Origin: Gemmatimonadota bacterium
GTDB taxonomy: Bacteria > Gemmatimonadota > Gemmatimonadetes > Gemmatimonadales > Gemmatimonadaceae
Direction of reading: 5' to 3'
Assembly: GCA_014192065.1 (NCBI GenBank)
Contig: BJHH01000005.1
Span: 1-64,000 of the forward strand
DNA: 64,000 nt
The translations under genes were made by a program, and so were the position numbers. The notes under the pieces are model-generated. The model had not been told where the DNA came from. It saw nothing but the letters and a program-made list of their open reading frames with translations, and did no database searches. The first letter of the stretch is position 1, and every line of letters starts with the position of its first letter. This document shows, piece after piece, positions 1 through 64,000 of the stretch.

Positions 1-134
1 TTGCGTTTGAAGGCGACTCGGAAGTTGTCTGGTTCGAAGGCAACTATGGCGCGTACCTCGACGACCTGAAGAAGCGAAAGGGTCCCGATGCTGACCAGCC
101 GCATCGGATCAAGTACCGGAAACTGGTAAGATAG
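1..134 (+). CDS. ettA: energy-dependent translational throttle protein EttA, C-terminal end (partial)
   Basis: Only the last 44 codons are in the window; the first complete codon is at 3 and the stop TAG at 132-134. The peptide carries the ABC-F tail seen in EttA proteins (FEGDSEVVWFEGNY, then DQPHRIKYRKLVR). EttA is a cytoplasmic ABC-F ATPase that binds the ribosomal E site and gates translation according to energy status. The identification is supported by the copy at 12961-13203, which also has the ABC signature-region sequence ISHDRWFLDR. Bases 1-127 are identical to 13070-13196. After base 127 the two copies diverge, but both still encode Val-Arg-stop. This is the usual result of integration into a gene's 3' end, where the element supplies replacement terminal codons. 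Confidence 0.88.
   Translation, partial: AFEGDSEVVWFEGNYGAYLDDLKKRKGPDADQPHRIKYRKLVR
109..134 (+). other. candidate left attachment site (attL) of the integrative element
   Basis: The last codons of ettA here (ATCAAGTACCGGAAACTGGT, then AAGATAG) match the right ettA fragment up to base 127 and then change while keeping the same amino acids. A related but diverged version lies at 3933-3962. I infer that strand exchange took place within these last codons. The exact core cannot be fixed because the three copies share only short blocks (TCAAGTAC and TGGT). Confidence 0.55.
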
Positions 135-172
135 TAAACTCCCCTATGAAACACCGAGTTTAGAAAAATACA

Positions 173-192
173 TTACGTGACATATTACGTAA
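173..192 (+). promoter_or_regulatory. paired recombinase arm-type sites, left end
   Basis: Two near-identical octamers, TTACGTGA (173-180) and TTACGTAA (185-192), are separated by CATA. This gives a period of 12 bases, about one helical turn. The same layout (octamer, 4-base AT spacer, octamer) occurs at 3745-3764 beside the integrase gene, and a single octamer lies at 3886-3893. Repeated short sites at both ends of an element next to a tyrosine recombinase are what arm-type integrase or excisionase binding sites look like. The role is inferred; the repeats are directly visible. Confidence 0.6.
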
Positions 193-244
193 TACCGCGA
201 CCGAAGTAAGGCGCCTAGTTGGCAGTGCGCCAGGTCTTGGACAA

Positions 245-280
245 CAAAGCCCCGACTCATCATCGGGGCTTAGTGTTTCT
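245..280 (+). terminator. stem-loop terminator-like repeat, copy 1
   Basis: A 9-base-pair stem (247-255 with 263-271, AAGCCCCGA/TCGGGGCTT) encloses a 7-base loop and is followed by a T-rich stretch (GTGTTTCT). It is nearly identical to the hairpin at 2272-2310. No gene is visible between ettA and this copy, so it may end ettA transcription or insulate the element. It may also be a remnant of an earlier cassette. Confidence 0.55.
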
Positions 281-532
281 ACTATCTCACCGTCACCTGT
301 CTGTCGAACAATGGTGCAAGACGGTGAAGTGGGCGGTGGAACAGCACATCGTGATCACGAACGCCAGGGAGGGCTGGACACGAGCACCAAGTGGGTGCAG
401 TATCTGAGGTGGGTCCGTTTCGCAAGGAAGTTTGCGTTGATGGGTTGGCGCGACAGCATGGGTGCTACCGCGTTGAAGTACCCGCTGTGTCTCAGGGGCT
501 CGACGAAGGACTGTCTGATGTTGGGACAATAG
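281..532. other. intergenic stretch without a supported gene
   Basis: This stretch lies between the first terminator copy and the first leader repeat. Short open frames exist on both strands, but none has a recognisable domain, convincing ribosome-binding site or conserved start. I see no RNA gene. Confidence 0.4.
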
Positions 533-632
533 TCACGACGCGCTAGTCACTACCAGGTCGCCAAGGTGTGGTGGTTGGAGATGGTTGATTCACAACAGGG
601 AGCCGCACGATGTCCCAAGATGCGCCGCTGCC
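533..632 (+). repeat. duplicated leader plus start region, copy 1
   Basis: About 100 bases, covering some 77 bases upstream of the ATG at 610 and the first codons (MSQDAP.PP), recur at 1745-1844 with an exact offset of 1212 bases. The first 55 bases differ at one position. The duplicated unit holds the ribosome-binding site and probably the promoter, so the two cargo genes probably share their regulation. Confidence 0.8.
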
Positions 633-1722
633 GCCCGACGAGACCGCCTGCCCTTCGTGCGGCGAACGCATCCTTGCCGCGGCAAAGAAATGCAAGCATT
701 GCGGGGAGTGGATCGCCAGCCAGCCTAATCCGATCCTCGCACAGCAGGCGAACTACAGCGTGCCACTACGTATCGAACGTCAGGAGCAGAGTGGTGGTGG
801 TGGCGGTCGTGGCGGTGGTAGCAGCTATTCCACGAGCTCCATTGGCATTGCGACTCAGGGGAGCGTGTGTCCGCAGTGCAAAGAGACGACCGGTTTTGCG
901 AACACGTACTCCATGTGGCATTGGGTGCTTGCGATTCTATTCTTCCCGCTTGGACTTCTCTGTCTACTATTTCCCATCAAGGTATGCGCACGCTGCGGGA
1001 CCACATTTGGCGCAGGTGTGCAGATGGCGAAGACCGTACGCATCATTGCCATCCTCTATCTCAGCGCGATTCTCCTCATCGTCGTTAGTTGTTTCGGCGT
1101 AATCGCAGTCGCGGGCTACACAGCAGCAAAAGCAGTCGGAGATGCTGGAGCGGCGGTCAGCTCTGCGCTTGGTACCACGCGTTCCGCGGTCGGGTCTACT
1201 GCGGAAGTCCCCGAGCCCGAACGGCAAGAGCCACTGGATTCTTCGTCGCTAACTAACCGAGAATCCGATCAGATTCCTTCTATTGAGTACCGCGCTCCAC
1301 CGATTGATAGCGGAGGGGACGGTGCTCGCCCTGGTGCGACGCAACCGTTTCTAACCGCCGATCGGATCGCGCAACAGTTGAAGATAGTCGAATCGTTGAA
1401 CCCGCGACCGTCCGAGGGCGGCGTGTACGAAGAGTCCATGGTTGAGAAACCCGTGACTGAAGCGTCCAATACCCAGCGGCCGCGGTTTCCCGACATCCTC
1501 AAGTCCGCCGGCGTTGAGGGCGAGGTGCTCGCCCAGTTTGTCGTCGACACTACGGGGCATGTCGAGATCAACTCGTTCAAGGTTCTCGATACTTCGCACG
1601 AACTGTTCGCGGCGTCGGTGCGTTCGGCGCTACCCGGCATGCGTTTCCACCCCGCCGAAGTGGGTGGGAAGCGCGTTCGTCAACTGGTGCAGCAACCGTT
1701 CGTCTTTGCCATCCAGAAGTAA
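610..1722 (+). CDS. zinc-ribbon membrane protein with C-terminal TonB domain
   Basis: The 370-residue protein starts at an ATG 9 bases after a purine-rich AGGGAG. The N-terminus has a CxxC-x10-CxxC zinc ribbon (Cys14, Cys17, Cys28, Cys31). A Gly-rich linker follows, then a second Cys pair (CPQC) and a third (CARC) on either side of a hydrophobic helix (about residues 100-118). A second strong membrane helix lies near residues 142-170. The last ~85 residues resemble the TonB C-terminal fold (the VEGEVLAQFVVDTTGHV region, ending in the PFVFAIQK type of strand). The protein is probably anchored in the inner membrane with the TonB-like domain in the periplasm. In the element it pairs with the DUF805 gene, which shares its leader and MSQDAP start. 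I know of no standard function for this domain order; a role in energy coupling or phage or transport interference is speculation. Confidence 0.7.
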   Translation: MSQDAPLPPDETACPSCGERILAAAKKCKHCGEWIASQPNPILAQQANYSVPLRIERQEQSGGGGGRGGGSSYSTSSIGIATQGSVCPQCKETTGFANTYSMWHWVLAILFFPLGLLCLLFPIKVCARCGTTFGAGVQMAKTVRIIAILYLSAILLIVVSCFGVIAVAGYTAAKAVGDAGAAVSSALGTTRSAVGSTAEVPEPERQEPLDSSSLTNRESDQIPSIEYRAPPIDSGGDGARPGATQPFLTADRIAQQLKIVESLNPRPSEGGVYEESMVEKPVTEASNTQRPRFPDILKSAGVEGEVLAQFVVDTTGHVEINSFKVLDTSHELFAASVRSALPGMRFHPAEVGGKRVRQLVQQPFVFAIQK

Positions 1723-1744
1723 TCGAACTTTCCTATCACGCCCC

Positions 1745-1844
1745 TCACGACGCGCTAGTCACTAGCAGGTCGCCAAGGTGTGGTGGTTGGAGATGGTTCA
1801 CTCACAACAAGGAGAAGCGTGATGTCCCAAGATGCGCCGTTCCC
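1745..1844 (+). repeat. duplicated leader plus start region, copy 2
   Basis: This is the second copy of the leader at 533-632. It ends in a stronger Shine-Dalgarno (AAGGAG, 1809-1814) before the ATG at 1822. Similarity drops soon after the MSQDAP codons, so only the leader and the start are duplicated, not the gene. Confidence 0.8.
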
Positions 1845-2211
1845 GCCAATGACATTCGGCGAAGCCATTGCTGCCTGCCTCGCGAAATACGCGACGTTTG
1901 GCGGAAGGGCTCGCCGTTCTGAGTATTGGTATTTTGTTCTAGCCACCTCAGTAGTCAGTTGGGTTGCGTTTGCGTTGGGAGCTGGTATGGCTTTGTTTGG
2001 CGAAGGGACTGGACTCGTTCTCTACTATATCGTGCTTCTCGGTCTGACATTGCCGACAACTGCTGCTTCTGTGCGCCGCCTGCACGACACGAATCGCTCT
2101 GGGTGGTGGTTGTTTATATATCTGACGGGTATCGGTGCGATTCCATTATTTATATGGTTGTGCATGAAAGGCACTCCCGGCGACAACAATTATGGAAAAC
2201 GCACAACGTAG
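1822..2211 (+). CDS. DUF805 family membrane protein
   Basis: The 129-residue protein has the DUF805 pattern: an N-terminal segment with FGGRARRSEYWYF, hydrophobic helices, the family signature RRLHDTNRSGWW, then a final helix. DUF805 proteins are small inner-membrane proteins of unknown function that recur near phage- and element-borne genes. I chose the ATG at 1822 because it follows AAGGAG and because its N-terminus (MSQDAPFPP) matches the upstream gene. Base composition is visibly more AT-rich than in the flanking chromosome. A terminator lies 60 bases downstream. Confidence 0.8.
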   Translation: MSQDAPFPPMTFGEAIAACLAKYATFGGRARRSEYWYFVLATSVVSWVAFALGAGMALFGEGTGLVLYYIVLLGLTLPTTAASVRRLHDTNRSGWWLFIYLTGIGAIPLFIWLCMKGTPGDNNYGKRTT

Positions 2212-2271
2212 GTAACCACCACTGCTTGAGCATCAGCATTGTCAGACCAGCCGCGCTGACCACCGTGAATA

Positions 2272-2310
2272 GCACAAAGCCCCGACTCATCATCGGGGCT
2301 TTGTGTTTCT
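2272..2310 (+). terminator. rho-independent terminator, copy 2
   Basis: A near-perfect stem of about 13 base pairs (2273-2285 with 2293-2305, core CAAAGCCCCGA/TCGGGGCTTTG) has a 7-base loop and a T-rich tail. It ends the DUF805 transcript. The core is identical to the hairpin at 247-271, so terminator and leader are both duplicated within the element. Confidence 0.8.
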
Positions 2311-2494
2311 ACATGTCACCATCCAAGAACTGAGTGACGATGGAAGCATGCTCGCGTCGTCGTGATGCAAGGCGTGGCACCAGTGTGACTGGGCGCTGCA
2401 AACTCACGTCGTTACCAGCGGCAAGGGAACCAATTGTGCGAGCAGTACATCCATTGACCGCAATCCCTCGACCACACGTTACGGTGCGGCGCGG

Positions 2495-3730
2495 TCAAGA
2501 ATCAAGAATCAGTTCCTGTACGAAATCCTCTGCACGGCTCGACCAAGTGCGCTCTCCCTTCTTCCGTGGCGCCTTGCTCTGTGCCGATAACCAATCAAGC
2601 AGACGCTGCCGGTCCTCGTCGAGGTCGCTCTTCGTTGGCTCTCGTTGCTGATACAGCGCCGTCATGTCGCGCGTGCCATGCCCCATGTAGTAGCTCAAAC
2701 GCGAGCGCGGGATACCGGCTTCTTCAAACCAGATAGATGCAGTGCGTCGAAAATCCCGAGCACGCACCGGCGTTGGCGGATCAAGCGCTTCGAGCCGTTG
2801 ATGCAATCCATGAGGTGAACGCGCAGCAGGTGGCAGCCACTTCACATGTGGAATCAGGCGAGAAGCATTCGCGGTCTTTACGCCCTTGATGCGCAGGTGC
2901 CCGGTCGCCTTGTCGCGCTCCCACAATCCACGATTGAACTCTGTCGGGCGCATTCCTGTCAGGACCAAGAACACAAGCCACGAACGATAGTCCGTAGGAG
3001 CATCCGGGTTTTCGTTTGGTCCGCGTGTCGAGTTGATTCTCTTCACCAAGTCTGCCAGATCGTGAACGGTGCTTAGAGGATGATGCGCACGCTTCGTCGT
3101 TGGTTTGATACGCGGAACTTGAACCACGCGACGAAACACGTGCGATTCTTCATCGTAGCCGAGATGGTGTCTGAGAAAGACGAGGATGTGGGTCCGCGCC
3201 TGATTGTACATCTCGGCTTTTCCTTCACTCGCGTATTTCGCACGTAGACGCCGCATTACGTCAGGGATATCACGAACGGGTGTATCGGCATCAATCATCG
3301 AGAGCGTTTCGAGTCGCTTCACCAATCCGAAGCGATTCCGTTTTGTCGATGGCGACAAGCCACTTTGCTCAACCCACTGCGTGAACAGTGTCTTGAATGG
3401 GTCGTTGATGTTTGCCTCGATGAAATTGAGGCGACCCTTCTGGTAGTCGACTAACGCATCGAGCAGGCGAACTTTGCCCGACTTGATGAGCGTGAGGCGA
3501 ACCGCGTCTCGAAGCGCATCGAGGTCCTTCACCATGAGCTTGATGTCCTTCACCATTTCGAGCGCGTTGCGTTGCTGCGGGAACACGCCGGATGCCTTGA
3601 AGATGCGACCGACCGTCTTTGTCACGATATCAATTGTGTAGCTCCCAACCTGCACCCATCGTTCACCCTTTCGGATTCGTCCGCGTGACGGCATAGTTAT
3701 GAGTATCCGAATAGCAGCAGCGCGCTGCAC
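2495..3730 (-). CDS. tyrosine recombinase (site-specific integrase)
   Basis: The 411-residue protein has a tyrosine-recombinase catalytic core at the C-terminus. Box I Arg261 is in LTGMRPTEF. The box II position is Arg325-x-x-Arg328 in RARDFRRT, where Arg replaces the usual His, a variant found in other integrases. His351 is in MGHGTRDMT and the nucleophile Tyr360 in ALYQQ. The N-terminal ~210 residues are the SAM-like and arm-binding part. The GTG start at 3730 is uncertain; an ATG at 3694 would remove 12 residues. The gene faces leftward, and paired arm-type sites (3745-3764) sit directly upstream, so the integrase may repress itself. No excisionase gene was found. It presumably recombines at the ettA 3' end. 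Confidence 0.88.
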   Translation of the reverse strand: MQRAAAIRILITMPSRGRIRKGERWVQVGSYTIDIVTKTVGRIFKASGVFPQQRNALEMVKDIKLMVKDLDALRDAVRLTLIKSGKVRLLDALVDYQKGRLNFIEANINDPFKTLFTQWVEQSGLSPSTKRNRFGLVKRLETLSMIDADTPVRDIPDVMRRLRAKYASEGKAEMYNQARTHILVFLRHHLGYDEESHVFRRVVQVPRIKPTTKRAHHPLSTVHDLADLVKRINSTRGPNENPDAPTDYRSWLVFLVLTGMRPTEFNRGLWERDKATGHLRIKGVKTANASRLIPHVKWLPPAARSPHGLHQRLEALDPPTPVRARDFRRTASIWFEEAGIPRSRLSYYMGHGTRDMTALYQQREPTKSDLDEDRQRLLDWLSAQSKAPRKKGERTWSSRAEDFVQELILDS

Positions 3731-3744
3731 ATGTGATTGAATGC

Positions 3745-3764
3745 TTACGTGATATATTACGTGA
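3745..3764 (+). promoter_or_regulatory. paired recombinase arm-type sites, integrase side
   Basis: TTACGTGA (3745-3752) and TTACGTGA (3757-3764) are separated by TATA, the same 12-base period as at 173-192. They lie about 15 bases upstream of the integrase start, so they could serve both recombination and promoter control. They partly overlap a perfect palindrome GACAATTGTC (3763-3772). A further single octamer is at 3886-3893. Confidence 0.6.
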
Positions 3765-3905
3765 CAATTGTCAAATATGCCACCAATTCATGAGACATGG
3801 TCGCTTTTGATGGAACGGTATTTGAGCTGAGCGAAATGTTGTTCGAAGATGTTTCACAGTAAGACTTTAGGGAATACAATATGGATTACGTGACACACGG
3901 GACAA
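3765..3905. other. non-coding right end of the integrative element
   Basis: AT-rich sequence between the integrase promoter and the right attachment site. I see no gene. It contains a lone TTACGTGA octamer at 3886-3893, whose distance from the candidate right att core (about 45-60 bases) is similar to that of the left pair from its core. Confidence 0.4.
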
Positions 3906-3962
3906 ATGGCGATCGATTCGGTCGCGAACGAGTTCAAGTACAAGAAGTTGGTGCGCTCGTAG
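3906..3962 (+). other. candidate right attachment site with divergent ettA-like tail
   Basis: An open stretch ending at TAG (3960-3962) reads ...NEFKYKKLVRS-stop. This aligns with the end of EttA (HRIKYRKLVR-stop), and the DNA shares TCAAGTAC and TTGGTGCG-type blocks with it. The in-frame stop at 3891-3893 limits it to a short tail, so it is not a gene. I read it as an attR-type junction whose ettA-derived codons come from a different ettA allele than the one at 1-134. The rlmN start follows 13 bases later. Confidence 0.5.
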
Positions 3963-3974
3963 GCCGACTTGCTG

Positions 3975-5075
3975 ATGGCCTTGCCCGTCACCTCCTCGCC
4001 ACGCGATCTCTACGGCCTCACGCGCGCTGAGCTCCAGCAGCAGCTGGTGCACTGGGGCCTCAAGCCCGTGCATGCCAACCGGCTGTGGAGGTATCTGTAC
4101 ATCGACCTCGTGTCGTCGTTTGACGAGATGCCCGAGCTGTTGCCCGCGTTGGCGGCGCGTCTGCGCGCGGAAACGACACTGGGCGTCCTGCCCACGACGC
4201 TCGAGACGGCGTCGAGCGATGGCTTTACGCGAAAGTATCTGCTGTCGCTCGCGGATGCCGCCACCATCGAGACCGTGCTCATGCGCTTCACGGGGCGCGT
4301 CACCGCTTGCGTGAGTTCACAGGTTGGCTGCGCCATGGGGTGCGTCTTTTGTGCGACGGGACAGATGGGGTACACGCGTCATCTCACACCGGGGGAGATC
4401 GTGGCGCAGGCCGTGCATGTGGCGCGCGTGCTGCGCCACGAGGCGCCCGCCGGCGCCATGATGCGCCAGACGCGCCATGGGCTCGGCACGCGCTTGCGGA
4501 ACCTGGTGCTGATGGGGATGGGCGAGCCGTTGCACAACTACGACGCGGTCATGCAGGCGATCGACATTCTCCTCGATCCGCATGGTCCGGCGCTCGCTGC
4601 CGACCGCATCACGTTGAGTACCGTGGGTGTCGTGCCGGGCATTCTTCGCATGGCCGCGGAACAGCGTCCGGTGCATCTGGCGGTGTCGCTTCACGCGGCC
4701 ACGCAGGCCGAGCGGGCGGCGCTGGTGCCCTCTGCGCGCAAGTGGCCGCTCGACGAACTGATGGCCGCATGCCGTACGTACAGTGCGACGACCGGTCGCC
4801 GCATTTTTTACGAGTGGACATTGATCGAGGGGCGGAACGACGGCGTGGACCAGGCGCGCGCCGTGGGTGTGCTGCTGCGCGGATTGCCGGCGCACGTGAA
4901 CCTCATTCCGCTCAATCCGACCACGGGCTACGACGGCGCGCCCACGCGCACCGAGGCGGCGACCCGCTTTCAGCAGGTGCTGGCGGAGGAGTTTGCGCTG
5001 CCGAGTACGGTGCGCCAGCGGCGCGGGATCGACATTGCGGCCGGGTGCGGGCAGCTGGCGGTGACGACGCGCTGA
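3975..5075 (+). CDS. rlmN: 23S rRNA (adenine2503-C2)/tRNA (adenine37-C2) methyltransferase RlmN
   Basis: A radical SAM methyltransferase of about 366 residues, normal length for RlmN. It has the CxxxCxxC cluster motif (Cys119, Cys123, Cys126), the first catalytic Cys at 112 in TACVSSQVGC, the GMGEPLHNY motif, a SAM-binding STVGVVPGI region, and the second catalytic Cys near the end (AAGCGQL). RlmN makes 2-methyladenosine at A2503 of 23S rRNA and A37 of some tRNAs. A TTG at 3969 is an alternative start. It lies just inside the high-GC part of the island, behind the ettA-like tail. A housekeeping gene here suggests either an extra copy or an ettA-rlmN order carried over from the donor. Confidence 0.93.
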   Translation: MALPVTSSPRDLYGLTRAELQQQLVHWGLKPVHANRLWRYLYIDLVSSFDEMPELLPALAARLRAETTLGVLPTTLETASSDGFTRKYLLSLADAATIETVLMRFTGRVTACVSSQVGCAMGCVFCATGQMGYTRHLTPGEIVAQAVHVARVLRHEAPAGAMMRQTRHGLGTRLRNLVLMGMGEPLHNYDAVMQAIDILLDPHGPALAADRITLSTVGVVPGILRMAAEQRPVHLAVSLHAATQAERAALVPSARKWPLDELMAACRTYSATTGRRIFYEWTLIEGRNDGVDQARAVGVLLRGLPAHVNLIPLNPTTGYDGAPTRTEAATRFQQVLAEEFALPSTVRQRRGIDIAAGCGQLAVTTR

Positions 5076-5099
5076 ACACACGCCGCCGCCGGCGGTTTG

Positions 5100-5888
5100 T
5101 TACGGCCGGCAGTTCGCGGCAGCGACCCGTGCGCGGACATCGGCGGCATCGCGCGGTCGGGTGCCGGCGTCGGGGGCGCGGAAGGTGATCACGTAGGCGC
5201 CATCGGGCATGTCATCGCGGCGCACACGGCTGTACCCGACGGCGCCGAGTTCGCAGATGAGCAGCCGCGGCGGGGTGCCGTGTCGGTCGGTCGGGGCATC
5301 CTGATCGAGAATCGCCAACCGCCCTCCGGCGCGGAACGCCGTCGCGAGCCGATACAGCAGGGCGTACGGGTCGCTGATCTCGTGATACATGTGAATCATC
5401 AGCGCCACGTCGATACTGGCCGCGGGCAACGCCGGATCACCGGGGGTTCCCGCGATCACCTCCACATTGGTCCACTTGGCGTCGGCCACGCGCTCGCGAA
5501 GCATCGCGAGGTAGCGCGGCTCGATGTCCTGCCCGTACACCAGGCCGCGCGCACCCACCCGCTCACTGAGGTGCCGCACGTAGTAGCCGTCACCGGCACC
5601 GATGTCGGCCACGCGCTGTCCGGCGCGGATGTTCAGAATGTCCATCACCTTCTCCGCCTCGCCGAAGGCGTCGCGGTCAACCTCATCGATCCACCGCGGT
5701 GCCACGATGCGCGAAATGGGCCGGTTGGGCGCCGGAAACTCGCGGGCGGCCGATTGTGCGGTGCCCGACTGCGCCGCGGCCGGTTGCGCCGTGCCCGTGG
5801 CGGCCAGGGTGAGGCTCGCGGCCAGTCCGGTTGCCGTGGTCACGCGCGCCATGAGGCGGCGGGAGCCTGCGATGGATTGGGTCAGCAT
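5100..5888 (-). CDS. exported class I SAM-dependent methyltransferase
   Basis: The Rossmann-fold methyltransferase core has motif I VADIGAGDGYYV, an acidic motif II (GQDIEPRYLAML), and a later MIHMYHEISDP segment typical of class I enzymes. Upstream of it lies a basic, then hydrophobic, Ala-rich segment ending in an AAAQ-type cleavage site, so export is predicted. This is odd for a SAM-dependent enzyme. The start is uncertain: I prefer the ATG at 5888 (signal peptide with RR in the n-region). The frame is open to 5948, and an ATG at 5852 is also possible. The substrate is unknown. Its 3' end is 24 bases from that of the convergent rlmN. Confidence 0.75.
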   Translation of the reverse strand: MLTQSIAGSRRLMARVTTATGLAASLTLAATGTAQPAAAQSGTAQSAAREFPAPNRPISRIVAPRWIDEVDRDAFGEAEKVMDILNIRAGQRVADIGAGDGYYVRHLSERVGARGLVYGQDIEPRYLAMLRERVADAKWTNVEVIAGTPGDPALPAASIDVALMIHMYHEISDPYALLYRLATAFRAGGRLAILDQDAPTDRHGTPPRLLICELGAVGYSRVRRDDMPDGAYVITFRAPDAGTRPRDAADVRARVAAANCRP

Positions 5889-6053
5889 ACGAACGTGTGC
5901 GCGACGGGACGACGAACGGCCACAGGGGAACACGGGAAGCACGGGCATGGACTCGGTGGCCAGGGATAGAGGAGGACCTTCACCAACAGAAGCCGCGAGC
6001 TGGCCGCGGGGTTCCGCGTCGCCACCATCCGCGCGTGCCTCTAGAGGGTCAGA

Positions 6054-7577
6054 TCACAACACCGGGCGCCGCTTGCCGTGCTCTGTCGCCTGCTCGAAGG
6101 CATGCGCCAACTGCAGCAGCGCCCAGTCACCGCGCGGTTTGCCCACGATCTGCGCGCCCACGGGCAGGCCGCTGGCGCTGAAGCCGGCGGGCACGCTGAT
6201 GGCGGGGCACTGCATGAAGGTCACGTACCACGCGCTGCGCATCCAGTCGATGTAGGTCGGCATCGCGACACCGGCCACGGTGGTGGGATACTCCGTCGTG
6301 ATATCGAACGGCTCCACCTGCGTCACGGGACACACATACGCGTCGTACTTCGAAAAGAACTGCGACACGTGCCGGTACATCTGTGCTTGCCGCGCGTTGG
6401 CCCTGGCCACATTCACCGCGCCCTGTCGTTCGGCTTCGGTGATCTCCCACTTCACGGTGTCCTTGAAGAGCGTGGGGTTGTCGCGCGACAGCTTCGCATA
6501 GCTGTTGTGATACGTGAGATGCCGCAGTGCGGGGAACGCTTCGTCGACACCGCTGAAATCGGGCTCCGCGTCTTCCACGATGCACCCCATGTCAATGAAC
6601 GCTTTCCGGTTGGCGTTGAGCACGCGCGTGATCTCCGGCTCGAAGGGCAAGCCGCCCATGTTCGTAAACCACGCAATGCGCTTGCCCTTCATGCTGGCGG
6701 CGAGCGGACGGCGGAAGATGGCCGGATCGTCAGCGAGCGATGTGGGATCGGGGGCGTGCACACCGGCGATGGCGCTCAGAAAGAGTGCCACGTCTTCCAC
6801 TGAACGCGCCATCGGACCACTGGTGGAGAGCGGCGACCAGGAGCCGTCGTCGTCGGGTACGCGTCCGGGAGACGGACGGAAGCCCACGACGTTGTTCCAT
6901 GCGCCAGGATTGCGCAGTGAGCCGCCGGTGTCGCTGCCATCGGCGATCGGTAGCAGGTTGCAGTTGAGGGCGCAGGCCGCGCCGCCACTCGAGCCGCCCA
7001 CGGTTTTCTGGAGGTTGAACCCGTTGCGCGTGGCGCCGAACACCGCGTTGAAGGTGTTCGAGCCGGCGCCGAACTCCGGCGTGTTGGTCTTGCCGATCGT
7101 GATCGCGCCGGCGGCGCGGATGCGCTGCACGATCAGGGCATCGGTAGTCGGCACGTTGTCCTTGTACAGCAGCGAGCCCTTGGTGGTGCGGATGCCCGCC
7201 GTATCAACGAGATCCTTGTGCGCAATCGGCAAGCCGTGCAACGGTCCAAGCGGCTCGCCGCGCGCCTGACGTTCGTCGGCGGCCTTGGCCCACGCGCGCG
7301 CCTGCTCCGGTACGAGCGTGACGATGGCATTCACGGTCGGGTTCACACGCTCGATGCGCGCGAGATGCGCCTCGAGCACTTCGCGGGCCGACACGCTTTT
7401 GCGTCTGATGCGCGCGGCGAGCTCGGTGGCCGAGAGCGACGTGAGTTCGTCGGCGGGAGTGCTATGAGGTGCGGACATGGCAGGGGTGTTCGCAGAGAGT
7501 ACGTGAGGGAGCGCGCCGCCGACGGCGGCGGCACCGACCAGCTGCGTGAAGGCGCGGCGGGAGAATGAATCGGTCAT
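6054..7577 (-). CDS. amidase, amidase-signature family, Tat-exported
   Basis: The 507-residue protein has a twin-arginine signal (FSRRAFTQLV) and the full Ser-cisSer-Lys triad: Lys121 in IAHKDLVDT, Ser196/197 in the GGSSGGA loop, and nucleophile Ser220 in DGSDTGGSLR. The family hydrolyses carboxamides such as peptide amides or aryl amides; the natural substrate cannot be told from sequence. The length fits the family. It is followed on the same strand, about 165 bases later, by the methyltransferase gene. Confidence 0.93.
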   Translation of the reverse strand: MTDSFSRRAFTQLVGAAAVGGALPHVLSANTPAMSAPHSTPADELTSLSATELAARIRRKSVSAREVLEAHLARIERVNPTVNAIVTLVPEQARAWAKAADERQARGEPLGPLHGLPIAHKDLVDTAGIRTTKGSLLYKDNVPTTDALIVQRIRAAGAITIGKTNTPEFGAGSNTFNAVFGATRNGFNLQKTVGGSSGGAACALNCNLLPIADGSDTGGSLRNPGAWNNVVGFRPSPGRVPDDDGSWSPLSTSGPMARSVEDVALFLSAIAGVHAPDPTSLADDPAIFRRPLAASMKGKRIAWFTNMGGLPFEPEITRVLNANRKAFIDMGCIVEDAEPDFSGVDEAFPALRHLTYHNSYAKLSRDNPTLFKDTVKWEITEAERQGAVNVARANARQAQMYRHVSQFFSKYDAYVCPVTQVEPFDITTEYPTTVAGVAMPTYIDWMRSAWYVTFMQCPAISVPAGFSASGLPVGAQIVGKPRGDWALLQLAHAFEQATEHGKRRPVL

Positions 7578-7719
7578 CGCCTGAATATGCTGCGCACGCT
7601 GGCGTTCGCGAGAGGCGGATCTGGTCGCCAGGGCGAACTAGCCAGAATGGTCATTGCTGGGGACATTGCAGTCAGGGGAACGGCGAGGGCATCGGCAACA
7701 ATCGGGCGGAACGCGATCG

Positions 7720-7870
7720 GTGAGTATTCATGTGGTGTTGGTGCATCCCGAAATTCACTGGAATACCGGCAATGCGGGGCGCACCTGCCTCGCCACCGGT
7801 GCCACGCTGCACCTCATCGAGCCGTTAGGGTTCTCGCTCGATGAGGCGCAAGTGAAGCGCGCAGGCCTCG
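7720..7870 (+). pseudogene. truncated trmL-like tRNA 2'-O-methyltransferase fragment
   Basis: From a GTG at 7720 the frame encodes about 50 residues matching the N-terminus of TrmL (SpoU/TrmH family): HVVLVHPEIHWNTGNAGR, then ATGATLHLIEPLGFSLDE and KRAGL. Homology stops abruptly near 7870, where a full TrmL would continue for about 100 more residues (knotted SAM-binding region). The next 130 bases match nothing I recognise. This is a gene fragment left by recombination inside the island. Confidence 0.75.
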
Positions 7871-8003
7871 GTGTTCGTGGCCACGGTGAGTCCGTTCGCC
7901 CTCATCGCCGCCAGCGCCATGGCGTCGAAGCGGAAGAGCGAGTCGCGCTAGGCGACGGCCTGCCGGGTGACGCGGGTGGCGGGCCGTTAACGAATGGGGA
8001 CGG

Positions 8004-9545
8004 ATGGCGTCCAACAATGCGTTCGTTCACTCCCGACTTCCGCACATGCGTCTTCGCCTCGCCCGTCCCTGGCGTTTCCACCTGCTGGACCGTCTATGGG
8101 TCCCCGCAGCTGCAGCTGTCGGGGTCATCGCGCTGACCGGCTGTCGCCCGCAGGAGGCTACGGCCGTTCCGTCGGGCCCCTCGACGCCGCCGCCCATCAC
8201 GCCGACCGGTACCGAGGGGGCGTTCCGCGGCTCGATCGTGCTGGGTCGCCCCTCCGAGCGGAGTGTCGTGGCCAACGTGTGGACCGTGGATCAGGCGGGG
8301 ACCATCTCGCTGCTGGTCGGTACCGCTCCCGGCCGGTACACGCGACGCACCGCGCCCGTGGCGCTGACGGCCGATACCCCAGTCGAGTTGCCGATCAGCG
8401 ATCTCACGCCGGGAACGCGCTACTACTACCGGCTGCAGTTCGACGGGGCCACCGGGACTGGGCCGACCGCCGAGCGATCATTCCGCACGGCGCCTGCAGC
8501 CGGCGGCACCTTCCGGTTCGGCCTGCAGGGGGACTCGCATCCCGAGCGGCTGCGCTCGCAGTTCGACTCGGTGCTGTACGTCCGCACGCTGACCGCTGCC
8601 GCTGCCGATTCGCTCGACTTCTACGTGATGCTCGGCGACGACTTCAGCGTGGACATTCTCGATCCGGCGACGATCACCGCGGCGCAGGTGCGGCAGCGAT
8701 ACACGCTGCAGCGACCGTATCTGGGGATCATCGGTGCGATGAGTCCTGTGTTCCTCGTCAATGGCAACCACGAGCAGGCCGCGCGCTACCTGCTCGATGG
8801 GACGCCCAACAATCCGGCCGTGTGGGCGCAGAACGCGCGCAACAGTCTGTACGCACAACCGGCGCCCGACGCGTTCTACAGCGGAAACGCCGAACAGGTG
8901 TCGCACATCGGTCTGCTGCGGAACTTCTACGCCTTCACCTGGGGTGACGCGCTCTTCGTTATGATCGATCCGTACTGGGGATCACCGGTGTGCGTGGACA
9001 ATCCCTTCTTCGGCGGCGACAAGCGTTCCGATCTGTGGACCGTGACGCACGGGGACGCGCAGTACCAGTGGCTCAAGCGTACCCTCGAGCAGAGCTCGGC
9101 GAAGTACAAGTTCGTGTTTGCGCATCACGTGATGGGCACCGGACGTGGCGGCGTGGAAGTGGCGCGCCTGTACGAGTGGGGCGGGCGCAACCCCAATGGG
9201 ACCGTGGAGTTCGCCGCACGACGCCCCACCTGGCCCGTGCCGATTCACCAGCTGTTCGTACAGAACAAGGTGAGCGCCTTCTTCCAGGGGCACGATCACA
9301 TCTGGGTGCGGCAGGAGCTCGACGGCGTCGTGTATCAGGCCGTCTCAGAGCCGGCCGACCCCAACTACTCGCTCTTCAACGCCGACGCGTACACCACGGG
9401 TGTGAAGTTCCCCAACTCGGGGTACACGCGCGTGACCGTCAGTCCGGCCGGGGCGAAGGTCGAATACGTGCGCATGTACAAGACGGCCGACGAGACCGCG
9501 GGACGCACCAGCGGGACGGTGGCCTACAGCTACGTGATCCCATGA
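8004..9545 (+). CDS. secreted metallophosphoesterase lipoprotein, purple-acid-phosphatase-like
   Basis: The 513-residue protein has a lipobox-type signal (VIALTGC), a fibronectin-like N-terminal domain with the PGTRYYYRLQ strand, then a calcineurin-like phosphoesterase domain with all metal-binding motifs: GDSH, LGDD, NGNHE, AHH and QGHDH. It probably hydrolyses phosphate esters outside the inner membrane. The ATG at 8004 follows GGGGACGG; an ATG at 8046 would give a shorter signal. The stop overlaps the next start (ATGA, 9542-9545), so it is the first gene of a coupled operon. Confidence 0.87.
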   Translation: MASNNAFVHSRLPHMRLRLARPWRFHLLDRLWVPAAAAVGVIALTGCRPQEATAVPSGPSTPPPITPTGTEGAFRGSIVLGRPSERSVVANVWTVDQAGTISLLVGTAPGRYTRRTAPVALTADTPVELPISDLTPGTRYYYRLQFDGATGTGPTAERSFRTAPAAGGTFRFGLQGDSHPERLRSQFDSVLYVRTLTAAAADSLDFYVMLGDDFSVDILDPATITAAQVRQRYTLQRPYLGIIGAMSPVFLVNGNHEQAARYLLDGTPNNPAVWAQNARNSLYAQPAPDAFYSGNAEQVSHIGLLRNFYAFTWGDALFVMIDPYWGSPVCVDNPFFGGDKRSDLWTVTHGDAQYQWLKRTLEQSSAKYKFVFAHHVMGTGRGGVEVARLYEWGGRNPNGTVEFAARRPTWPVPIHQLFVQNKVSAFFQGHDHIWVRQELDGVVYQAVSEPADPNYSLFNADAYTTGVKFPNSGYTRVTVSPAGAKVEYVRMYKTADETAGRTSGTVAYSYVIP

Positions 9546-11188
9546 TGACATCCTGCCCACTCCGTCGCGGTATTGCCGCGGTCACTTTCTCCTTCCTGGC
9601 AGGCGGCTGCGGTAGCGGCGACTCGCCTTCGGCCACCCCACCCGTGACTCCCGCCCCGGTCGCGTCGCAGATCGTGGTCACGCCGGCCACGGTGACCATG
9701 AACACGGGTGCCACTGCCACGCTCACCGCCGCCACTCTCACGGCCACCGGGGCGCCGGTGGGTGGTGTCACCGTGACATGGACGAGCAGTGCTCCTCAGG
9801 TGGCCACCGTGTCTGCCGCTGGGGTCGTGACCGGTGTCAGCGTAGGCAGTGCGACCATCACGGCTGCCGCCGGCGCCCTCCGCGGGACGAGCGCCATCAC
9901 GGTGCGCACCACCCCACCGGCGGGCAGCTTTCAGACCACCGTGCCCGCCGTGGACTTCAACGTCGTGCCGGCCAGGCCCACCGACACCGCCATCAGTCTC
10001 AGTCTGCTGTCCGCGAGCAGTCGTACCGTCACGCTGACGTTGCTCGACGGCGGCCGCACCGAGTCGCTGGTGCTCACGGCCGGTGAGCCGCGCGTGCTCG
10101 AACTCACCGGACTCACGGCAGACCGCACCTACCGCTATCGCATCACGGCGACGTCCCCGGCATTGACCTACGACGGGCAGTTCCGCACGGCACGGGCCAA
10201 CGGCAGTACCTACCGCTTCGTGATGCAGGCGGACTCGCATCTCGACGAGAACTCCGACCCGGCGATCTATACGAACACGTTGCGCAACATGCTCGCCGAC
10301 AGCGCCGACTTCCTCGTCGATCTCGGCGATACCTTCATGTCGGACAAGTACAGCGACTACCGGGACGCATCGGCCCACTACGTCGCGCAGCGCTACTACT
10401 TCGGCGTCAGCGGCACGCAGTTGCCGCTGTATCTGGTGCAGGGCAATCACGACGCCGAGAGCGGCTGGCTCAGCGCGAATGCCGCATGGGCGGCCTCGCA
10501 GCGACTGCGATGGTTTCCCGCCGTGTCCCCCAACACGTTCTATTCGAGCGGCGCCACCGCTGCGATTCCACGCAACTACTACGCGTGGCGCTGGGGAGAC
10601 GCCTTGTTCGTGGCACTCGATCCCTACGCGTTCACCACGACCAAACCGAGTTCGGCCTCGAGCAGCTGGGCCTGGACGCTGGGAAGGGAACAGTATGACT
10701 GGCTCACGCGCACCCTCGAGTCGAGCACGGCCCGGTACACGTTCGTATTCCTGCATCACCTGGTGGGCGGGCAGGGGTTCGAGGCGCGCGGTGGTGCCGA
10801 GGCCTCGCGCTTTTTCGAGTGGGGTGGCGCCAATGCCGATGGCACCCCCGCCTTCGCGGAGCGTCGGGCCGGATGGGCCATGCCGATTCACGATCTGCTC
10901 GTGAAGCACAAGGTCTCCGCGGTGTTTCACGGCCACGATCACCTCTACGTGAATCAGGGACGTGACGGCATCCGGTACCTCGAGGTGCCCCAGCCGAGTT
11001 TCGCCCGCGAGAACGCCACGCAGAGTGCGGCGGACTACGGCTATCTCTCTGGCGTGCTGCTCGGCAGTTCGGGGCATGTGCGTGTCACCGTCTCGCCAAC
11101 CAAGGCGACGGTCGCGTACGTCCGCTCACGCCTCGTCGCCGGGAACGGTGTCGTGGCCGATCAGTTCGACATTCCACCGTCCCGCTGA
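9542..11188 (+). CDS. secreted metallophosphoesterase with Ig-like (BIG2) domain
   Basis: A 548-residue lipoprotein (LAGGCGSG). A bacterial Ig-like domain (SQIVVTPATVTMNTG... through VSVGSATITA) precedes a fibronectin-like domain (GLTADRTYRYRI) and a calcineurin-like phosphoesterase domain with QADSH, LGDTF, QGNHD, LHH and HGHDH. It is a paralogue of the upstream gene with an added adhesion-type module. Its start codon overlaps the previous stop, and the next gene starts 2 bases after its stop. Confidence 0.87.
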   Translation: MMTSCPLRRGIAAVTFSFLAGGCGSGDSPSATPPVTPAPVASQIVVTPATVTMNTGATATLTAATLTATGAPVGGVTVTWTSSAPQVATVSAAGVVTGVSVGSATITAAAGALRGTSAITVRTTPPAGSFQTTVPAVDFNVVPARPTDTAISLSLLSASSRTVTLTLLDGGRTESLVLTAGEPRVLELTGLTADRTYRYRITATSPALTYDGQFRTARANGSTYRFVMQADSHLDENSDPAIYTNTLRNMLADSADFLVDLGDTFMSDKYSDYRDASAHYVAQRYYFGVSGTQLPLYLVQGNHDAESGWLSANAAWAASQRLRWFPAVSPNTFYSSGATAAIPRNYYAWRWGDALFVALDPYAFTTTKPSSASSSWAWTLGREQYDWLTRTLESSTARYTFVFLHHLVGGQGFEARGGAEASRFFEWGGANADGTPAFAERRAGWAMPIHDLLVKHKVSAVFHGHDHLYVNQGRDGIRYLEVPQPSFARENATQSAADYGYLSGVLLGSSGHVRVTVSPTKATVAYVRSRLVAGNGVVADQFDIPPSR

Positions 11189-11190
11189 CG

Positions 11191-12675
11191 ATGATTCGCG
11201 CGCTTCCTCGACTCGTTCTTCGCCCGGGCGTATACGGCGTTGGTATGGCGCTGCTGCTCGGCGCGTGTGGCAGTGATGTCAAAACCGCTGCTCCGACCAC
11301 CCCCACGCCGAACCCGCCCACTCCCACGGCGAATTTCAGCGTCACCAGCAGCGGCGTGGTGAATGGCACGCTCCCGACTACCTACACCTGCGACGGCGAG
11401 TCGAAGTCGCCGCCGTTCGCGTGGGCCGGTGCGCCCGCCAACACGGTGGAATACGCGCTGCTCATGAGCACGGTGCCCACGGTTGGCGCGACCAAGTACA
11501 GTTGGGTGTTGTACGGCATCCCGGCCACCGTGACCAGCATCGCTACCGGTACCGCGGCCGGCACCGTGGGACAGGCCGACGACGGTGCGGGTACCAACTA
11601 TGCGCCGCCCTGCTCGCAGGGGCCCGGACTCAAGCAGTACACCATTCAGGTCTTCGCGCTGTCCGCTGCCGGTCGTGTGACTAGTACGCCGTTGCAGACC
11701 ACCGGGGCGGCGCTGCTCGATGCCATCCGCAGCATCACGCTCGCGACCGCCACGTTGAGCGTCAACGTGAATCGCACACAGGCGATGATCAACTGCGGTT
11801 ACGTGCGGGCGTCCGTGACGCCATGGCGCGCCGCTACCGGTGTGGAGGTGACCTGTGATTCCACCTACGCGGCGATCGCGTCCACCGGCATCCAGAGTCG
11901 CCACGTGATGATGCGCGGCATTCGCGCCACGAATCAGCAGGTGCCGATTCCGCAGAACTTCACGGGCAGCAACGCGTGGCGCATTCCACCTACGCCGGTC
12001 GTCAGCGCCACCAAGACCTCCGCCCTCGATGGCCCGATCGGCATCGCCGTCAACGGCGTGCCCATCTTCAATCCGTGCAAGCAGGGCGGGTGCAGCGGCC
12101 CCGGCGGCGGCGACACCAAGGTGCTGGGCGAGTTGGACGACTGCAACGGCCACGCCGGACGTGCCGACGACTACCACTACCATGCGGCCCCCACGTGTCT
12201 CATGAGTGAACAGGGTGCGGCCTATTGGGACACGCATCCTGTTGGGTGGGCGCTGGATGGGTACGCCATCTTCGGCTACCGGAATCCCGATGGGACGACC
12301 GCGACGCGCGACGCGGGGTGTGGCGGCAACACCGTGACGCATGCCAATGCGCCCGCAGGCTATGCGTATCACGTAACCGACGTGAGCCCGTACGTGTTGA
12401 GTTGCTTCCACGGGAACCCGAGTCCCGATCTTGCGGGCCAGTCGGCGAAGTTCTCGCCGTTACGGCCACCGGGGACACCCATGCCGTCGACCAACATGAC
12501 GCTCGAGACGTCGGCGACGGCCTTGGCTATCGGCGGCACGAGCACGTTGCGTTGGGAGAACGCCAATCGGCGCTATCAGATCCGGTACACCCGCACCGCG
12601 GCGGCGTGCTGGACCTTCGAATTCCAGACCGATGGCGTGATCACTGGCACCAGCGCATACTGTCGGGCCCGATGA
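11191..12675 (+). CDS. PEBP-like/YHYH-domain fusion lipoprotein
   Basis: The 494-residue protein starts with a lipoprotein signal (ALLLGACGSD). Residues ~50-200 resemble the YbhB/YbcL phosphatidylethanolamine-binding protein family (YTCDGESKSPPFAWAG, then KYSWVLYGIPA). The second half is a YHYH domain, named for DDYHYHAAP, with the flanking patterns IAVNGVPIFNPC and WALDGYAIFGYR. The function of either domain in this setting is unknown; YHYH domains are often found with phosphatase-like or extracellular enzymes. Its stop overlaps the next ATG (12672-12675), so four genes are translationally coupled. Confidence 0.82.
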   Translation: MIRALPRLVLRPGVYGVGMALLLGACGSDVKTAAPTTPTPNPPTPTANFSVTSSGVVNGTLPTTYTCDGESKSPPFAWAGAPANTVEYALLMSTVPTVGATKYSWVLYGIPATVTSIATGTAAGTVGQADDGAGTNYAPPCSQGPGLKQYTIQVFALSAAGRVTSTPLQTTGAALLDAIRSITLATATLSVNVNRTQAMINCGYVRASVTPWRAATGVEVTCDSTYAAIASTGIQSRHVMMRGIRATNQQVPIPQNFTGSNAWRIPPTPVVSATKTSALDGPIGIAVNGVPIFNPCKQGGCSGPGGGDTKVLGELDDCNGHAGRADDYHYHAAPTCLMSEQGAAYWDTHPVGWALDGYAIFGYRNPDGTTATRDAGCGGNTVTHANAPAGYAYHVTDVSPYVLSCFHGNPSPDLAGQSAKFSPLRPPGTPMPSTNMTLETSATALAIGGTSTLRWENANRRYQIRYTRTAAACWTFEFQTDGVITGTSAYCRAR

Positions 12676-12959
12676 GTCGCGGAATACGTGGCCGATCGCA
12701 GGTGTCGGTGCGCTGGTGGGCCCTGCTGGCCGCGTTGCTCGTGCTGCCGCTCCACCGCGCGACGGCGCACGAACTGCAGCAAACGGCAATCGCGCTCGTC
12801 GTTCGCGAAGGCGGCGCACTCGAGGTGCGGCTCACGTGCACCTGGTCGCGGCTACTGCTCGCGTCGGGAGCCGCCGGGCCAACGGACGGCGCGCGTGCCG
12901 TCATCGCACGGCTCGCCGCCGAGCCGGCCGCGACGTTCGCCGCACGCGTCGACACCATT
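12672..12959 (+). pseudogene. truncated exported protein, 5' end only
   Basis: A start coupled to the YHYH gene (ATGA) opens a frame with a signal peptide (WWALLAALLVLPL, cleavage near ATA) followed by HELQQTAIALVV, as in N-terminal periplasmic parts of some HupE/UreJ-type membrane proteins. That family guess is weak. The natural frame is lost at about 12960, where the sequence switches to the ettA fragment. The frame runs on as nonsense to 13079. This marks the island's right junction. Confidence 0.6.
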
Positions 12960-12960
12960 C

Positions 12961-13203
12961 GACGTGGACACGTTGCGGGCGCTCGAAGAAGCAGTAATCG
13001 ACTTCAGTGGCTGCGCGGCGATCATTTCACACGACCGGTGGTTTCTCGATCGCGTGGCCACACACATTCTTGCGTTTGAAGGCGACTCGGAAGTTGTCTG
13101 GTTCGAAGGCAACTATGGCGCGTACCTCGACGACCTGAAGAAGCGAAAGGGTCCCGATGCTGACCAGCCGCATCGGATCAAGTACCGGAAACTGGTGCGA
13201 TAA
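12961..13203 (+). pseudogene. ettA: ettA 3' fragment (right-hand copy)
   Basis: The 80 codons encode the EttA C-terminus: DVDTLRALEEAVIDF, then ISHDRWFLDR and KYRKLVR, ending TAA at 13201-13203. There is no start, no Walker A and no preceding domain. Bases 13070-13196 equal window bases 1-127 exactly. The stop overlaps the ATG of the next gene (TAATG), which looks like the original ettA junction with its chromosomal neighbour. The fragment is therefore the downstream boundary of the island. Confidence 0.88.
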
Positions 13204-15389
13204 TGCGTTGGCTCCTGCTCGCGGCGGCCGCAGCGTGCATCATTGGCGGTGCGACCAAAGCCTTTGCGCAGGAAGGCGCGCGACCGGCCGTGCGGGTCTC
13301 GCGTGCCAGCGGCACCGCCGTTCGGATTGACGGCAAGCTCGACGATGCGGCGTGGCACCGGACGGATTCGATCGCGAACCTGACGCAGGTTGAGCCCCGA
13401 TCGGGCGCAGCCACGCCGTTCCGAACGGTCACACGGGTGATTGCGACCGACGATGCCCTGATCATCGGTATCCGTGCCGATGATCCGGATCCATCGGGGA
13501 TCGTCGCCTTCACGAGGGCCCGCGACGGCTCGCTCGACAACGAGGACCACCTCAAGATTGTTCTTGATACAGATCTCGACGGCCGATCGGGATATGTGTT
13601 TGCGGTAAACCCTAATGGCGCACGCTACGACGCGCTCGTGGCGCGACAGGGCGAGGGGGAAAACGCAAGCTGGGACGCGATTTGGGAAGCTGCTGCGGTG
13701 CGCACGGTCACCGGCTGGTCCGTCGAAATTCTGATTCCGGCGAAGAGTCTATTGTTCAAGAAGGGGCTCACCTCCTGGGGCTTCAACATTCAGCGGCGCG
13801 TGCAGCGGTCGCTCGAAGTGGATCGATGGGCCACGCCGCTGGCACAGTTCAAGGTGACGCACGTTGCGCGGGCCGGCACGCTCGACGGCGTGCCCGAATT
13901 CGACCTTGGGCGTGGAATCAGCGTGCGCCCATCGGTCACGATGGGCGCGGGGTACGACGCGCGCGGGGCCGCACTGAGTGCCGATGCCTCACCGAGTCTG
14001 GATCTGACGCAGCGGCTGGGCGCGAACACGCTCGGCTCGCTTACGGTCAACACGGATTTCGCCGAAACCGAAGTCGATGCGCGCCGCACGAACCTCACGC
14101 GATTCTCGCTTGTGTTTCCAGAAAAGCGAACGTTTTTTCTCGAAGGAGCAAGTACGTTCGACTTCGGCCTCGGGACCGGAGACGACGTGCGGCCGTTTTT
14201 CAGCCGGACGCTTGGACTCTACAACGGAACCGAAGTGCCGATCCAGGGCGGGCTCAAGGTGAATGGTCGCGAAGGGCGAACATATTTCGGCGCGCTGGCG
14301 GTGCACACGGGAGATGTGGACACGCTCTCGACCGGAAATACCATGGGCGTGGTGCGCGTGCGGCAGAGCATCCTCGAGCAGTCGAGCGTCGGGATGATTG
14401 CGACGTTCGGCGACCCACTGGCGCGCGCGAACGCGCGGACCACCGGCGCGGACTTCACGTACCAGACCTCGCGCTTTCAGGGCGACAAGAATTTCCTTGC
14501 CGGTGTATGGGCACTCGAGACAGCGCGTGAGGGATTGACCGGCGATCGCACGGCGATCGGTGCGATGGTCGACTATCCGAACGACGTCTGGGATATCGCG
14601 GCCACGTATCGCCGCATTGGAGAGAGCTTTCGGCCGTCACTCGGGTTCGTTCCACGCCCAGGTGTTCAGGCGGCGTCGCTGAACGTGAACTTTCAGGTAC
14701 GCCCGAAGATTCCGATTGGACCGTTTCGGGTGCGCTCCATGCTGCACGAACTGCAGACCTCCGTGGTCACGCGACTCGACGGCAGGTGGGAAAGTTTTCG
14801 CCTATTCATGGCGCCAATCAATTGGCGCTTCGAGAGCGGCGACCGCTTTGAGGTCAACGCCGTTCCTGTGGGTGAACGGCTTGATAAGCCGTTCACGATC
14901 GCCGAGGGCGTGACGATTCCGGCTGGCGCGTACCAATGGACGCGATTCCGGCTCGAGCAGCAGTTTGCGAACAAGCGTCCACTGAGCGCGCAGGTGACGT
15001 GGTGGTTTGGCGAGTTCTATACTGGGCACCTGAATGAATTGCAGGTGACGTCGTCGTGGAAGCCCAGCCCACTGTTCATCATTGACCTGAATGGCACCGT
15101 GAACGTGGGCGATCTGCCCGAGGGCCAGTTCACGCAGGTGGTGATGGGAACGCGGTTTCGCCTGAACCTCTCGCCAGACCTGCAGGTGACCAGCTTTGTT
15201 CAGTACGACCACCGTTCACATGAGCTGACCTCCAACTCGCGGCTGCGCTGGACCTTCTCGCCGGCCGGCGAGCTGTTCCTCGTGTACAACCACAACGCGA
15301 CGGAACGTGACCCGATCTCCAAGCGTCCGGGCTGGAACTTTGAGGCGAATCGCCTCGCCCTCAAGGTTCAGTACGCGTTTCGATATTAG
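13203..15389 (+). CDS. CBM9-like/DUF5916 outer-membrane protein
   Basis: The 728-residue protein has a signal peptide (ending KAFAQ). It then has a carbohydrate-binding family 9-like beta-sandwich (VRIDGKLDDAAWH, IIGIRADDPDP, NEDHLKIVLDT) and a long DUF5916 region predicted to form an outer-membrane barrel, with the family motif FPEKRTFFLEGASTFDF near residue 310. Members are common in Gemmatimonadota, Acidobacteriota and Bacteroidota; their function is not established. The start overlaps the ettA fragment stop, implying an original ettA operon. A second family member lies convergently at 15414. Confidence 0.88.
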   Translation: MRWLLLAAAAACIIGGATKAFAQEGARPAVRVSRASGTAVRIDGKLDDAAWHRTDSIANLTQVEPRSGAATPFRTVTRVIATDDALIIGIRADDPDPSGIVAFTRARDGSLDNEDHLKIVLDTDLDGRSGYVFAVNPNGARYDALVARQGEGENASWDAIWEAAAVRTVTGWSVEILIPAKSLLFKKGLTSWGFNIQRRVQRSLEVDRWATPLAQFKVTHVARAGTLDGVPEFDLGRGISVRPSVTMGAGYDARGAALSADASPSLDLTQRLGANTLGSLTVNTDFAETEVDARRTNLTRFSLVFPEKRTFFLEGASTFDFGLGTGDDVRPFFSRTLGLYNGTEVPIQGGLKVNGREGRTYFGALAVHTGDVDTLSTGNTMGVVRVRQSILEQSSVGMIATFGDPLARANARTTGADFTYQTSRFQGDKNFLAGVWALETAREGLTGDRTAIGAMVDYPNDVWDIAATYRRIGESFRPSLGFVPRPGVQAASLNVNFQVRPKIPIGPFRVRSMLHELQTSVVTRLDGRWESFRLFMAPINWRFESGDRFEVNAVPVGERLDKPFTIAEGVTIPAGAYQWTRFRLEQQFANKRPLSAQVTWWFGEFYTGHLNELQVTSSWKPSPLFIIDLNGTVNVGDLPEGQFTQVVMGTRFRLNLSPDLQVTSFVQYDHRSHELTSNSRLRWTFSPAGELFLVYNHNATERDPISKRPGWNFEANRLALKVQYAFRY

Positions 15390-15413
15390 GCGACTGCAAG
15401 CGCGCGCGGTGCG

Positions 15414-17666
15414 TTACCCGCGCGAGCCGAACTGCTTGGTGAACTTCACAGTGAACGCGCGCGTGATCGGGCGCTTCCAGTTGAGGAAACCGTCGGCCTG
15501 CTCGGCGTCGTTGAACACGATGAACAATCCCGTGCCGGCCGTGTTGAGCCAGCTCAAGCGCGCGTTGGCGGTCCAAGCATGCGCCTGGTCGTTGAACTGC
15601 ATGAGCGTTTGCATGGAAATGCGCGGCGTGAAGAAGTACGCGAACCGGAGCCCGATGAGCGAACGCGAGAACTCGCCCTGTGTGAGGTGTACGTCGGAGT
15701 AGTCCACGAGCAACGACGAGGAGAATGCCGCGCCGTATCGCGCCGTGACGGTGGTGGTCGCCGTTGCGCGGTTTCCGTTGTAGAACGCGCCGGTTTCGGC
15801 GCGAAGCACCACCGATACCGGCCGACTGGGGTCGGTCGTCCAGTCGAGGCCAAGGACGGGAAAGTCGTACCGGCCCACCGGGAGTGTCACGCCGGGCGCG
15901 ATGGCGAAGGGGCTGGTCAACCCTTCGTGATAAATATTCAGGTCTGGTCCGAATCGTGCGCCGCTCGTGAACTCGACCTCCGTCATGTCGACGTGCATCC
16001 ATCCGCTCTGGAAGTAGCCATCCAGCCCGTAATAGCCGCGGTAGGTGACGTGCGGGTTCCAAACGCGAAGCCATGGCAGGCTCTCGTTCCGTACGTATCG
16101 CATGATGCCGATCTCGACGTGACGAAATCCGCTTGGCCGGCTGAGGAACCCGAGTTCCGGGACAAAGTCAGATCCAACCTGCATGAGCCGAATGTTGTTG
16201 TTCCACTCCTCGGTCTGGTACCCGACGCGTGCGCTCCCCGCGAGGTTATCGCTGCCACGCCTGGGCGAGTCGGTGAGGCCACCCCACCAATCCGTGGTCC
16301 AATTGTTGCCGAGCCCGATCCGCCCATCCACCCCGAACGTGCGGTGGTAGTCGTCCGAGTTGTTGCGTGCCATGCGTTGCACGCCGATGAGGCCAATGCG
16401 TGACCGCGGACCGATTTCACGCGAGAGACGCCCAACACTGTACGACTGGCCGCGAAGCGTCGCGAAGTCGTTTGTGAGCATCTGGATGGCGCCGACCGTT
16501 GTTCCGCCGACTCGGCCGGTGAGGCGGCTACCGCCAAGCAGCGGCAGTGGCGTACCGAGCGAGTCAATGCCGATGCGGCGACTGAAGAAGAGTTCGGCGG
16601 CCTGAGGCGTGCCCGCGCTGAAAACGCCGGCGTTCTCGAGGAAGAAGGGTCGCTTCTCTGGGAAGAAGAGAGGGAAGCGTGTGAGATTCACGCGCTGGTC
16701 GTCGACTTCGACTTGCGCGAAATCGGTGTTGTACGTGAGATCGAGTGTCAGGCTCGGCGTCAGGCCGAGCTTTGCATCGAGGCCGACGTCGAGCTCTGTG
16801 CTCGTCCTGAGTGGCGTGCCGTCTTGGCGGGTCGAGCCGATCAGGTACGGTGTGAGGCTTGCGATCCGGTTCGTGGGCGCCTTCACGTCCCCAAGTGTGC
16901 CGGCGAGCGACAGCCGGTACAGATTGAACTGGCGCGGAATCGGCGACCAAAACAGTTCTTCGTTTGTGCGCCGCACGAGACGGGCGAGATTGAGTCCCCA
17001 CTGCTGGACCGCGCCGCCGCCGTACCGAAGCGTCGTGAACGGGATGCGAAATTCGGCGTACCATCCGAGCGTGTCGCGCGACGTCGCTACCGTCCAGCTC
17101 CCGTCCCAGTTGAGATTGAATCCGCCCATGGCGCCAGATTGCGCGCGCGTCTGGCCTTGCTGGAATGCGCCGTTCCCCTCGCCCTCGCGGGTGACCTGAC
17201 CGTCGTATTCGATTCCGGCCGGCGTCGTGCCGAAGACGAACCCGTTCTGGCGGTCGTGAAAGGTGTCGAGAATGAGCGCGAAGTAGTCGCTGTTGACGAG
17301 CTGGCCATCGCGCACCTTTTCGCCAGGCACGATAGCGCCCGCATGCGTGTCGAACAGCCAAGCCCCCACATACAGCGCCTGATCGTCGGTGAAGATGCGC
17401 ACTTCGGTGCGCTCGCTTGCGGGTGCGCCGGAGTCTGGCTCTCGCTGCGTGAATCCTGAAAAGAGCTCGGCGTCGCCCCAGGCGCTTTCATTCAAGCGGC
17501 CATCGACGACCACTTTTTGCGCCAAGTTGCGGGCCACGCCCGACTTTCGTTGCGGTGGTGTGACTGCCACGGCGGCCACGGTGCCCGTCTGCTGTGTGCG
17601 TACGGTGGCCGGGATAAGGCTGGTAACGGAAATGAGCGCGATGAGCGCCCTGAAGGTCCTGGACAT
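15414..17666 (-). CDS. CBM9-like/DUF5916 outer-membrane protein (second copy)
   Basis: About 750 residues with the same architecture as the neighbour: signal peptide (LIALISVTSLIPATVRTQ), CBM9-like domain (VVVDGRLNESAWGDAELF, YVGAWLFDTHAG), then DUF5916 with FPEKRPFFLENAGVF. The two proteins are clearly related but diverged, so this is an old duplication or independent acquisition. I chose the ATG at 17666, which puts the signal peptide at the N-terminus; an upstream ATG at 17720 is possible. The two genes converge, 24 bases apart. Confidence 0.87.
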   Translation of the reverse strand: MSRTFRALIALISVTSLIPATVRTQQTGTVAAVAVTPPQRKSGVARNLAQKVVVDGRLNESAWGDAELFSGFTQREPDSGAPASERTEVRIFTDDQALYVGAWLFDTHAGAIVPGEKVRDGQLVNSDYFALILDTFHDRQNGFVFGTTPAGIEYDGQVTREGEGNGAFQQGQTRAQSGAMGGFNLNWDGSWTVATSRDTLGWYAEFRIPFTTLRYGGGAVQQWGLNLARLVRRTNEELFWSPIPRQFNLYRLSLAGTLGDVKAPTNRIASLTPYLIGSTRQDGTPLRTSTELDVGLDAKLGLTPSLTLDLTYNTDFAQVEVDDQRVNLTRFPLFFPEKRPFFLENAGVFSAGTPQAAELFFSRRIGIDSLGTPLPLLGGSRLTGRVGGTTVGAIQMLTNDFATLRGQSYSVGRLSREIGPRSRIGLIGVQRMARNNSDDYHRTFGVDGRIGLGNNWTTDWWGGLTDSPRRGSDNLAGSARVGYQTEEWNNNIRLMQVGSDFVPELGFLSRPSGFRHVEIGIMRYVRNESLPWLRVWNPHVTYRGYYGLDGYFQSGWMHVDMTEVEFTSGARFGPDLNIYHEGLTSPFAIAPGVTLPVGRYDFPVLGLDWTTDPSRPVSVVLRAETGAFYNGNRATATTTVTARYGAAFSSSLLVDYSDVHLTQGEFSRSLIGLRFAYFFTPRISMQTLMQFNDQAHAWTANARLSWLNTAGTGLFIVFNDAEQADGFLNWKRPITRAFTVKFTKQFGSRG

Positions 17667-17966
17667 TTCGGAGAAGTTGGGGGCTGGGTGGAGGCGAAGC
17701 GGGTCGCAGCGCTCGGTCATGGCGCGCGCTTAGCAGCGGCGACGCGGGGAATCTATCGATCGGCCCGGACCGTACCGATTGAACGGTCCCCAGTGAGTAC
17801 GGGATTTGTTCGGCAAGCCAAGGGGCTGGATTGCCAAGGGAACATTCGGCACCAAGTACCAATATGTATCTATATAACTGTGTATAGCCGGATGTCCGAG
17901 GCGGCTCGTTCTGTGCCCAGGTGGGCACACCACAAGTCTATCGCGTACCAGCGAACGTGGAGCAAG
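17667..17966. promoter_or_regulatory. divergent intergenic region
   Basis: About 300 bases separate the divergent DUF5916 and beta-barrel genes. A 7-base-pair inverted repeat GGACCGT/ACGGTCC sits at 17767-17789 and an AT-rich patch at 17858-17887. Promoters for both genes must lie here, but I cannot assign -35/-10 elements with confidence. Confidence 0.35.
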
Positions 17967-18728
17967 GTGATACGAACGGCACGATTCTTCAGGATGACAG
18001 TGAAGGCTGCGGCTGGTGTCGTGGCGTTTGCCGGTCTCGCGCAGGCACAGGAGTTGTCAGGTAACGGATTCCTGTTCGGGGCACCGATGGGGAGTATCGC
18101 GTTCCGCGCTGGCTATGCCGGCGCGAATGCGGGTAGCGACCTTTTCTCGCAGATGACGACCGACCTAAGCCTCAAAAAGGGCGACTTTTCATCGTTTGGC
18201 TACGGGCTCGATCTCGCATTTGCCTTGCGACCGCGTTTGGACGTGGTGGTCAGCGCCGACATCAGCGGGATGGACAAAAAGTCCGATTACCGCGAGTGGC
18301 AGGACAACGCTGGAAAACCAATTGAGCAGACGACCGGCTTCTCTCGTCAGGCATTTGCCGCCAGCCTGAAGTATTCCCTGGTACCAAACGGCCGTACGCT
18401 CGGGAAGTTCGCGTGGGTTCCAGCCCGGTACGTGCCGTGGGTGAGTGCCGGGCTTGGCCGCACACTGTACAAGTTCAAGCAGGATGGCGATTTCATCGAT
18501 TTTGGCAACAACCACAAGGTGTCGAAGGACCAGTTCTCGTCCAGTAAGTGGGGCGGAACCGCACAGGTAGCAGCCGGACTCGACTGGAGCATCAACCAGC
18601 GGTTTGCGCTGACGTCCCAGGCGAAGTATCTCTCTGGGAAGGCAGACTTGGATCTGGATTTTTCTGGGTTTGCCCCGATCGACCTGTCGGGTTTTGGAAT
18701 GACCGCAGGGCTGACCATCAGGTTTTGA
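17967..18728 (+). CDS. outer-membrane beta-barrel-like protein
   Basis: From the GTG at 17967 (after GGAGCAAG) the product is 253 residues, with a signal peptide ending QAQ. Alternating hydrophobic strands with aromatic residues follow, ending in a C-terminal Phe (LTIRF), typical of OmpA/OprF-like small barrels assembled by BamA. Internal motifs such as WVSAGLGRTLYKF and WSINQRFALTSQAKYL fit the porin-like superfamily. The ligand is unknown. The next gene starts 10 bases downstream with a strong Shine-Dalgarno that overlaps this stop, so the two are co-transcribed. Confidence 0.75.
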   Translation: MIRTARFFRMTVKAAAGVVAFAGLAQAQELSGNGFLFGAPMGSIAFRAGYAGANAGSDLFSQMTTDLSLKKGDFSSFGYGLDLAFALRPRLDVVVSADISGMDKKSDYREWQDNAGKPIEQTTGFSRQAFAASLKYSLVPNGRTLGKFAWVPARYVPWVSAGLGRTLYKFKQDGDFIDFGNNHKVSKDQFSSSKWGGTAQVAAGLDWSINQRFALTSQAKYLSGKADLDLDFSGFAPIDLSGFGMTAGLTIRF

Positions 18729-18738
18729 GGAGGAGCCG

Positions 18739-20076
18739 ATGCACTCGACACGAAAAGTGATGACCACGTTCGCGGCCGCCGCCGTTGTAAGCGCGCTCGC
18801 CGCCGTCACGATGTCCGCCCAGGGCAAGGATTCGCGCTGGGATGCGTGGATCGGCTGCTGGGCACCGGTCGCTGGCCAGGACGGCATGTTGCGCGAAATG
18901 GGCGGCGCCGGTTCGACGCGCGTTTGCGTGGCACCAGCCGAGGGCACGTCGGCGGTCGAGGTGCTGACGATCGCTTCGTCTGGCAAGTTGCTCGATCGTA
19001 CGCGCATCGAAGCAGACGGTGCACCGCACGCGATCTCGCGCGATGGATGCAACGGCACGGAAACCGCTCGTTGGGCGTCGCACGGAACGCGCGTCTACAT
19101 CTCGACGCAGCTCACCTGTGCCGGTGGCGTACAGCGTCGCGGAACGGGCGTGATGTCGTTTAACCAGCGATACGAATGGCTCGACGTGCGTGGAATGAGC
19201 AGTAGCGATGTGTCGGGCGTTGCCGTTGCCCGCTATTCGGCGACCGACGACACGACGGGAATTCCGGCTGACGTGCGCAAAATCGTCCCAGTCCGCACGG
19301 CCGTGACGAACACCGCGGCGCTCGCCGCGTCCGCGCCGCTGACGCTGGCCGATATTGCGGACGTCGGAACGGTCACGGACAGCGGCGTCGCGTCCACCTG
19401 GCTCACGGAACGGACGCAGGGCGTGAGGCTGACCATCAACGGTAAGCAGCTCGAGGCCTTGGCAGACCAAGGTGTGCCGGCGGCCGTGATTGACGTCGTT
19501 GTGGCCATCGCGCATCCCGAGGTGTTCGTGTTGAATCCGGGCGCTGGCGATGCCGGGTTGAAGCCGCGCGACCAGCGCGTGACGAGCGCCAACACCAGCG
19601 CAGTTCGCGGGATGTATGGATATCCCGGCTACTACAGTAGCGTACTGTCGTCGGGGTTCCCGTTTGGATTCGCGTACGGTTGGTCGCCCTACTACGGCAT
19701 GTATGATCCGATGTTCGGCTATGGGTACGGATCATATGGCTACGGAATGAATGGCTACCGGGGGTACAGCCCGTACGGTAGCTACGGATCGTACAGTCCA
19801 TATGGCGGCTACTATCCGGGTTCACAACCGATCGTGGTTGTGACGAGGCCTTCGGACACGGGCGTAACCGGCTCCGGCCACGGACGGATGGTGAAGGGCG
19901 ACGGTTATGTTGGGCCGCGCAATTCAGGTTCGTCGAGCGGCGGCTCGTCGTCGACTTCTGGTGGAAGCAGCAGTGGATCGTCAAGCGGTGGATCGGCGTC
20001 GACCGGCGGGGCGACCACCGGATCGAGCAGTACGAGCGGTGGCGATCGCACCGCGGTCCGGAAACCGCCGCAGTAA
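18739..20076 (+). CDS. secreted Gly/Tyr/Ser-rich protein
   Basis: The 445-residue protein is preceded by GAGGAGG. A signal peptide (ending TMSAQ) leads into a folded N-terminal half of about 280 residues without a recognised domain. A Gly/Tyr-rich low-complexity stretch follows (FGYGYGSYGYG, then repeated SPYG/GSYG units), then a Ser/Gly-rich tail of about 50 residues ending in a basic patch. Such tails are typical of surface, matrix or adhesion proteins. It shares an operon with the beta-barrel protein and ends at a strong terminator. Confidence 0.65.
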   Translation: MHSTRKVMTTFAAAAVVSALAAVTMSAQGKDSRWDAWIGCWAPVAGQDGMLREMGGAGSTRVCVAPAEGTSAVEVLTIASSGKLLDRTRIEADGAPHAISRDGCNGTETARWASHGTRVYISTQLTCAGGVQRRGTGVMSFNQRYEWLDVRGMSSSDVSGVAVARYSATDDTTGIPADVRKIVPVRTAVTNTAALAASAPLTLADIADVGTVTDSGVASTWLTERTQGVRLTINGKQLEALADQGVPAAVIDVVVAIAHPEVFVLNPGAGDAGLKPRDQRVTSANTSAVRGMYGYPGYYSSVLSSGFPFGFAYGWSPYYGMYDPMFGYGYGSYGYGMNGYRGYSPYGSYGSYSPYGGYYPGSQPIVVVTRPSDTGVTGSGHGRMVKGDGYVGPRNSGSSSGGSSSTSGGSSSGSSSGGSASTGGATTGSSSTSGGDRTAVRKPPQ

Positions 20077-20098
20077 ATCATTGACAGCATGCACCATA

Positions 20099-20142
20099 CA
20101 AAGCGGCCGGCGGATTTCTCCGCCGGCCGCTTTTCTTTCGTG
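20099..20142. terminator. strong bidirectional terminator hairpin
   Basis: A 14-base-pair perfect stem (AAGCGGCCGGCGGA with TCCGCCGGCCGCTT, 20101-20114 and 20119-20132) has a 4-base TTTC loop and is followed by TTCTTTC. It lies between the convergent Gly/Tyr-rich protein gene and the M14 peptidase gene. Confidence 0.85.
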
Positions 20143-20154
20143 CTGCTCAATCGA

Positions 20155-22827
20155 TCAGGGCACAATGGGCGGCGTCCAGAATCCCGGAGTGCCCTTGGCC
20201 GATGCACTGACTTCGCCCGAAAAGAACATCGAGTTGAATATCATGCGGAAACTTCCCGTCGGCTGGCCCCGCCACTGCGGCTGAAACCCGAAAAGCACGA
20301 CGTGCCCCTTGCCCTTCTTCACATCGACCGCGGCGGCCTGTCCCTGCATGTACTTCGCACCGCCGAGGTAGCCAGAGCGGAGCGGTGACGCGGGATACTT
20401 GGCGATGACGGAACCGTCGAAGCCTTCAAGGGTCGTGAAGACCGGACTTCCGCTCACCATCACGTCGGCGGTTTCGGGCATGCCGGCCATCACGGGATGT
20501 GCGCCGTCGACGGTGACCTGCATGATCGAGCTGCCGGTGAAGAACTCACTCCGTTGCAGTCCGGCGACGATATTGCGCACCGGGAGTCGAAGCGAAGTGA
20601 TCGCTGCGGTTGCGCCCTGGTTCCAGGCGACGACGGTACCGCCACCCGAAACGAAGGCATCCACTGCGCGCGTGCGTGACTCTCCTGCGATGAGGGCTGT
20701 GCTGTCGATGGCGCCGCCACGTCCACCGCGACCACCGCCGGCCGGCCCACCACGTCCGCCGCCACCGCCGCCGCCAAAGGCCTGCGACGCCATAACGATC
20801 ACGTCGAATTGTGTGGAGAGGTCGCCGGCCTGAAGATCGGCTGGGCCGATGAGCGTGTACGAATAGCCGTGGGTATCGAAGAGCCACTCGGTCCAGCCTT
20901 CATCCATATTGCCCGGCGCGGCCTTGTAGAGGGCGATGCGTTTCGGCGCGACCGGACCGTCTGGAACCGTTGCGACGCGATCGGCGCGGACGGACAGTTC
21001 GGTGGCCCACGCGTCGGCCTTGGCGCTGTTCACGCCTGAGACGGCCCAGCGTTCGGAACCCTTTCCGGAGTTCGCGACGTAGCGCACGGTAGCGCCTTCA
21101 ACGAGCGCTTTCGTGACGAAGCGAAAACTGTTGTTCTGTTTCGGATCGAGCAGAATGTGCTCGCCGGATCCGGCAATTACTCCACCGGGCGCGACGATGC
21201 CGGCTGCGACGGCGTTGGTGGTGAATGGGTAGTCCGCAGACTTGCCCCAAGCCTCGGGCGTGCCCTTGACCGGCTTCATCGCTGCGCGAAAATCTGCGGA
21301 GAGCGGCGTTTTGGCTTCTGCGACCTTGACGTTCATCTGATACGGAAGGGTCCAGCCGGCCGCGTCATACGGCAGGTCATCACCCATCTCGGGATATTTC
21401 TGTACCTCGAGTAGTTCGCGCACGAGCTCACCGAATTCCTGATCCATCGGAATGACCCACGTGCCTTTCGGATAACTCGTGCCGTCGGCCGTGGCGTCGC
21501 GATCGAGCTGGCTAATGCGCACGCCGTGGAAAGCAAAGCGGCGGAGCAGCTCGATCGGCGCCATCGGATCGTGTTGTTGTTGCGCGACGATATAGGCGTA
21601 CGGCGCCGTGTTGCGATACTTCTTGATCACGTCCCGGCCAGACTGGTAGCGATTGTAGAGGAGCTCCTCGCGGAACCTGGCCGCGAACTTGAGCGTGGCG
21701 CGCGACGCGGTGACCATGTATTCCACCGCGTCGCGAAGGCGCCAGGCGCCACCGGGCCATGGGCTCAGGTAGAGCGCCTGCGGCCGGAGTTCACGGTACT
21801 CGGCTGGGAAGTTTTCCGGGCGACCGATCGGCTTCGGTGTGGCGCAGCTGCCACCCTGGGTCTCGGTCCACCAGGCCGGAATGTTCTGGAACACCGGCAT
21901 GTAGTCGATGTAGCCCGGGTAGTAGGCGTCGAAGGTGGCGAGCATGTGCACGCCGCCGGGCTGGTTGTGCGCATCGAGTTCCTGCGCGATGTATGTGCCG
22001 ATCGTGTTGATCGTGCGCGCCGGGATCGGTGGGGCCCGGAGCCCGACGGGATCGGCGAACGGCGGGATCCACATGCGCGTCGGCTCGGGCGACGACTGGT
22101 GGTGCACATAGATGATGTTGGGTTCCCATTCGCGCCAGACTTTCTGGATTACCCGCGACTCGATGACGTTCATCATGTAGCTGTCGCGGTTGTTGTCGTG
22201 GCCGATGTACTTCTGGTACAGCTCCATACTGCCCGTGCGGCCCGCGTACTGGTCGCGGCACCAGTTCACGACGATGTCCTGGCCGTCGGGATTGATCGAC
22301 GGCCAGAGCACGAAGATCACGTTGTCCAAGATGTCGCGCACCTCGGGATCATTCGCGCGGGAGAGGAGTTCGTACGCGAGTTGCGGCGTGTGCTGCGAGC
22401 CGGCGATCTCGGAGGCGTGCAGGCCTCCGCTGATGTCCACGAACGCGCGCCCCTCACGGGCCAGCGCGCGTGCCGCGCTGTCGGTGAGGCCTTCCGGATG
22501 TGCGAGCCGTTGCGCGATCTGACGGTACCGGTCGAGCTTGGCCAAGTTCTGCGGTGACGAAATCACCGCGACGGTCCAGGGCTTGCCGAACGACGTCTTG
22601 CCGACCTCCACCAGTTTGATGCGGCTGCTCGACGCCGCGAGCTTGCGGAAGTAGCCGATCGACTGGTCGTAGTCGACGAGCTGGCTATCGGCGCCGACGG
22701 CGAAGCCGAACACCGATTCCGGAGTGGGGACGGATGGCCGTGCCTGCTGTGCGCTGCTGATTCCGCCTATGGCCACAAGGAGGGCGACAGGGCGGATGAG
22801 GCAGGAGATCACGGATCGCGCGGACAT
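20155..22827 (-). CDS. secreted M14 family zinc carboxypeptidase
   Basis: About 890 residues. I chose the ATG at 22827 because CAGGAG precedes it and the signal peptide then begins the protein; the frame is open to 22920. The M14 domain shows the zinc motif HASE (in ISGGLHASEIAG), a substrate-binding Asn-Arg pair (GHDNNRDSYMM) and the third ligand region IYVHHQSS. The C-terminal third looks like a glutamine-amidotransferase-type accessory domain and contains a very Gly/Arg-rich insert (GGGGGGRGG... with a second GGRGG). It probably degrades peptides in the periplasm or outside. Confidence 0.88.
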   Translation of the reverse strand: MSARSVISCLIRPVALLVAIGGISSAQQARPSVPTPESVFGFAVGADSQLVDYDQSIGYFRKLAASSSRIKLVEVGKTSFGKPWTVAVISSPQNLAKLDRYRQIAQRLAHPEGLTDSAARALAREGRAFVDISGGLHASEIAGSQHTPQLAYELLSRANDPEVRDILDNVIFVLWPSINPDGQDIVVNWCRDQYAGRTGSMELYQKYIGHDNNRDSYMMNVIESRVIQKVWREWEPNIIYVHHQSSPEPTRMWIPPFADPVGLRAPPIPARTINTIGTYIAQELDAHNQPGGVHMLATFDAYYPGYIDYMPVFQNIPAWWTETQGGSCATPKPIGRPENFPAEYRELRPQALYLSPWPGGAWRLRDAVEYMVTASRATLKFAARFREELLYNRYQSGRDVIKKYRNTAPYAYIVAQQQHDPMAPIELLRRFAFHGVRISQLDRDATADGTSYPKGTWVIPMDQEFGELVRELLEVQKYPEMGDDLPYDAAGWTLPYQMNVKVAEAKTPLSADFRAAMKPVKGTPEAWGKSADYPFTTNAVAAGIVAPGGVIAGSGEHILLDPKQNNSFRFVTKALVEGATVRYVANSGKGSERWAVSGVNSAKADAWATELSVRADRVATVPDGPVAPKRIALYKAAPGNMDEGWTEWLFDTHGYSYTLIGPADLQAGDLSTQFDVIVMASQAFGGGGGGGRGGPAGGGRGGRGGAIDSTALIAGESRTRAVDAFVSGGGTVVAWNQGATAAITSLRLPVRNIVAGLQRSEFFTGSSIMQVTVDGAHPVMAGMPETADVMVSGSPVFTTLEGFDGSVIAKYPASPLRSGYLGGAKYMQGQAAAVDVKKGKGHVVLFGFQPQWRGQPTGSFRMIFNSMFFSGEVSASAKGTPGFWTPPIVP

Positions 22828-22940
22828 CCAAAAACTCCTGAGCGAAGTGGTAGCACTCGACGCGCCTCGGGCGCGCGTGGAAAAGCGGTTGACTCTATCG
22901 TATGATGCATGCTTCTCCACCCTTTTGGGAGTAGGTGACT

Positions 22941-25781
22941 ATGCGTGGGTTGCGGACGATCTACACCGTAGCGCTTGGCGCAGCGGCGACGGCAACAATC
23001 AGCTCCCCTGTGGCGGCGCAGGCCGCCAAGCCGCGAGTTCCTGCGTCGGAGTACGGAAAATGGGAGTCCGTAACCGCGGGCGACCTCTCTCCGGACGGCA
23101 AGTGGGTGGCGTACGAGCTGCGCCGCGTGAATGGCGCCAATGAACTGCGCTATCGGCAGGTCAGTGGCGGCCAGGAACAGTCGGTCCGCATGGCGACCGC
23201 GCCACAGTTCACGCGCGACAGCCGCTGGCTGGTGTACACGATCAACCCCGACACCGGTGCTGCCGCAGGCGGCGGACGGGGCGGACGCGGTGGAGCGGCG
23301 GGCGGAAACGCCGCCGCCCGCAATAAAATCGGGATCGTTGATCTCCGCGGCGGCACGCCGGTCGCGTTCGACGACATCCAGTCCTTCGCGCTCGCAAAGA
23401 GCGGCGCCCACGTAGCGCTGAGGCGGTACCGTGCGCCGAGTGCGTCTGGCGCGGCACCTGCTTCACGCGGCGCCGACCTCGTGGTACGCGACCTTGAGCG
23501 TGGCACGCAGGTGACGTTTGGCAACGTCGCCGACTTCGCGTGGAGCGACGACGGCGCGCTGTTGGCCATGACCGTCGATGTCGAAGGTCGCACGGGGAAT
23601 GGCGTGCAGGTGCTCGACGCTACGACTGGCACACTGCGGTCGCTCGATGCCGGTGACCATGGCTACTCGGGGCTTGCTTGGCGCGCGAAGACATCGGATC
23701 TCGCGCTGTTCCGTAGCCGCACCGACACCACATTCGCCGACACGAGTCAGGTGGTGCTGGCATGGAAGAACGTCGCATCGGCTACTCCGCAGCGTCGGAT
23801 GTATGACTTCTCTGCTGACACACGATTCACCACGGGCATGCGGGTGGCATCGTACCGCGCGCTTCAATGGACTGGTGATGGTTCGACGCTGCTGTTCGGC
23901 GTGGCGCCGCGAGAGCAGAAGCTTCCGCCCGTCGGTCGTGGCGGTGCGGGCGCTGCCACACCCGCACGCGTGCAGGTGTGGCACTGGAAGGACGTCCGCC
24001 AGTTCCACCAGCAGGAGGTGAATGCGGTGCAGGACCGTCAGCGCACGCTTCCTGTGTCCTGGCACCTTGCGAGTGATGGGATCACGCGCCTCTCGGACGA
24101 CTACTACGAAACCCTCCAGTTCGCGGATCAGCGCAGCGCGGCGCTTGCCAGCGACCAGTCGGCGTACTTCAAGGAGATGCTCTCCGGTCGGTCGTACCGC
24201 GACGTTGTCCGCGTGGACGCGGCGACTGGAAAACGCGAGGTGATCGCCACGAAGACCATCAGCACCAGTGCGATCAGTCCGAGCGGGCAATACGTGCTGT
24301 ACGGGCAGAAGGGTCAGTGGTGGAGTTACGATGCCGCCACCGGGAAGCGTGCGAACCTCACCGAAAAGACGAAGGCAAGTTTCGTTGACCTCGAAGACGA
24401 CCACCCGCTGCCGGAACGATCGCTCTACGGACTCGCCGGTTGGGCACCGTCGGAGAACGCGGTGTTTGTGTACGACAAGTTCGATCTCTGGAAGCTGACC
24501 ATTGACGGATCCGGTGCCGAGCGCCTGACGCGAGGGCGTGAGGATGCCACCGTGTACCGCTACGTGTCACTCGATCCGGACCGCGCTGGCGGCGGTGGAC
24601 GCGGCGGGTTTGGCGGTGGCGGTGGGGCCAATGTCATTGATCTGTCCAAGTCGGTGATGCTCTCGACGACCGGCGACCTGACCAAGAAGAGCGGCTACGC
24701 GAAGCTGACGGGCGGCACGGTTGAACGGCTCGTCTGGCGCGACAAAGCCATCGGCTCGCTCCAGAAGGCGCGCGACGCGGAGCAGTACCTCTACCTCGAG
24801 CAGAGTTACACCGACTCACCAGACTATTTCATCGCCGCATCGGATGCACTCAACTCGGCGCAGGCCGTATCGAAAACCAATCCGTTCCAGGATGACTACG
24901 GCTGGGGCAAGCAGGTGCTCATGGACTACAAGAACAAGCGTGGCGACAAACTGCAGATGATGCTGACGTATCCCGCGAACTACCAGCCGGGCAAGAAATA
25001 CCCGATGCTCGTCTACTACTACGAATCACTCTCGCAGGGCTTTCATAACTACATCGGCCCGAGCGATCGCACCGTGTACAACACCCAGGTGTTCAGTCAG
25101 GAGGGATATTTCGTCCTCCGTCCGGACATCCTGTTCCAAAAGCGGAACCCAGGCTGGTCCGGACTGGATTGTGTGACGTCGGCGGTGAAGACCGCCGTTG
25201 CCGCCGTGACCGACATTGAGGCGCAGAAAGTCGGCGCGATGGGACACTCGTGGGGCGGCTACCAGTCAGCGTTCTATGCGGTGCATGCGCCGGAGACTTT
25301 TGCCACGGCGATTGCCGGCGCTCCGCTCACCAACCTCGTGTCGTTCTATGGCTACACCTCCGGCAACTCGGGGCAAGCGGAAGCCCAGCACTTCGAGACG
25401 GGCCAGGAGCGTATGGACGTCTCGCTCTGGGAAGACCGCCAGGCGTTCATTCGGAACTCTGCTGTATTTGCCGTGGATTCGCTGCGAATTCCGTTGTTGC
25501 TCGAAGAAGGTGACGCGGACGGTAACGTGAATCCGTTCCAGAGCCAGGAGCTGTACAACTTTGGTCGCCGACTCGGAAAGGAAGTGGTCTACCTCGTCTA
25601 CGAAGGCGAGAACCACAACGTCGCGCGCGCCGAAAGTCAGCGCGACTACCAGAAACGGCAAATCGAATGGTTCGCGCACTACCTGAAGGGCGAACCCGCC
25701 GCCGATTGGATCGTGAATGGCGAGTCATATCAGACGCGCCAGCGGATTCTTCGTGGCGGAATGGCGCCGCCACCGGCCTAG
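22941..25781 (+). CDS. secreted S9 family prolyl oligopeptidase-like peptidase
   Basis: A 946-residue protein with a signal peptide, a beta-propeller-like N-terminal half (WD40-like strands such as SPDGKWVAYEL) and a C-terminal alpha/beta hydrolase. The triad is visible: Ser in GHSWGGY, Asp in EGDADGNVNP, His in YEGENHNV. Two Gly/Arg-rich inserts (about 23266-23320 and 24588-24635) interrupt the propeller. The ATG at 22941, 9 bases after GGGAG, is preferred to the GTG at 22935. It is divergent from the M14 gene, with about 113 bases between them for both promoters. Confidence 0.9.
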   Translation: MRGLRTIYTVALGAAATATISSPVAAQAAKPRVPASEYGKWESVTAGDLSPDGKWVAYELRRVNGANELRYRQVSGGQEQSVRMATAPQFTRDSRWLVYTINPDTGAAAGGGRGGRGGAAGGNAAARNKIGIVDLRGGTPVAFDDIQSFALAKSGAHVALRRYRAPSASGAAPASRGADLVVRDLERGTQVTFGNVADFAWSDDGALLAMTVDVEGRTGNGVQVLDATTGTLRSLDAGDHGYSGLAWRAKTSDLALFRSRTDTTFADTSQVVLAWKNVASATPQRRMYDFSADTRFTTGMRVASYRALQWTGDGSTLLFGVAPREQKLPPVGRGGAGAATPARVQVWHWKDVRQFHQQEVNAVQDRQRTLPVSWHLASDGITRLSDDYYETLQFADQRSAALASDQSAYFKEMLSGRSYRDVVRVDAATGKREVIATKTISTSAISPSGQYVLYGQKGQWWSYDAATGKRANLTEKTKASFVDLEDDHPLPERSLYGLAGWAPSENAVFVYDKFDLWKLTIDGSGAERLTRGREDATVYRYVSLDPDRAGGGGRGGFGGGGGANVIDLSKSVMLSTTGDLTKKSGYAKLTGGTVERLVWRDKAIGSLQKARDAEQYLYLEQSYTDSPDYFIAASDALNSAQAVSKTNPFQDDYGWGKQVLMDYKNKRGDKLQMMLTYPANYQPGKKYPMLVYYYESLSQGFHNYIGPSDRTVYNTQVFSQEGYFVLRPDILFQKRNPGWSGLDCVTSAVKTAVAAVTDIEAQKVGAMGHSWGGYQSAFYAVHAPETFATAIAGAPLTNLVSFYGYTSGNSGQAEAQHFETGQERMDVSLWEDRQAFIRNSAVFAVDSLRIPLLLEEGDADGNVNPFQSQELYNFGRRLGKEVVYLVYEGENHNVARAESQRDYQKRQIEWFAHYLKGEPAADWIVNGESYQTRQRILRGGMAPPPA

Positions 25782-25783
25782 GC

Positions 25784-27892
25784 CTACGGCGCGATGGCCA
25801 GTGCGCCGATGAGTCGAGCGAGTGCGTCTACGTCACGAAGGTCGAGTACTTCTGCTGGCGAATGGGAGTAGCGACCAGGCCACGAAATTGAGGTGTTGAT
25901 CGGTCCGAAGGCGGTGAGCGCGGAGCCGTCCGTGCTCCCCATCGTGGTACCGACCTGGATCGGGATCTGCTGTGCACGCGCGATCGCGAGGACGCGTTCG
26001 CGCTCGGCTGGGGGTGTGAGCGCTCCGTTGTCGAGCCCGCGAAGCACCGCGCCCTTGCCGAGCGGTAGGTAGGCAAAGTGTGGTGACTCGAGCGGCGTGT
26101 CGCTCGAGACGAATGTGTCGATGCTGTACACCCGATTGAGTTCGCGTCCGTGCTCGGCGCCGAACGCCCGTGCACCATTGAGGCCACCTTCTTCGCGCAC
26201 CGACCAGACGAAGTAGGTTCTGCGCGGAAGTTTGGTGGGATCGAGTTTCTGCACAGCAAAAAGGAGTGCGGTCGAACCCGACCGGTCGTCGTTGGAGCGT
26301 GCGACGAGTCGGGCGCCGCCGAGCCGTTCGCCGCGCTTGTACGCGAGCACAGGCAGTCCGACACGCGCGCCGCGCGCTACAAGAGTAGCGGAATCGACAC
26401 CGAACCAGGCGGAGAGCTGACCGGGGGCTCTAAGTCGCGCGGTATCGCGCGGGATGTACACGCCGCGCAGTGATTCTGGAGCGCGACCATCGGCGCCCTG
26501 GTTGAAGTGCAGGTAGGCTGGGCGTCCCTCCCACGCCGTGGCCACGCCGCCGCCGACGGGGCGCAAGGTCACGCGTCCGTCGCCAAGAATCCGCTCGATC
26601 TCAAAACCCACCTCATCCATGTGAGCGATGATCGCTTCGGGATTCTTGTCTGGGCCCGCGACGACGATGAGGTTGCCAGCGGAATCCACGGTGGCGATAT
26701 CACGCGCCCATTTCGGGAGCGCGGCCATCAGGGTTTCGCGAACACGCCATTCGCTGCCCGGTGCGCCCGGAAGGTCGGCGAGGGTGAAGAATTGCTTCTC
26801 GAGCGCGCCGTACGCATCGGTGCGCGGGGTGAGTACACGCCCGGTATCGAGCGGAATCGCGGCCCAGGAATCGCCGCCAAGCGCGACGTTGGCAGCGGTC
26901 GCGGCGGCGTCGAGGAGCTTGAGTGCTTCGCTCGCATGGACGGACTCGACAAGCGTGCCGGGCCAACGCACGGCGGGAGCGTTAGCGCGGATGGTGTCTG
27001 CGCGTGCGCCCTGAAGCACGGCGCGAATTGGGGACTGGCCGCCTCGGCCGCCACGGCCACCGGTGGTGGTCGCGCCCGAACGATTCGCGTAGCCCGTCGT
27101 CTGGCCTTCATCGAATACCGTGACGACGTCGACTGGTCCAAGCTTCGAGAGGAAGGCGCCGAGCCCGACCCAACCGAAGATCCGCTGCGTGGAGAGGACG
27201 AAGATGGTCTCGCCCGTGCGCGGCGTGCCCTTTGCCGCACTGGCCACGGCCGCGCACCCTGCGCGCGCGCCGGCATTCGGACCCGTGGCGAACCCTTCGA
27301 AGGTCCATGCTGGCCGGTCGTAGAGCACTGGATCGAGCAGTGAGATCCCGAGTTTTTCAGCGTCGCCGCGGGTCGATGCCCCGACATCAACCCAGAGCTG
27401 GTCGACTGTTGCGGCGAGCGAGTCGGCGCGGTGCAGGGAGGCGAAGTGTCCGTTGGCCACCGCACTGATGGCCTTTACCACTGCGGATTTGGTGAGGATC
27501 CGCAACCGCTGCGCTTCGTGGAACTGATCCCAGAGCTGGTGTGGCACACCCTGACCTGTGCGGCGAAGCCGCAGGTAGCCCTCGTCTGTGATCTGGCTGA
27601 CGACGTATCCCGACTGGTCGAGCGCGCAGGCGACGACGCGAAGCGGCCGTCCACTGCCGGCGCGTTTCGAATAGTTGCCCCACGCATCCACCGTCCAGCC
27701 GGCGAACAGCTTGTTCGTCGACGCGCGTGCTTCCGATCCCGGTGGCGCATCGAGCACAATCCACGACGCCACCGCCTTGCTGGCGGCGTCCGCCGTGGCT
27801 TGTGTGCTGGCGATGGCAGGTGCGAGTGACAGGGCGAGCGCGACGGCGCAGAGCGCGGTGCGCACGGTGAGTTCGGCTCGGACGAACGTCAT
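25784..27892 (-). CDS. secreted M42-type aminopeptidase with degenerate N-terminal copy
   Basis: A 702-residue protein, about twice the length of normal M42 enzymes. The C-terminal half carries the M42 metal motifs: AHMDEVGFEI (His424, Asp426), SNDDRSGS, VREEGGLNGA, SIDTF and RYSHSP. The N-terminal half follows the same order (VVACALDQSGYVV, then DVGASTRGDAEKLGI, then a FVLSTQ strand) but lacks the metal ligands: His424 corresponds to Ala90, and the DDR and EE positions are lost. A GGRGGRGG linker (residues ~279-285) joins the halves. A signal peptide is present. Its 3' end faces the S9 gene, 2 bases away. Confidence 0.8.
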   Translation of the reverse strand: MTFVRAELTVRTALCAVALALSLAPAIASTQATADAASKAVASWIVLDAPPGSEARASTNKLFAGWTVDAWGNYSKRAGSGRPLRVVACALDQSGYVVSQITDEGYLRLRRTGQGVPHQLWDQFHEAQRLRILTKSAVVKAISAVANGHFASLHRADSLAATVDQLWVDVGASTRGDAEKLGISLLDPVLYDRPAWTFEGFATGPNAGARAGCAAVASAAKGTPRTGETIFVLSTQRIFGWVGLGAFLSKLGPVDVVTVFDEGQTTGYANRSGATTTGGRGGRGGQSPIRAVLQGARADTIRANAPAVRWPGTLVESVHASEALKLLDAAATAANVALGGDSWAAIPLDTGRVLTPRTDAYGALEKQFFTLADLPGAPGSEWRVRETLMAALPKWARDIATVDSAGNLIVVAGPDKNPEAIIAHMDEVGFEIERILGDGRVTLRPVGGGVATAWEGRPAYLHFNQGADGRAPESLRGVYIPRDTARLRAPGQLSAWFGVDSATLVARGARVGLPVLAYKRGERLGGARLVARSNDDRSGSTALLFAVQKLDPTKLPRRTYFVWSVREEGGLNGARAFGAEHGRELNRVYSIDTFVSSDTPLESPHFAYLPLGKGAVLRGLDNGALTPPAERERVLAIARAQQIPIQVGTTMGSTDGSALTAFGPINTSISWPGRYSHSPAEVLDLRDVDALARLIGALAIAP

Positions 27893-27920
27893 AGTCGGGC
27901 TCGGTTGAAGAAATGTCGGA

Positions 27921-29339
27921 TTACGGAATTGTTCTGGTCGTCGCCAGCAGTTTCGTCAGGCGATAGAGGAACTCCTGCCCGTCATAGAGCGCTTTGATGA
28001 GGATGCGCTCGTCACGGCCGTGCGACCGGATGTCGTCCATGTCGCTCATGATGCCTTGGATTCCATACGCCGGGATGCCGGCAACGCGAAAGGGCTGAGA
28101 GTCCGTGGCGCCTGTGCTCATGGTTGGAATCACGGGGATTCTGCCATACAGCTCGCGCGTGACCTGTTCGACCGGTCCGAGCATTTCTGGACCGATGGAC
28201 GACGGCTCGACGAAGGCCCGGGCACCGGCTTTTGACACCTCGAGCGTGGTATCGGCAAAGGCCGCGGCGATTTGCGCGCGAACCTCGGCGGGATCGGCAT
28301 CAGGCAGCATGCGACAGTTGATGCGCACCTCAGCCGTTTGCGGGAGGGCGTTGGCGGCATGACCGCCGGTCAGGCCCGTGGCGACGCAGGTCGTGCGCAG
28401 CATCGAGTTGTAGCGCGGGTCCTTGGAAATGACGGCCGCAGCGGCCGCGTCGTTCTCGTTCTTCACGATCGCGCGCATCGCGGCACCGAGTTCGGCGGAT
28501 TCGACGGCGGCCGTGCGCTCGAAGAAAACGCGCGTGACACTGTTGAGTTTGACCGGGAAGCTGTACTTCGAGAATCGCGCGACGCCGCCGGCCAGTTCAT
28601 AGATCGCATTGTCGGGGCGCGGCACCGATGAGTGCCCGCCCTTGTTCTTGGCGGTGACCGTGAAGTTCGTCGAGTTCTTCTGGGTCGCTTGGAGTTCGTT
28701 GAAGAGCGGCTTGTCGTTCTTCATGGCGCCGCGCCCGCCTTCATTGAGCACAAAGGCCGCGTCGACGAGCGCTTTCTGATTCTGGATCAGCCAGCGGACG
28801 CCATTGAATCCGCCACCTTCCTCGTCGGCGGTGAGCGCGACGATGATGTCGCGATCGGGGATGTAGCCTTCCTTCTTCATGCGGATGAGGTTGGCCACGA
28901 AGATCGCGCCCTGCGCCTTGTCGTCCGCTGTGCCGCGACCGTAGTAGTAGCCGTCTTTTTCGATGAACTTGAACGGATCGAGATCGGGCGACCAATCGCT
29001 CTTAAGCGCTTCGACGACGTCGAGGTGCGCCAGTAGCAGGATCGGCTTCGGTGCGTTGGCGCCGCCGCGGCCGTGGTAGCGGACGACGAGGTTGTGTTTG
29101 TCGGCGCGCGGGCCACCCATATAGATGTCCTGCTCCGGAAACCCCGCGTCGCGGAAGCGCTTGGCCATCGCTTCGGCGGCGACCGTCGTGCCAGACGTCA
29201 TCACTGAGGTATTGATCTCAATGAGCTCTTTGTAGACGTCTTTGAGCGCCTGTTGGTTCGGCGTGAGCTGCTGAGCGGCAAGCGGCGCGGCGACCGCGAA
29301 GGCGGCGAGCATGGGAGCGAGCAAGCGACGGTGGCGCAT
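27921..29339 (-). CDS. secreted M20 family metallopeptidase
   Basis: About 472 residues from the ATG at 29339, which places the signal peptide (MLAAFAVAAPLAAQ) first; the frame extends to 29378. The M20 di-zinc motifs are visible: LLLAHLDVVEA, YYYGRGTADDKAQ, the catalytic TADEEGGG, and a dimerisation-domain GGHSSVPR. The C-terminal MSTGATDSQPFR and SHGRDERI supply remaining ligand positions. It probably cleaves dipeptides or N-acyl amino acids in the periplasm. It lies upstream of the M42-type gene on the same strand, 28 bases apart, so the two probably form an operon. Confidence 0.9.
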   Translation of the reverse strand: MRHRRLLAPMLAAFAVAAPLAAQQLTPNQQALKDVYKELIEINTSVMTSGTTVAAEAMAKRFRDAGFPEQDIYMGGPRADKHNLVVRYHGRGGANAPKPILLLAHLDVVEALKSDWSPDLDPFKFIEKDGYYYGRGTADDKAQGAIFVANLIRMKKEGYIPDRDIIVALTADEEGGGFNGVRWLIQNQKALVDAAFVLNEGGRGAMKNDKPLFNELQATQKNSTNFTVTAKNKGGHSSVPRPDNAIYELAGGVARFSKYSFPVKLNSVTRVFFERTAAVESAELGAAMRAIVKNENDAAAAAVISKDPRYNSMLRTTCVATGLTGGHAANALPQTAEVRINCRMLPDADPAEVRAQIAAAFADTTLEVSKAGARAFVEPSSIGPEMLGPVEQVTRELYGRIPVIPTMSTGATDSQPFRVAGIPAYGIQGIMSDMDDIRSHGRDERILIKALYDGQEFLYRLTKLLATTRTIP

Positions 29340-29419
29340 GGAACACCCGGGCGGGAAGAGGGGTTGTGTGGGAGCCAAGAGATTCTAGCGCCTTGCAGCC
29401 CAGTTGGTGAGGTTATCTG

Positions 29420-29968
29420 ATGATGAAAACCCTGATTCGATCGACCGGCCTTGCCGCCGCCCTGCTATGTGCCACGGCGGCCGGCGCCCAGCAGTCCGCC
29501 AGCGGGCGTGTCCACGTGAAACTGCCGGCATACAAAGCGAGCATCGCGATCGACACGATCCTGATTGTGACCGACCACGAAGCTTCGGCGGCGGCGGTTT
29601 GGTCGGCGGCGTCGAGGGTGTTTTACGACGCCAAAATTGCCACCGATCTGCGCGATTCGGTTGGGGGCGTGGTCGGGGCGACGAAGTACGTGAAATCGAG
29701 CTACATGGGCACGGTTCCCATGTCGAAGGTGCTGAATTGCGGGACATCCATTACCGGACCCAACGCGGACAATTTCAGGATCAACATTGCGCTGGTGGCA
29801 ATCGTCTCGCAGGTCAGCGCCACGAAGTCCAAGCTGGGTATCGGGTTCGTGGGCTCGGGGCTCGACATGCGCGGCAGCTCGGCCGACCCCGTGGTGTGTG
29901 CGTCTACCGGCCAGTTCGAGGGCGAGTTTTCTGCCCGCGTGAAGACGATTCTGGCCGCGGCACCATAG
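29420..29968 (+). CDS. conserved secreted protein of unknown function
   Basis: The 182-residue protein has a clear signal peptide (GLAAALLCATAAGAQ). The rest is rich in beta-strand-forming residues and has two Cys (in LNCGTSITG and DPVVCASTG) that could form a disulphide. I recognise no domain. It is divergent from the M20 gene, with about 80 bases between the starts. Confidence 0.6.
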   Translation: MMKTLIRSTGLAAALLCATAAGAQQSASGRVHVKLPAYKASIAIDTILIVTDHEASAAAVWSAASRVFYDAKIATDLRDSVGGVVGATKYVKSSYMGTVPMSKVLNCGTSITGPNADNFRINIALVAIVSQVSATKSKLGIGFVGSGLDMRGSSADPVVCASTGQFEGEFSARVKTILAAAP

Positions 29969-30114
29969 GGAGACACCGGTTGTCGCCGCCTTCCACGCGG
30001 TACGATTCGGTGCGAGATTGGCAAGTTAGGTCGGCGTCGTGCAGCAGAGTCCCGCTGAGCCGTTCACGGCGCCGTGCGATCAACAGCGTACAACACCCAC
30101 AGGCGGAGTTCGAT

Positions 30115-31377
30115 ATGTGCGGCGCGATCGTGAAGGCCCTGTTCCTGATGCTGGTAGCCGCGCCGTTGCGCGTTCACGCACAACGTGGAGGTGCGGCCGG
30201 TGGCGCCCCGCGCCAGACGCAGTCTGACGACTACACGCGGTACGAACTGCTCGCTCCAGGGACGGGGAAGTTCCGGATCCTGTACGAAGTGACCGCGACG
30301 ACCGCCGGTGCGACGCAGTTCTTCAATGCGATCAGGCAGGGAAGCGTCGCGAGCGACGAATCCGTATTTGACGGTATGACCGGCAAGGCACTCCGGTTCG
30401 ACGAAGTGGGTGCCGAGGTCGCGCGGGCGGGGGGAGTAGGCGGCGGCCGCGGCGCGGTTGACACGCTGCAGAAATACATTCGCGTCTGGCTCGCACGGCC
30501 CGTGCCGGAAGAGGGCGAAGGCCGTGTGCTGATTGACAAGACCTATTTCGATCCCAAGAGCTATTTCGAAGAAAATGGCGACATCGTCTTCAACCGCGGG
30601 CTCGGCATCAAGCGCAACTCGGTGGTGCTGCCGGTGGGATACGAGATGGTATCGTCGAACTACCCGGCCCAGGTGCTCCAGCAGCCCGACGGCCGCATTG
30701 CGATCGCCTTCTGGAACACCACGCCTGGGGAGGCGCCGGTGATTCTCCGCGCGCGCAAGTCAGCCGTGATGGCTGGTGGCCCGCTCGCGGCAAATCGCGC
30801 CGAGCCGGCTGATCGCGTCGCGCGCCTCGATGAGCGGGCACGCCAGAATCGCGAGATCGTCTACTTTCTCCAACAGCCCGAAACGCACGCATTCGACCTG
30901 TATCACGACTACACCGAATCGCGTGCGGGTGTCAGCTACTACGTGAACGAGGTGCGGGCTGGAAGCACCGTGTCGAACCCGCGCGCGCGGGTGCTCGACA
31001 CCGGCGAAGAGCTCAAGCACGAGGTGCTGAAGGGCGATGCCGTCACGAAGGCCAACGTTGGCGTGCGCAATGTGACGCCCCAGACCGAGGCCGTGGTGTT
31101 CCGGTTTGTGCCGGTGCCAACGGGTGCATCCACACGACTCCGGATGTACGAGACCTACACCGATACGGCGCGGTACAAGGTCTTGAATGGCGAACTGATC
31201 TGGAATCGGGGATTCGGTCGACCGACGAATGCGGTGGTGTTGCCAGCGGGATGGGCACTGACCAACAGTTCGATCCCCGCGACGGTCACGACGCAGGCCG
31301 ACGGACGGGTACGACTGGATTTCATCAATCCCCGGCCGGACGAGGTGAATGTCCTGATCACGGCGCGGAAGAAGTAG
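30115..31377 (+). CDS. secreted protein made of two tandem homologous domains
   Basis: From the ATG at 30115 (after AGGCGGAG) the product is 420 residues, with a signal peptide. It is an internal duplication: the first copy (about residues 40-225) and the second (about 255-420) align, most clearly in DIVFNRGLG...NSVVLPVGYE against ELIWNRGFG...NAVVLPAGWA, and in QQPDGRIAIAF against TQADGRVRLDF. Both copies end in an ARK-type strand. Two Gly/Arg-rich patches lie in the N-terminal copy. No known family is recognised; beta-sandwich folds are likely. Confidence 0.65.
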   Translation: MCGAIVKALFLMLVAAPLRVHAQRGGAAGGAPRQTQSDDYTRYELLAPGTGKFRILYEVTATTAGATQFFNAIRQGSVASDESVFDGMTGKALRFDEVGAEVARAGGVGGGRGAVDTLQKYIRVWLARPVPEEGEGRVLIDKTYFDPKSYFEENGDIVFNRGLGIKRNSVVLPVGYEMVSSNYPAQVLQQPDGRIAIAFWNTTPGEAPVILRARKSAVMAGGPLAANRAEPADRVARLDERARQNREIVYFLQQPETHAFDLYHDYTESRAGVSYYVNEVRAGSTVSNPRARVLDTGEELKHEVLKGDAVTKANVGVRNVTPQTEAVVFRFVPVPTGASTRLRMYETYTDTARYKVLNGELIWNRGFGRPTNAVVLPAGWALTNSSIPATVTTQADGRVRLDFINPRPDEVNVLITARKK

Positions 31378-31441
31378 GGCGCTGGCACGTGCCCAGGATC
31401 GGTCGGTTCGACGACGTTCGCGGAGAGGGTAAGTTTCCGCC

Positions 31442-32575
31442 GTGATTCAGACCTACGACGTCATCGTTGTTGGCCTTGGCGCGATGGGGAGCGCGACGGC
31501 GTATCATCTCGCGTCGCGCGGTGCCCGCGTGCTGGGGATCGACCAATTCGCGCCGCCACACGATCAGGGCTCCTCGCATGGCGAGAGCCGGATCATTCGC
31601 CAGCTGTATTACGAACATCCGCTCTACGTGCCGCTCGTCCAGCGAAGCTATGAACTCTGGCGAAAGCTCGAGCAGGATGCCGCGCAGCCGAACTTGCTTC
31701 GGATCACCGGCGGCCTGATGCTCGGTCACGAGACAAGCGGACTCATTCAGGGCGTTCGTCGTGCGGCAGAAGAACATCGCTTGCCGTTCGAGGAGATTCC
31801 GTCGTCGCGGCTGCAGGAACGCTTTCCGCAGTTCATGCCCTCGGCGGGGATGCGTGCTGTCCTAGACCCGGAAGCGGGATTTCTCGACCCCGAGCGCTGT
31901 ATTGCCGCGCATCTTTCGCTCGCGTCCGCGCATGGTGCGGAACTGAAGATGGGTGAGCGGGTGATTGAATGGACGACGGTCGGTGACGGCGTGCGCGTGC
32001 GTACTACCCAGGGGTCGTACGAAGCCGGCAAGTTGGTGCTCGCGGCGGGGCCGTGGGTCTCGGAACTGTGTGGCAACGCCGGCCCCCTTTTTTCGGTAGA
32101 GAAACAGACCGTTGCCTGGTTCCAGCCGCCTGGTGAGCGCTCGATCTGGACACCCGAGCGGTTCCCAATTTTCATGTGCGAGTTTGAAGACGGCCAACTC
32201 ATCTATGGGTTCCCGCTGCTGAGTCGCGGATGGAAAGCCGCCGTCCATTATCAGGGAGAAGCGGTCACGAACATGCGCGACGTACGCCGCACCGCCGACG
32301 CCCACGACCTGGCGCGTGTTCGCACCGCGTTGGCGCGGTTGTTCGACTGGGTGAAGGAGGCGCCGTTGCTCAATTCGGAGACCTGTTTCTATACGAACAC
32401 GACCGACCTGCAATTCGTCGTCGACTTCCTGCCCGGCATGCCGCAGGTGCTCGTGTCGAGCCCGTGCTCGGGACATGGATTCAAGTTCGCGTGCGCGATC
32501 GGCGAGCTGCAAGCGCAGCTTCTGCTCGACGGCAAGACGAGCTTTGACGTGTCACCGTTCCGTATCGACCGGTGA
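31442..32575 (+). CDS. solA: N-methyl-L-tryptophan oxidase / monomeric sarcosine oxidase family
   Basis: A 377-residue FAD enzyme. The N-terminal dinucleotide-binding motif is VVGLGAMGSATAYHL, followed by QGSSHGESRIIR, which is typical of the monomeric sarcosine oxidase family. The covalent flavin attachment Cys is in SSPCSGHGFKF. The reaction is oxidative demethylation of N-methyl amino acids, giving formaldehyde and hydrogen peroxide; the exact substrate is not determined by sequence. The GTG start is the only reasonable one. Its stop overlaps the next start (GTGA, 32572-32575). Confidence 0.9.
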   Translation: MIQTYDVIVVGLGAMGSATAYHLASRGARVLGIDQFAPPHDQGSSHGESRIIRQLYYEHPLYVPLVQRSYELWRKLEQDAAQPNLLRITGGLMLGHETSGLIQGVRRAAEEHRLPFEEIPSSRLQERFPQFMPSAGMRAVLDPEAGFLDPERCIAAHLSLASAHGAELKMGERVIEWTTVGDGVRVRTTQGSYEAGKLVLAAGPWVSELCGNAGPLFSVEKQTVAWFQPPGERSIWTPERFPIFMCEFEDGQLIYGFPLLSRGWKAAVHYQGEAVTNMRDVRRTADAHDLARVRTALARLFDWVKEAPLLNSETCFYTNTTDLQFVVDFLPGMPQVLVSSPCSGHGFKFACAIGELQAQLLLDGKTSFDVSPFRIDR

Positions 32576-35004
32576 AGCAGATCCGGCGCTGGTGCGCCGT
32601 GGTTGCCATGCTCGCCGTCGGTCGCGTGGCGGGCGCACAGGTGGTGCGCGGTACCGTGAGCATGCCCGATGGAACGACGCGTGCGGCTGGCGTGATTGTG
32701 GTGGCCGTGCGCGACTCGTCGCAACCAGCCCGAGCGCTGACCAATCAGCGCGGCGCGTTCACGATTCGGCTGCAGGCCCCCGGACGCTACGCGATCAAAG
32801 TGCTCAGGATCGGATTTCGGCCAACCGATGGGCCGACGGTCACCGTCGGTTCAGCCGACACAATTTCCGTACAGTTGATCATCACTGACGTTGCAGTGTC
32901 GCTACAAGCTGTCAGCGTTCGTGGTGAAACCGTCTGCCGAACCAGTCCGGATTCCGGTGCCCTCGTCGCCCGCGCCTGGGAAGAGGCCCGCAAGGCGATC
33001 ATGGCTTCACAGCTCTCGGCAATAGATGCGCCGCTCGTCGCCGACTGGATTGAATACAATCGCACGCTCGACCCAAGCGGGCGTATCGTGCGCGGACTGA
33101 AAGTACGCGGCACGACCAATCCGACCACGCACGCATTCAAGAGCGCGCCCGCCGAGTTGTTGGCAACGAACGGATATGTATTGCCGGAAGGTGGCGAGAC
33201 GATCTATCACGCGCCCGACGGCGACGTGTTGCTCTCCGATTCGTTCGCGTCCACGCACTGCTTCCAGCTTGTCGAAGCGGCGAAGGGCGCCGATACGTTG
33301 GTTGGTGTGGGGTTCCGGCCAGCGCGCGACCGGCGCGAGGTGCGCGACATCGAAGGCACATTCTGGCTCGACCGGCGCAGCGCCGAGTTGCGGTGGATGG
33401 ACTACACCTATACCAACATGCCTTCGGTGACGGAGAAGGCGTCGCCGGGCGGACGCGTGGAGTTTCTCCGAGTCGGCACCAGTGGTTGGTTGATTGGACG
33501 CTGGAACATTCGCATGCCGGAAGTCGGGCGCATGCCGATTGGGAACGATCCCGGAGTTCGCCGGGTGGTTCGGCCGCCCGCTGCGGGCGCGCTACGCGCG
33601 ATTCAGGTGACGGGTGGACAGGTGACCCGTGTCAGCCGAAGCGATTCCGTGCTGTACCAGGCGACCGGGGCAGCGCTCGATCTGCAGTTCCGCTCCAGCG
33701 ACGAACTGATCAGTGCCGCGGGAGCGATCGTCGAACTGATCGGGACCGATTATGTCGCGGTGGCGCGCGCCGACGGTCGGGCGCGAGTCACGCCGGTGCT
33801 TGAAGGGCGCTACGAGGCGCGGATCCATACGCCGCTTATGGACACCCTTGGCGTTCCGCCGATCACGCGCGAGATCGAAGTCACGCTGCGCTCGCGGATC
33901 GATACGGTGCGGCTCGGCACGGCCGAGGAGTTGATTCGTGCGGCGTGCCGCGATTCCATCGGCGGGACGAACGGCCTCGTGCGCGGCACGGTAAGCGACC
34001 CGCTTGGCCGGCCGATCGTGAACGCCGCGGTCGTCGTCACCTGGCAGGGTCGTGTGGCAATCGCTGGCGAGCAGCGACGCGATGCCGTTGGGTGGACCGA
34101 ACACAGCGTTGCGAGCATGGCCGACGCGAATGGGCGGTGGCGTACCTGCAACGTGCCGCGCGGGGTGCTGTTTACCGTTCGCGCCAAGACCGACATCGGC
34201 TCGGATGCTCGGCGGATCCGCATCGAGGAGGACCGGGCGATGGTGGCCGTAGACCTCGTGCCGGGGTCGGCGCCCTTGCCGGCGGAACTCGCGATTCCGA
34301 AGGAAAACCGTGCGCTCGTGGAGCTCTGGGCGACCGATGACCACGGGGCGTTGATTCAGGGAGTCACCTTTGCCGTGGAGCTGGCGGCTGGCGGCATCCG
34401 CTCGGTCACGACCGGCACCAGCGGGCACGCGCTCATTCCCGACGTGGATCCAGGGCGCATCATGGTGCGGGCACGAAAAATTGGATTCAAAGCGGGCCAG
34501 CTTTCATTGACTGTCGCCGCCGGGCGGAACACGGTGCCGATCATCATGAGCTCGGCCGGTCTGCCGACGCTCGACACGGTACGTATCGTGGGCGACGAGC
34601 GAAAACGGAACGATCGGCTGGACGAGTTCGAGACGCGGCGGCTGAACGCGTCCGCGACGCGGTCCATCACGCGCGCGGATATTGCCAAGCGGAATCCGAC
34701 GAGCGCCTGGCACATGCTATCAAACATCTCGTCCATCAAGGTCGAGGAAGTCGGTGGCATCGTACGCGCCCTGCCGACGCGGGTCAGGCAGGTCAGCCTG
34801 ATCAACGCCAACCGTCCCTGCTTCATGAAGGTCGGGGTTGACGGCCTCGTCTGGCAGGATGAAATCCCGAATCTCGCCAACCTCCCGCCGGCTGATGCCA
34901 TTCACGGGATTGAACTGTTTGCTGGGCCGGCGTCGATTCCCCTTCAGTACGGTGGGACGGGAACCGATAAGTGGTGCGGGCTCATTATGGTCTGGACCCG
35001 TTAG
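32572..35004 (+). CDS. carboxypeptidase-regulatory-like protein with free-standing TonB plug domain
   Basis: The 810-residue exported protein starts with a signal peptide and a carboxypeptidase-regulatory-like domain (VVRGTVSMPDGTTRAAGV). Further beta-sandwich repeats follow near residues 463 (GLVRGTVSDPLGRPIVNAA) and 580. The last ~130 residues resemble the plug of TonB-dependent receptors (RADIAKRNPTSAWHML... ending CGLIMVWTR), but no barrel follows. Proteins of this layout are frequent in Gemmatimonadota; their role is unknown, perhaps as accessory plugs or sensors at the outer membrane. It is translationally coupled to solA. Confidence 0.75.
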   Translation: MKQIRRWCAVVAMLAVGRVAGAQVVRGTVSMPDGTTRAAGVIVVAVRDSSQPARALTNQRGAFTIRLQAPGRYAIKVLRIGFRPTDGPTVTVGSADTISVQLIITDVAVSLQAVSVRGETVCRTSPDSGALVARAWEEARKAIMASQLSAIDAPLVADWIEYNRTLDPSGRIVRGLKVRGTTNPTTHAFKSAPAELLATNGYVLPEGGETIYHAPDGDVLLSDSFASTHCFQLVEAAKGADTLVGVGFRPARDRREVRDIEGTFWLDRRSAELRWMDYTYTNMPSVTEKASPGGRVEFLRVGTSGWLIGRWNIRMPEVGRMPIGNDPGVRRVVRPPAAGALRAIQVTGGQVTRVSRSDSVLYQATGAALDLQFRSSDELISAAGAIVELIGTDYVAVARADGRARVTPVLEGRYEARIHTPLMDTLGVPPITREIEVTLRSRIDTVRLGTAEELIRAACRDSIGGTNGLVRGTVSDPLGRPIVNAAVVVTWQGRVAIAGEQRRDAVGWTEHSVASMADANGRWRTCNVPRGVLFTVRAKTDIGSDARRIRIEEDRAMVAVDLVPGSAPLPAELAIPKENRALVELWATDDHGALIQGVTFAVELAAGGIRSVTTGTSGHALIPDVDPGRIMVRARKIGFKAGQLSLTVAAGRNTVPIIMSSAGLPTLDTVRIVGDERKRNDRLDEFETRRLNASATRSITRADIAKRNPTSAWHMLSNISSIKVEEVGGIVRALPTRVRQVSLINANRPCFMKVGVDGLVWQDEIPNLANLPPADAIHGIELFAGPASIPLQYGGTGTDKWCGLIMVWTR

Positions 35005-35043
35005 TGCGTTACGTCGGCGCCACGCCGCCGCCGGTGCGCGGCG

Positions 35044-36243
35044 CTACGTCGCGAACTGTTTTGCTGCCGCGTTGAGCAGTGCGATGGCGCGGTCGAGCTT
35101 TGGCGCCGCGGTCGCGAACGAAAATCGAATAAATCCTTCGCCGCTCGGACCAAAATCGGTCCCCGGGCAACCCGCGACACCAAACTCCTGCAGCAGGCGT
35201 GACTGAAAGGTGATCGTGTCAAGCCCTGACGTCTTCAGTAGTTCACGGATGTCGGCAAAGGCATAGAACGCTCCCGACGGCATGGCGCAGCGGATTCCTG
35301 GCACAGCGTTGAGTCCGGCCACAAAACGGTCGCGCCGTTCGTGCAATGACTTCCGGAGTCGGTGGACGACATCCTGCGATCCGCTCGCGGCGGCAAGTCC
35401 GCCGCGCTGGATGAATGGCGGTGCGCACGAGGTGTTGTTGATCACCAGCGCGACGAGGTCTGTGAACAGCGCCTTAGGGACAATGCCAAAGCCGAGTCGC
35501 CATCCGGTCATCGACCAGCGCTTGGAAAATCCGTCAATGATGATGGTGCGATCAAGGAGTCCAGGCACCGCTGCGGCCGACGGCGACTGCCCGTCGGCGT
35601 AGTCGTACGCCAACCCGCTGTAGATCTCGTCGCTGATCACCCAGAGGTTGTGCTGCGTGGCGATGCGGCCGATGCGCTCCACGTCTTCACGCGTCGCCGT
35701 CCAGCCCGTGGGATTGTGCGGCGAGTTGAGGACGATCGCGCGCGTGCGCGGGGAGAGCTGGCGCTCGATCGCATCCCAGTCGAGACGCCAGCCGTCAGGA
35801 GTGAGATGGATTGAGTAGTGTTTCTCGATTCCGCCGGCGAGCCGCACGGCGGATGGGTAGATCGGGAACCCCGTCGTGGGGATGAGCACCTCGTCGCCGG
35901 GGTTCACGGCAGCGAGGAGCGCGTACTGCAGCATTGGCTTTGCCGCAGAGGTCACGACGATGTTGTCGAGTTCTGCGGGAATTCCGCGACCGCGCGCATA
36001 CTGCACCAATGCCTGGCGCAGTTCCGGCAGCCCGGCGGGCGCGGTGTACTTCGCGTCGTCGGCCTGGAGTGCGGTAACACCGGCCGATGTTGCGTGCGAC
36101 GGTGTGGGAAAATCTGGCTGGCCGAGTTCGAGGTGGATGACCTCTCGGCCCGAGAGTTCGAGTGCGCGTGCCGCGGCCGCGACGGCGAATGCGCCTTCGA
36201 TGGCGAGCAGGTTGAGTCGTGAAGCCTTGTCCGGTGTCTTCAT
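35044..36243 (-). CDS. class I/II pyridoxal-phosphate aminotransferase
   Basis: About 399 residues from the ATG at 36243; the frame is open to 36309. Fold type I aminotransferase features are all visible: LELGQPDFPTP, KYTAPAGLPELRQAL, NSPHNPTG, SDEIYSGLAY, the Schiff-base Lys in DGFSKRWSMTGWRLG, and the carboxylate-binding Arg in the GFIRFSFA region near the end. This resembles aspartate-type or broad aromatic/branched-chain enzymes; the substrate cannot be narrowed. It converges on the plug-domain gene with 39 bases between the ends. Confidence 0.9.
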   Translation of the reverse strand: MKTPDKASRLNLLAIEGAFAVAAAARALELSGREVIHLELGQPDFPTPSHATSAGVTALQADDAKYTAPAGLPELRQALVQYARGRGIPAELDNIVVTSAAKPMLQYALLAAVNPGDEVLIPTTGFPIYPSAVRLAGGIEKHYSIHLTPDGWRLDWDAIERQLSPRTRAIVLNSPHNPTGWTATREDVERIGRIATQHNLWVISDEIYSGLAYDYADGQSPSAAAVPGLLDRTIIIDGFSKRWSMTGWRLGFGIVPKALFTDLVALVINNTSCAPPFIQRGGLAAASGSQDVVHRLRKSLHERRDRFVAGLNAVPGIRCAMPSGAFYAFADIRELLKTSGLDTITFQSRLLQEFGVAGCPGTDFGPSGEGFIRFSFATAAPKLDRAIALLNAAAKQFAT

Positions 36244-36347
36244 TTGTTGAAGATAGGGCAGGCCCGACGGGGGACGAAGCAGGCGGTGACGGCTGGAACT
36301 GGTGTGCATGAGCCGATACTATTCGTCTCCACCAGACTCTTTGTTCT

Positions 36348-36420
36348 TGGGGTGTAGCTCAATCGGCAGAGCGCCGCACTGTTAATGCGGATGTTGGTGG
36401 TTCGAGTCCACCCGCCCCAG
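36348..36420 (+). tRNA. tRNA-Asn (anticodon GTT)
   Basis: The 73-nucleotide cloverleaf has a 7-base-pair acceptor stem (TGGGGTG with CGCCCCA, including one G-T pair), D-arm GCTC...GAGC, anticodon stem CCGCA/TGCGG with loop CTGTTAA (anticodon GTT at 36381-36383), and T-arm GGTGG-TTCGAGT-CCACC. The discriminator is G and the CCA end is not encoded. No direct repeat of its 3' end is seen nearby, so it does not appear to be used as an integration site here. Confidence 0.95.
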
Positions 36421-36426
36421 TAGCCG

Positions 36427-36906
36427 CTACCGTCGCGCGTAGACCGTTGACTTCGCGCCCTTTGTGAACGCCATCACGTGGTAGGGTTGCTTCATCGCGC
36501 CCTGTTCCATGCCCGGCGAGCCGACAACCATTCCGCCAACAGAAAGTCCGGTGATCTTGGACTTTTCGTCGAGCATCTTCTTGACGAGGTCGGCGGGCAC
36601 GTGGCCCTCGATCACGTAGGTGGCGACGAGCGCCGTGTGGCAGCTCTCGAGGTCGGCCGGCACGCCGGCATCGTGCTTCACCTGCGTGAGGTCGTCCATT
36701 GCCACGACCTTCACCGTGAAGCCGGCCTTCTCGATGTGCTTGACCCATTCGGCACAGCACCCGCATGACGGCGATTTGTAGACGGTCATCGGCGGTAGCG
36801 GTGCGGCAGAGGCGCCGTCAGCGATGACCGCGCGTACCGCGCGCGGCAGGAGCACCGAGCCCGCGGCGAGCGCCGCAAACGACCCCACGAATTCTCTGCG
36901 TTGCAT
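36427..36906 (-). CDS. DUF411 family metal-binding protein, exported
   Basis: The 159-residue protein has a Tat-like or Sec signal (MQRREFVGSFAALAAGSVLL). The DUF411 core begins TVYKSPSCGCCAEWVKHIE and continues with the VKHDAGVP...SCHTA and IEGHVPAD motifs. DUF411 proteins bind copper or related metals through the SCGCC cluster and a later conserved Met- and Cys-containing region, and are tied to copper handling. It lies 6 bases after tRNA-Asn on the opposite strand. Confidence 0.9.
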   Translation of the reverse strand: MQRREFVGSFAALAAGSVLLPRAVRAVIADGASAAPLPPMTVYKSPSCGCCAEWVKHIEKAGFTVKVVAMDDLTQVKHDAGVPADLESCHTALVATYVIEGHVPADLVKKMLDEKSKITGLSVGGMVVGSPGMEQGAMKQPYHVMAFTKGAKSTVYARR

Positions 36907-36938
36907 CGTTCCCCCAGTGGTTCAGCCAGTCGGATGCG

Positions 36939-38231
36939 TTAGGGCGTCGTGGTGCGCGCGATTCCCGCGAGCGCGGCCACGATCAGCAACGCCCACTGTG
37001 GTCCTTTGTACCCGTCTGTTCCGTCGTCGTACCATTCGCCGGCCGCGTGCGCGTTTCCGCCGCGTCCGCCGCCGTCAATTGTCATGGCCGGAATGCCCAT
37101 GCTCATTGGCAGGTTGCTGTCGGTGCTGCCTGAACCGGACGGACTGGCTGGAAGGCCGAGTGCCTTGGCCGCGTCGAGCGCGACCTTCACGATGGGTGTG
37201 CTGTCGTTCTGCACGACGCGCCCCACGGGCCGGATGCCGATCGTGTCGTACTTTACCGTGACCTTGCCCGGCGCGCGCGGCCACCGTCCGTTCTCGGCGG
37301 CGACGCCCTTGGCGATGGCGTCGTGGATCAGCTGGTCCATCTTCGTGAGGTTGTCCACCGACTCGGACCGCATGTCCACTTCCATCGCCGCATCGGGTGA
37401 AATCGTGTTGACCGAGGTGCCGCCCTTGACGACGCCAACATTGTATGTGGTCTTGAGGCCGGCCGGCGGGACGAGATCACCGACGTTTGAGATGGCCCGG
37501 CCCATGGCGTGGATGGCGCTCGGGACGTTGCCAAACGCACCGTAACTGTGCCCGCCAGGTCCGGTAAACACCACGTTGTACCGATGGCTGCCCACGGCGC
37601 GGGAGGTTACGTCAAAGCCGGTGCCGTCGACCGAGATGAACTGGTCGATCTTTCCCTTGTATCCGTTGGTGAGGATTTCACGCACACCGCGCAGATTGCC
37701 CGGGCCTTCCTCGCCGACGTTGGCGACGAGGATCACCTTGCCGCGTGTCTCGATCTTTGCCTCATTTAGCGCTCGCGCGACCGCGAGAATCACCACGAGC
37801 CCGCGGCAATCATCGCCGATGCCGGCGCCGTCGAGCCGAGTGCCCGTGCGCCTGACCTTGACGTCGGTCCCTTCCGGAAACACAGTATCGAGATGCCCTG
37901 TGATCAGCACGGTTGGACCGCTGCCGCGTCCCGCACGTTCAGCGATCACGTTGCCGATCGCGTCGATCTTGGTGTCCGGGTAGCCGAGCGCAATCATCCG
38001 TTTGCGGAACTCGATCCCCCGCGCCTGTTCTTTGAATGGCGGGGCAGGGATCTCGCAGAGTGAGACTTGGTTGTCGATGATCCAGCTGTTCCACGACTGG
38101 ATCGCGGCAAAGGCGCGTTTGATTCCGGGGTCGTCGGATGGGATGTTCGACTGTGCAGCCGCCTGGCCGGCGAAGGCGAGCGCGAGTGCGGTACCCGTCA
38201 GTACTGGATGAACGCGGAGGCGGAGATGCAT
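36939..38231 (-). CDS. secreted M20 family peptidase (PepT/ArgE type)
   Basis: A 430-residue protein with a signal peptide (LALAFAGQAAAQ). The M20 motifs are LITGHLDTVFP, DGAGIGDDCRG, VANVGEEGPGNL (catalytic Glu and ligand), a dimerisation domain with GPGGHSYGAFGN, and a C-terminal SGSTDSNLP. A GGGRGGNAHAAGEW segment near the end supplies the final His in a Gly/Arg-rich context. Probably a periplasmic tri- or dipeptidase. It is the likely next gene upstream of the DUF411 gene on the minus strand (32 bases). Confidence 0.9.
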   Translation of the reverse strand: MHLRLRVHPVLTGTALALAFAGQAAAQSNIPSDDPGIKRAFAAIQSWNSWIIDNQVSLCEIPAPPFKEQARGIEFRKRMIALGYPDTKIDAIGNVIAERAGRGSGPTVLITGHLDTVFPEGTDVKVRRTGTRLDGAGIGDDCRGLVVILAVARALNEAKIETRGKVILVANVGEEGPGNLRGVREILTNGYKGKIDQFISVDGTGFDVTSRAVGSHRYNVVFTGPGGHSYGAFGNVPSAIHAMGRAISNVGDLVPPAGLKTTYNVGVVKGGTSVNTISPDAAMEVDMRSESVDNLTKMDQLIHDAIAKGVAAENGRWPRAPGKVTVKYDTIGIRPVGRVVQNDSTPIVKVALDAAKALGLPASPSGSGSTDSNLPMSMGIPAMTIDGGGRGGNAHAAGEWYDDGTDGYKGPQWALLIVAALAGIARTTTP

Positions 38232-38308
38232 ATTCGGCAGATGGTCAAGGTGAATCGAGGGGATCGTTCGACCCTAGCGGTGTCAGGGAAAATACCGTCA
38301 ATGCAGCG

Positions 38309-38350
38309 GCTGCGCATGCGTCCGCGCATGCGTCCGCGCATCTGCGCAGC
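38309..38350 (+). repeat. 12-base tandem repeat within an inverted repeat, upstream of the ligase
   Basis: GCATGCGTCCGC occurs twice in tandem and a partial third copy follows. The array is bracketed by GCTGCGCA (38309-38316) and TGCGCAGC (38343-38350), which can pair. It lies just upstream of the GTG at 38363. It could affect translation or be a simple slippage product. Confidence 0.5.
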
Positions 38351-38362
38351 GGGGGTGGCCGC

Positions 38363-40096
38363 GTGACCGCTCCGGCCACGCCGCATCTCGCGGACGACGA
38401 TCGGGGGCGCGCGCACTACGACGCGGGTGTTCCGCACACGCTCGCGCCATACCCCGAGCGGACGTTGCTCGACTTTCTCGACGACGCCGTGCGCGAGACC
38501 CCAGATGCGGTGGCGCTCTGGTTCAAGGGACGTACGATCAGCTGGCGAGCGTTGGACGCTGCCGCGAACGAATGTGCGGCGGGGTTCGAGGCGGCCGGCA
38601 TCAGGCGGGGTGACCGCATTGCGTTGGTGCTCCCCAATTGCCCGCAGTTTCTGATCGCGGAGATTGGTGCGTGGAAGGCTGGCGCGGTGGTCTGCCCGCT
38701 CAACCCGACCTACACCGAGGACGAGCTCGCCAAGAACTTGCTGATGCTGGAGCCACGCATCGTCGTGACCCTGAGTGCGTTCTACGAACGCGTTCAGGCG
38801 GCACGCACGGGGACGACGGTAGAACGAGTGATTTCGACCGGGATCAAGGAATACTTTCCGCCACTCCTGAAATTCGCGTTCACCCTCCTGATGGAGAAAA
38901 AGCTTGGCCATTGCGCCGTGATTCGCGCGGGCGACGCGACCTGGGGTGACTGGCTTGCGCCCCACCGTGGGCGCCGGCCCGCGTGCGCGCCGCCTGGACC
39001 GCAGGATGGCGCGATGATCCTGCTTTCTGGTGGAACCACGGGCACCCCTAAAGGTGTCCCGGCCTGGCATCACGCACTCGTGATCACGGGGATCCAGTTC
39101 CGGGCCTGGCTGTCGCCCACGATGACGATGGGCGTGGACTCGATCCTGCTGCCGCTGCCGCTCTTCCATTCGTATGGTGCGTGCGTGGTGCAGACGGCAT
39201 GCGTGGTCTGTCGCTTTCCGCTCGCACTGGTGCCGAACCCGCGTGACCTCGACGACCTGGTCAAGTCGATCGCGCAGTTCAAGCCGACGATGTTCGCGGG
39301 TGTTCCCACGCTCTACAACGCGCTGCTCAATCATCGTCACGTGAAAAGCGGCAAGGTGGCCTTCAGTTCAATGAAGGTGTGTGCGTCTGGATCGGCGCCA
39401 TTGATGGAAGAGACGAAGCGCCGGTTCGAGCATTCCACCGGTGGGCACATCACCGAGGCGTACGCCCTCACCGAGTCCCTGATCGCGGCAACCGCCAATC
39501 CGCTCAAGGGTCTGCAGAAACTTGGTTCGGTGGGCATTCCGCTTCCGGACGTACACGTCCGGATCGTGGATGTCGACGATGCCGAAAAACGCCTGCCCGC
39601 TGGTGCGGTAGGCGAGATCCTGCTGCGTGGCCCGCAGGTGATGCGCGGCTACTTCAATAACCCGACGGAGACCGCCGGCATGATTGTGCGCCACGCCGAC
39701 GGTCACACCTGGTGCCATACGGCCGACCTCGGCTACCTCGATGACGATGGGTATCTGTTCATCGTGGACCGGAAGAAGGACCTCATCAAGGCGAGTGGTA
39801 TGCAGGTCTGGCCGCGCGAGCTGGAAGAGGCGATCGCGAAACATCCGGCTGTGGCCGAGGTCGGTGTGCGCGGGTTCGCCGACGCGGCCAAGGGAGAGAT
39901 CGCCGTCGCGTTCGTGGTGCTGCGCCACGGGATGCAGGCCACGGAGCACGACATCCGCGAGTTCTGCAAGCAGCACCTCGCGTTCTTCAAGGTGCCGGCG
40001 CGCGTGGTGTTCCGGAGCGAACTCGCGAAGACGATGATCGGGAAGGTGCTGCGGCGCGAACTCAAGCTCGAGCCGTCGGAGCAGCAACCACACTAG
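38363..40096 (+). CDS. AMP-dependent long-chain acyl-CoA ligase
   Basis: About 577 residues from the GTG at 38363. ANL-superfamily motifs are present: the phosphate-binding loop LLSGGTTGTPKGV, the GHITEAYALTE region, and the hinge and core-motif segment WCHTADLGYLDDDGY...DRKKDLIKASG, with the catalytic Lys near the end (KTMIGKVLRREL). The start sequence (PYPERTLLDFLDD) is typical of fatty-acid CoA ligases. It activates fatty acids with ATP for degradation or lipid synthesis. It is divergent from the M20 gene; a small open frame upstream is not convincing. Confidence 0.88.
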   Translation: MTAPATPHLADDDRGRAHYDAGVPHTLAPYPERTLLDFLDDAVRETPDAVALWFKGRTISWRALDAAANECAAGFEAAGIRRGDRIALVLPNCPQFLIAEIGAWKAGAVVCPLNPTYTEDELAKNLLMLEPRIVVTLSAFYERVQAARTGTTVERVISTGIKEYFPPLLKFAFTLLMEKKLGHCAVIRAGDATWGDWLAPHRGRRPACAPPGPQDGAMILLSGGTTGTPKGVPAWHHALVITGIQFRAWLSPTMTMGVDSILLPLPLFHSYGACVVQTACVVCRFPLALVPNPRDLDDLVKSIAQFKPTMFAGVPTLYNALLNHRHVKSGKVAFSSMKVCASGSAPLMEETKRRFEHSTGGHITEAYALTESLIAATANPLKGLQKLGSVGIPLPDVHVRIVDVDDAEKRLPAGAVGEILLRGPQVMRGYFNNPTETAGMIVRHADGHTWCHTADLGYLDDDGYLFIVDRKKDLIKASGMQVWPRELEEAIAKHPAVAEVGVRGFADAAKGEIAVAFVVLRHGMQATEHDIREFCKQHLAFFKVPARVVFRSELAKTMIGKVLRRELKLEPSEQQPH

Positions 40097-40112
40097 CGCG
40101 CTGATGCTACAA

Positions 40113-40140
40113 GGGCCGTCGGGTGGATTCCCGGCGGCCC
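40113..40140. terminator. bidirectional hairpin between convergent genes
   Basis: An 11-base-pair stem GGGCCGTCGGG (40113-40123) with CCCGGCGGCCC (40130-40140), including one G-T pair and a 6-base loop. There is no T-tract. It separates the acyl-CoA ligase from the small convergent gene. Confidence 0.6.
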
Positions 40141-40150
40141 TGCCACGCGC

Positions 40151-40327
40151 CTAGAACTCGCGCTTCTTCATTTCCTTGAAGAATTTATCGCGCTCGAGAT
40201 CGCCTTCATCTGAAACACGCGACGGTGCCGTCTTGTCGTAGACCTTGCCGAATTCCGTTTTCGGTTTCGGCTGCTTGGCCATCTTCTTGACGAGACTCTG
40301 GATCTTTTTGTCGTCGTACATCGCCAT
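40151..40327 (-). CDS. small Lys-rich protein (58 residues), unknown function
   Basis: An ATG at 40327, preceded by a consensus GGAGGA about 7 bases upstream, opens a 58-codon frame ending TAG at 40151. The product begins MAMYDDKKIQSLVKKM and ends KFFKEMKKREF. It is highly charged (Lys-rich, with a C-terminal acidic then basic helix) and has no membrane segment or Cys. No family is recognised. The strong ribosome-binding site and amphipathic character support a real gene. Confidence 0.65.
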   Translation of the reverse strand: MAMYDDKKIQSLVKKMAKQPKPKTEFGKVYDKTAPSRVSDEGDLERDKFFKEMKKREF

Positions 40328-40475
40328 CCCGAATTCCTCCGGCTACCGGTCTGCGGGGGAATGTAGCCGTGCCGGCCGGAGTTTGGGTGGCGCGGCTGGC
40401 GGAGTGTGGGTGGCCTAACGGGCGGCCAACGGACCGGCACTTTGCCCAGCGACCACTTTTGGCGACATTCCGCGC

Positions 40476-42113
40476 GTGGAACCTCTGATGGCCCCTGATT
40501 CGGACCGTTCGCTTGGTCGTGCTGGCGCAGCGGCCGTGCAGTGGGCCACTGGCCTCGCGGCTTTTGGTGGCGCGCTCGGCGTGGTGACGTACCGGTCGTT
40601 TGACCTCGATCGTTTCTTCGTCCCCAAGGAACTCGCGTTGCACGCGGGGGCGCTCATCATCGTCACGACGCTTGCGGCGCGGACGGCGAAGCGGGGCTTG
40701 AGCCGGTCGGACCTTGCGCTCGGTGCCTGGCTGGGGCTGTCGATCGTGTCGGCGATCTTTGCGACCAGTGGCTGGCACGCCATCCGCGCACTCAGCCTGA
40801 CATTGAGCGCCGGTGTGCTTTTCTGGGGTGCGCGAGCGCTTCGTGAATCGGGCAGGTCGCGCCAGGCTGCGCTGCTGCTCGGCGCGGCGGCAACCGTCGC
40901 GTCGCTCACGTCGCTGGCGCAGGCGTACGGTATCGAAGTGAACCTTTTTGCGGCTAATCGTGCGCCGGGCGGCACGCTCGGCAACCGCAACTTTATTGCG
41001 CACATCGCGGCCATGGGTCTGCCGATTCTGCTCTGGCTGTCGGCGACGGCCCGGTCGTCGCCGCGCGCACTGGGTGGTGCGTTCGCGATTCTGGTGCTGA
41101 CCGCTGCCCTCGTGCTGTCGCGCACTCGTGCTGCGTGGCTTGCCCTGGTGGTCTGGGGCGTGATCGCGTTGCCGGTTGTATGGAAGGGACGCGCCACGAT
41201 TGCCGCAGCGCTTGTTCCCCGGCGAGGGAGGTTGCTTGTCGGCGCGCTTGGGGTGGGCGCCGTGCTCGCGCTCGCGATGCCGAACGCCCTCGACTGGAAG
41301 AGCGACTCGCCCTACCTCGATTCGGTCATGGGCGTGGTGAACTATCGTGAGGGCAGCGGCGCGGGGCGCGTGAAGCAGTACCTCAACTCGCTCAAACTCG
41401 TCCGCCAGCATCCTGTGCTGGGCGTCGGGCCAGGTAACTGGGCGTCGGAATATCCGGCCGTGGTGCCGCGGAGCGATCCGTCGCTGGCGGACGGTACGGG
41501 CATGACGGCAAACCCTTGGCCGAGCAGTGACTGGATTGCCGCGCTCGCCGAGCGTGGCGTGCTGGCCGCCAGCGCACTTGGCCTGTTCGTGCTGTTCTTG
41601 CTGGCCGGTGCGTGGCGCAGCTGGACGAACATGGAGTTGTCGGCGCGCGAACGGCTCGGTGCGCTGGCAGGCGGCAGCGTGGTCCTCATCGGTGTAGTGG
41701 AGGGGAGTTTCGACGCTGTGGTTCTGCTCGCGTTTCCGTCGGTGATTCTCTGGGGCGCGGCCGGTGCGTTGATTCCGCGCGGGCCGGTGTTATCCGAACG
41801 GCGGCCTCTGCTTAAGGAACGGATCGTTCGGGGCGCAATTGTCGCGCTGGTCTGGACTGGGATCGTCCAGATGCCGGCCGCCAAGTTGTACGCCATGCGC
41901 TTGTACACGCAGGGGTCGTATGATTCCATTCGCAAGGCGGCGTTGTACGATCCTGAATCGTACCGGATTCAGCTCAAGGCGGCGGAGATTCTGGCAGCCC
42001 GAGGCCAGTGCCGGCTCGCGTATCACAATGGAATCAACGCGCTATCGCTCTTTCCGTACGCGCAGGCCGCCCGAGCGGTGGTGGCGAGATGCGCGAAGTC
42101 CGACCGCGACTGA
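40476..42113 (+). CDS. O-antigen ligase family / Wzy-like membrane protein
   Basis: A 545-residue protein with about ten hydrophobic helices. The Wzy_C region includes TLGNRNFIAHIAAMGLP, then the long extracytoplasmic loop motif RQHPVLGVGPGNWASEYP, followed by WIAALAERGVLAASALG. The family polymerises or ligates O-antigen or exopolysaccharide in the inner membrane. The soluble C-terminal ~100 residues (TPR-like, AAEILAARGQCRLAYHNG) are less usual and may be cytoplasmic or periplasmic. The GTG start could be replaced by an ATG at 40488. Confidence 0.8.
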   Translation: MEPLMAPDSDRSLGRAGAAAVQWATGLAAFGGALGVVTYRSFDLDRFFVPKELALHAGALIIVTTLAARTAKRGLSRSDLALGAWLGLSIVSAIFATSGWHAIRALSLTLSAGVLFWGARALRESGRSRQAALLLGAAATVASLTSLAQAYGIEVNLFAANRAPGGTLGNRNFIAHIAAMGLPILLWLSATARSSPRALGGAFAILVLTAALVLSRTRAAWLALVVWGVIALPVVWKGRATIAAALVPRRGRLLVGALGVGAVLALAMPNALDWKSDSPYLDSVMGVVNYREGSGAGRVKQYLNSLKLVRQHPVLGVGPGNWASEYPAVVPRSDPSLADGTGMTANPWPSSDWIAALAERGVLAASALGLFVLFLLAGAWRSWTNMELSARERLGALAGGSVVLIGVVEGSFDAVVLLAFPSVILWGAAGALIPRGPVLSERRPLLKERIVRGAIVALVWTGIVQMPAAKLYAMRLYTQGSYDSIRKAALYDPESYRIQLKAAEILAARGQCRLAYHNGINALSLFPYAQAARAVVARCAKSDRD

Positions 42114-42155
42114 CCACGACTGTATTGCCGCTGTCTCGCGCGCACTCACCGCTCA

Positions 42156-43316
42156 CTAACCGCTGACTGCCGCGGCGATGGCCTTGAGTGCCGTCGTCGT
42201 CGGTGCGGTACCCTGTGCCAGCTTCACGTTGCCGCCACCTCGCCCGCCGTTCGTTGCGAGCGCCGGCTTGAGTAGCGCGCCGGCGTCGAGCCCGCTGTCG
42301 TCCGACGCCGAGATGATGATCGTCGCGGGTGACTCGCAGGTGCCGATGAAGGCCACCTTGCTGAGCGCCGCGACTGCGTGGGCGAGCGCGCGGAGCTCAT
42401 CGGCAGAGGCCGATTGGTGCAGCACGCGTCGTACGCCGTCGGCACGCGCCGTTGCCGCGTCGTAGAGTTCCCGCGCGCGGTAGCTGGCGAGCGACTCTGT
42501 GAGTTTGCGCCGCTCCGACTCGAGGGTCCGTGCTGATGCTGCCTGCGAGGCCACCAGGGCCGGGAGTTCGTTGATTCCCGACGTGAGCACGGCTGCCATT
42601 CCGGTGAGCGCCTCGTAGTCCGCGCGCGCGCGTGCAATAGCGCGGGCACCGCAGAGAAACTCCACGCGCGTGTGCTTTTTGTATTTCTCGATGCGGCGAA
42701 TGAGCACCGCGCCGATCTCTCCGGTCGCGCGCACGTGCGTGCCGCCGCAGGCGCTTCGGTCGACCCCGTCGATGGACACGATGCGAATTTCGCCGGCGCG
42801 ATCGCTTGGCTTTCGGAGGCCGGCCGCCGTCGCTGCGTCCTCGAAGGTGACAGACACCGCGCGGTTCTCAGCGACCACCGCGTTGGCGCGTGTCTCAACC
42901 CGCACCGCCCTATCGCGCGAAATAGACTCGACGTCGAGTTCTATCGTGGCGGATTCTTCACCGAAGTGCACGCTGACGGTTTTTCCGCCACCGTTGTCCT
43001 CAAAGAGCGCCGAGAGGAGGTGTTGGCCGGTGTGCTGCTGCATGTGGTCGAAACGGCGAGGCCATTCGACCTCTCCTTTCACGCTGTTCCCGGCCGAAAA
43101 CGATCCCGGTGTGTCGAGTACGTGCACGATCCCGGCGTTGTCGTCGATCACATCCACCACCCGCGCCCCGCCGAGGGTCCCGCGGTCGAAGGGCTGGCCG
43201 CCGGACGTGGGGTAAAAAGCGGTCTGTGCGAGCCTGACCCGCGTACCGTCGACCCCAATGACCGGCGCCTCGAACGAGGTGAGGTAGGCGTCGGTGTAAT
43301 AGAGGCGTTTGGTCAT
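42156..43316 (-). CDS. alanyl-tRNA editing protein (AlaX-L type)
   Basis: About 386 residues from the ATG at 43316. It holds a stand-alone alanyl-tRNA synthetase editing domain with the zinc motifs HTGQHLLSALF and CGGTH, preceded by the beta-barrel start TDAYLTSFEAPV and YPTSGGQPFDRG. A C-terminal coiled-coil and DHHA1-like domain (RRKLTESLASYRARELY, then NGGRGGGNVKLAQG) follows. It hydrolyses mischarged Ser-tRNA(Ala) or Gly-tRNA(Ala), in trans, in the cytoplasm. Its 3' end is 42 bases from that of the convergent O-antigen ligase gene. Confidence 0.9.
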   Translation of the reverse strand: MTKRLYYTDAYLTSFEAPVIGVDGTRVRLAQTAFYPTSGGQPFDRGTLGGARVVDVIDDNAGIVHVLDTPGSFSAGNSVKGEVEWPRRFDHMQQHTGQHLLSALFEDNGGGKTVSVHFGEESATIELDVESISRDRAVRVETRANAVVAENRAVSVTFEDAATAAGLRKPSDRAGEIRIVSIDGVDRSACGGTHVRATGEIGAVLIRRIEKYKKHTRVEFLCGARAIARARADYEALTGMAAVLTSGINELPALVASQAASARTLESERRKLTESLASYRARELYDAATARADGVRRVLHQSASADELRALAHAVAALSKVAFIGTCESPATIIISASDDSGLDAGALLKPALATNGGRGGGNVKLAQGTAPTTTALKAIAAAVSG

Positions 43317-43473
43317 TCGGGGCGGTGATCGGCGAAGGGGAGGTTCTATCGGGGATGGTACCCATTCGGACGGGATCGCGCGAGTCAGCGGGCGGGGTCG
43401 GCGGGGCGTATGTTCTGGATGCGAAGGACGCCGGGGAGCCCCCTGGCCGCAACCCAATTACGAGGTACGTCGC

Positions 43474-46167
43474 ATGATGCGAAATCAGCTACTGCTGCGC
43501 CGGACGACCGGAGCCCTGCTCGGCCTCACGATGGCCGTGGCGCCGCTCTTGGCCCAAGGCAACCAGGACGCCAACAGCGCGATCAAGGCCAGTAAGGATC
43601 TACTGGCGAAGGAAGGGTACCAGGTCCCGCCGCCAGACATCGCGAAGCTGGTGCTCGCGCCACGGCACCTGAACGTGTCGCTGTCTAACGGCAGCCCCGA
43701 CCGCAAGCACTTTCTCCGCGAGGAGAGCGAAGGCATGCCGAGTGTGCAGACGTTTGGAAAGCCGCATGTGTACTACGGTGGCGTACAGGTGGATCCGAAG
43801 GCGAACCGGGCGCGCGTGCTCACGACCCGCGGCTCGGTGGGCCTTTCGCTCATCGATCCGCTGACTGGCAAGTCCACCTCGCTCGAAGTGCCAAAGGGCG
43901 CAACGGTGACGAGCCCAGCCTGGTCTCCGGACAGCAAGCAAATCGCATACATCGCGAACTTCGAGGCGGCCTCGCACCTGTTCGTCGCGGATCTCGCGAC
44001 GATGAAGTCGGTGCAGATCACCAAGACGCCATTGCTGGCGACGCTGGTGACGACGGTGGATTGGTCGGCCGATGGCAAAGGCGTGCTGGTCGTCCTGGTG
44101 CCCGAGGGCCGTGGCGCTGAACCAAAGAAGCCTGACATTGCCACCGGCCCGCTGGTGCGGCTCTGGACCGACGGCGTGAAGTCACCGCAGCGTCAGTTCT
44201 GGAGCTTGATGGAAGAGCCGTATGAATTCGAACAACTCAAGTACCACACCACGGGCCAGCTCGCCGTGATTGACGTCAAGACAAAGCTCGCCAAGAAAAT
44301 CGGCGTGCCGGCCATGATCCAGAGCGTTGATGCCGCGCCGGACGGCCAGTACTACCGAGTGTCGACGATGCTGGAGCCGTTCTCCTACATGGTGCAGGTA
44401 TCGAGCTTCAGTACTCTCGACGCGCTCTGGGACGCAAACGGCAAACAGGTGGCGGAGCTCGAGAAGCGTTTGTTGCGTGAGCAGCCAGATTCGACGCAGG
44501 CCGGAGCCGGCTTCGGCGGGCGCGGCGGAGCTGCTGGCCCAACGGGCAAGCGACTCCTTGCCTGGATGCCGAACGGTCAGGGGATGTATTACGTGGCGCC
44601 AGATTCCGCACCAGCCGGTGGCCGTGCGGGTGGCGGGGCGGGTCGTGGCGGTGCAGGCGGCGGTGCAGGCGGCGGTGCTGCCCGTCGCGAGCGCGTGATG
44701 CAGTGGTCGCCGCCCTACGGCGCGGCAGACACCAAGGTGCTCTACCAAGCCGACGGCGCCATCGCGTCGCTCGTGTGGACTGACGACGCCAAGCAGCTCT
44801 TCGTCGGCGTTTCGGCGAACAACATGGGCGAGATCTACCACGTGGACCTCGCGACTCCGGCGGAAAAGCACACCATCGTGCGTCAGCGGATGTACACGCC
44901 GGCCTTCTCCGCCGGCGGTCGTGGCGGTCGTGGCGGCGGCGGTGGCGGCGGCGGCGGACGGGGTGTGAGCGTCCAGGACGACTCGGTGCAGTTCTTCGGG
45001 AATCCCGGGAGCATGCTGACGCGCCGCGGCACGACGGCAGGACAGGTGGCGATTGTTTCCACCGACGGCAGCGTGTTCCTTTCGGGTACGCAGTACTCGC
45101 CGAACTATCTGCAGAACGCGCCGCGTGATTTCATCGACAAGATCGCGATCAAGACCGGACAGAAGACCCGCCTGTTCGATGGCGCGACCGACGCGGCCGA
45201 AGACTTTGTCCAGGCGCTCGACGACGACCTGTCGAAGGCGATCGTGTCGCGGCAGTCGGCGAAGCAGGTAGCAGACGCCTATCTCCGTGACATGAAGGCG
45301 GGGACGATGACGAAGCTCACGGCGAACAAGGACTACACGCCAGAGTTCACGAGTGCCGTGCGAAAGCGGATCACCGTGACACGGCCTGACGGCATCCGGT
45401 TCGTCGTGAAGGTGACGCTGCCCCCGAACTATCAGCAGGGCACGCGGCTTCCCGGAATGTTCTGGTTCTATCCGGGCGAGTTTACGGAGCAGGTGGCGCT
45501 CGACCGCACGCTGCGCACCGAAAACATCAACAGCTTCCCGAACGGCGGTCCGCGCACGATCGAGTACCTCGCGCTGCAGGGCTACGCCGTAGCGAACTTC
45601 AATCCGCCGGTCATGGGTGAAGAAGGGCGGATGAACGACAACTACATCCGCGACCTCGTGACGAACCTTTCGGCCGTGATCGACGAGCTCGACCGGCAGG
45701 GATTCATCGACCGTACGCGGCTCGGGATCGGCGGACACAGTTATGGCGGGTTCAGTACGATGAACGCCCTGGCGCACACGCCGTTCTTCAAGGCCGGCAT
45801 CGCGGGCGACGGCATGTACAACCGGTCGCTCACGCCGACAGCATTCCAGAGTGAGCGTCGTGACTTCTGGCAGGCGCAGAAGACCTACCTCGAAATGTCG
45901 CCCTTCATGTATGCCGACAAGATCACAGGAGCAACGCTCTTGTATCACTCGCTCGAGGATCAGAACGTCGGCACCGCGCCGGAAAGCTCGGTTCGCATGA
46001 TGCAGGCGCTGCGGGCAAACGGAAAAGTGTCGTCGCTCTTCATGTATCCCTATGAAGACCACGGCCCAGCGACGAAGGAAAGCGACCTGGACCAGTGGGC
46101 GCGGTGGACGGCGTGGCTGGACATCTATGTCAAAAACGCCAATGTGTCGAAACCGGTAGTTCCGTAG
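43474..46167 (+). CDS. secreted S9 family peptidase
   Basis: About 897 residues from the ATG at 43474, with a signal peptide ending LLAQ. A propeller-like N-terminal part is interrupted by three Gly/Arg-rich inserts (near 44508-44540, 44620-44685 and 44908-44970). The C-terminal alpha/beta hydrolase shows Ser in GIGGHSYGGFST, Asp in SLEDQNVG and His in YEDHGP. The family cleaves oligopeptides, often after Pro or as dipeptidyl peptidases. It is the first of three S9 genes on this strand. Confidence 0.9.
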   Translation: MMRNQLLLRRTTGALLGLTMAVAPLLAQGNQDANSAIKASKDLLAKEGYQVPPPDIAKLVLAPRHLNVSLSNGSPDRKHFLREESEGMPSVQTFGKPHVYYGGVQVDPKANRARVLTTRGSVGLSLIDPLTGKSTSLEVPKGATVTSPAWSPDSKQIAYIANFEAASHLFVADLATMKSVQITKTPLLATLVTTVDWSADGKGVLVVLVPEGRGAEPKKPDIATGPLVRLWTDGVKSPQRQFWSLMEEPYEFEQLKYHTTGQLAVIDVKTKLAKKIGVPAMIQSVDAAPDGQYYRVSTMLEPFSYMVQVSSFSTLDALWDANGKQVAELEKRLLREQPDSTQAGAGFGGRGGAAGPTGKRLLAWMPNGQGMYYVAPDSAPAGGRAGGGAGRGGAGGGAGGGAARRERVMQWSPPYGAADTKVLYQADGAIASLVWTDDAKQLFVGVSANNMGEIYHVDLATPAEKHTIVRQRMYTPAFSAGGRGGRGGGGGGGGGRGVSVQDDSVQFFGNPGSMLTRRGTTAGQVAIVSTDGSVFLSGTQYSPNYLQNAPRDFIDKIAIKTGQKTRLFDGATDAAEDFVQALDDDLSKAIVSRQSAKQVADAYLRDMKAGTMTKLTANKDYTPEFTSAVRKRITVTRPDGIRFVVKVTLPPNYQQGTRLPGMFWFYPGEFTEQVALDRTLRTENINSFPNGGPRTIEYLALQGYAVANFNPPVMGEEGRMNDNYIRDLVTNLSAVIDELDRQGFIDRTRLGIGGHSYGGFSTMNALAHTPFFKAGIAGDGMYNRSLTPTAFQSERRDFWQAQKTYLEMSPFMYADKITGATLLYHSLEDQNVGTAPESSVRMMQALRANGKVSSLFMYPYEDHGPATKESDLDQWARWTAWLDIYVKNANVSKPVVP

Positions 46168-46397
46168 TGGTTCGCTGGCGGTAGTTGAACGACGACGGGG
46201 GAGCGGCTGCGCGAGTTGCGCGGTCGTTCCCCTGAGTCGTTAACGAGATCGGCTCGGCGGTCTAGACCTCTACGCGAGGGTCGTTCTTCGCCATCGGTAC
46301 CGCCGCGGGCGCAGTGGCGGCCAGAAAATGGCGCTGACGGCCCTGAGAGGCGAAGTTGAGACGGTCGGTTTTGGAGTCCACCACCAGGAGTTATCCG
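46168..46397. other. intergenic region with imperfect hairpin
   Basis: This 230-base gap between two S9 genes contains an imperfect hairpin (AACGAC 46188-46193 and GGGGGA 46197-46202 pairing with TTCCCC 46227-46232 and GTCGTT 46236-46241). It may be a terminator. No gene is seen. Confidence 0.4.
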
Positions 46398-48428
46398 ATG
46401 CGCCGTTCCGAAGCCGTTGTTGCGTTCATGCTCTCGCTCGCCGTCGTTGCACCCGTGGTGCGATCAAGCGCACAGGGCGGCACGAAACGTCTGCTTGGGA
46501 TCGAGGACTACTACCGCATCAAGACGATTGGCGGCGTGACGCTCTCACCTGACGGCCAGACCGTGACATTCACGGTGAGTATGCGCAACGAGGAAAACAA
46601 TGGCAACACGACTGAATCGTGGATGGTGCCGTGGGACGGTTCAGCGCCAGCGCGCCGCGTCACGGCGGACACCGGGAGTATCGGTGCGAGCGGTCGAGGC
46701 GGTCGTGGTGGTCGTGGTGGGGATGGCGCGTCGGCGATGCGGAGCTCCGACGGCCAGTGGCTGTTTGCGATTCGTGACGTGGCGCCGCCGGTGCGGCAAT
46801 TGGCTGCTGACACGCCATTCGAAAAGCGGCACGCCGAACGCTTCAAGGGCATTCAGTTCGACTGGCTCGACTATCAGCGCGACGGCGGGCAGTATCCGCT
46901 GCCCAATGTCGCCGATCCATATGTGAGCCCGCCGCAGGAGATTTTTGTTGCCCCGAGCGTTGGCCGTGGGGCCACTGGCGGAGCAGAACGCCAGCTCACG
47001 AAGATGGGACTGCGACCAAGTGGCGCACAGTGGAGCAACGACGGCACACGGATCCTCTTTACCGGTGATTCGCTCTACCGGTCTGAAAAGTCGTACGGCC
47101 GCTCAGAAGCGTTCCTCGTGACTGTCGCGGACGGCAAGATCACGCGGCTCACGCCCGACGCTCGCCAGGACTATCGCGGCGCACGCTATTCGCCCGACGG
47201 AAGGTGGATTCTTCTGACGCGACAACTCACGACCGACCACGTGATCGCGAAGAAGCTCAATTACGGAGGCGCGACCGACCTCGTGGTCATTCCGGCCGCC
47301 GGCGGGGCGGAACGAAACCTCACCGAGACTTGGGACTATCTCCCGAGCAATCCGCAGTGGAGCCCCGACGGCAAGTCCATCTACTTCACGGGCGGCGTCG
47401 GCGGCACGGTGCATCTCTTCCACGTGTCACCCGAAGGCGGGGCGGTGCAGGCGATGACCGCGGGGGAACGCCGGATTGCGGACCTCTCGATGGACCGCGC
47501 CATGCAGCGCATTGCGTACACCGTGGCGACGTTCGACGCGCCGTCGGAAATCTGGTCGGCGACGATTGACGGGAAGAACGAGCGCCAGCTCACGCGGGTC
47601 CACGACGACTTCACCGCCGGGATCGCGCTCGCGCGCGCCGAACGGCAGCAGTTCAAGAGTGCCGATGGCACGGCGGTCGAGGGGTGGTTACTGTTGCCAG
47701 CCGGCTATCGCGCAGGCGGCACAACACTGCCGCTGATTGTGAACAGCCATGGCGGGCCGCACAGCGCCATTCAGTACGGCTTCAACTTCAAGAACCAGTA
47801 CTTCGCCGCCAACGGGTACGCAGTGCTCGAGGTGAACTTCCGGAGCTCCACGGGCTACGGGGAGAAGTTTCTCTGGGGCACGTGGGGCGCGTGGGGCACC
47901 AAAGACGGCCAGGATGTGATGGCGGGTGTAGACCACGTGATCGCGAAGTACGGCCTCGATCGGAAGCGCGTCGCGAGCATTGGCCATTCGTACGGCGGCT
48001 TCATGACCAACTGGCTGATCACGCAGTATCCCGACCGTTTTGCCGCTGCCGCGTCTGGTGCCGGGATCGTGAACTGGATGAGCGACTACGGCAATGCCGA
48101 CATCGCGCGCACCAAGGAGACGGAGTTCTTCGGCAAGCCTTGGGAAGCGCAAGCGCGCGAGGTGATGATCAAGCAGTCACCGCTCACGTACGCCGGGCGC
48201 GCGAAGACGCCGACGCTTTTCATCAATGGTGAAATCGACCGCCGGGTGCCGTTCTCGGAGAACGAACAGCTCTACGTGGCGCTCAAGAAGAACGGCGTCG
48301 AGGCGAAGATGATCCAGTACGCCGATCAGCCGCACGGGATTTCAGGCCATTGGAACAACGTGCACCGGATGCTCAACGAGCGCGGGTGGTTCGACAAGTA
48401 CATGAAGTCGGCGCAGGTGGTGCCGTAG
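46398..48428 (+). CDS. secreted S9 family dipeptidyl/acylaminoacyl peptidase
   Basis: A 676-residue protein. The ATG at 46398 follows CAGGAG; the frame is open to 46356. A signal peptide is followed by a WD40-like/TolB-like propeller (repeated SPDG-type strands) with one Gly/Arg-rich insert (GRGGRGGRGG, about 46695-46722). The hydrolase domain has the oxyanion motif NSHGGP, Ser in IGHSYGGFM, Asp in NGEIDRRVP and His in QPHGISGH. This fits acylaminoacyl-peptidase-like S9C enzymes. Confidence 0.92.
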   Translation: MRRSEAVVAFMLSLAVVAPVVRSSAQGGTKRLLGIEDYYRIKTIGGVTLSPDGQTVTFTVSMRNEENNGNTTESWMVPWDGSAPARRVTADTGSIGASGRGGRGGRGGDGASAMRSSDGQWLFAIRDVAPPVRQLAADTPFEKRHAERFKGIQFDWLDYQRDGGQYPLPNVADPYVSPPQEIFVAPSVGRGATGGAERQLTKMGLRPSGAQWSNDGTRILFTGDSLYRSEKSYGRSEAFLVTVADGKITRLTPDARQDYRGARYSPDGRWILLTRQLTTDHVIAKKLNYGGATDLVVIPAAGGAERNLTETWDYLPSNPQWSPDGKSIYFTGGVGGTVHLFHVSPEGGAVQAMTAGERRIADLSMDRAMQRIAYTVATFDAPSEIWSATIDGKNERQLTRVHDDFTAGIALARAERQQFKSADGTAVEGWLLLPAGYRAGGTTLPLIVNSHGGPHSAIQYGFNFKNQYFAANGYAVLEVNFRSSTGYGEKFLWGTWGAWGTKDGQDVMAGVDHVIAKYGLDRKRVASIGHSYGGFMTNWLITQYPDRFAAAASGAGIVNWMSDYGNADIARTKETEFFGKPWEAQAREVMIKQSPLTYAGRAKTPTLFINGEIDRRVPFSENEQLYVALKKNGVEAKMIQYADQPHGISGHWNNVHRMLNERGWFDKYMKSAQVVP

Positions 48429-48579
48429 CGGGCAGCACAAACTCATCATCGCCCAACGCACTGCCTGGCCTCCGTTCGCTTGGGCAATCCCGGTTGCCGA
48501 GTCGCCGCCGCACTGGCAACTTGCCTCGGAAGTGTTCCAGTACCACCGCTACCTGAATCGATCGCCCTTGAGGTGTTCC

Positions 48580-50814
48580 GTGCGCATTCGTCTCGCCCTG
48601 TTCCTGACGTTCGCCGCCGCCGCTACGGCCGCCGCCCAACAGCCGTACACGCCGAAGGTCGTCACCGCCGACGACTACGCCCGCGCCGAGAAGTCCTTAG
48701 CGACGGCTCTTACTCCGCTCGCGACTGGCGGCAGTGTCAGCGCGAACTGGCTGCCAGATGACCGGCTCTGGTACCGCAACACGACGCTGAGCGGGAGCGA
48801 GGTGATCCTCGTTGACCCAGCCAAGAAAACGCGGGTGATCTGCGACGCGACACTGAGCAATTGCCCCGGTGTCCCCGCCGACGCCCACGCCGCCGCCGGT
48901 GGCGGGCGCGGTGGACGGGGCGCGCCGCCTGCCGCCGGTGGTGGACGCGGCGGTCGAGGCGCTGTTGCTGGGCCGCCGCTCACGACGTCGCCCGACGGCA
49001 AACTCGGCGCCTTCATCAAGGACTACAATCTCTGGGTGCGCGACGTCGCGACCGGTCGCGACCGGCAACTGACGACCGATGGCATCAAGGATTTTGGCTA
49101 CGCCACCGACAATGCCGGCTGGGCCACGAGTGACCGTGCGATTCTCCTCTGGTCGCCGGACTCGAAGAAGCTCGCGACGCAGCAACAGGACGAACGGAAA
49201 GTCGGCGAGTGGCACCTCACGTCGACGCGCACGGGACGGCCAGAACTCCGTTCGTGGAAATATCCGCTCCCTGGCGACAGCGTCGTCCAGATGGTGCACC
49301 GCGTGATCATCGAGGTCGAGTCGGCGAAGATGGTCCGGCTCAAAATGAATCCAGACTTCCACCGCGCGACGCTTGGCGACAACATCAGCATGAGCGACTA
49401 CAAGTGGAGCCCGGACGGCAGCAAGCTCGCGCTCGCGTCCACGCCCCGCGATCACAAGGCCGCGGTGCTTCGTGTGGCGGACGCGATCACGGGCGATGTG
49501 CGCGATGTGATGGAAGAGACGAGCACGACGCACTTCGAGTCAGTGACCGGATGGCAGGTGCTCTGGGCCACGAACGAACTGCTCTGGTACTCACAGCGAG
49601 ACGACTGGGGCCAGCTCTACCTTTACGACCTCACGACGGGAAAACTCAAGAATAAGGTCACGAGCGGTGAAGGCCCGGTGACGCAGATCGTGCGCGTGGA
49701 CGACAAGGCGCGCACGCTCTGGTACATGGCCAACGGTCGCGAAGCGGGCCAGGATCCGTACTTCGCACATGCGTACCGCATCGGACTGGATGGCAAAGGT
49801 CCGCAGGTGTCGCTCACGCCCGATGACGGCACGCACGGCATTCAGTTGAGTCCGAGCGGCAAGTATCTAGTGGACACCTACTCGAAGCCCGACGTACCGC
49901 CGGTCGTGTCGCTTCGAGATGCCGCCGGCAAGTTGGTGATGCCGCTCGAGGCGATGGACATCGCCCGCCTGGTTGCCTCGGGCTGGAAGCCAACGGTGCC
50001 GATCAAGGTCAAGGCTGATGACGGCAAGACCGACATCTACGGTGTGATGTTCACGCCAGCGAACTTCGATCCCTCGAAGAAATATCCGATCATTAACAAC
50101 GCATATCCTGGTCCGCAGAGCGGAAGCGTGGGGTCGCGCACGTTCAGCGCAGCACGTGGCGACAAGCAAGCGCTCGCCGACCTCGGCTTTATTGTCGTGT
50201 CGATCGACGGACGCGGAACGCCGGGCCGCTCAAAGTCGTTCCACGATTCCTATTACGGCCGGATGGGGCGCGACAACACGATTCCCGACCAGGTGGCCGG
50301 AATGAAGGATCTCGCGCGGCAGTATCCGTTCGTCGACCTCGACCGCGCGGGGATGTGGGGCCATTCGGGTGGTGGCTTCATCACCGCCGACGCGATGTTC
50401 CGTTATCCGGACTTCTTCAAGGTCGGCATTGCTGAGTCGGGCAATCACGACCAGCGTCTCTACGAAGATGATTGGGGTGAGCGGTATCAGGGTCTGCTCA
50501 CGCGGAACCCCGACGGCACCGACAACTATGATATCGAGGCCAACCAGACGTTCGCGAAGAACCTGAAAGGCAAGCTGTTGCTCGCGCATGGCACGATGGA
50601 CAACAACGTGCCGCCCGACAACACACTGCTGGTCGCGGATGCACTTATCAAGGCGAACAAGTCGTTCGATCTATTGATGATTCCCAATGCTGGACATGGT
50701 TACGGGACCGCATCGAACTACATGATGCGCCGCCGCTGGGACTACTTCGTGCAATACCTGCTCGGCGCCGAACCGCCGAAGGATTACGAAATTGGCAAGC
50801 GACTGGTCCCCTGA
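48580..50814 (+). CDS. secreted S9 family peptidase, DPP-IV-like
   Basis: About 744 residues. I chose the GTG at 48580 because TTGAGG precedes it and it puts the signal peptide (LALFLTFAAAATAAAQ) at the N-terminus; the frame extends upstream to 48532. The DPP-IV-type N-terminal propeller carries two Gly/Arg-rich inserts (48895-48965). The hydrolase domain has Ser in GMWGHSGGGF, Asp in HGTMDNNVPP and His in NAGHGYG. A long perfect palindrome follows the gene. Confidence 0.9.
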   Translation: MRIRLALFLTFAAAATAAAQQPYTPKVVTADDYARAEKSLATALTPLATGGSVSANWLPDDRLWYRNTTLSGSEVILVDPAKKTRVICDATLSNCPGVPADAHAAAGGGRGGRGAPPAAGGGRGGRGAVAGPPLTTSPDGKLGAFIKDYNLWVRDVATGRDRQLTTDGIKDFGYATDNAGWATSDRAILLWSPDSKKLATQQQDERKVGEWHLTSTRTGRPELRSWKYPLPGDSVVQMVHRVIIEVESAKMVRLKMNPDFHRATLGDNISMSDYKWSPDGSKLALASTPRDHKAAVLRVADAITGDVRDVMEETSTTHFESVTGWQVLWATNELLWYSQRDDWGQLYLYDLTTGKLKNKVTSGEGPVTQIVRVDDKARTLWYMANGREAGQDPYFAHAYRIGLDGKGPQVSLTPDDGTHGIQLSPSGKYLVDTYSKPDVPPVVSLRDAAGKLVMPLEAMDIARLVASGWKPTVPIKVKADDGKTDIYGVMFTPANFDPSKKYPIINNAYPGPQSGSVGSRTFSAARGDKQALADLGFIVVSIDGRGTPGRSKSFHDSYYGRMGRDNTIPDQVAGMKDLARQYPFVDLDRAGMWGHSGGGFITADAMFRYPDFFKVGIAESGNHDQRLYEDDWGERYQGLLTRNPDGTDNYDIEANQTFAKNLKGKLLLAHGTMDNNVPPDNTLLVADALIKANKSFDLLMIPNAGHGYGTASNYMMRRRWDYFVQYLLGAEPPKDYEIGKRLVP

Positions 50815-50830
50815 GCTATCAGCTGACAGG

Positions 50831-50864
50831 CACCGTGGCGGCGATCGCGATCGCCGCCACGGTG
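50831..50864. terminator. 34-base perfect palindrome, bidirectional terminator
   Basis: CACCGTGGCGGCGATCG is followed at once by its exact reverse complement (17 + 17 bases). It lies between the convergent S9 gene and the amidohydrolase operon and can form a very stable hairpin on either strand. No T-tract is present. Confidence 0.7.
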
Positions 50865-50878
50865 AGAGCGGCGTTCGA

Positions 50879-51640
50879 TTAGTCGAACATCGCCGCGGGG
50901 TCGCCGAGCGGGGCGGTCGCTAGGTCGTCTGGGAGTAGTTCGAGATTCGCCTTGGGCGACTGCACGAGCCGAAGCGGCCACTGCGAGCCAAAGACAAAGC
51001 GTGTCGATCCCATGCTCCGGAACAGCTTTGCCAGGTGATCGTCGGGCGGGCCCCAGATCCAGCTGATGTCCCAGAGTACACGCGACTGTTCGAGAGGCGT
51101 GAGACCCCAATGCACTTCTTCGATGAGATCGCGGCCAGCGGCGCAGACCACGAGTCGCACGTCGCTACCGGCGCGAGCGAGTGCGCGGATCGCTGCGCCG
51201 GTCAGGTCGCCAAAGGTGTCAGCCGCTTTGCGCTGGCGAAGATCCTCGAACCGAACCGTGAGTACGACCGGCAGCTCTCGCTCCCCACAGGCGATGGCGA
51301 GGTCGGCTAACGCGCGATCGCCAGCTGCCATTCGCCACTGCGGCGGAAAGGCGCGAATCGCCGCTGCACCCGCCCTCGCTGCGCCATCGAGTTCGGTCTT
51401 CCAGTCCGGCCGGTCGGGGCGAATTGTCGGAGCGGGTGAGAGAATCTCTCGGTGCGGTTCGAGCGCGCCGTAAAGCTCGGTGTTTCCCGCTGCCGGATTG
51501 TCGGCGAACGCTGATGGCAGGTGACCGACCCAGGCATGCGCGATGCCTTCGCGCTCCATCACGCGCGCCAGAATCGCGGGCTCTGGATGTGGCACCTGCC
51601 GGAACGGATACGATCCGATGAACACCGACGGATCGATCAT
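50879..51640 (-). CDS. amidohydrolase-related TIM-barrel protein
   Basis: The 253-residue protein resembles amidohydrolase_2 family members (GSYPFRQVPHPEPA, WDISWIWGPPDDHL, FVFGSQWPLRL near the C-terminus). The usual N-terminal HxH metal motif is not obvious (IGSYPFR stands in its place), so it may be metal-free or non-catalytic. It is the last gene of the minus-strand operon, and its start overlaps the stop of the upstream gene (ATGA, 51637-51640). Confidence 0.7.
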   Translation of the reverse strand: MIDPSVFIGSYPFRQVPHPEPAILARVMEREGIAHAWVGHLPSAFADNPAAGNTELYGALEPHREILSPAPTIRPDRPDWKTELDGAARAGAAAIRAFPPQWRMAAGDRALADLAIACGERELPVVLTVRFEDLRQRKAADTFGDLTGAAIRALARAGSDVRLVVCAAGRDLIEEVHWGLTPLEQSRVLWDISWIWGPPDDHLAKLFRSMGSTRFVFGSQWPLRLVQSPKANLELLPDDLATAPLGDPAAMFD

Positions 51641-52461
51641 CGCGCGAACGCCTTGTCGCCGAAGATCCGGACGGCGTTTCGCCAGCGAATATCCTCAAGG
51701 TCATCAGGGGAGCACAGCCCGGTCGCGTCAAGTGCGCGCAGTTTGGCGAGACCAGTTTCCATCGTGAGATCGGTGCCAAAGAGCAATCGCTGCGACGTGA
51801 GCGCCTTGATGGCGTCGTCGAGCATGCCGCGATCCACACCGCTGCCAGAAATATCGGGCAAGATGTTGGGTACGTCCTTCACGGCGGGGAAGGTGTGCTG
51901 GTAGTCGCCACCGCCTCCGATATGCGCGAGGATGAACCAGACTGTGGGGTGCCGGCGCGCGAGCTTCGCGAGATCCGCGCCGTCGGAGATCTCCTGATTG
52001 GGCCACTCGCGCGTACGGTGCTGCCAGATGTGATGGAGGATCGGGAGTTGCTTCGCCGCCGCGAGCTCGCAAATGGGGTCAAGCAGCGGATCGTCAGCAC
52101 GACGGCTCGCGAGTAGTTTCACGCCGATCGCACCAGCGGCCACGCATCGATCGATCTCGTCAAGCGCATGATCGGTGTGGTTCGGGTTCACGGTCACGAG
52201 CATGCGCACGCGCGCGCCTTCCTTGGCGCAGATCTCGAGCATCGCATCGTTACCCGAAGTGGCGTCGGCTGGCGATGGGAAGTAGGTCGGCGAGGTGAAG
52301 CCGTAGCTGCCAAGTACCGACGCGACATGACAAGTGATGCCCATCGTGTCGCCTGCGCGGAACCGCGCCGCGTTCACATCACGCCAGTCGGAGCGTCCAC
52401 AACCAGCGTGCAGGAAGTGTGCGTGCGCGTCGATGAGCGGCGAAGCGTTCACCACGGTCAC
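51637..52461 (-). CDS. amidohydrolase 2 family metal-dependent hydrolase
   Basis: 274 residues from a GTG at 52461 that overlaps the aminotransferase stop (GTGA). The metal motif LIDAHAHFLH is at the N-terminus, with later LHHIWQH, LAHIGGGG and GTDLTMETG giving the remaining His and Asp ligands of an amidohydrolase barrel. The family includes decarboxylases, lactonases and deacylases. It pairs with the following degenerate amidohydrolase, possibly as a heteromer. The substrate is unknown. Confidence 0.82.
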   Translation of the reverse strand: MTVVNASPLIDAHAHFLHAGCGRSDWRDVNAARFRAGDTMGITCHVASVLGSYGFTSPTYFPSPADATSGNDAMLEICAKEGARVRMLVTVNPNHTDHALDEIDRCVAAGAIGVKLLASRRADDPLLDPICELAAAKQLPILHHIWQHRTREWPNQEISDGADLAKLARRHPTVWFILAHIGGGGDYQHTFPAVKDVPNILPDISGSGVDRGMLDDAIKALTSQRLLFGTDLTMETGLAKLRALDATGLCSPDDLEDIRWRNAVRIFGDKAFAR

Positions 52462-53765
52462 GCGCCATCCGCTGTGCGCATCGTGAAGAGCGTATTGCTG
52501 GTGCACGACTCGATCTCAGCGATCGTCTCGTCGTCGTGCGCGAGCGAGGCGAAGTTGTATGGGCCACGCTTGAAGAGCACACCATTGGCAGCGGCCGTGG
52601 TCAGGAAGCGCGTCTCGAGCGCAGGAGACTCGAACCTGAGGAACCACATCGGGTCGATGCCGGCGATCTCAATGCCGCCGGTGCGACTCGCCGTGAGCGC
52701 GTTCGACACGGCGGTGCGCATGTCGCCGCCAATGCGCGCGAGTTCGTCACAGACGGGGGTGTCGGCGTGAAGGTGCAGTACAGCGCGTGCGGCCGCGAGC
52801 GCTGTCGCTTCGGAGGCGAGCGTAGAGGAGATCCAAGTCTTGCGGGCGGCATCGAGGATTGCCGCATTCCCGCCGACGGCCGCGAGGGGATAGCCGTTGG
52901 CGAGCGCCTTGCCGAACGCCGCGAGGTCTGGTGTCACGCCGGAGAGCTCTTGGTACCCGCCGGTAGCGAGCCGGAATCCGCTCTTCATCTCGTCAAACAC
53001 GAGTGCGGCGCCAGACTGTGTTGCGAGTGCTCGCGCGCGGGCAATCCATGCAACGGATGGCATGCGTTCGATAACCGGCTCGAGTACGATCGCCGCGAGC
53101 GTTGCGCCGTAGCGGTCAACGGCGGCTTCGAGCGCACCGATGTCGTCGAACGGAATCTTCACGTAGTCATCGCGCACCGTGCCTGGCACACCCGCCTCGG
53201 CCGAGCACCAGTCGAGCCAGCCAAAGTAGCCGCAGCCGATCACCGTCGTGCGCCCGGTGTATGTGCGCGCGAGCCGAACGGCGGCGGCCATCGCCTCGGC
53301 TCCCGACTTCAGGAACTGCACTTTTTCGGCACACGGGACCGCTTCGCAGAAAAGCTCGGCCACTTCGACTTCGAGGGTGTGGCTGAGCCCGGCCACATTG
53401 CCGTGCGCGGCGGCCGCGACGACGGACGGCGTGATGCGTTCGTCCGCGTAGCCAAGCGCGACAGCGCCGAGTGCCATCGTGCAGTCGATCAGCTCTTCTT
53501 CGTCTGTGGTAACGACGCGGCAGCCGGACGCGCGCAGGTAGTGAGTCGGTCCGTGCGCATCAGCCGTTCCCCACAGTGCTTCTGCACGCTTGCTGCCGGT
53601 TGATGAACCGCTCGGCAGGATGGCCCGTGCGCGCTCGGCCCAGCTGTGATCGGGCAACGCCTCGGGGGCATCGTCGGCGTGCTCGTCGCTTGCAGTATCC
53701 TGCGTTTCGGCGGCGGGGTCCAGCGGTGGACGCGCTGACGGCTTGAAGAATCTGGAAAAGACCAT
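52458..53765 (-). CDS. class III aminotransferase (glutamate-1-semialdehyde aminomutase-like)
   Basis: About 435 residues from the ATG at 53765; a TTG at 53828 would overlap the heparinase stop. Fold-type I class III motifs are seen: LPSGSSTGSKR, LGYADERI, FLKSGAEAMAAAVRLAR, IGCGYFGWLDW, VFDEMKSGFR and the PLP Lys in AAFGKALANGYPL. Such enzymes act on sugars or on amino-keto acids. The operon context with glycan enzymes suggests an aminosugar or keto-sugar substrate, which is inference. Confidence 0.85.
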   Translation of the reverse strand: MVFSRFFKPSARPPLDPAAETQDTASDEHADDAPEALPDHSWAERARAILPSGSSTGSKRAEALWGTADAHGPTHYLRASGCRVVTTDEEELIDCTMALGAVALGYADERITPSVVAAAAHGNVAGLSHTLEVEVAELFCEAVPCAEKVQFLKSGAEAMAAAVRLARTYTGRTTVIGCGYFGWLDWCSAEAGVPGTVRDDYVKIPFDDIGALEAAVDRYGATLAAIVLEPVIERMPSVAWIARARALATQSGAALVFDEMKSGFRLATGGYQELSGVTPDLAAFGKALANGYPLAAVGGNAAILDAARKTWISSTLASEATALAAARAVLHLHADTPVCDELARIGGDMRTAVSNALTASRTGGIEIAGIDPMWFLRFESPALETRFLTTAAANGVLFKRGPYNFASLAHDDETIAEIESCTSNTLFTMRTADGA

Positions 53766-53814
53766 GTAGGGAAAGAGAGGGGTCGGTGCGTCCGCGTTCA
53801 AGGGTAGCGCGCGA

Positions 53815-56577
53815 TCACTCGATGGCAAAAGGAATCAGGCGTGCGGCGTCGTGGCGATCGCCACGAAGGTAGACACACTCGCCGTCGGAGCCGCTCATCA
53901 CGAGTTGGCCGCGTCGTCTGGTGCGTCCTGGCGTGGCGTCATTCACGATCAGATCGAGCGCGATGAGCCCCGATTCACCCGCACGGGCAGGAATGGTGGC
54001 GCGAATCTCGAATCCGCCGGCCATTGCGCGCCATTCGGCCGTCGGGGCGGGGATGCCGTCCCACCCGTCGAGCGCGCGCACACGGACATCGTTTGAGCCT
54101 GCTTCAGGCACGAGAATCCAGGCGCCGCTGCTGTCTTCCGTGGCGAGGTAGAGCTGGACGCCGTGGCCGTTGATGTCGGGGTGCTCGTTGTCGAACGGAT
54201 TCGTCGCGTCGCCGGCAACGAAGACCGGAGTGTCGGTCGCGACGAACAGGTCCACGAGGAGCCCCGTGGTGTCTGCGCCGATCGCAACGCGCGCACGCGG
54301 CCGTCCGGCTTCGTGCCAGGTGAGCTCTGATCGGCGGTAGTGGGCGTCGCCGAGTGCGAACTCGACCCAGTCAGTGCGTCGCATCGGGTCGAGTTCACTG
54401 AACCACTCGGAGTCGTGCTCGTGCAAGCGGATCACCAGCGGTTCCGAAAGCGCTCCACTCGCCGCTGCGAGCTCGGCAGGCGAACGAGGATCCGTTGCCC
54501 ACTCGTCCAACGCGATGCGTTCACGCGTGAACCGGATCAGTTCCAAGCGCTCGCCGTGCTGAATCTGCCAATCGGTGTCGGTGATGCGGTGCGTGTGAGT
54601 CGTGCCGTTGACGCACACCGTCAGCTCTTCTTCTCCTCCCAAGTCGGCCGACACCAGCTCGCCTGTCCAGCTCCACGCCGATCGGATGACACCGCGGGTT
54701 CCCTGCATGCGGATCAGGTAGAAGCGTCGCGACTCGGTCGCCGGCTGCCCCGGTGCCGATGCGCGAATGAGTGTGGCCGCCGTATCAGTGCAGAGCTGGG
54801 CCTGTGCCGACCGTCCATCGCGGCTTGCGGTCAGGCGAACGGTACGGCCAGCCGGCAACTCCGCTGCCTCGCCGTCACGCACTGCATTGAAACCGTCCTC
54901 GAGTCCATGACCACCAATCAACGTGTGCGGTGCGAATGTCAGATCGTCTGCGTCGGCGTCGAAGTGGATGGGCAGATCGAACTGTACGGCATCGTCTGCG
55001 TCCCAGCGTACCTCGTCAATGAAGTAGTGCTCTGCGGTCACGACGGTACGCTGGACGCGCACTCCGTGTGCAATGCCGTCGAGATGTGCGGACACGAAGT
55101 CGAATCCACCAGTGGACTCGCGTCCGATGCAGGTGCCAGCCACACGGAGCTGCGACTGTCCGTTGATCAGCGGCGCGTTGTGCGCGAGGGTGCTGCGATA
55201 CCAGTGGAGCGACGGATCGACGTACGAACCCGTTCCGAGGTCGTCGAGCCAGCGCGCCGAGCCAGTAGAAAAGAGCAGGTTGAGGCGATCGGCATGTCCG
55301 TGGCCACCACCGCTCTCGCCCCAGTCGAGTGCGACGTATACCGCACCGTGTTCACGGCGGTGGATCGTGAGCCCCTGCGATTCAATCGTGATCGAACCGG
55401 GCGGTTCCAGGCGCAGCATCGGCAGTGACTCACGAGCGAAGAGCAGCGACTTCCATCCGAGATCGGCCCGCGAGAGTCGGACGGGCTGGGCGTGCCGCTC
55501 GGCTTCGCCGCTTGCCCGTGAGCGCTCCGTGTCGCCTTGGTCCAGATCGTGGTCGTACATCCGCCCGAGCGCCCACAACAGCGTTTCGTTGTCACGCCGC
55601 GCGAGGCCAAGCTCACACGATTCGGCGAACCGCCACTGTCTGAGCGAAGCGGCGTAGCGTGAATCCTTTCGCGCGGGGTAGGTAAAGTCGGGCAGCGCCG
55701 AAAGGAATGGCGCGCTGAAGCCGGCGTCGAATCGCGCGAGCAGTTCCTCATCGAACGAATAGCCCACGCGTTCGCCGAGCGTGATCCCATACCAGAGTCC
55801 GCGATGTGCAAACTGATGGTAGTTGTCGCCCTCGTACCAACTACCGTCCGGCCCGACCGCGGAGTGGATCCCCGTCTCGATCCCCGTCAGCGCCTGTTCG
55901 ACAAGCGGGCCGTTGCCTTCGCCAAGGAAGCAACGTGCGGCCACAATGGCGGCGTTGTTCCACACCTGCCGATTGGACAGGCCTTCGTCGTATTGCTCGA
56001 TCAGCGTTACGGCCGGTTCGATGATGCGGTCGTGGACGATCGCTGCGGTGGTGCCATCGCCGCCGTCAGCCAGCAAATCTGCGGCAATCGAGATGTGCAG
56101 CAGCCAGAGTGATTCGAGGTAGGTGCTGAAGAACAGCCGCGAGGGGCCGAGTACATTGTCGACGTTTGGATAGTCGAGGTATCGGTCGGCGTAGCCGAGC
56201 AGGATCGTGCGCGCGAATGCACGATGGCGCTCGTCGTTGTTGATGGCGCCGAGCGTTGCGGCATGCACGGCGCGTTCGGCGAGCCAGAGTTGGTACGGGT
56301 ACAGCCACCAACGGTCGTGATACTCTCCCGTGTGCACGCGCGCACACGTTGGGCAGCGATGGGCGTGTGGTGACGTCGGGTCGAACTCGAGGTCGGTGCC
56401 GTCGGCCTCGCACCGGCCGCCGACGCGCGAGAGCAGCGCCTTGGTGGTCGGGATGTACGGCTCGCGATCGAGCAGCGGATTCAGGTCGGTGGCGAGCGAA
56501 TCCGCGAGGGTGAGCAGCGGGCCGCGCGCGATCGCCCGACGAGCGTCAATCGCCGCCGCACCGAGGAGGAGCGTCAT
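53815..56577 (-). CDS. heparinase II/III family protein
   Basis: A 920-residue protein with an alpha/alpha-toroid N-terminal half containing NYHQFAHRGLWYG (catalytic Tyr/His region), then a beta-sandwich with GESGGGHGHADRLNLLF, the conserved His motif of heparinase II/III and alginate or oligo-uronide lyases. The last ~250 residues look like a carbohydrate-binding or CBM9-type module. No signal peptide is obvious, so it may act in the cytoplasm on imported oligosaccharides. Its start overlaps the substrate-binding protein stop (ATGA, 56574-56577). Confidence 0.82.
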   Translation of the reverse strand: MTLLLGAAAIDARRAIARGPLLTLADSLATDLNPLLDREPYIPTTKALLSRVGGRCEADGTDLEFDPTSPHAHRCPTCARVHTGEYHDRWWLYPYQLWLAERAVHAATLGAINNDERHRAFARTILLGYADRYLDYPNVDNVLGPSRLFFSTYLESLWLLHISIAADLLADGGDGTTAAIVHDRIIEPAVTLIEQYDEGLSNRQVWNNAAIVAARCFLGEGNGPLVEQALTGIETGIHSAVGPDGSWYEGDNYHQFAHRGLWYGITLGERVGYSFDEELLARFDAGFSAPFLSALPDFTYPARKDSRYAASLRQWRFAESCELGLARRDNETLLWALGRMYDHDLDQGDTERSRASGEAERHAQPVRLSRADLGWKSLLFARESLPMLRLEPPGSITIESQGLTIHRREHGAVYVALDWGESGGGHGHADRLNLLFSTGSARWLDDLGTGSYVDPSLHWYRSTLAHNAPLINGQSQLRVAGTCIGRESTGGFDFVSAHLDGIAHGVRVQRTVVTAEHYFIDEVRWDADDAVQFDLPIHFDADADDLTFAPHTLIGGHGLEDGFNAVRDGEAAELPAGRTVRLTASRDGRSAQAQLCTDTAATLIRASAPGQPATESRRFYLIRMQGTRGVIRSAWSWTGELVSADLGGEEELTVCVNGTTHTHRITDTDWQIQHGERLELIRFTRERIALDEWATDPRSPAELAAASGALSEPLVIRLHEHDSEWFSELDPMRRTDWVEFALGDAHYRRSELTWHEAGRPRARVAIGADTTGLLVDLFVATDTPVFVAGDATNPFDNEHPDINGHGVQLYLATEDSSGAWILVPEAGSNDVRVRALDGWDGIPAPTAEWRAMAGGFEIRATIPARAGESGLIALDLIVNDATPGRTRRRGQLVMSGSDGECVYLRGDRHDAARLIPFAIE

Positions 56578-58157
56578 CGCAGGCCTGTGCGCCAGCGCGC
56601 GATCGAAGCCAACTCGCCACGAAGGTCAATCGTCACCTGTTCGATGCGTCGCGATACGCCCTGCAGTCCGCGCGAGTGATAGACCCATGCCGCTGGGAGG
56701 TCGCGCGCGAGTACGTCTTGAATCGCCGTGAACACAGACGGCAACTCCACCTCGCCCACGCGTCGCGCGCGCACGAACAGTGAATCGAGTTCCGGCGTAT
56801 GGTAGTCACCGTAGTCCATGGCGCCACCGCGCTGGCGCCCGTCGTACAGCGCGCCGAGGAACGAGAGCGACAGGTCGCCGGGGATTCCAGTGAGCAGCAG
56901 GTCAAACGCCTTGGGTTTACTCCGTGCGCGGGTGAGGAATGCACCCATCTCGAGTTGGCGGATCGCGATCTCGATTCCGCGCGCGCCGAGGTCAGCCTGG
57001 ATCAGCTGCTCGGCGGCATTGTCGCCGCTGCCGACCGTGAGGAGCTCAGCACGAAGCGTGACGCCGTTCCGTGTGCGCGGACCGGCCCCCCTACGGTGCC
57101 AGCCGGCGGCATCGAGCAGTGAGTCGGCGAGTCGCACGTCGTGAATTAATGTTGCTGCGCGCGCGAGCGGGCTCTCTGCGGGTACCGGGCCTGCCGCTGG
57201 TGTGCCGTAGCCGGCCAGTGCCGCGCGCACGATGCGCTCGCGATCGAGCGACGCATTGACCGCTGTTCGCACTCGCACGTCGTCGAATGGCGGGCGGTGT
57301 GTGTTGAACACCAGTGCGGTGGTGAGGAGGATCGGGTAATCCATCACCCGTACTGTCGGGTCGCGGGCGGCGAGCGAGGCCATCGTCGGCGCAATGCCCG
57401 CGAAGTCGAGATCGCCGCTCGTCAGGCCGGCCAGCTTGGTCGTCGGCTCGTCCACGACGACGATGACGAACCGCTCGATGGTTGGCGGACCGCCCAGAGC
57501 GGCCGGAAAGGTCAGGTTCCGCTCAAACACCCATCGCTGTCCGGGAATTCGTTCGACAAACCGAAACGGGCCATTGCCGACCGGCGCCAGGTTGAACGGC
57601 GCGCGGCGCATGTCACTGTGTGCGACGCTACTCAATAGATGCGAAGGGAGGATCGGCAGTTCGCAAAGCACCAACGGGAAACGGGGCTGCGGTCCGTCGA
57701 ACTCGATCGTGAGCGTGCTATCGTCAGCAATCGAGACGGTATCCATGGAGGAGAGATCCGCCGAACGTGAATAGCCGGTTCGGGGATCGCGCGCGGCAAG
57801 CAGTGTGAACGCGACATCATGCGCGGTCGTCGGTACGCCGTCGTGCCAGGTCGCACCGCCATGGAGTCGCAGCGTGAGGGTCGAACGGTCGGTCGACCAG
57901 CTCCACTCCCGCGCCAGGTACGGCTCCGGGGCGAGTAGGCTGTCGTAGCGGGCGAGCGTCGTAAAGAGCGCGAAGCGCTGCACCTGCCGCGAGAGCCCGT
58001 GCACGGTCACGAGCGGGTTGGCCGATTCGAGGTCGGCGCCCGACGCGAACACCACGGTTCCTGCCGGCTTCGGAGGCCCGTAGCACGAGGGAGCGGCGAG
58101 GCCAACGGCGAGCGCGACCATGGCCCAGGTGATTGACGCGCGCGTGCGATGCGGCAT
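56574..58157 (-). CDS. ABC transporter substrate-binding lipoprotein (SBP_bac_5 family)
   Basis: About 527 residues with a lipobox (GLAAPSCYGPP), then the peptide/oligosaccharide-binding family 5 fold: LARYDSLLAPEPYLAREW, HGGATWHDGVPTTAHDVAFTL, and VNASLDRERIVRAAL. The family binds oligopeptides, nickel or oligosaccharides. It is the first gene of the minus-strand operon, divergent from the two permease genes. The ATG at 58157 or the TTG at 58163 could be the start; in either case the spacing to the permease start is almost nil. Confidence 0.88.
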   Translation of the reverse strand: MPHRTRASITWAMVALAVGLAAPSCYGPPKPAGTVVFASGADLESANPLVTVHGLSRQVQRFALFTTLARYDSLLAPEPYLAREWSWSTDRSTLTLRLHGGATWHDGVPTTAHDVAFTLLAARDPRTGYSRSADLSSMDTVSIADDSTLTIEFDGPQPRFPLVLCELPILPSHLLSSVAHSDMRRAPFNLAPVGNGPFRFVERIPGQRWVFERNLTFPAALGGPPTIERFVIVVVDEPTTKLAGLTSGDLDFAGIAPTMASLAARDPTVRVMDYPILLTTALVFNTHRPPFDDVRVRTAVNASLDRERIVRAALAGYGTPAAGPVPAESPLARAATLIHDVRLADSLLDAAGWHRRGAGPRTRNGVTLRAELLTVGSGDNAAEQLIQADLGARGIEIAIRQLEMGAFLTRARSKPKAFDLLLTGIPGDLSLSFLGALYDGRQRGGAMDYGDYHTPELDSLFVRARRVGEVELPSVFTAIQDVLARDLPAAWVYHSRGLQGVSRRIEQVTIDLRGELASIARWRTGLR

Positions 58158-58166
58158 TATCAACGG

Positions 58167-59162
58167 GTGTCAGTTTCCCTAATTATGCGTCGGGTTGCCG
58201 GAGCGGCCGTGCTGTTCTGGCTGGTCGTTACGCTCATCTTCGCGCTCGTGCGCTTGGCTCCCGGCGATCCCGCGACTCTGCTCGTGCCGCCTTCGGCGAC
58301 CGCCGAAGATGTCCAGCGGCTCCAGGCCGACCTCGGGCTCGATCGGTCTGTGGCCGTCCAATATGCACGCTGGGCTGGGGGACTGCTGCGCGGCAACCTC
58401 GGTGACAGCTTTGCGCTGAACGTGCCGGTCACGCGGGCGCTCGCTGATGCCGCGCCGATCTCGATGGCGCTCGGGTTGGCCTCTATCCTGCTCACCTTTG
58501 CCATCGGGGTGCCGCTCGGGCTTATGCAGGCCATCTGGCGCGGTCGCGTGGCGGATCGACTCACCACCGTGGCGACGGCGGCAATCTTTTCCGCCCCCAC
58601 ATTCTGGGTTGCGCTCGCGCTCGTGGCGTTCTTCACCTACGGCGCCGCGTCGATCGGACTGCCAGCCGGCCTGCGATTGCCCGCCCTCGGCGTTCGCACA
58701 CCCGGCGTGATGCTGACCGGTTGGGCCGACGTGGCCGACATGGCGCGACATGCGATCCTGCCGATCATCACGCTCGCCGCGGTCGGCGCCGCGGGCGTTG
58801 CGCGGTACGCGCGCTCGAGCATGATCGATGTGCTCTCGCTCGACCTTGTGCGTGCCGCGAGGGCGCGTGGTGCATCGCGCACACGAGTTCTGTCGCGCCA
58901 TGTGATCGTGAATGCGATGCCTTCCCTTGTCGTGCTCTTCGCACTGACGCTTCCCGGAGTCGTCGCCGGGTCTGTATTTGTCGAGTCGGTGTTCGCGTGG
59001 CCTGGCCTTGGTCGGCTCACGCTCACCGCCATTGCCGCGCGCGATTACCCGGTCGTGCTCGGAGCGGGCATCTGGTATGCAGCAGCGGTGATCGTGGCCA
59101 ACCTCGCTGCCGAACTCGCGCTGCCGTTGCTCGACCCACGTCAGCGGGGACGCGTGTCGTGA
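58167..59162 (+). CDS. ABC transporter permease (DppB/OppB type)
   Basis: About 331 residues with the MetI-like transmembrane domain: an N-terminal helix followed by VRLAPGDPATLL, several helices, and the EAA-loop RAARARGASRTRVLSRHVIVNA that contacts the ATPase. The starts at 58149, 58167 and 58185 are all possible; 58167 (GTG) gives the usual N-terminus length. Its stop overlaps the next start (GTGA). No ATPase gene is present in the window. Confidence 0.9.
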   Translation: MSVSLIMRRVAGAAVLFWLVVTLIFALVRLAPGDPATLLVPPSATAEDVQRLQADLGLDRSVAVQYARWAGGLLRGNLGDSFALNVPVTRALADAAPISMALGLASILLTFAIGVPLGLMQAIWRGRVADRLTTVATAAIFSAPTFWVALALVAFFTYGAASIGLPAGLRLPALGVRTPGVMLTGWADVADMARHAILPIITLAAVGAAGVARYARSSMIDVLSLDLVRAARARGASRTRVLSRHVIVNAMPSLVVLFALTLPGVVAGSVFVESVFAWPGLGRLTLTAIAARDYPVVLGAGIWYAAAVIVANLAAELALPLLDPRQRGRVS

Positions 59163-60028
59163 ACCATGTCTGGCGTTCGCTCGACCGATCGGCGCGCGCG
59201 TCGCTGGTTGCGCTCGTCGCGCTCTCAGCCGGGGCATTGCTCGTCCCGTTGCTGGCGTCTACCGATCCCCTCGCGATCGGCGACGTCGTTGCGCGGAAAC
59301 TCCTGCCGCCACTCACGCGAGATGACTCCGGCGCGTTGCACCTACTTGGAACCGATCGCTTCGGCCGCGATCTCTTTGTCCGGATCATGCTGGCCGGCCG
59401 CATCTCGCTCGCCGTCGGCCTGCTTGGCTCGCTGCTCGCCGCGCTGATCGGGACGACCATTGGTGCGGTGGCAGGATGGAGCGGGGGAGTGGTGGACCGC
59501 ATCGCGATGGCGGCGGCGGATACCGTACTCGCCGTGCCACGGCTCATCCTGCTGCTGGTCTGCGCGGCGCTCTGGCAGCCTGGCGTCAACACCGTCGTGG
59601 TCGTACTCGCCGCCACAGGGTGGATGGGTGTGGCGCGGCTCATTCGCGCCGAGGTAGCTGGCGCGCGCGTGCGGCCCTATGTCGAGGCGGCGAGCGCGCT
59701 CGGCGTGTCGTCTGCGCGAACGCTTTGGCGGCACGTACTCCCGAATGCGCTTGGCCCCGCGATTGTCGCGACAACACTCGGTGTCGGCAGTGCGGTCATG
59801 CTCGAAAGCGGACTGTCGTTCCTCGGGCTCGGTATCCAGCCACCCGCTCCGAGCTGGGGCAATATGATCGCCGGCGGCCGCGATCTCATCGTGTCGGCTC
59901 CCTGGGTCTCGCTCGCACCAGGCCTCGCCGTGATCGTCACTGTCGTCGCGGCGACGATCCTTGGCGATGCGTGGCGCGACCGGCTAGCGGGCGAGTCCGC
60001 GCCGCGCGTACGGGTCGACCGCGCGTAG
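59159..60028 (+). CDS. ABC transporter permease (DppC/OppC type)
   Basis: 289 residues from a GTG overlapping the previous stop. The DppC N-terminus is LLASTDPLAIGD, the LLGTDRFGRDLFVRIM motif follows, and the EAA loop is YVEAASALGVSSARTLWRHVLPNALGP. It forms the heterodimeric channel with the upstream permease. Its 3' end is 6 bases from the convergent serine hydrolase gene. Confidence 0.92.
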   Translation: MNHVWRSLDRSARASLVALVALSAGALLVPLLASTDPLAIGDVVARKLLPPLTRDDSGALHLLGTDRFGRDLFVRIMLAGRISLAVGLLGSLLAALIGTTIGAVAGWSGGVVDRIAMAAADTVLAVPRLILLLVCAALWQPGVNTVVVVLAATGWMGVARLIRAEVAGARVRPYVEAASALGVSSARTLWRHVLPNALGPAIVATTLGVGSAVMLESGLSFLGLGIQPPAPSWGNMIAGGRDLIVSAPWVSLAPGLAVIVTVVAATILGDAWRDRLAGESAPRVRVDRA

Positions 60029-60034
60029 TTCCGG

Positions 60035-61246
60035 CTACGGCTTGGCCGTGATCACTTTGACCATCGCATCGAGCGCGCGAATATTGGTCCAGCGCGAGAC
60101 GATCACGAGATCGTTGACGGGATCGACATAAACCAGGTTGGCGCCATTGCCCGAGTGGTAAAACGCCGTTTCCGGCGCATTTGGCATCGCCTTCTTGTCC
60201 GTGTTCAGGAAGTAGTTGGCGAATCCGTAGCCACTGTTCGCCGGGCCCGGTGAGCGCGACTCCTTGATCCACTCTTCGGAGATCAGCTGTTTGCTGCCCC
60301 ACTTGCCATTGCGCAGCGTGAGATAACCGAAGCGCGCCATGTCGTGCGCGCTGATCATCATGCCGCCGCCCCAGTGGGCGCCGCCCGCGACGGACTGCAC
60401 CATTTGCCCGTCCATGACGACCCAGGAGTTGTCGTAGCCGGCCCAGCGCCAGCTGTTGGAGGCCCCGATGGGATCCATGACGAATTCTTTCAGTACCTGC
60501 GGTAATGGACGCCGCCAGACGTTGAGCGACGCGAGCGCCATCAGATTGACGCGCACATCGTTGTACGTATAAACGGTTCCGGGTTCGTGCCTGGCGCGAT
60601 TGATGACCGCGGCGGTGTCGCTCGCGTTGCGAGGAAACCGATCGGCCCAATCGGGTTTGCCCCAGAGCGTGCCCTGCCAGTCGCTCGTCTGCCGGAGTAG
60701 ATGCTCCCAGGTGATCTTGCGATTGTGGTCGGATTCGAATGGCATCAGCACTTCGCTGGTCATGCCGCGCATCGTGATGATTGGCGCCATATAGCCGCGC
60801 ACGGGATCCTTGATGTCGCGGATCATCTTGCGATCGTACGCAAGACCTACCGTCGTCGTGACGAAGCTCTTGGTCACGCTGTAGGTGATGTCGACGCGAG
60901 CAGGGTCACCCCACTCTGCGACGATGTAGCCGCGCCGCACGATCAGACCAGCCGCGCCACCGCGATCCCGAAACGGACCGGTCGCCTCGCCGAACGGTTC
61001 GCGGCCGAACGATTGCTTGTGGTTGGCGAGCAGGTCGCGTGGTGTGGTCGCTTCGCTCGCGAGCGCGAGGACGACCGCGCTGTCGACGGCTTTCGCGGTG
61101 AGTCCGACCTGTTCGGGCTTGCGATGTTCCCAGCCGGCGCCCGGTGTGGGAAAGTACGGCGTCTGTGCCGATGCGATGGTTGCCCCGGCGGCAAACGCGA
61201 TCAGGGCGACTACGCGATGCGAATAGCGATCGAGGGTCGGGAGCAT
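60035..61246 (-). CDS. secreted beta-lactamase family serine hydrolase
   Basis: A 403-residue protein with a signal peptide (GATIASAQ) and the class C beta-lactamase/penicillin-binding-type SxxK motif (YSVTKSFV), a Tyr-x-Asn motif (YTYND) and a C-terminal YHSGNGAN in the KTG-box position. Members are esterases, DD-peptidases or amidases rather than beta-lactamases in most cases. It lies directly downstream of the GH38 gene (5 bases), so they are co-transcribed. Confidence 0.88.
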   Translation of the reverse strand: MLPTLDRYSHRVVALIAFAAGATIASAQTPYFPTPGAGWEHRKPEQVGLTAKAVDSAVVLALASEATTPRDLLANHKQSFGREPFGEATGPFRDRGGAAGLIVRRGYIVAEWGDPARVDITYSVTKSFVTTTVGLAYDRKMIRDIKDPVRGYMAPIITMRGMTSEVLMPFESDHNRKITWEHLLRQTSDWQGTLWGKPDWADRFPRNASDTAAVINRARHEPGTVYTYNDVRVNLMALASLNVWRRPLPQVLKEFVMDPIGASNSWRWAGYDNSWVVMDGQMVQSVAGGAHWGGGMMISAHDMARFGYLTLRNGKWGSKQLISEEWIKESRSPGPANSGYGFANYFLNTDKKAMPNAPETAFYHSGNGANLVYVDPVNDLVIVSRWTNIRALDAMVKVITAKP

Positions 61247-61251
61247 CTGTG

Positions 61252-63906
61252 CTACCTGATGAGGATGGTGATGACGGCGCGCGGTGGCGCTGCGAACTCG
61301 AGGCGATTGCCGATTGCTTCCAGCGTATCGAGCGATGTTTCGTCCAGCCGAGCGAGTCGCGCTTCAGACACCATCGTGTCCAGCGTCCACGCGCCTTGCT
61401 GTACTGCTTCGGTCAGGTTCACGCAGCGCAGCACGGTCCACTCGCCGTCCTGGCTCGTAGTGACGGTGGAGCAAGCGAGCCCCGTGCCGTGCAGCATAAC
61501 ACCAAGGATCGGCTCAGGCCGTGAGAGCGCCGACCGAAGCGATGTACCCGTAAGCGGCAGGAGTACGTCATCTGCCGTGCGTTCGATTTCGTCCACCACC
61601 GCGTCTGTGCGCGCGCCGTGGAGTAAGAGCGCGAGTTCGGCGGCAAACGGACCGTGACATTGCGCTTCGGGTGTGTGTGTCGGCCAGCCGGCGTGGCCTG
61701 GCCGCTCGGGAAGATCGTTGCGCGACAACTCGCTTACCGAGCGCACGACTGTCACGTAGACGACTCCTTTCTCGTCGGCTTCGTACTCGCCAAGTCCGTC
61801 CGAATAGACCGTCGCGCCCGCATTGCCGGAAAAGACCGACACATATCGGTGGAGGGGATCTGTAGCGGGCGGAGTCTCAAAGGCCGCTTCGGCAGGCGTG
61901 AGTGTGAGCCGTTCGCGTTGCACCGGTCCGAACATTGCGTCGGCGAAGACGCGTGGTTGCTTCAGCCCCGTTGTGAATCCAAGCCGCAGCCGGTGATCGG
62001 AGGCGCTGTTGTCACCGCTGAGATGCACCCGCACGAACGATGCATTCGCGTCCACGATGAGTGTCACGGTGGCGTCGACACGCTCGCGGCCAGCCGCGAA
62101 AGACCAACGCATCTCGATCGCGGCCCGCACCGGACCTTTATGAAGAACTGTCGAGCCGCGAAACCGCGCGACGAGTTTGTCGCCGCGGATGGACGGTGTG
62201 TAGAGGTCGCCGATGTCCGTCCGGTTGTCCCAGACGAGGCAGTCGTCGAGCGCTCGCCCGCTCGGTGCGTGCGCAATGCGTACATGGCCGTCGTCGTCTA
62301 CGCTCACGGTCACGATGCCGTTGCTGATGCCACCGGCATCAGCACGCGCCGGATTCGGCGGGAGCTCGCGACGTGACCGCGACTGGTGTGGGAAACAGCG
62401 CACACCGTACGCCGGCACTTCGGGAATCCAGGCGGCTACATCGCATGCCAGCACGATGTCGTCATCCGGATAGTGACGGGGCGCCTCGGTGCGTTCGTGC
62501 GCCATCGCCTTGCCGAGCAGTTGCAGCGCTCCGACCCCGCCGAGCCCTGGCACGGTTGCTTTGACGGTCTCGACCGGCCCGGGCGATGCGTTCGCACCAA
62601 CCTTCACGTCCGAAGCAAACGCCGTGAGGCGGAGCAGCGCCACGCCGCCGCGCGGGCGCGCCGCGGGGTTTCGTACCACGGCCATCGGCTTCCATCGGTC
62701 ACACGACTCGCGCGCCGCGTCGGCGTTGTGGCCGATCAGGTCGAGCAGTGCGTCACCGCGAAGGCCGACGCCCTGGGTGTCGGCTTCGTCGAGCCGCGCA
62801 TCCATCGCGCGGGCGACCTCGTCGGTGGAGCAACCGCATACGGTGTCGTGCGGGTGGCAGAGCAGCAGGGAGCGCCACGCGGCACGCAGTAATGCGCTAC
62901 GGTTTACACCACGCGAACGATATGCGAGCGCCAGCCAGGGCTCTGTGTCACGGGTGAGCAGACGCTCGATGCGTGCGTTGCGGCGCTTTTGGTGAGCGCG
63001 TGTCGCGAACGTCCCCTGCAGTGTCCACATAGAGCCGTAGGAGTCGCGCAGCTCGCCCTGAACCGTCGGTAGCGCGCGGGTGGCGGCCCGGGCGATCGCG
63101 TCGCGCGCGAATGCGTGGAGCGAGCTGCCCCTCGTATCGTGCGGGAGCGCCGCATCGTGCAGGGCCGCGAGCGCACTGTCGAGGTTGGTCTGCCGCGCAT
63201 GATGGTCGGCGCCGTTGGGGAGCAATACCACACCGAGCCGCGCGCGCGTGACGAGATCGTCGCGCATCGACGCCCAGCGTTCCCGCGCGGCATTCGCGCC
63301 GGCTGGAAGATTCTCGCCGATATCGTACCCTTTGCGCGACAGGTGATAGAGGTACGCCTCCTCTCCACTCGGTGCAGCCCATCGTACCGCATCGTCCGAT
63401 GGCCAGCGCGAACCGCCGAACCCGCGCGAGAGCACGATGAGCTGGAGCCCGAACCCGGCCGCGAGTGTGGGTAGTGCCGCCGGATGCCCAAACGAATCGG
63501 GGCAGTAGAGCACGGGTGGCGCCGCTGCGCCAAGCTGGGAGAGCATCTGCCGGCCCAGCAGAAGGTTGCGCACCAAGGCTTCGGCGCCCGGGATGAGCTC
63601 GTCGGCGAGCACGTACCACGGACCTGCTTCTAGGGCGCCGCGCGCCAGCAGTTCCCGGAGTGCGAATTCGCGTTCCGGCTTCACCGCGAGATAGTCCTCG
63701 ATCACGCTCAGCTGCGCATCAAGCAGGAAACTGGATCCCGCAGCCGGCGGATCGTCGATCAACTCGTCCACAAGCGCGACCAGCATCTGCCGGAACCGCA
63801 CGGCCGGGAGGTACCACTCGCGGTCCCAATGGGTGTGCGACACGACGTGCACCGTTACCGGTTCGTCGTCTGCCTGCTTCGCGTTTGCCCGCGTATCGTG
63901 GTTCAC
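61252..63906 (-). CDS. GH38 alpha-mannosidase
   Basis: 884 residues from the GTG at 63906; the frame extends further upstream to 63975. The N-terminal GH38 motif is HTHWDREW (His26 and Asp28, zinc ligands). The nucleophile Asp lies in YCPDSFGHPAALP, and the mid-domain His in CHPHDTVCGCSTDEV is the fourth ligand. The C-terminal beta-sandwich domains complete the family's normal length. It hydrolyses alpha-mannosidic linkages, probably on imported oligosaccharides since no signal peptide is evident. It is divergent from a sugar kinase and upstream of the serine hydrolase. Confidence 0.92.
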   Translation of the reverse strand: MNHDTRANAKQADDEPVTVHVVSHTHWDREWYLPAVRFRQMLVALVDELIDDPPAAGSSFLLDAQLSVIEDYLAVKPEREFALRELLARGALEAGPWYVLADELIPGAEALVRNLLLGRQMLSQLGAAAPPVLYCPDSFGHPAALPTLAAGFGLQLIVLSRGFGGSRWPSDDAVRWAAPSGEEAYLYHLSRKGYDIGENLPAGANAARERWASMRDDLVTRARLGVVLLPNGADHHARQTNLDSALAALHDAALPHDTRGSSLHAFARDAIARAATRALPTVQGELRDSYGSMWTLQGTFATRAHQKRRNARIERLLTRDTEPWLALAYRSRGVNRSALLRAAWRSLLLCHPHDTVCGCSTDEVARAMDARLDEADTQGVGLRGDALLDLIGHNADAARESCDRWKPMAVVRNPAARPRGGVALLRLTAFASDVKVGANASPGPVETVKATVPGLGGVGALQLLGKAMAHERTEAPRHYPDDDIVLACDVAAWIPEVPAYGVRCFPHQSRSRRELPPNPARADAGGISNGIVTVSVDDDGHVRIAHAPSGRALDDCLVWDNRTDIGDLYTPSIRGDKLVARFRGSTVLHKGPVRAAIEMRWSFAAGRERVDATVTLIVDANASFVRVHLSGDNSASDHRLRLGFTTGLKQPRVFADAMFGPVQRERLTLTPAEAAFETPPATDPLHRYVSVFSGNAGATVYSDGLGEYEADEKGVVYVTVVRSVSELSRNDLPERPGHAGWPTHTPEAQCHGPFAAELALLLHGARTDAVVDEIERTADDVLLPLTGTSLRSALSRPEPILGVMLHGTGLACSTVTTSQDGEWTVLRCVNLTEAVQQGAWTLDTMVSEARLARLDETSLDTLEAIGNRLEFAAPPRAVITILIR

Positions 63907-63923
63907 GGTATCTTCTCGCCCGC

Positions 63924-64000
63924 GTGGAATCTTCAGTCGACCGCCCCCGCCGCACCGTAACGGTCCGCGCGCCAACCAGAATTGATCTGGGTGGCGGATG
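63924..64000 (+). CDS. GHMP-family sugar kinase, N-terminus (partial)
   Basis: A GTG at 63924 opens a frame that runs off the window after 25 codons. It reads TVTVRAPTRIDLGGG, then probably Trp. RAPTRIDLGGGW is the N-terminal signature of GHMP kinases of the fucokinase and D-glycero-D-manno-heptose kinase branch. The start is 17 bases from the divergent GH38 start, so both genes share a very short promoter region. Confidence 0.75.
   Translation, partial: MESSVDRPRRTVTVRAPTRIDLGGG

Follow-up and report, generated by a model that had tools for sequence, protein, structure and literature searches.

The window analysed here, a stretch of 64,000 nucleotides, is the initial 64 kb of contig C5 of a metagenome-assembled genome of 2.45 Mb (16 contigs, 97.75% complete). 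Near its start, an open reading frame for a zinc-ribbon membrane protein (ORF1), a DUF805 membrane protein gene (ORF2) and a tyrosine integrase gene together form an element of ~3.8 kb (about 128-3960) at the 3' end of an ABC-F gene. The features of this region are as follows.

1-134, plus strand: 3' end of an ABC-F ATPase gene, the contig starting inside the gene (identical to 13070-13196 over 127 of 127 bases; 82% to the gene of the relative G008)
109-127, plus strand: left attachment-core candidate TCAAGTACCGGAAACTGGT (pattern search)
173-190, no strand: end repeat TTACGTGACATATTACGT of 18 bases, candidate integrase site (pattern search)
244-282, plus strand: terminator-like hairpin, copy 1, before ORF1 (repeat; fold z -4.85; motif expected 0 times by shuffling)
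533-635, plus strand: leader copy 1, 103 bp, 5' UTR and first codons MSQDAPLPP (repeat, 90% to 1745-1847)
610-1722, plus strand: ORF1, with zinc ribbon, BRI3-like module, transmembrane part, linker and TonB C-terminal domain (open reading frame, Pfam, hydropathy, structure model)
1432-1742, plus strand: tonB-derived stretch (92% DNA identity to the genome's own tonB, continuing beyond the stop codon)
1477-1647, plus strand: homogenised core of the tonB copy (2 differences in 171 bases)
1745-1847, plus strand: leader copy 2, 103 bp, 5' UTR and first codons MSQDAPFPP (repeat of 533-635)
1822-2211, plus strand: ORF2, DUF805 membrane protein (Pfam, 2.1e-28; phrog_12855, a moron-class membrane protein, 5.2e-17)
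2274-2312, plus strand: terminator-like hairpin, copy 2, after ORF2 (repeat; fold analysis)
2495-3694, minus strand: tyrosine integrase (Phage_integrase, weak, 9.6e-5; phrog_1 integrase, 4e-16)
3745-3762, no strand: second copy of the end repeat, with 1 mismatch (pattern search)
3934-3961, plus strand: right attachment-core candidate, or remnant of the ABC-F gene 3' end (FKYKKLVRS*; sequence and pattern search)
12959-13203, plus strand: displaced native ABC-F 3' end, adjoining a DUF5916 gene as in G008 (DNA comparison)

The ABC-F ATPase, which we take to be EttA-like, has been provided with a new 3' end by the insertion (1-134). The sequence TCAAGTAC at the 3' end of this gene has copies at 109, 3934 and 13178 (one more, at 44237, is taken as chance), and TTACGTGACATATTACGT at up to 3 mismatches occurs in the 64-kb window only at 173 and 3745. 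Since positions 1-127 equal 13070-13196 and contig C10 ends in a sequence identical to 12959-13085, perfect 238-bp copies of the ABC-F gene 3' end flank an insertion of ~12.8 kb (128-12958), after which DUF5916 follows; contig overlaps of exactly 127 bases would fit an excised circle and an empty site equally well. The locus has the integrase, the attachment repeats and the displaced target end of an integrative element. The initial annotation proposed a minimal element with the integrase as the only further gene beside ORF1 and the DUF805 gene; these three genes are indeed present, but the element is nested in the larger insertion between the ABC-F copies. In the remainder of that insertion (3962-12958), which gives no clear sign of belonging to the small element, lie a divergent rlmN and genes for a methyltransferase, an amidase, phosphoesterases and a YHYH/PBP protein. 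The GC content of 4001-8000 is 0.66-0.71. The rlmN gene (3969-5075, RlmN-like radical SAM) shows 42-46% identity to 6 other matches among 61 genomes, while its DNA is almost unmatched in the genus; it was considered as a marker for the empty site and set aside as too divergent from genus members, and the ABC-F 3' end served instead. Two neighbouring metallophosphoesterase-like frames (8004-9545, with a Pfam assignment, and ~9560-11188) look like paralogues by eye. The ABC-F fragment cuts off the frame at 12672-12958, whether through a genuine truncation or through a join made in assembly.

The reported company of an integrase and a DUF805 protein was borne out by the profile matches (phrog_1, 4e-16, and Pfam, 2.1e-28), and the R, R, GH and Y boxes of the integrase are recognisable by eye. 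At E <= 1e-20, 8 of 99 genomes, our own counted, have a relative of the integrase; the one in G008 (46% identity) lies just upstream of the equivalent ABC-F gene, while that in G005 (L084 4284-6608) adjoins a cytosine-5 methylase and an HNH nuclease, likely a restriction-modification cargo. The integrase had no match in viral contigs. A leader of 103 bp, which includes the first nine codons, is common to ORF1 and the DUF805 gene at 90% identity, and these are otherwise unrelated membrane-protein genes. An internal methionine of ORF2 (MTFGEA) may be the usual DUF805 start. Among 179 family genomes the leader yielded only its own two copies and two short chance-like matches; the match in G058 runs antisense to a cytochrome-oxidase-like frame (by eye). 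Its RNA fold is no better than that of shuffled sequences, a promoter scan stayed at chance level, and Rfam gave no match over 1-4200. In the G008 element, the cargo gene ends with a hairpin very similar to the terminator-like pair but oriented the opposite way (L078:831-851, by eye).

ORF1 encodes 370 aa from an ATG start without internal stops. Pfam TonB_C covers residues 290-367 (E 8.4e-9, above cut-off), and the C-terminal half of the BRI3 profile (PF10164) covers residues 86-133 (E 1.1e-6; 29.5 bits against a curated cut-off of 25.9). Several Pfam zinc-ribbon models match near residues 9-38, all under their cut-offs, and the ten cysteines include the pairs 14/17, 28/31, 87/90 and 126/129. 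The architecture first described for 610-1722, namely a zinc ribbon, a membrane part and a TonB-like C-terminus in this order, therefore holds: the frame is intact, and the Pfam matches and cysteine pairs agree with it. The membrane helices are less simple. Two hydrophobic stretches are present (101-129 and 139-176), but the first, enclosed by two cysteine pairs, is possibly re-entrant instead of forming a plain transmembrane helix. This second zinc module (CxxC, hydrophobic stretch, CxxC) presumably resembles the LITAF-type monotopic zinc domains. If the pairs on either side share one zinc, 101-129 would not cross the membrane, and the helix 139-176 would then place the C-terminus in the periplasm; lysine and arginine immediately N-terminal of this helix are consistent with such an orientation. 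From hydropathy and this logic, we infer cytoplasmic zinc parts, one membrane-spanning helix, and a periplasmic portion made of a linker of ~100 residues and the TonB C-terminal domain.

A model of residues 266-370 built with 17 homologues reached a mean pLDDT of 92.1, and Foldseek retrieved from the PDB, as its top match, the TonB C-terminal domain complexed with FoxA (6i97_D; E 3.9e-7, TMt 0.85). VIA aligned the model with the FoxA-complex TonB at Z 12.6 (89 residues, 1.8 A) and with the TonB of the BtuB complex at Z 10.8, and HasB and TolA domains rank lower among the structure matches. As the alignment behind the model consisted of TonB proteins, a TonB-like outcome was to be expected; phmmer with the ORF1 sequence alone also retrieved TonB chains (1.1e-5). 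Over its full length ORF1 was modelled poorly (pLDDT 56.6, pTM 0.27), and the C-terminal part of that model likewise retrieves TonB in a structure search. As modelled, the C-terminal domain of ORF1 folds like that of TonB, in agreement with the fold foreseen for it.

When ORF1 was searched against its own genome, four places were found, the second of which (contig C4) is 89% identical to residues 266-370. This place is the 3' end of tonB, followed by genes for ExbB (1.3e-30), ExbD (1.8e-20) and a further ExbD (1.6e-24). At the DNA level, 1432-1742 and this tonB are 92.3% identical over 311 bp without a gap, and the similarity takes in the last 96 codons of ORF1, the stop codon and 20 bp beyond; the encoded domains share 95.6% identity over 90 residues. 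The same stretch was matched in 17 of 18 genus genomes, the runners-up after the genome's own copy being G001 (82%) and G008 (80%). ORF1 is hence a chimera: a zinc-ribbon/BRI3-like membrane protein from the accessory genes of the genus, joined to a C-terminal domain taken from a tonB. By the initial annotation, homologues found only in chromosomes and linked to exbBD would speak against its reading; this describes the nearest relative of the C-terminal domain, the resident tonB, and does not apply to the protein as a whole.

The captured part is not uniform. Over 288 coding bases, the element differs from its own tonB at 2/171 positions in a core and at 20/117 in the flanks. The tonB genes of sister species differ from the own tonB throughout (core and flanks, respectively: 25/171 and 16/117 for G001, 26/171 and 21/117 for G008, 35/171 and 11/117 for G010, 43/171 and 22/117 for G003), unlike the element copy. 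When the differing codons were shuffled, a 57-codon window equally poor in differences arose in 0 of 100,000 tries. Where five host tonB genes vary among themselves, the element and the own tonB differ at 0/59 sites in the core and 13/37 in the flanks (Fisher, 8.8e-7, with core limits set after the data were seen). The tonB part of ORF1 is thus mosaic: its core agrees with the resident tonB, its flanks less so. On our reading, the donor of this C-terminal domain was probably a tonB roughly as diverged as the gene of another species, and the resident gene overwrote the core afterwards; conversion in the reverse direction, from the element into tonB, seems less likely because the core of the own tonB is no outlier against G001 or G008. 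The codon changes in the compared part comprise 13 synonymous and 4 amino-acid changes. This excess is no proof of selection on the fusion after capture, because the synonymous changes may date from the donor's time as an ordinary tonB.

The front half has few relatives. Among 99 relatives searched with ORF1, 6 matched, and besides the own genome only G006, of the same genus, did so beyond 66 residues (44% over residues 12-158). Its homologue (L021:4760-5221) is a free-standing protein of 154 aa that stops after the membrane helix, has no TonB domain and scores above the BRI3 cut-off (33.7 bits); the N-terminal part of ORF1 is 43% identical to it. Directly before it, within L021 4224-5224, lies a separate gene for a GYF_2 membrane protein (E 4.6e-13), and we take this GYF and zinc-ribbon pair to be parts known from GltJ, here split over two genes. 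In 395 phylum genomes, Pfam BRI3 was found only in our own (1/395), and a two-row N-terminal alignment matched 16/395, all except our own over at most 38 residues of the zinc ribbon, G006 being absent from these matches and so presumably outside that sample. A scan of GTDB r220 for the front half gave 2 loci, of which one is the G006 contig and the other a zinc-ribbon match of 20 residues; viral contigs gave 19 loci, each covering only ~20-45 residues of the zinc ribbon, phage records a single match of 26 zinc-ribbon residues, and plasmids none. The TonB C-terminal domain was found in 2 plasmid records, in none of 50,697 phage records at E <= 0.01, and was confirmed in no viral contig. The ORF1-type fusion is therefore known from one metagenome-assembled genome, in one copy.

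In the BtuB and FhuA complexes, the Ton box of the receptor adds onto the C-terminal strand of TonB, and expressed C-terminal fragments of TonB inhibit TonB-dependent functions in E. coli. Residues 354-366 of ORF1, which form this last strand, are identical to the host TonB. At the other end of TonB, the membrane helix contacts ExbB via Ser16/His20, and the D-box just after the helix binds ExbD, according to PMC10907165. The corresponding SxxxH occurs in 19/19 genus TonB-type sequences tested (in 3/19 the first pattern match lay upstream and the helix motif was taken from the alignment) and is absent from ORF1. A D-box-like genus pattern is present in 18/19 and not in ORF1, as judged by pattern, although the linker stretch 'PSIEYRAPP' may be a loose version of it. 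Both tests cover 19 of 23 alignment rows, the divergent L064, L066, L003 and L004 being left out.

Our preferred reading, to which we give a probability of about 0.4, is that ORF1 is a non-energised Ton-box binder that serves as a passive competitor, a decoy or a tether at TonB-dependent receptors. As the Ton-box-recruiting strand is unchanged, the C-terminal domain would keep binding the Ton box of outer-membrane TonB-dependent transporters, and as the helix motif is missing and the D-box seems to be, ExbB/ExbD would be unable to drive it. A domain that binds and is not energised would act as a competitor or tether, and would lower or re-tune TonB-dependent uptake together with the entry of whatever uses those receptors. 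Candidate gains for the element might be the exclusion of TonB-dependent phages or bacteriocins, or a sensing of the receptor state via the zinc domains. The phage records searched, in which no TonB C-terminal domain was found, offer no precedent for such a decoy. We consider it improbable that the element makes a decoy in the full sense, that is, a host-type TonB domain on a foreign anchor which recombination with the resident tonB keeps matched to the receptors of each new host. The defence or exclusion role suggested in the initial annotation found no direct support: PADLOC returned no match for ORF1 or the integrase, and the searches of phage records and viral contigs for the TonB domain gave the outcome described above. 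A weak PADLOC match of ORF2 to KwaA (E 0.0091) is probably due to chance between membrane proteins.

Should the fusion be functional, it would show that mobile elements are able to take over, and keep up to date, the domain with which a host energy transducer binds receptors, a form of host mimicry for controlling the bacterial envelope. Were the element-made decoy true, it would represent a new route to control outer-membrane import, and perhaps to exclude TonB-dependent phages and bacteriocins.

The strongest competing explanation, doubtful in our view and yet a serious one, is that recombination between the cargo gene and tonB happened to be in frame and left a useless protein, a passing accident of one lineage. 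The narrow distribution suits this explanation (a full N-terminal match in 1/395 phylum genomes, with 15 more limited to at most 38 residues of the zinc ribbon), as do the G006 homologue without TonB and the duplicated leaders and hairpins, which are a sign of rearrangement. Against it, the 370-codon frame is intact and its leader has been kept, and synonymous changes outnumber amino-acid ones, although these may predate the fusion. Even an idle chimera would show clearly how a domain is captured, conversion tract included, in a phylum whose mobile elements are little studied.

Another explanation draws on the GltJ/AgmX protein of the Myxococcus gliding machinery, which carries an N-terminal zinc ribbon and a GYF domain. 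PMC8262864 describes a TonB-like C-terminal domain in this protein. By analogy, the cytoplasmic zinc ribbon of ORF1 would dock and the TonB-like domain would be a periplasmic arm, with a partner protein that drives or gates it. The order of parts is the same in the two proteins, the G006 homologue adjoins a GYF_2 protein, and ORF1 has a weak, sub-threshold match to the C-terminal domain of AgmX/PglI (E 0.001). ORF1, however, has no GYF domain (Pfam, none at E <= 1), does not match the NCBIfam GltJ model (NF033761, E <= 0.1) and derives its C-terminal domain from tonB, and no gliding genes were seen in the element; we regard a transducer of this kind as unlikely. That ORF1 is an extra working TonB, energised by ExbBD and serving a particular receptor, is very unlikely: the near-identity of its C-terminal domain to the host TonB and the TonB-like fold would suit such a role, but the helix lacks SxxxH, no D-box-like motif is recognised and exbBD is not linked. 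Least probable is an element and tonB sequence joined or homogenised by the metagenome assembler, for although the genome is in many contigs and this one begins exactly at the 127-base repeat, a sign of graph ambiguity nearby, both core flanks differ from tonB (20/117) and the sequence continues into its own leader and the DUF805 gene, so that a simple misjoin does not produce the fusion, and the core itself holds two differences, even if a homogenised core alone could be an artefact.

Set beside known systems, ORF1 resembles TonB in the sequence and fold of its C-terminal domain and, as far as its topology can be predicted, in a single membrane-crossing helix and a periplasmic linker. It departs from TonB in the missing SxxxH motif, in the apparent lack of a D-box-like motif, in additional, probably cytoplasmic zinc domains, in the lack of an exbBD link and in its location on a mobile element. 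With GltJ/AgmX it shares the zinc ribbon, a transmembrane part and a TonB-like C-terminal domain, whereas the GYF domain is lacking, the C-terminal domain is of another origin and gliding genes are not nearby. ORF1 is neither a TonB, by the helix criterion, nor a GltJ, by the model and the GYF domain. The 154-aa protein of G006 has the same cysteine pairs and hydrophobic stretches as the front half of ORF1, but ends after the membrane helix without linker or TonB domain and adjoins the GYF_2 gene. The companion ORF2 matches the prophage 'moron' DUF805 membrane proteins (phrog_12855) and, unlike these, has its leader and first codons in common with ORF1. By the analogy with GltJ, the combination of a zinc ribbon and a TonB-like domain would not be unprecedented, contrary to the initial statement that no characterised protein has such a build. 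Within the open-licence literature searched, no account turned up of a zinc-ribbon/BRI3-like protein that has captured the C-terminal domain of a tonB. What is new here is that the C-terminal domain of ORF1, its stop codon and the following 20 bp are a near-copy, mosaic in structure, of the tonB of the same genome.
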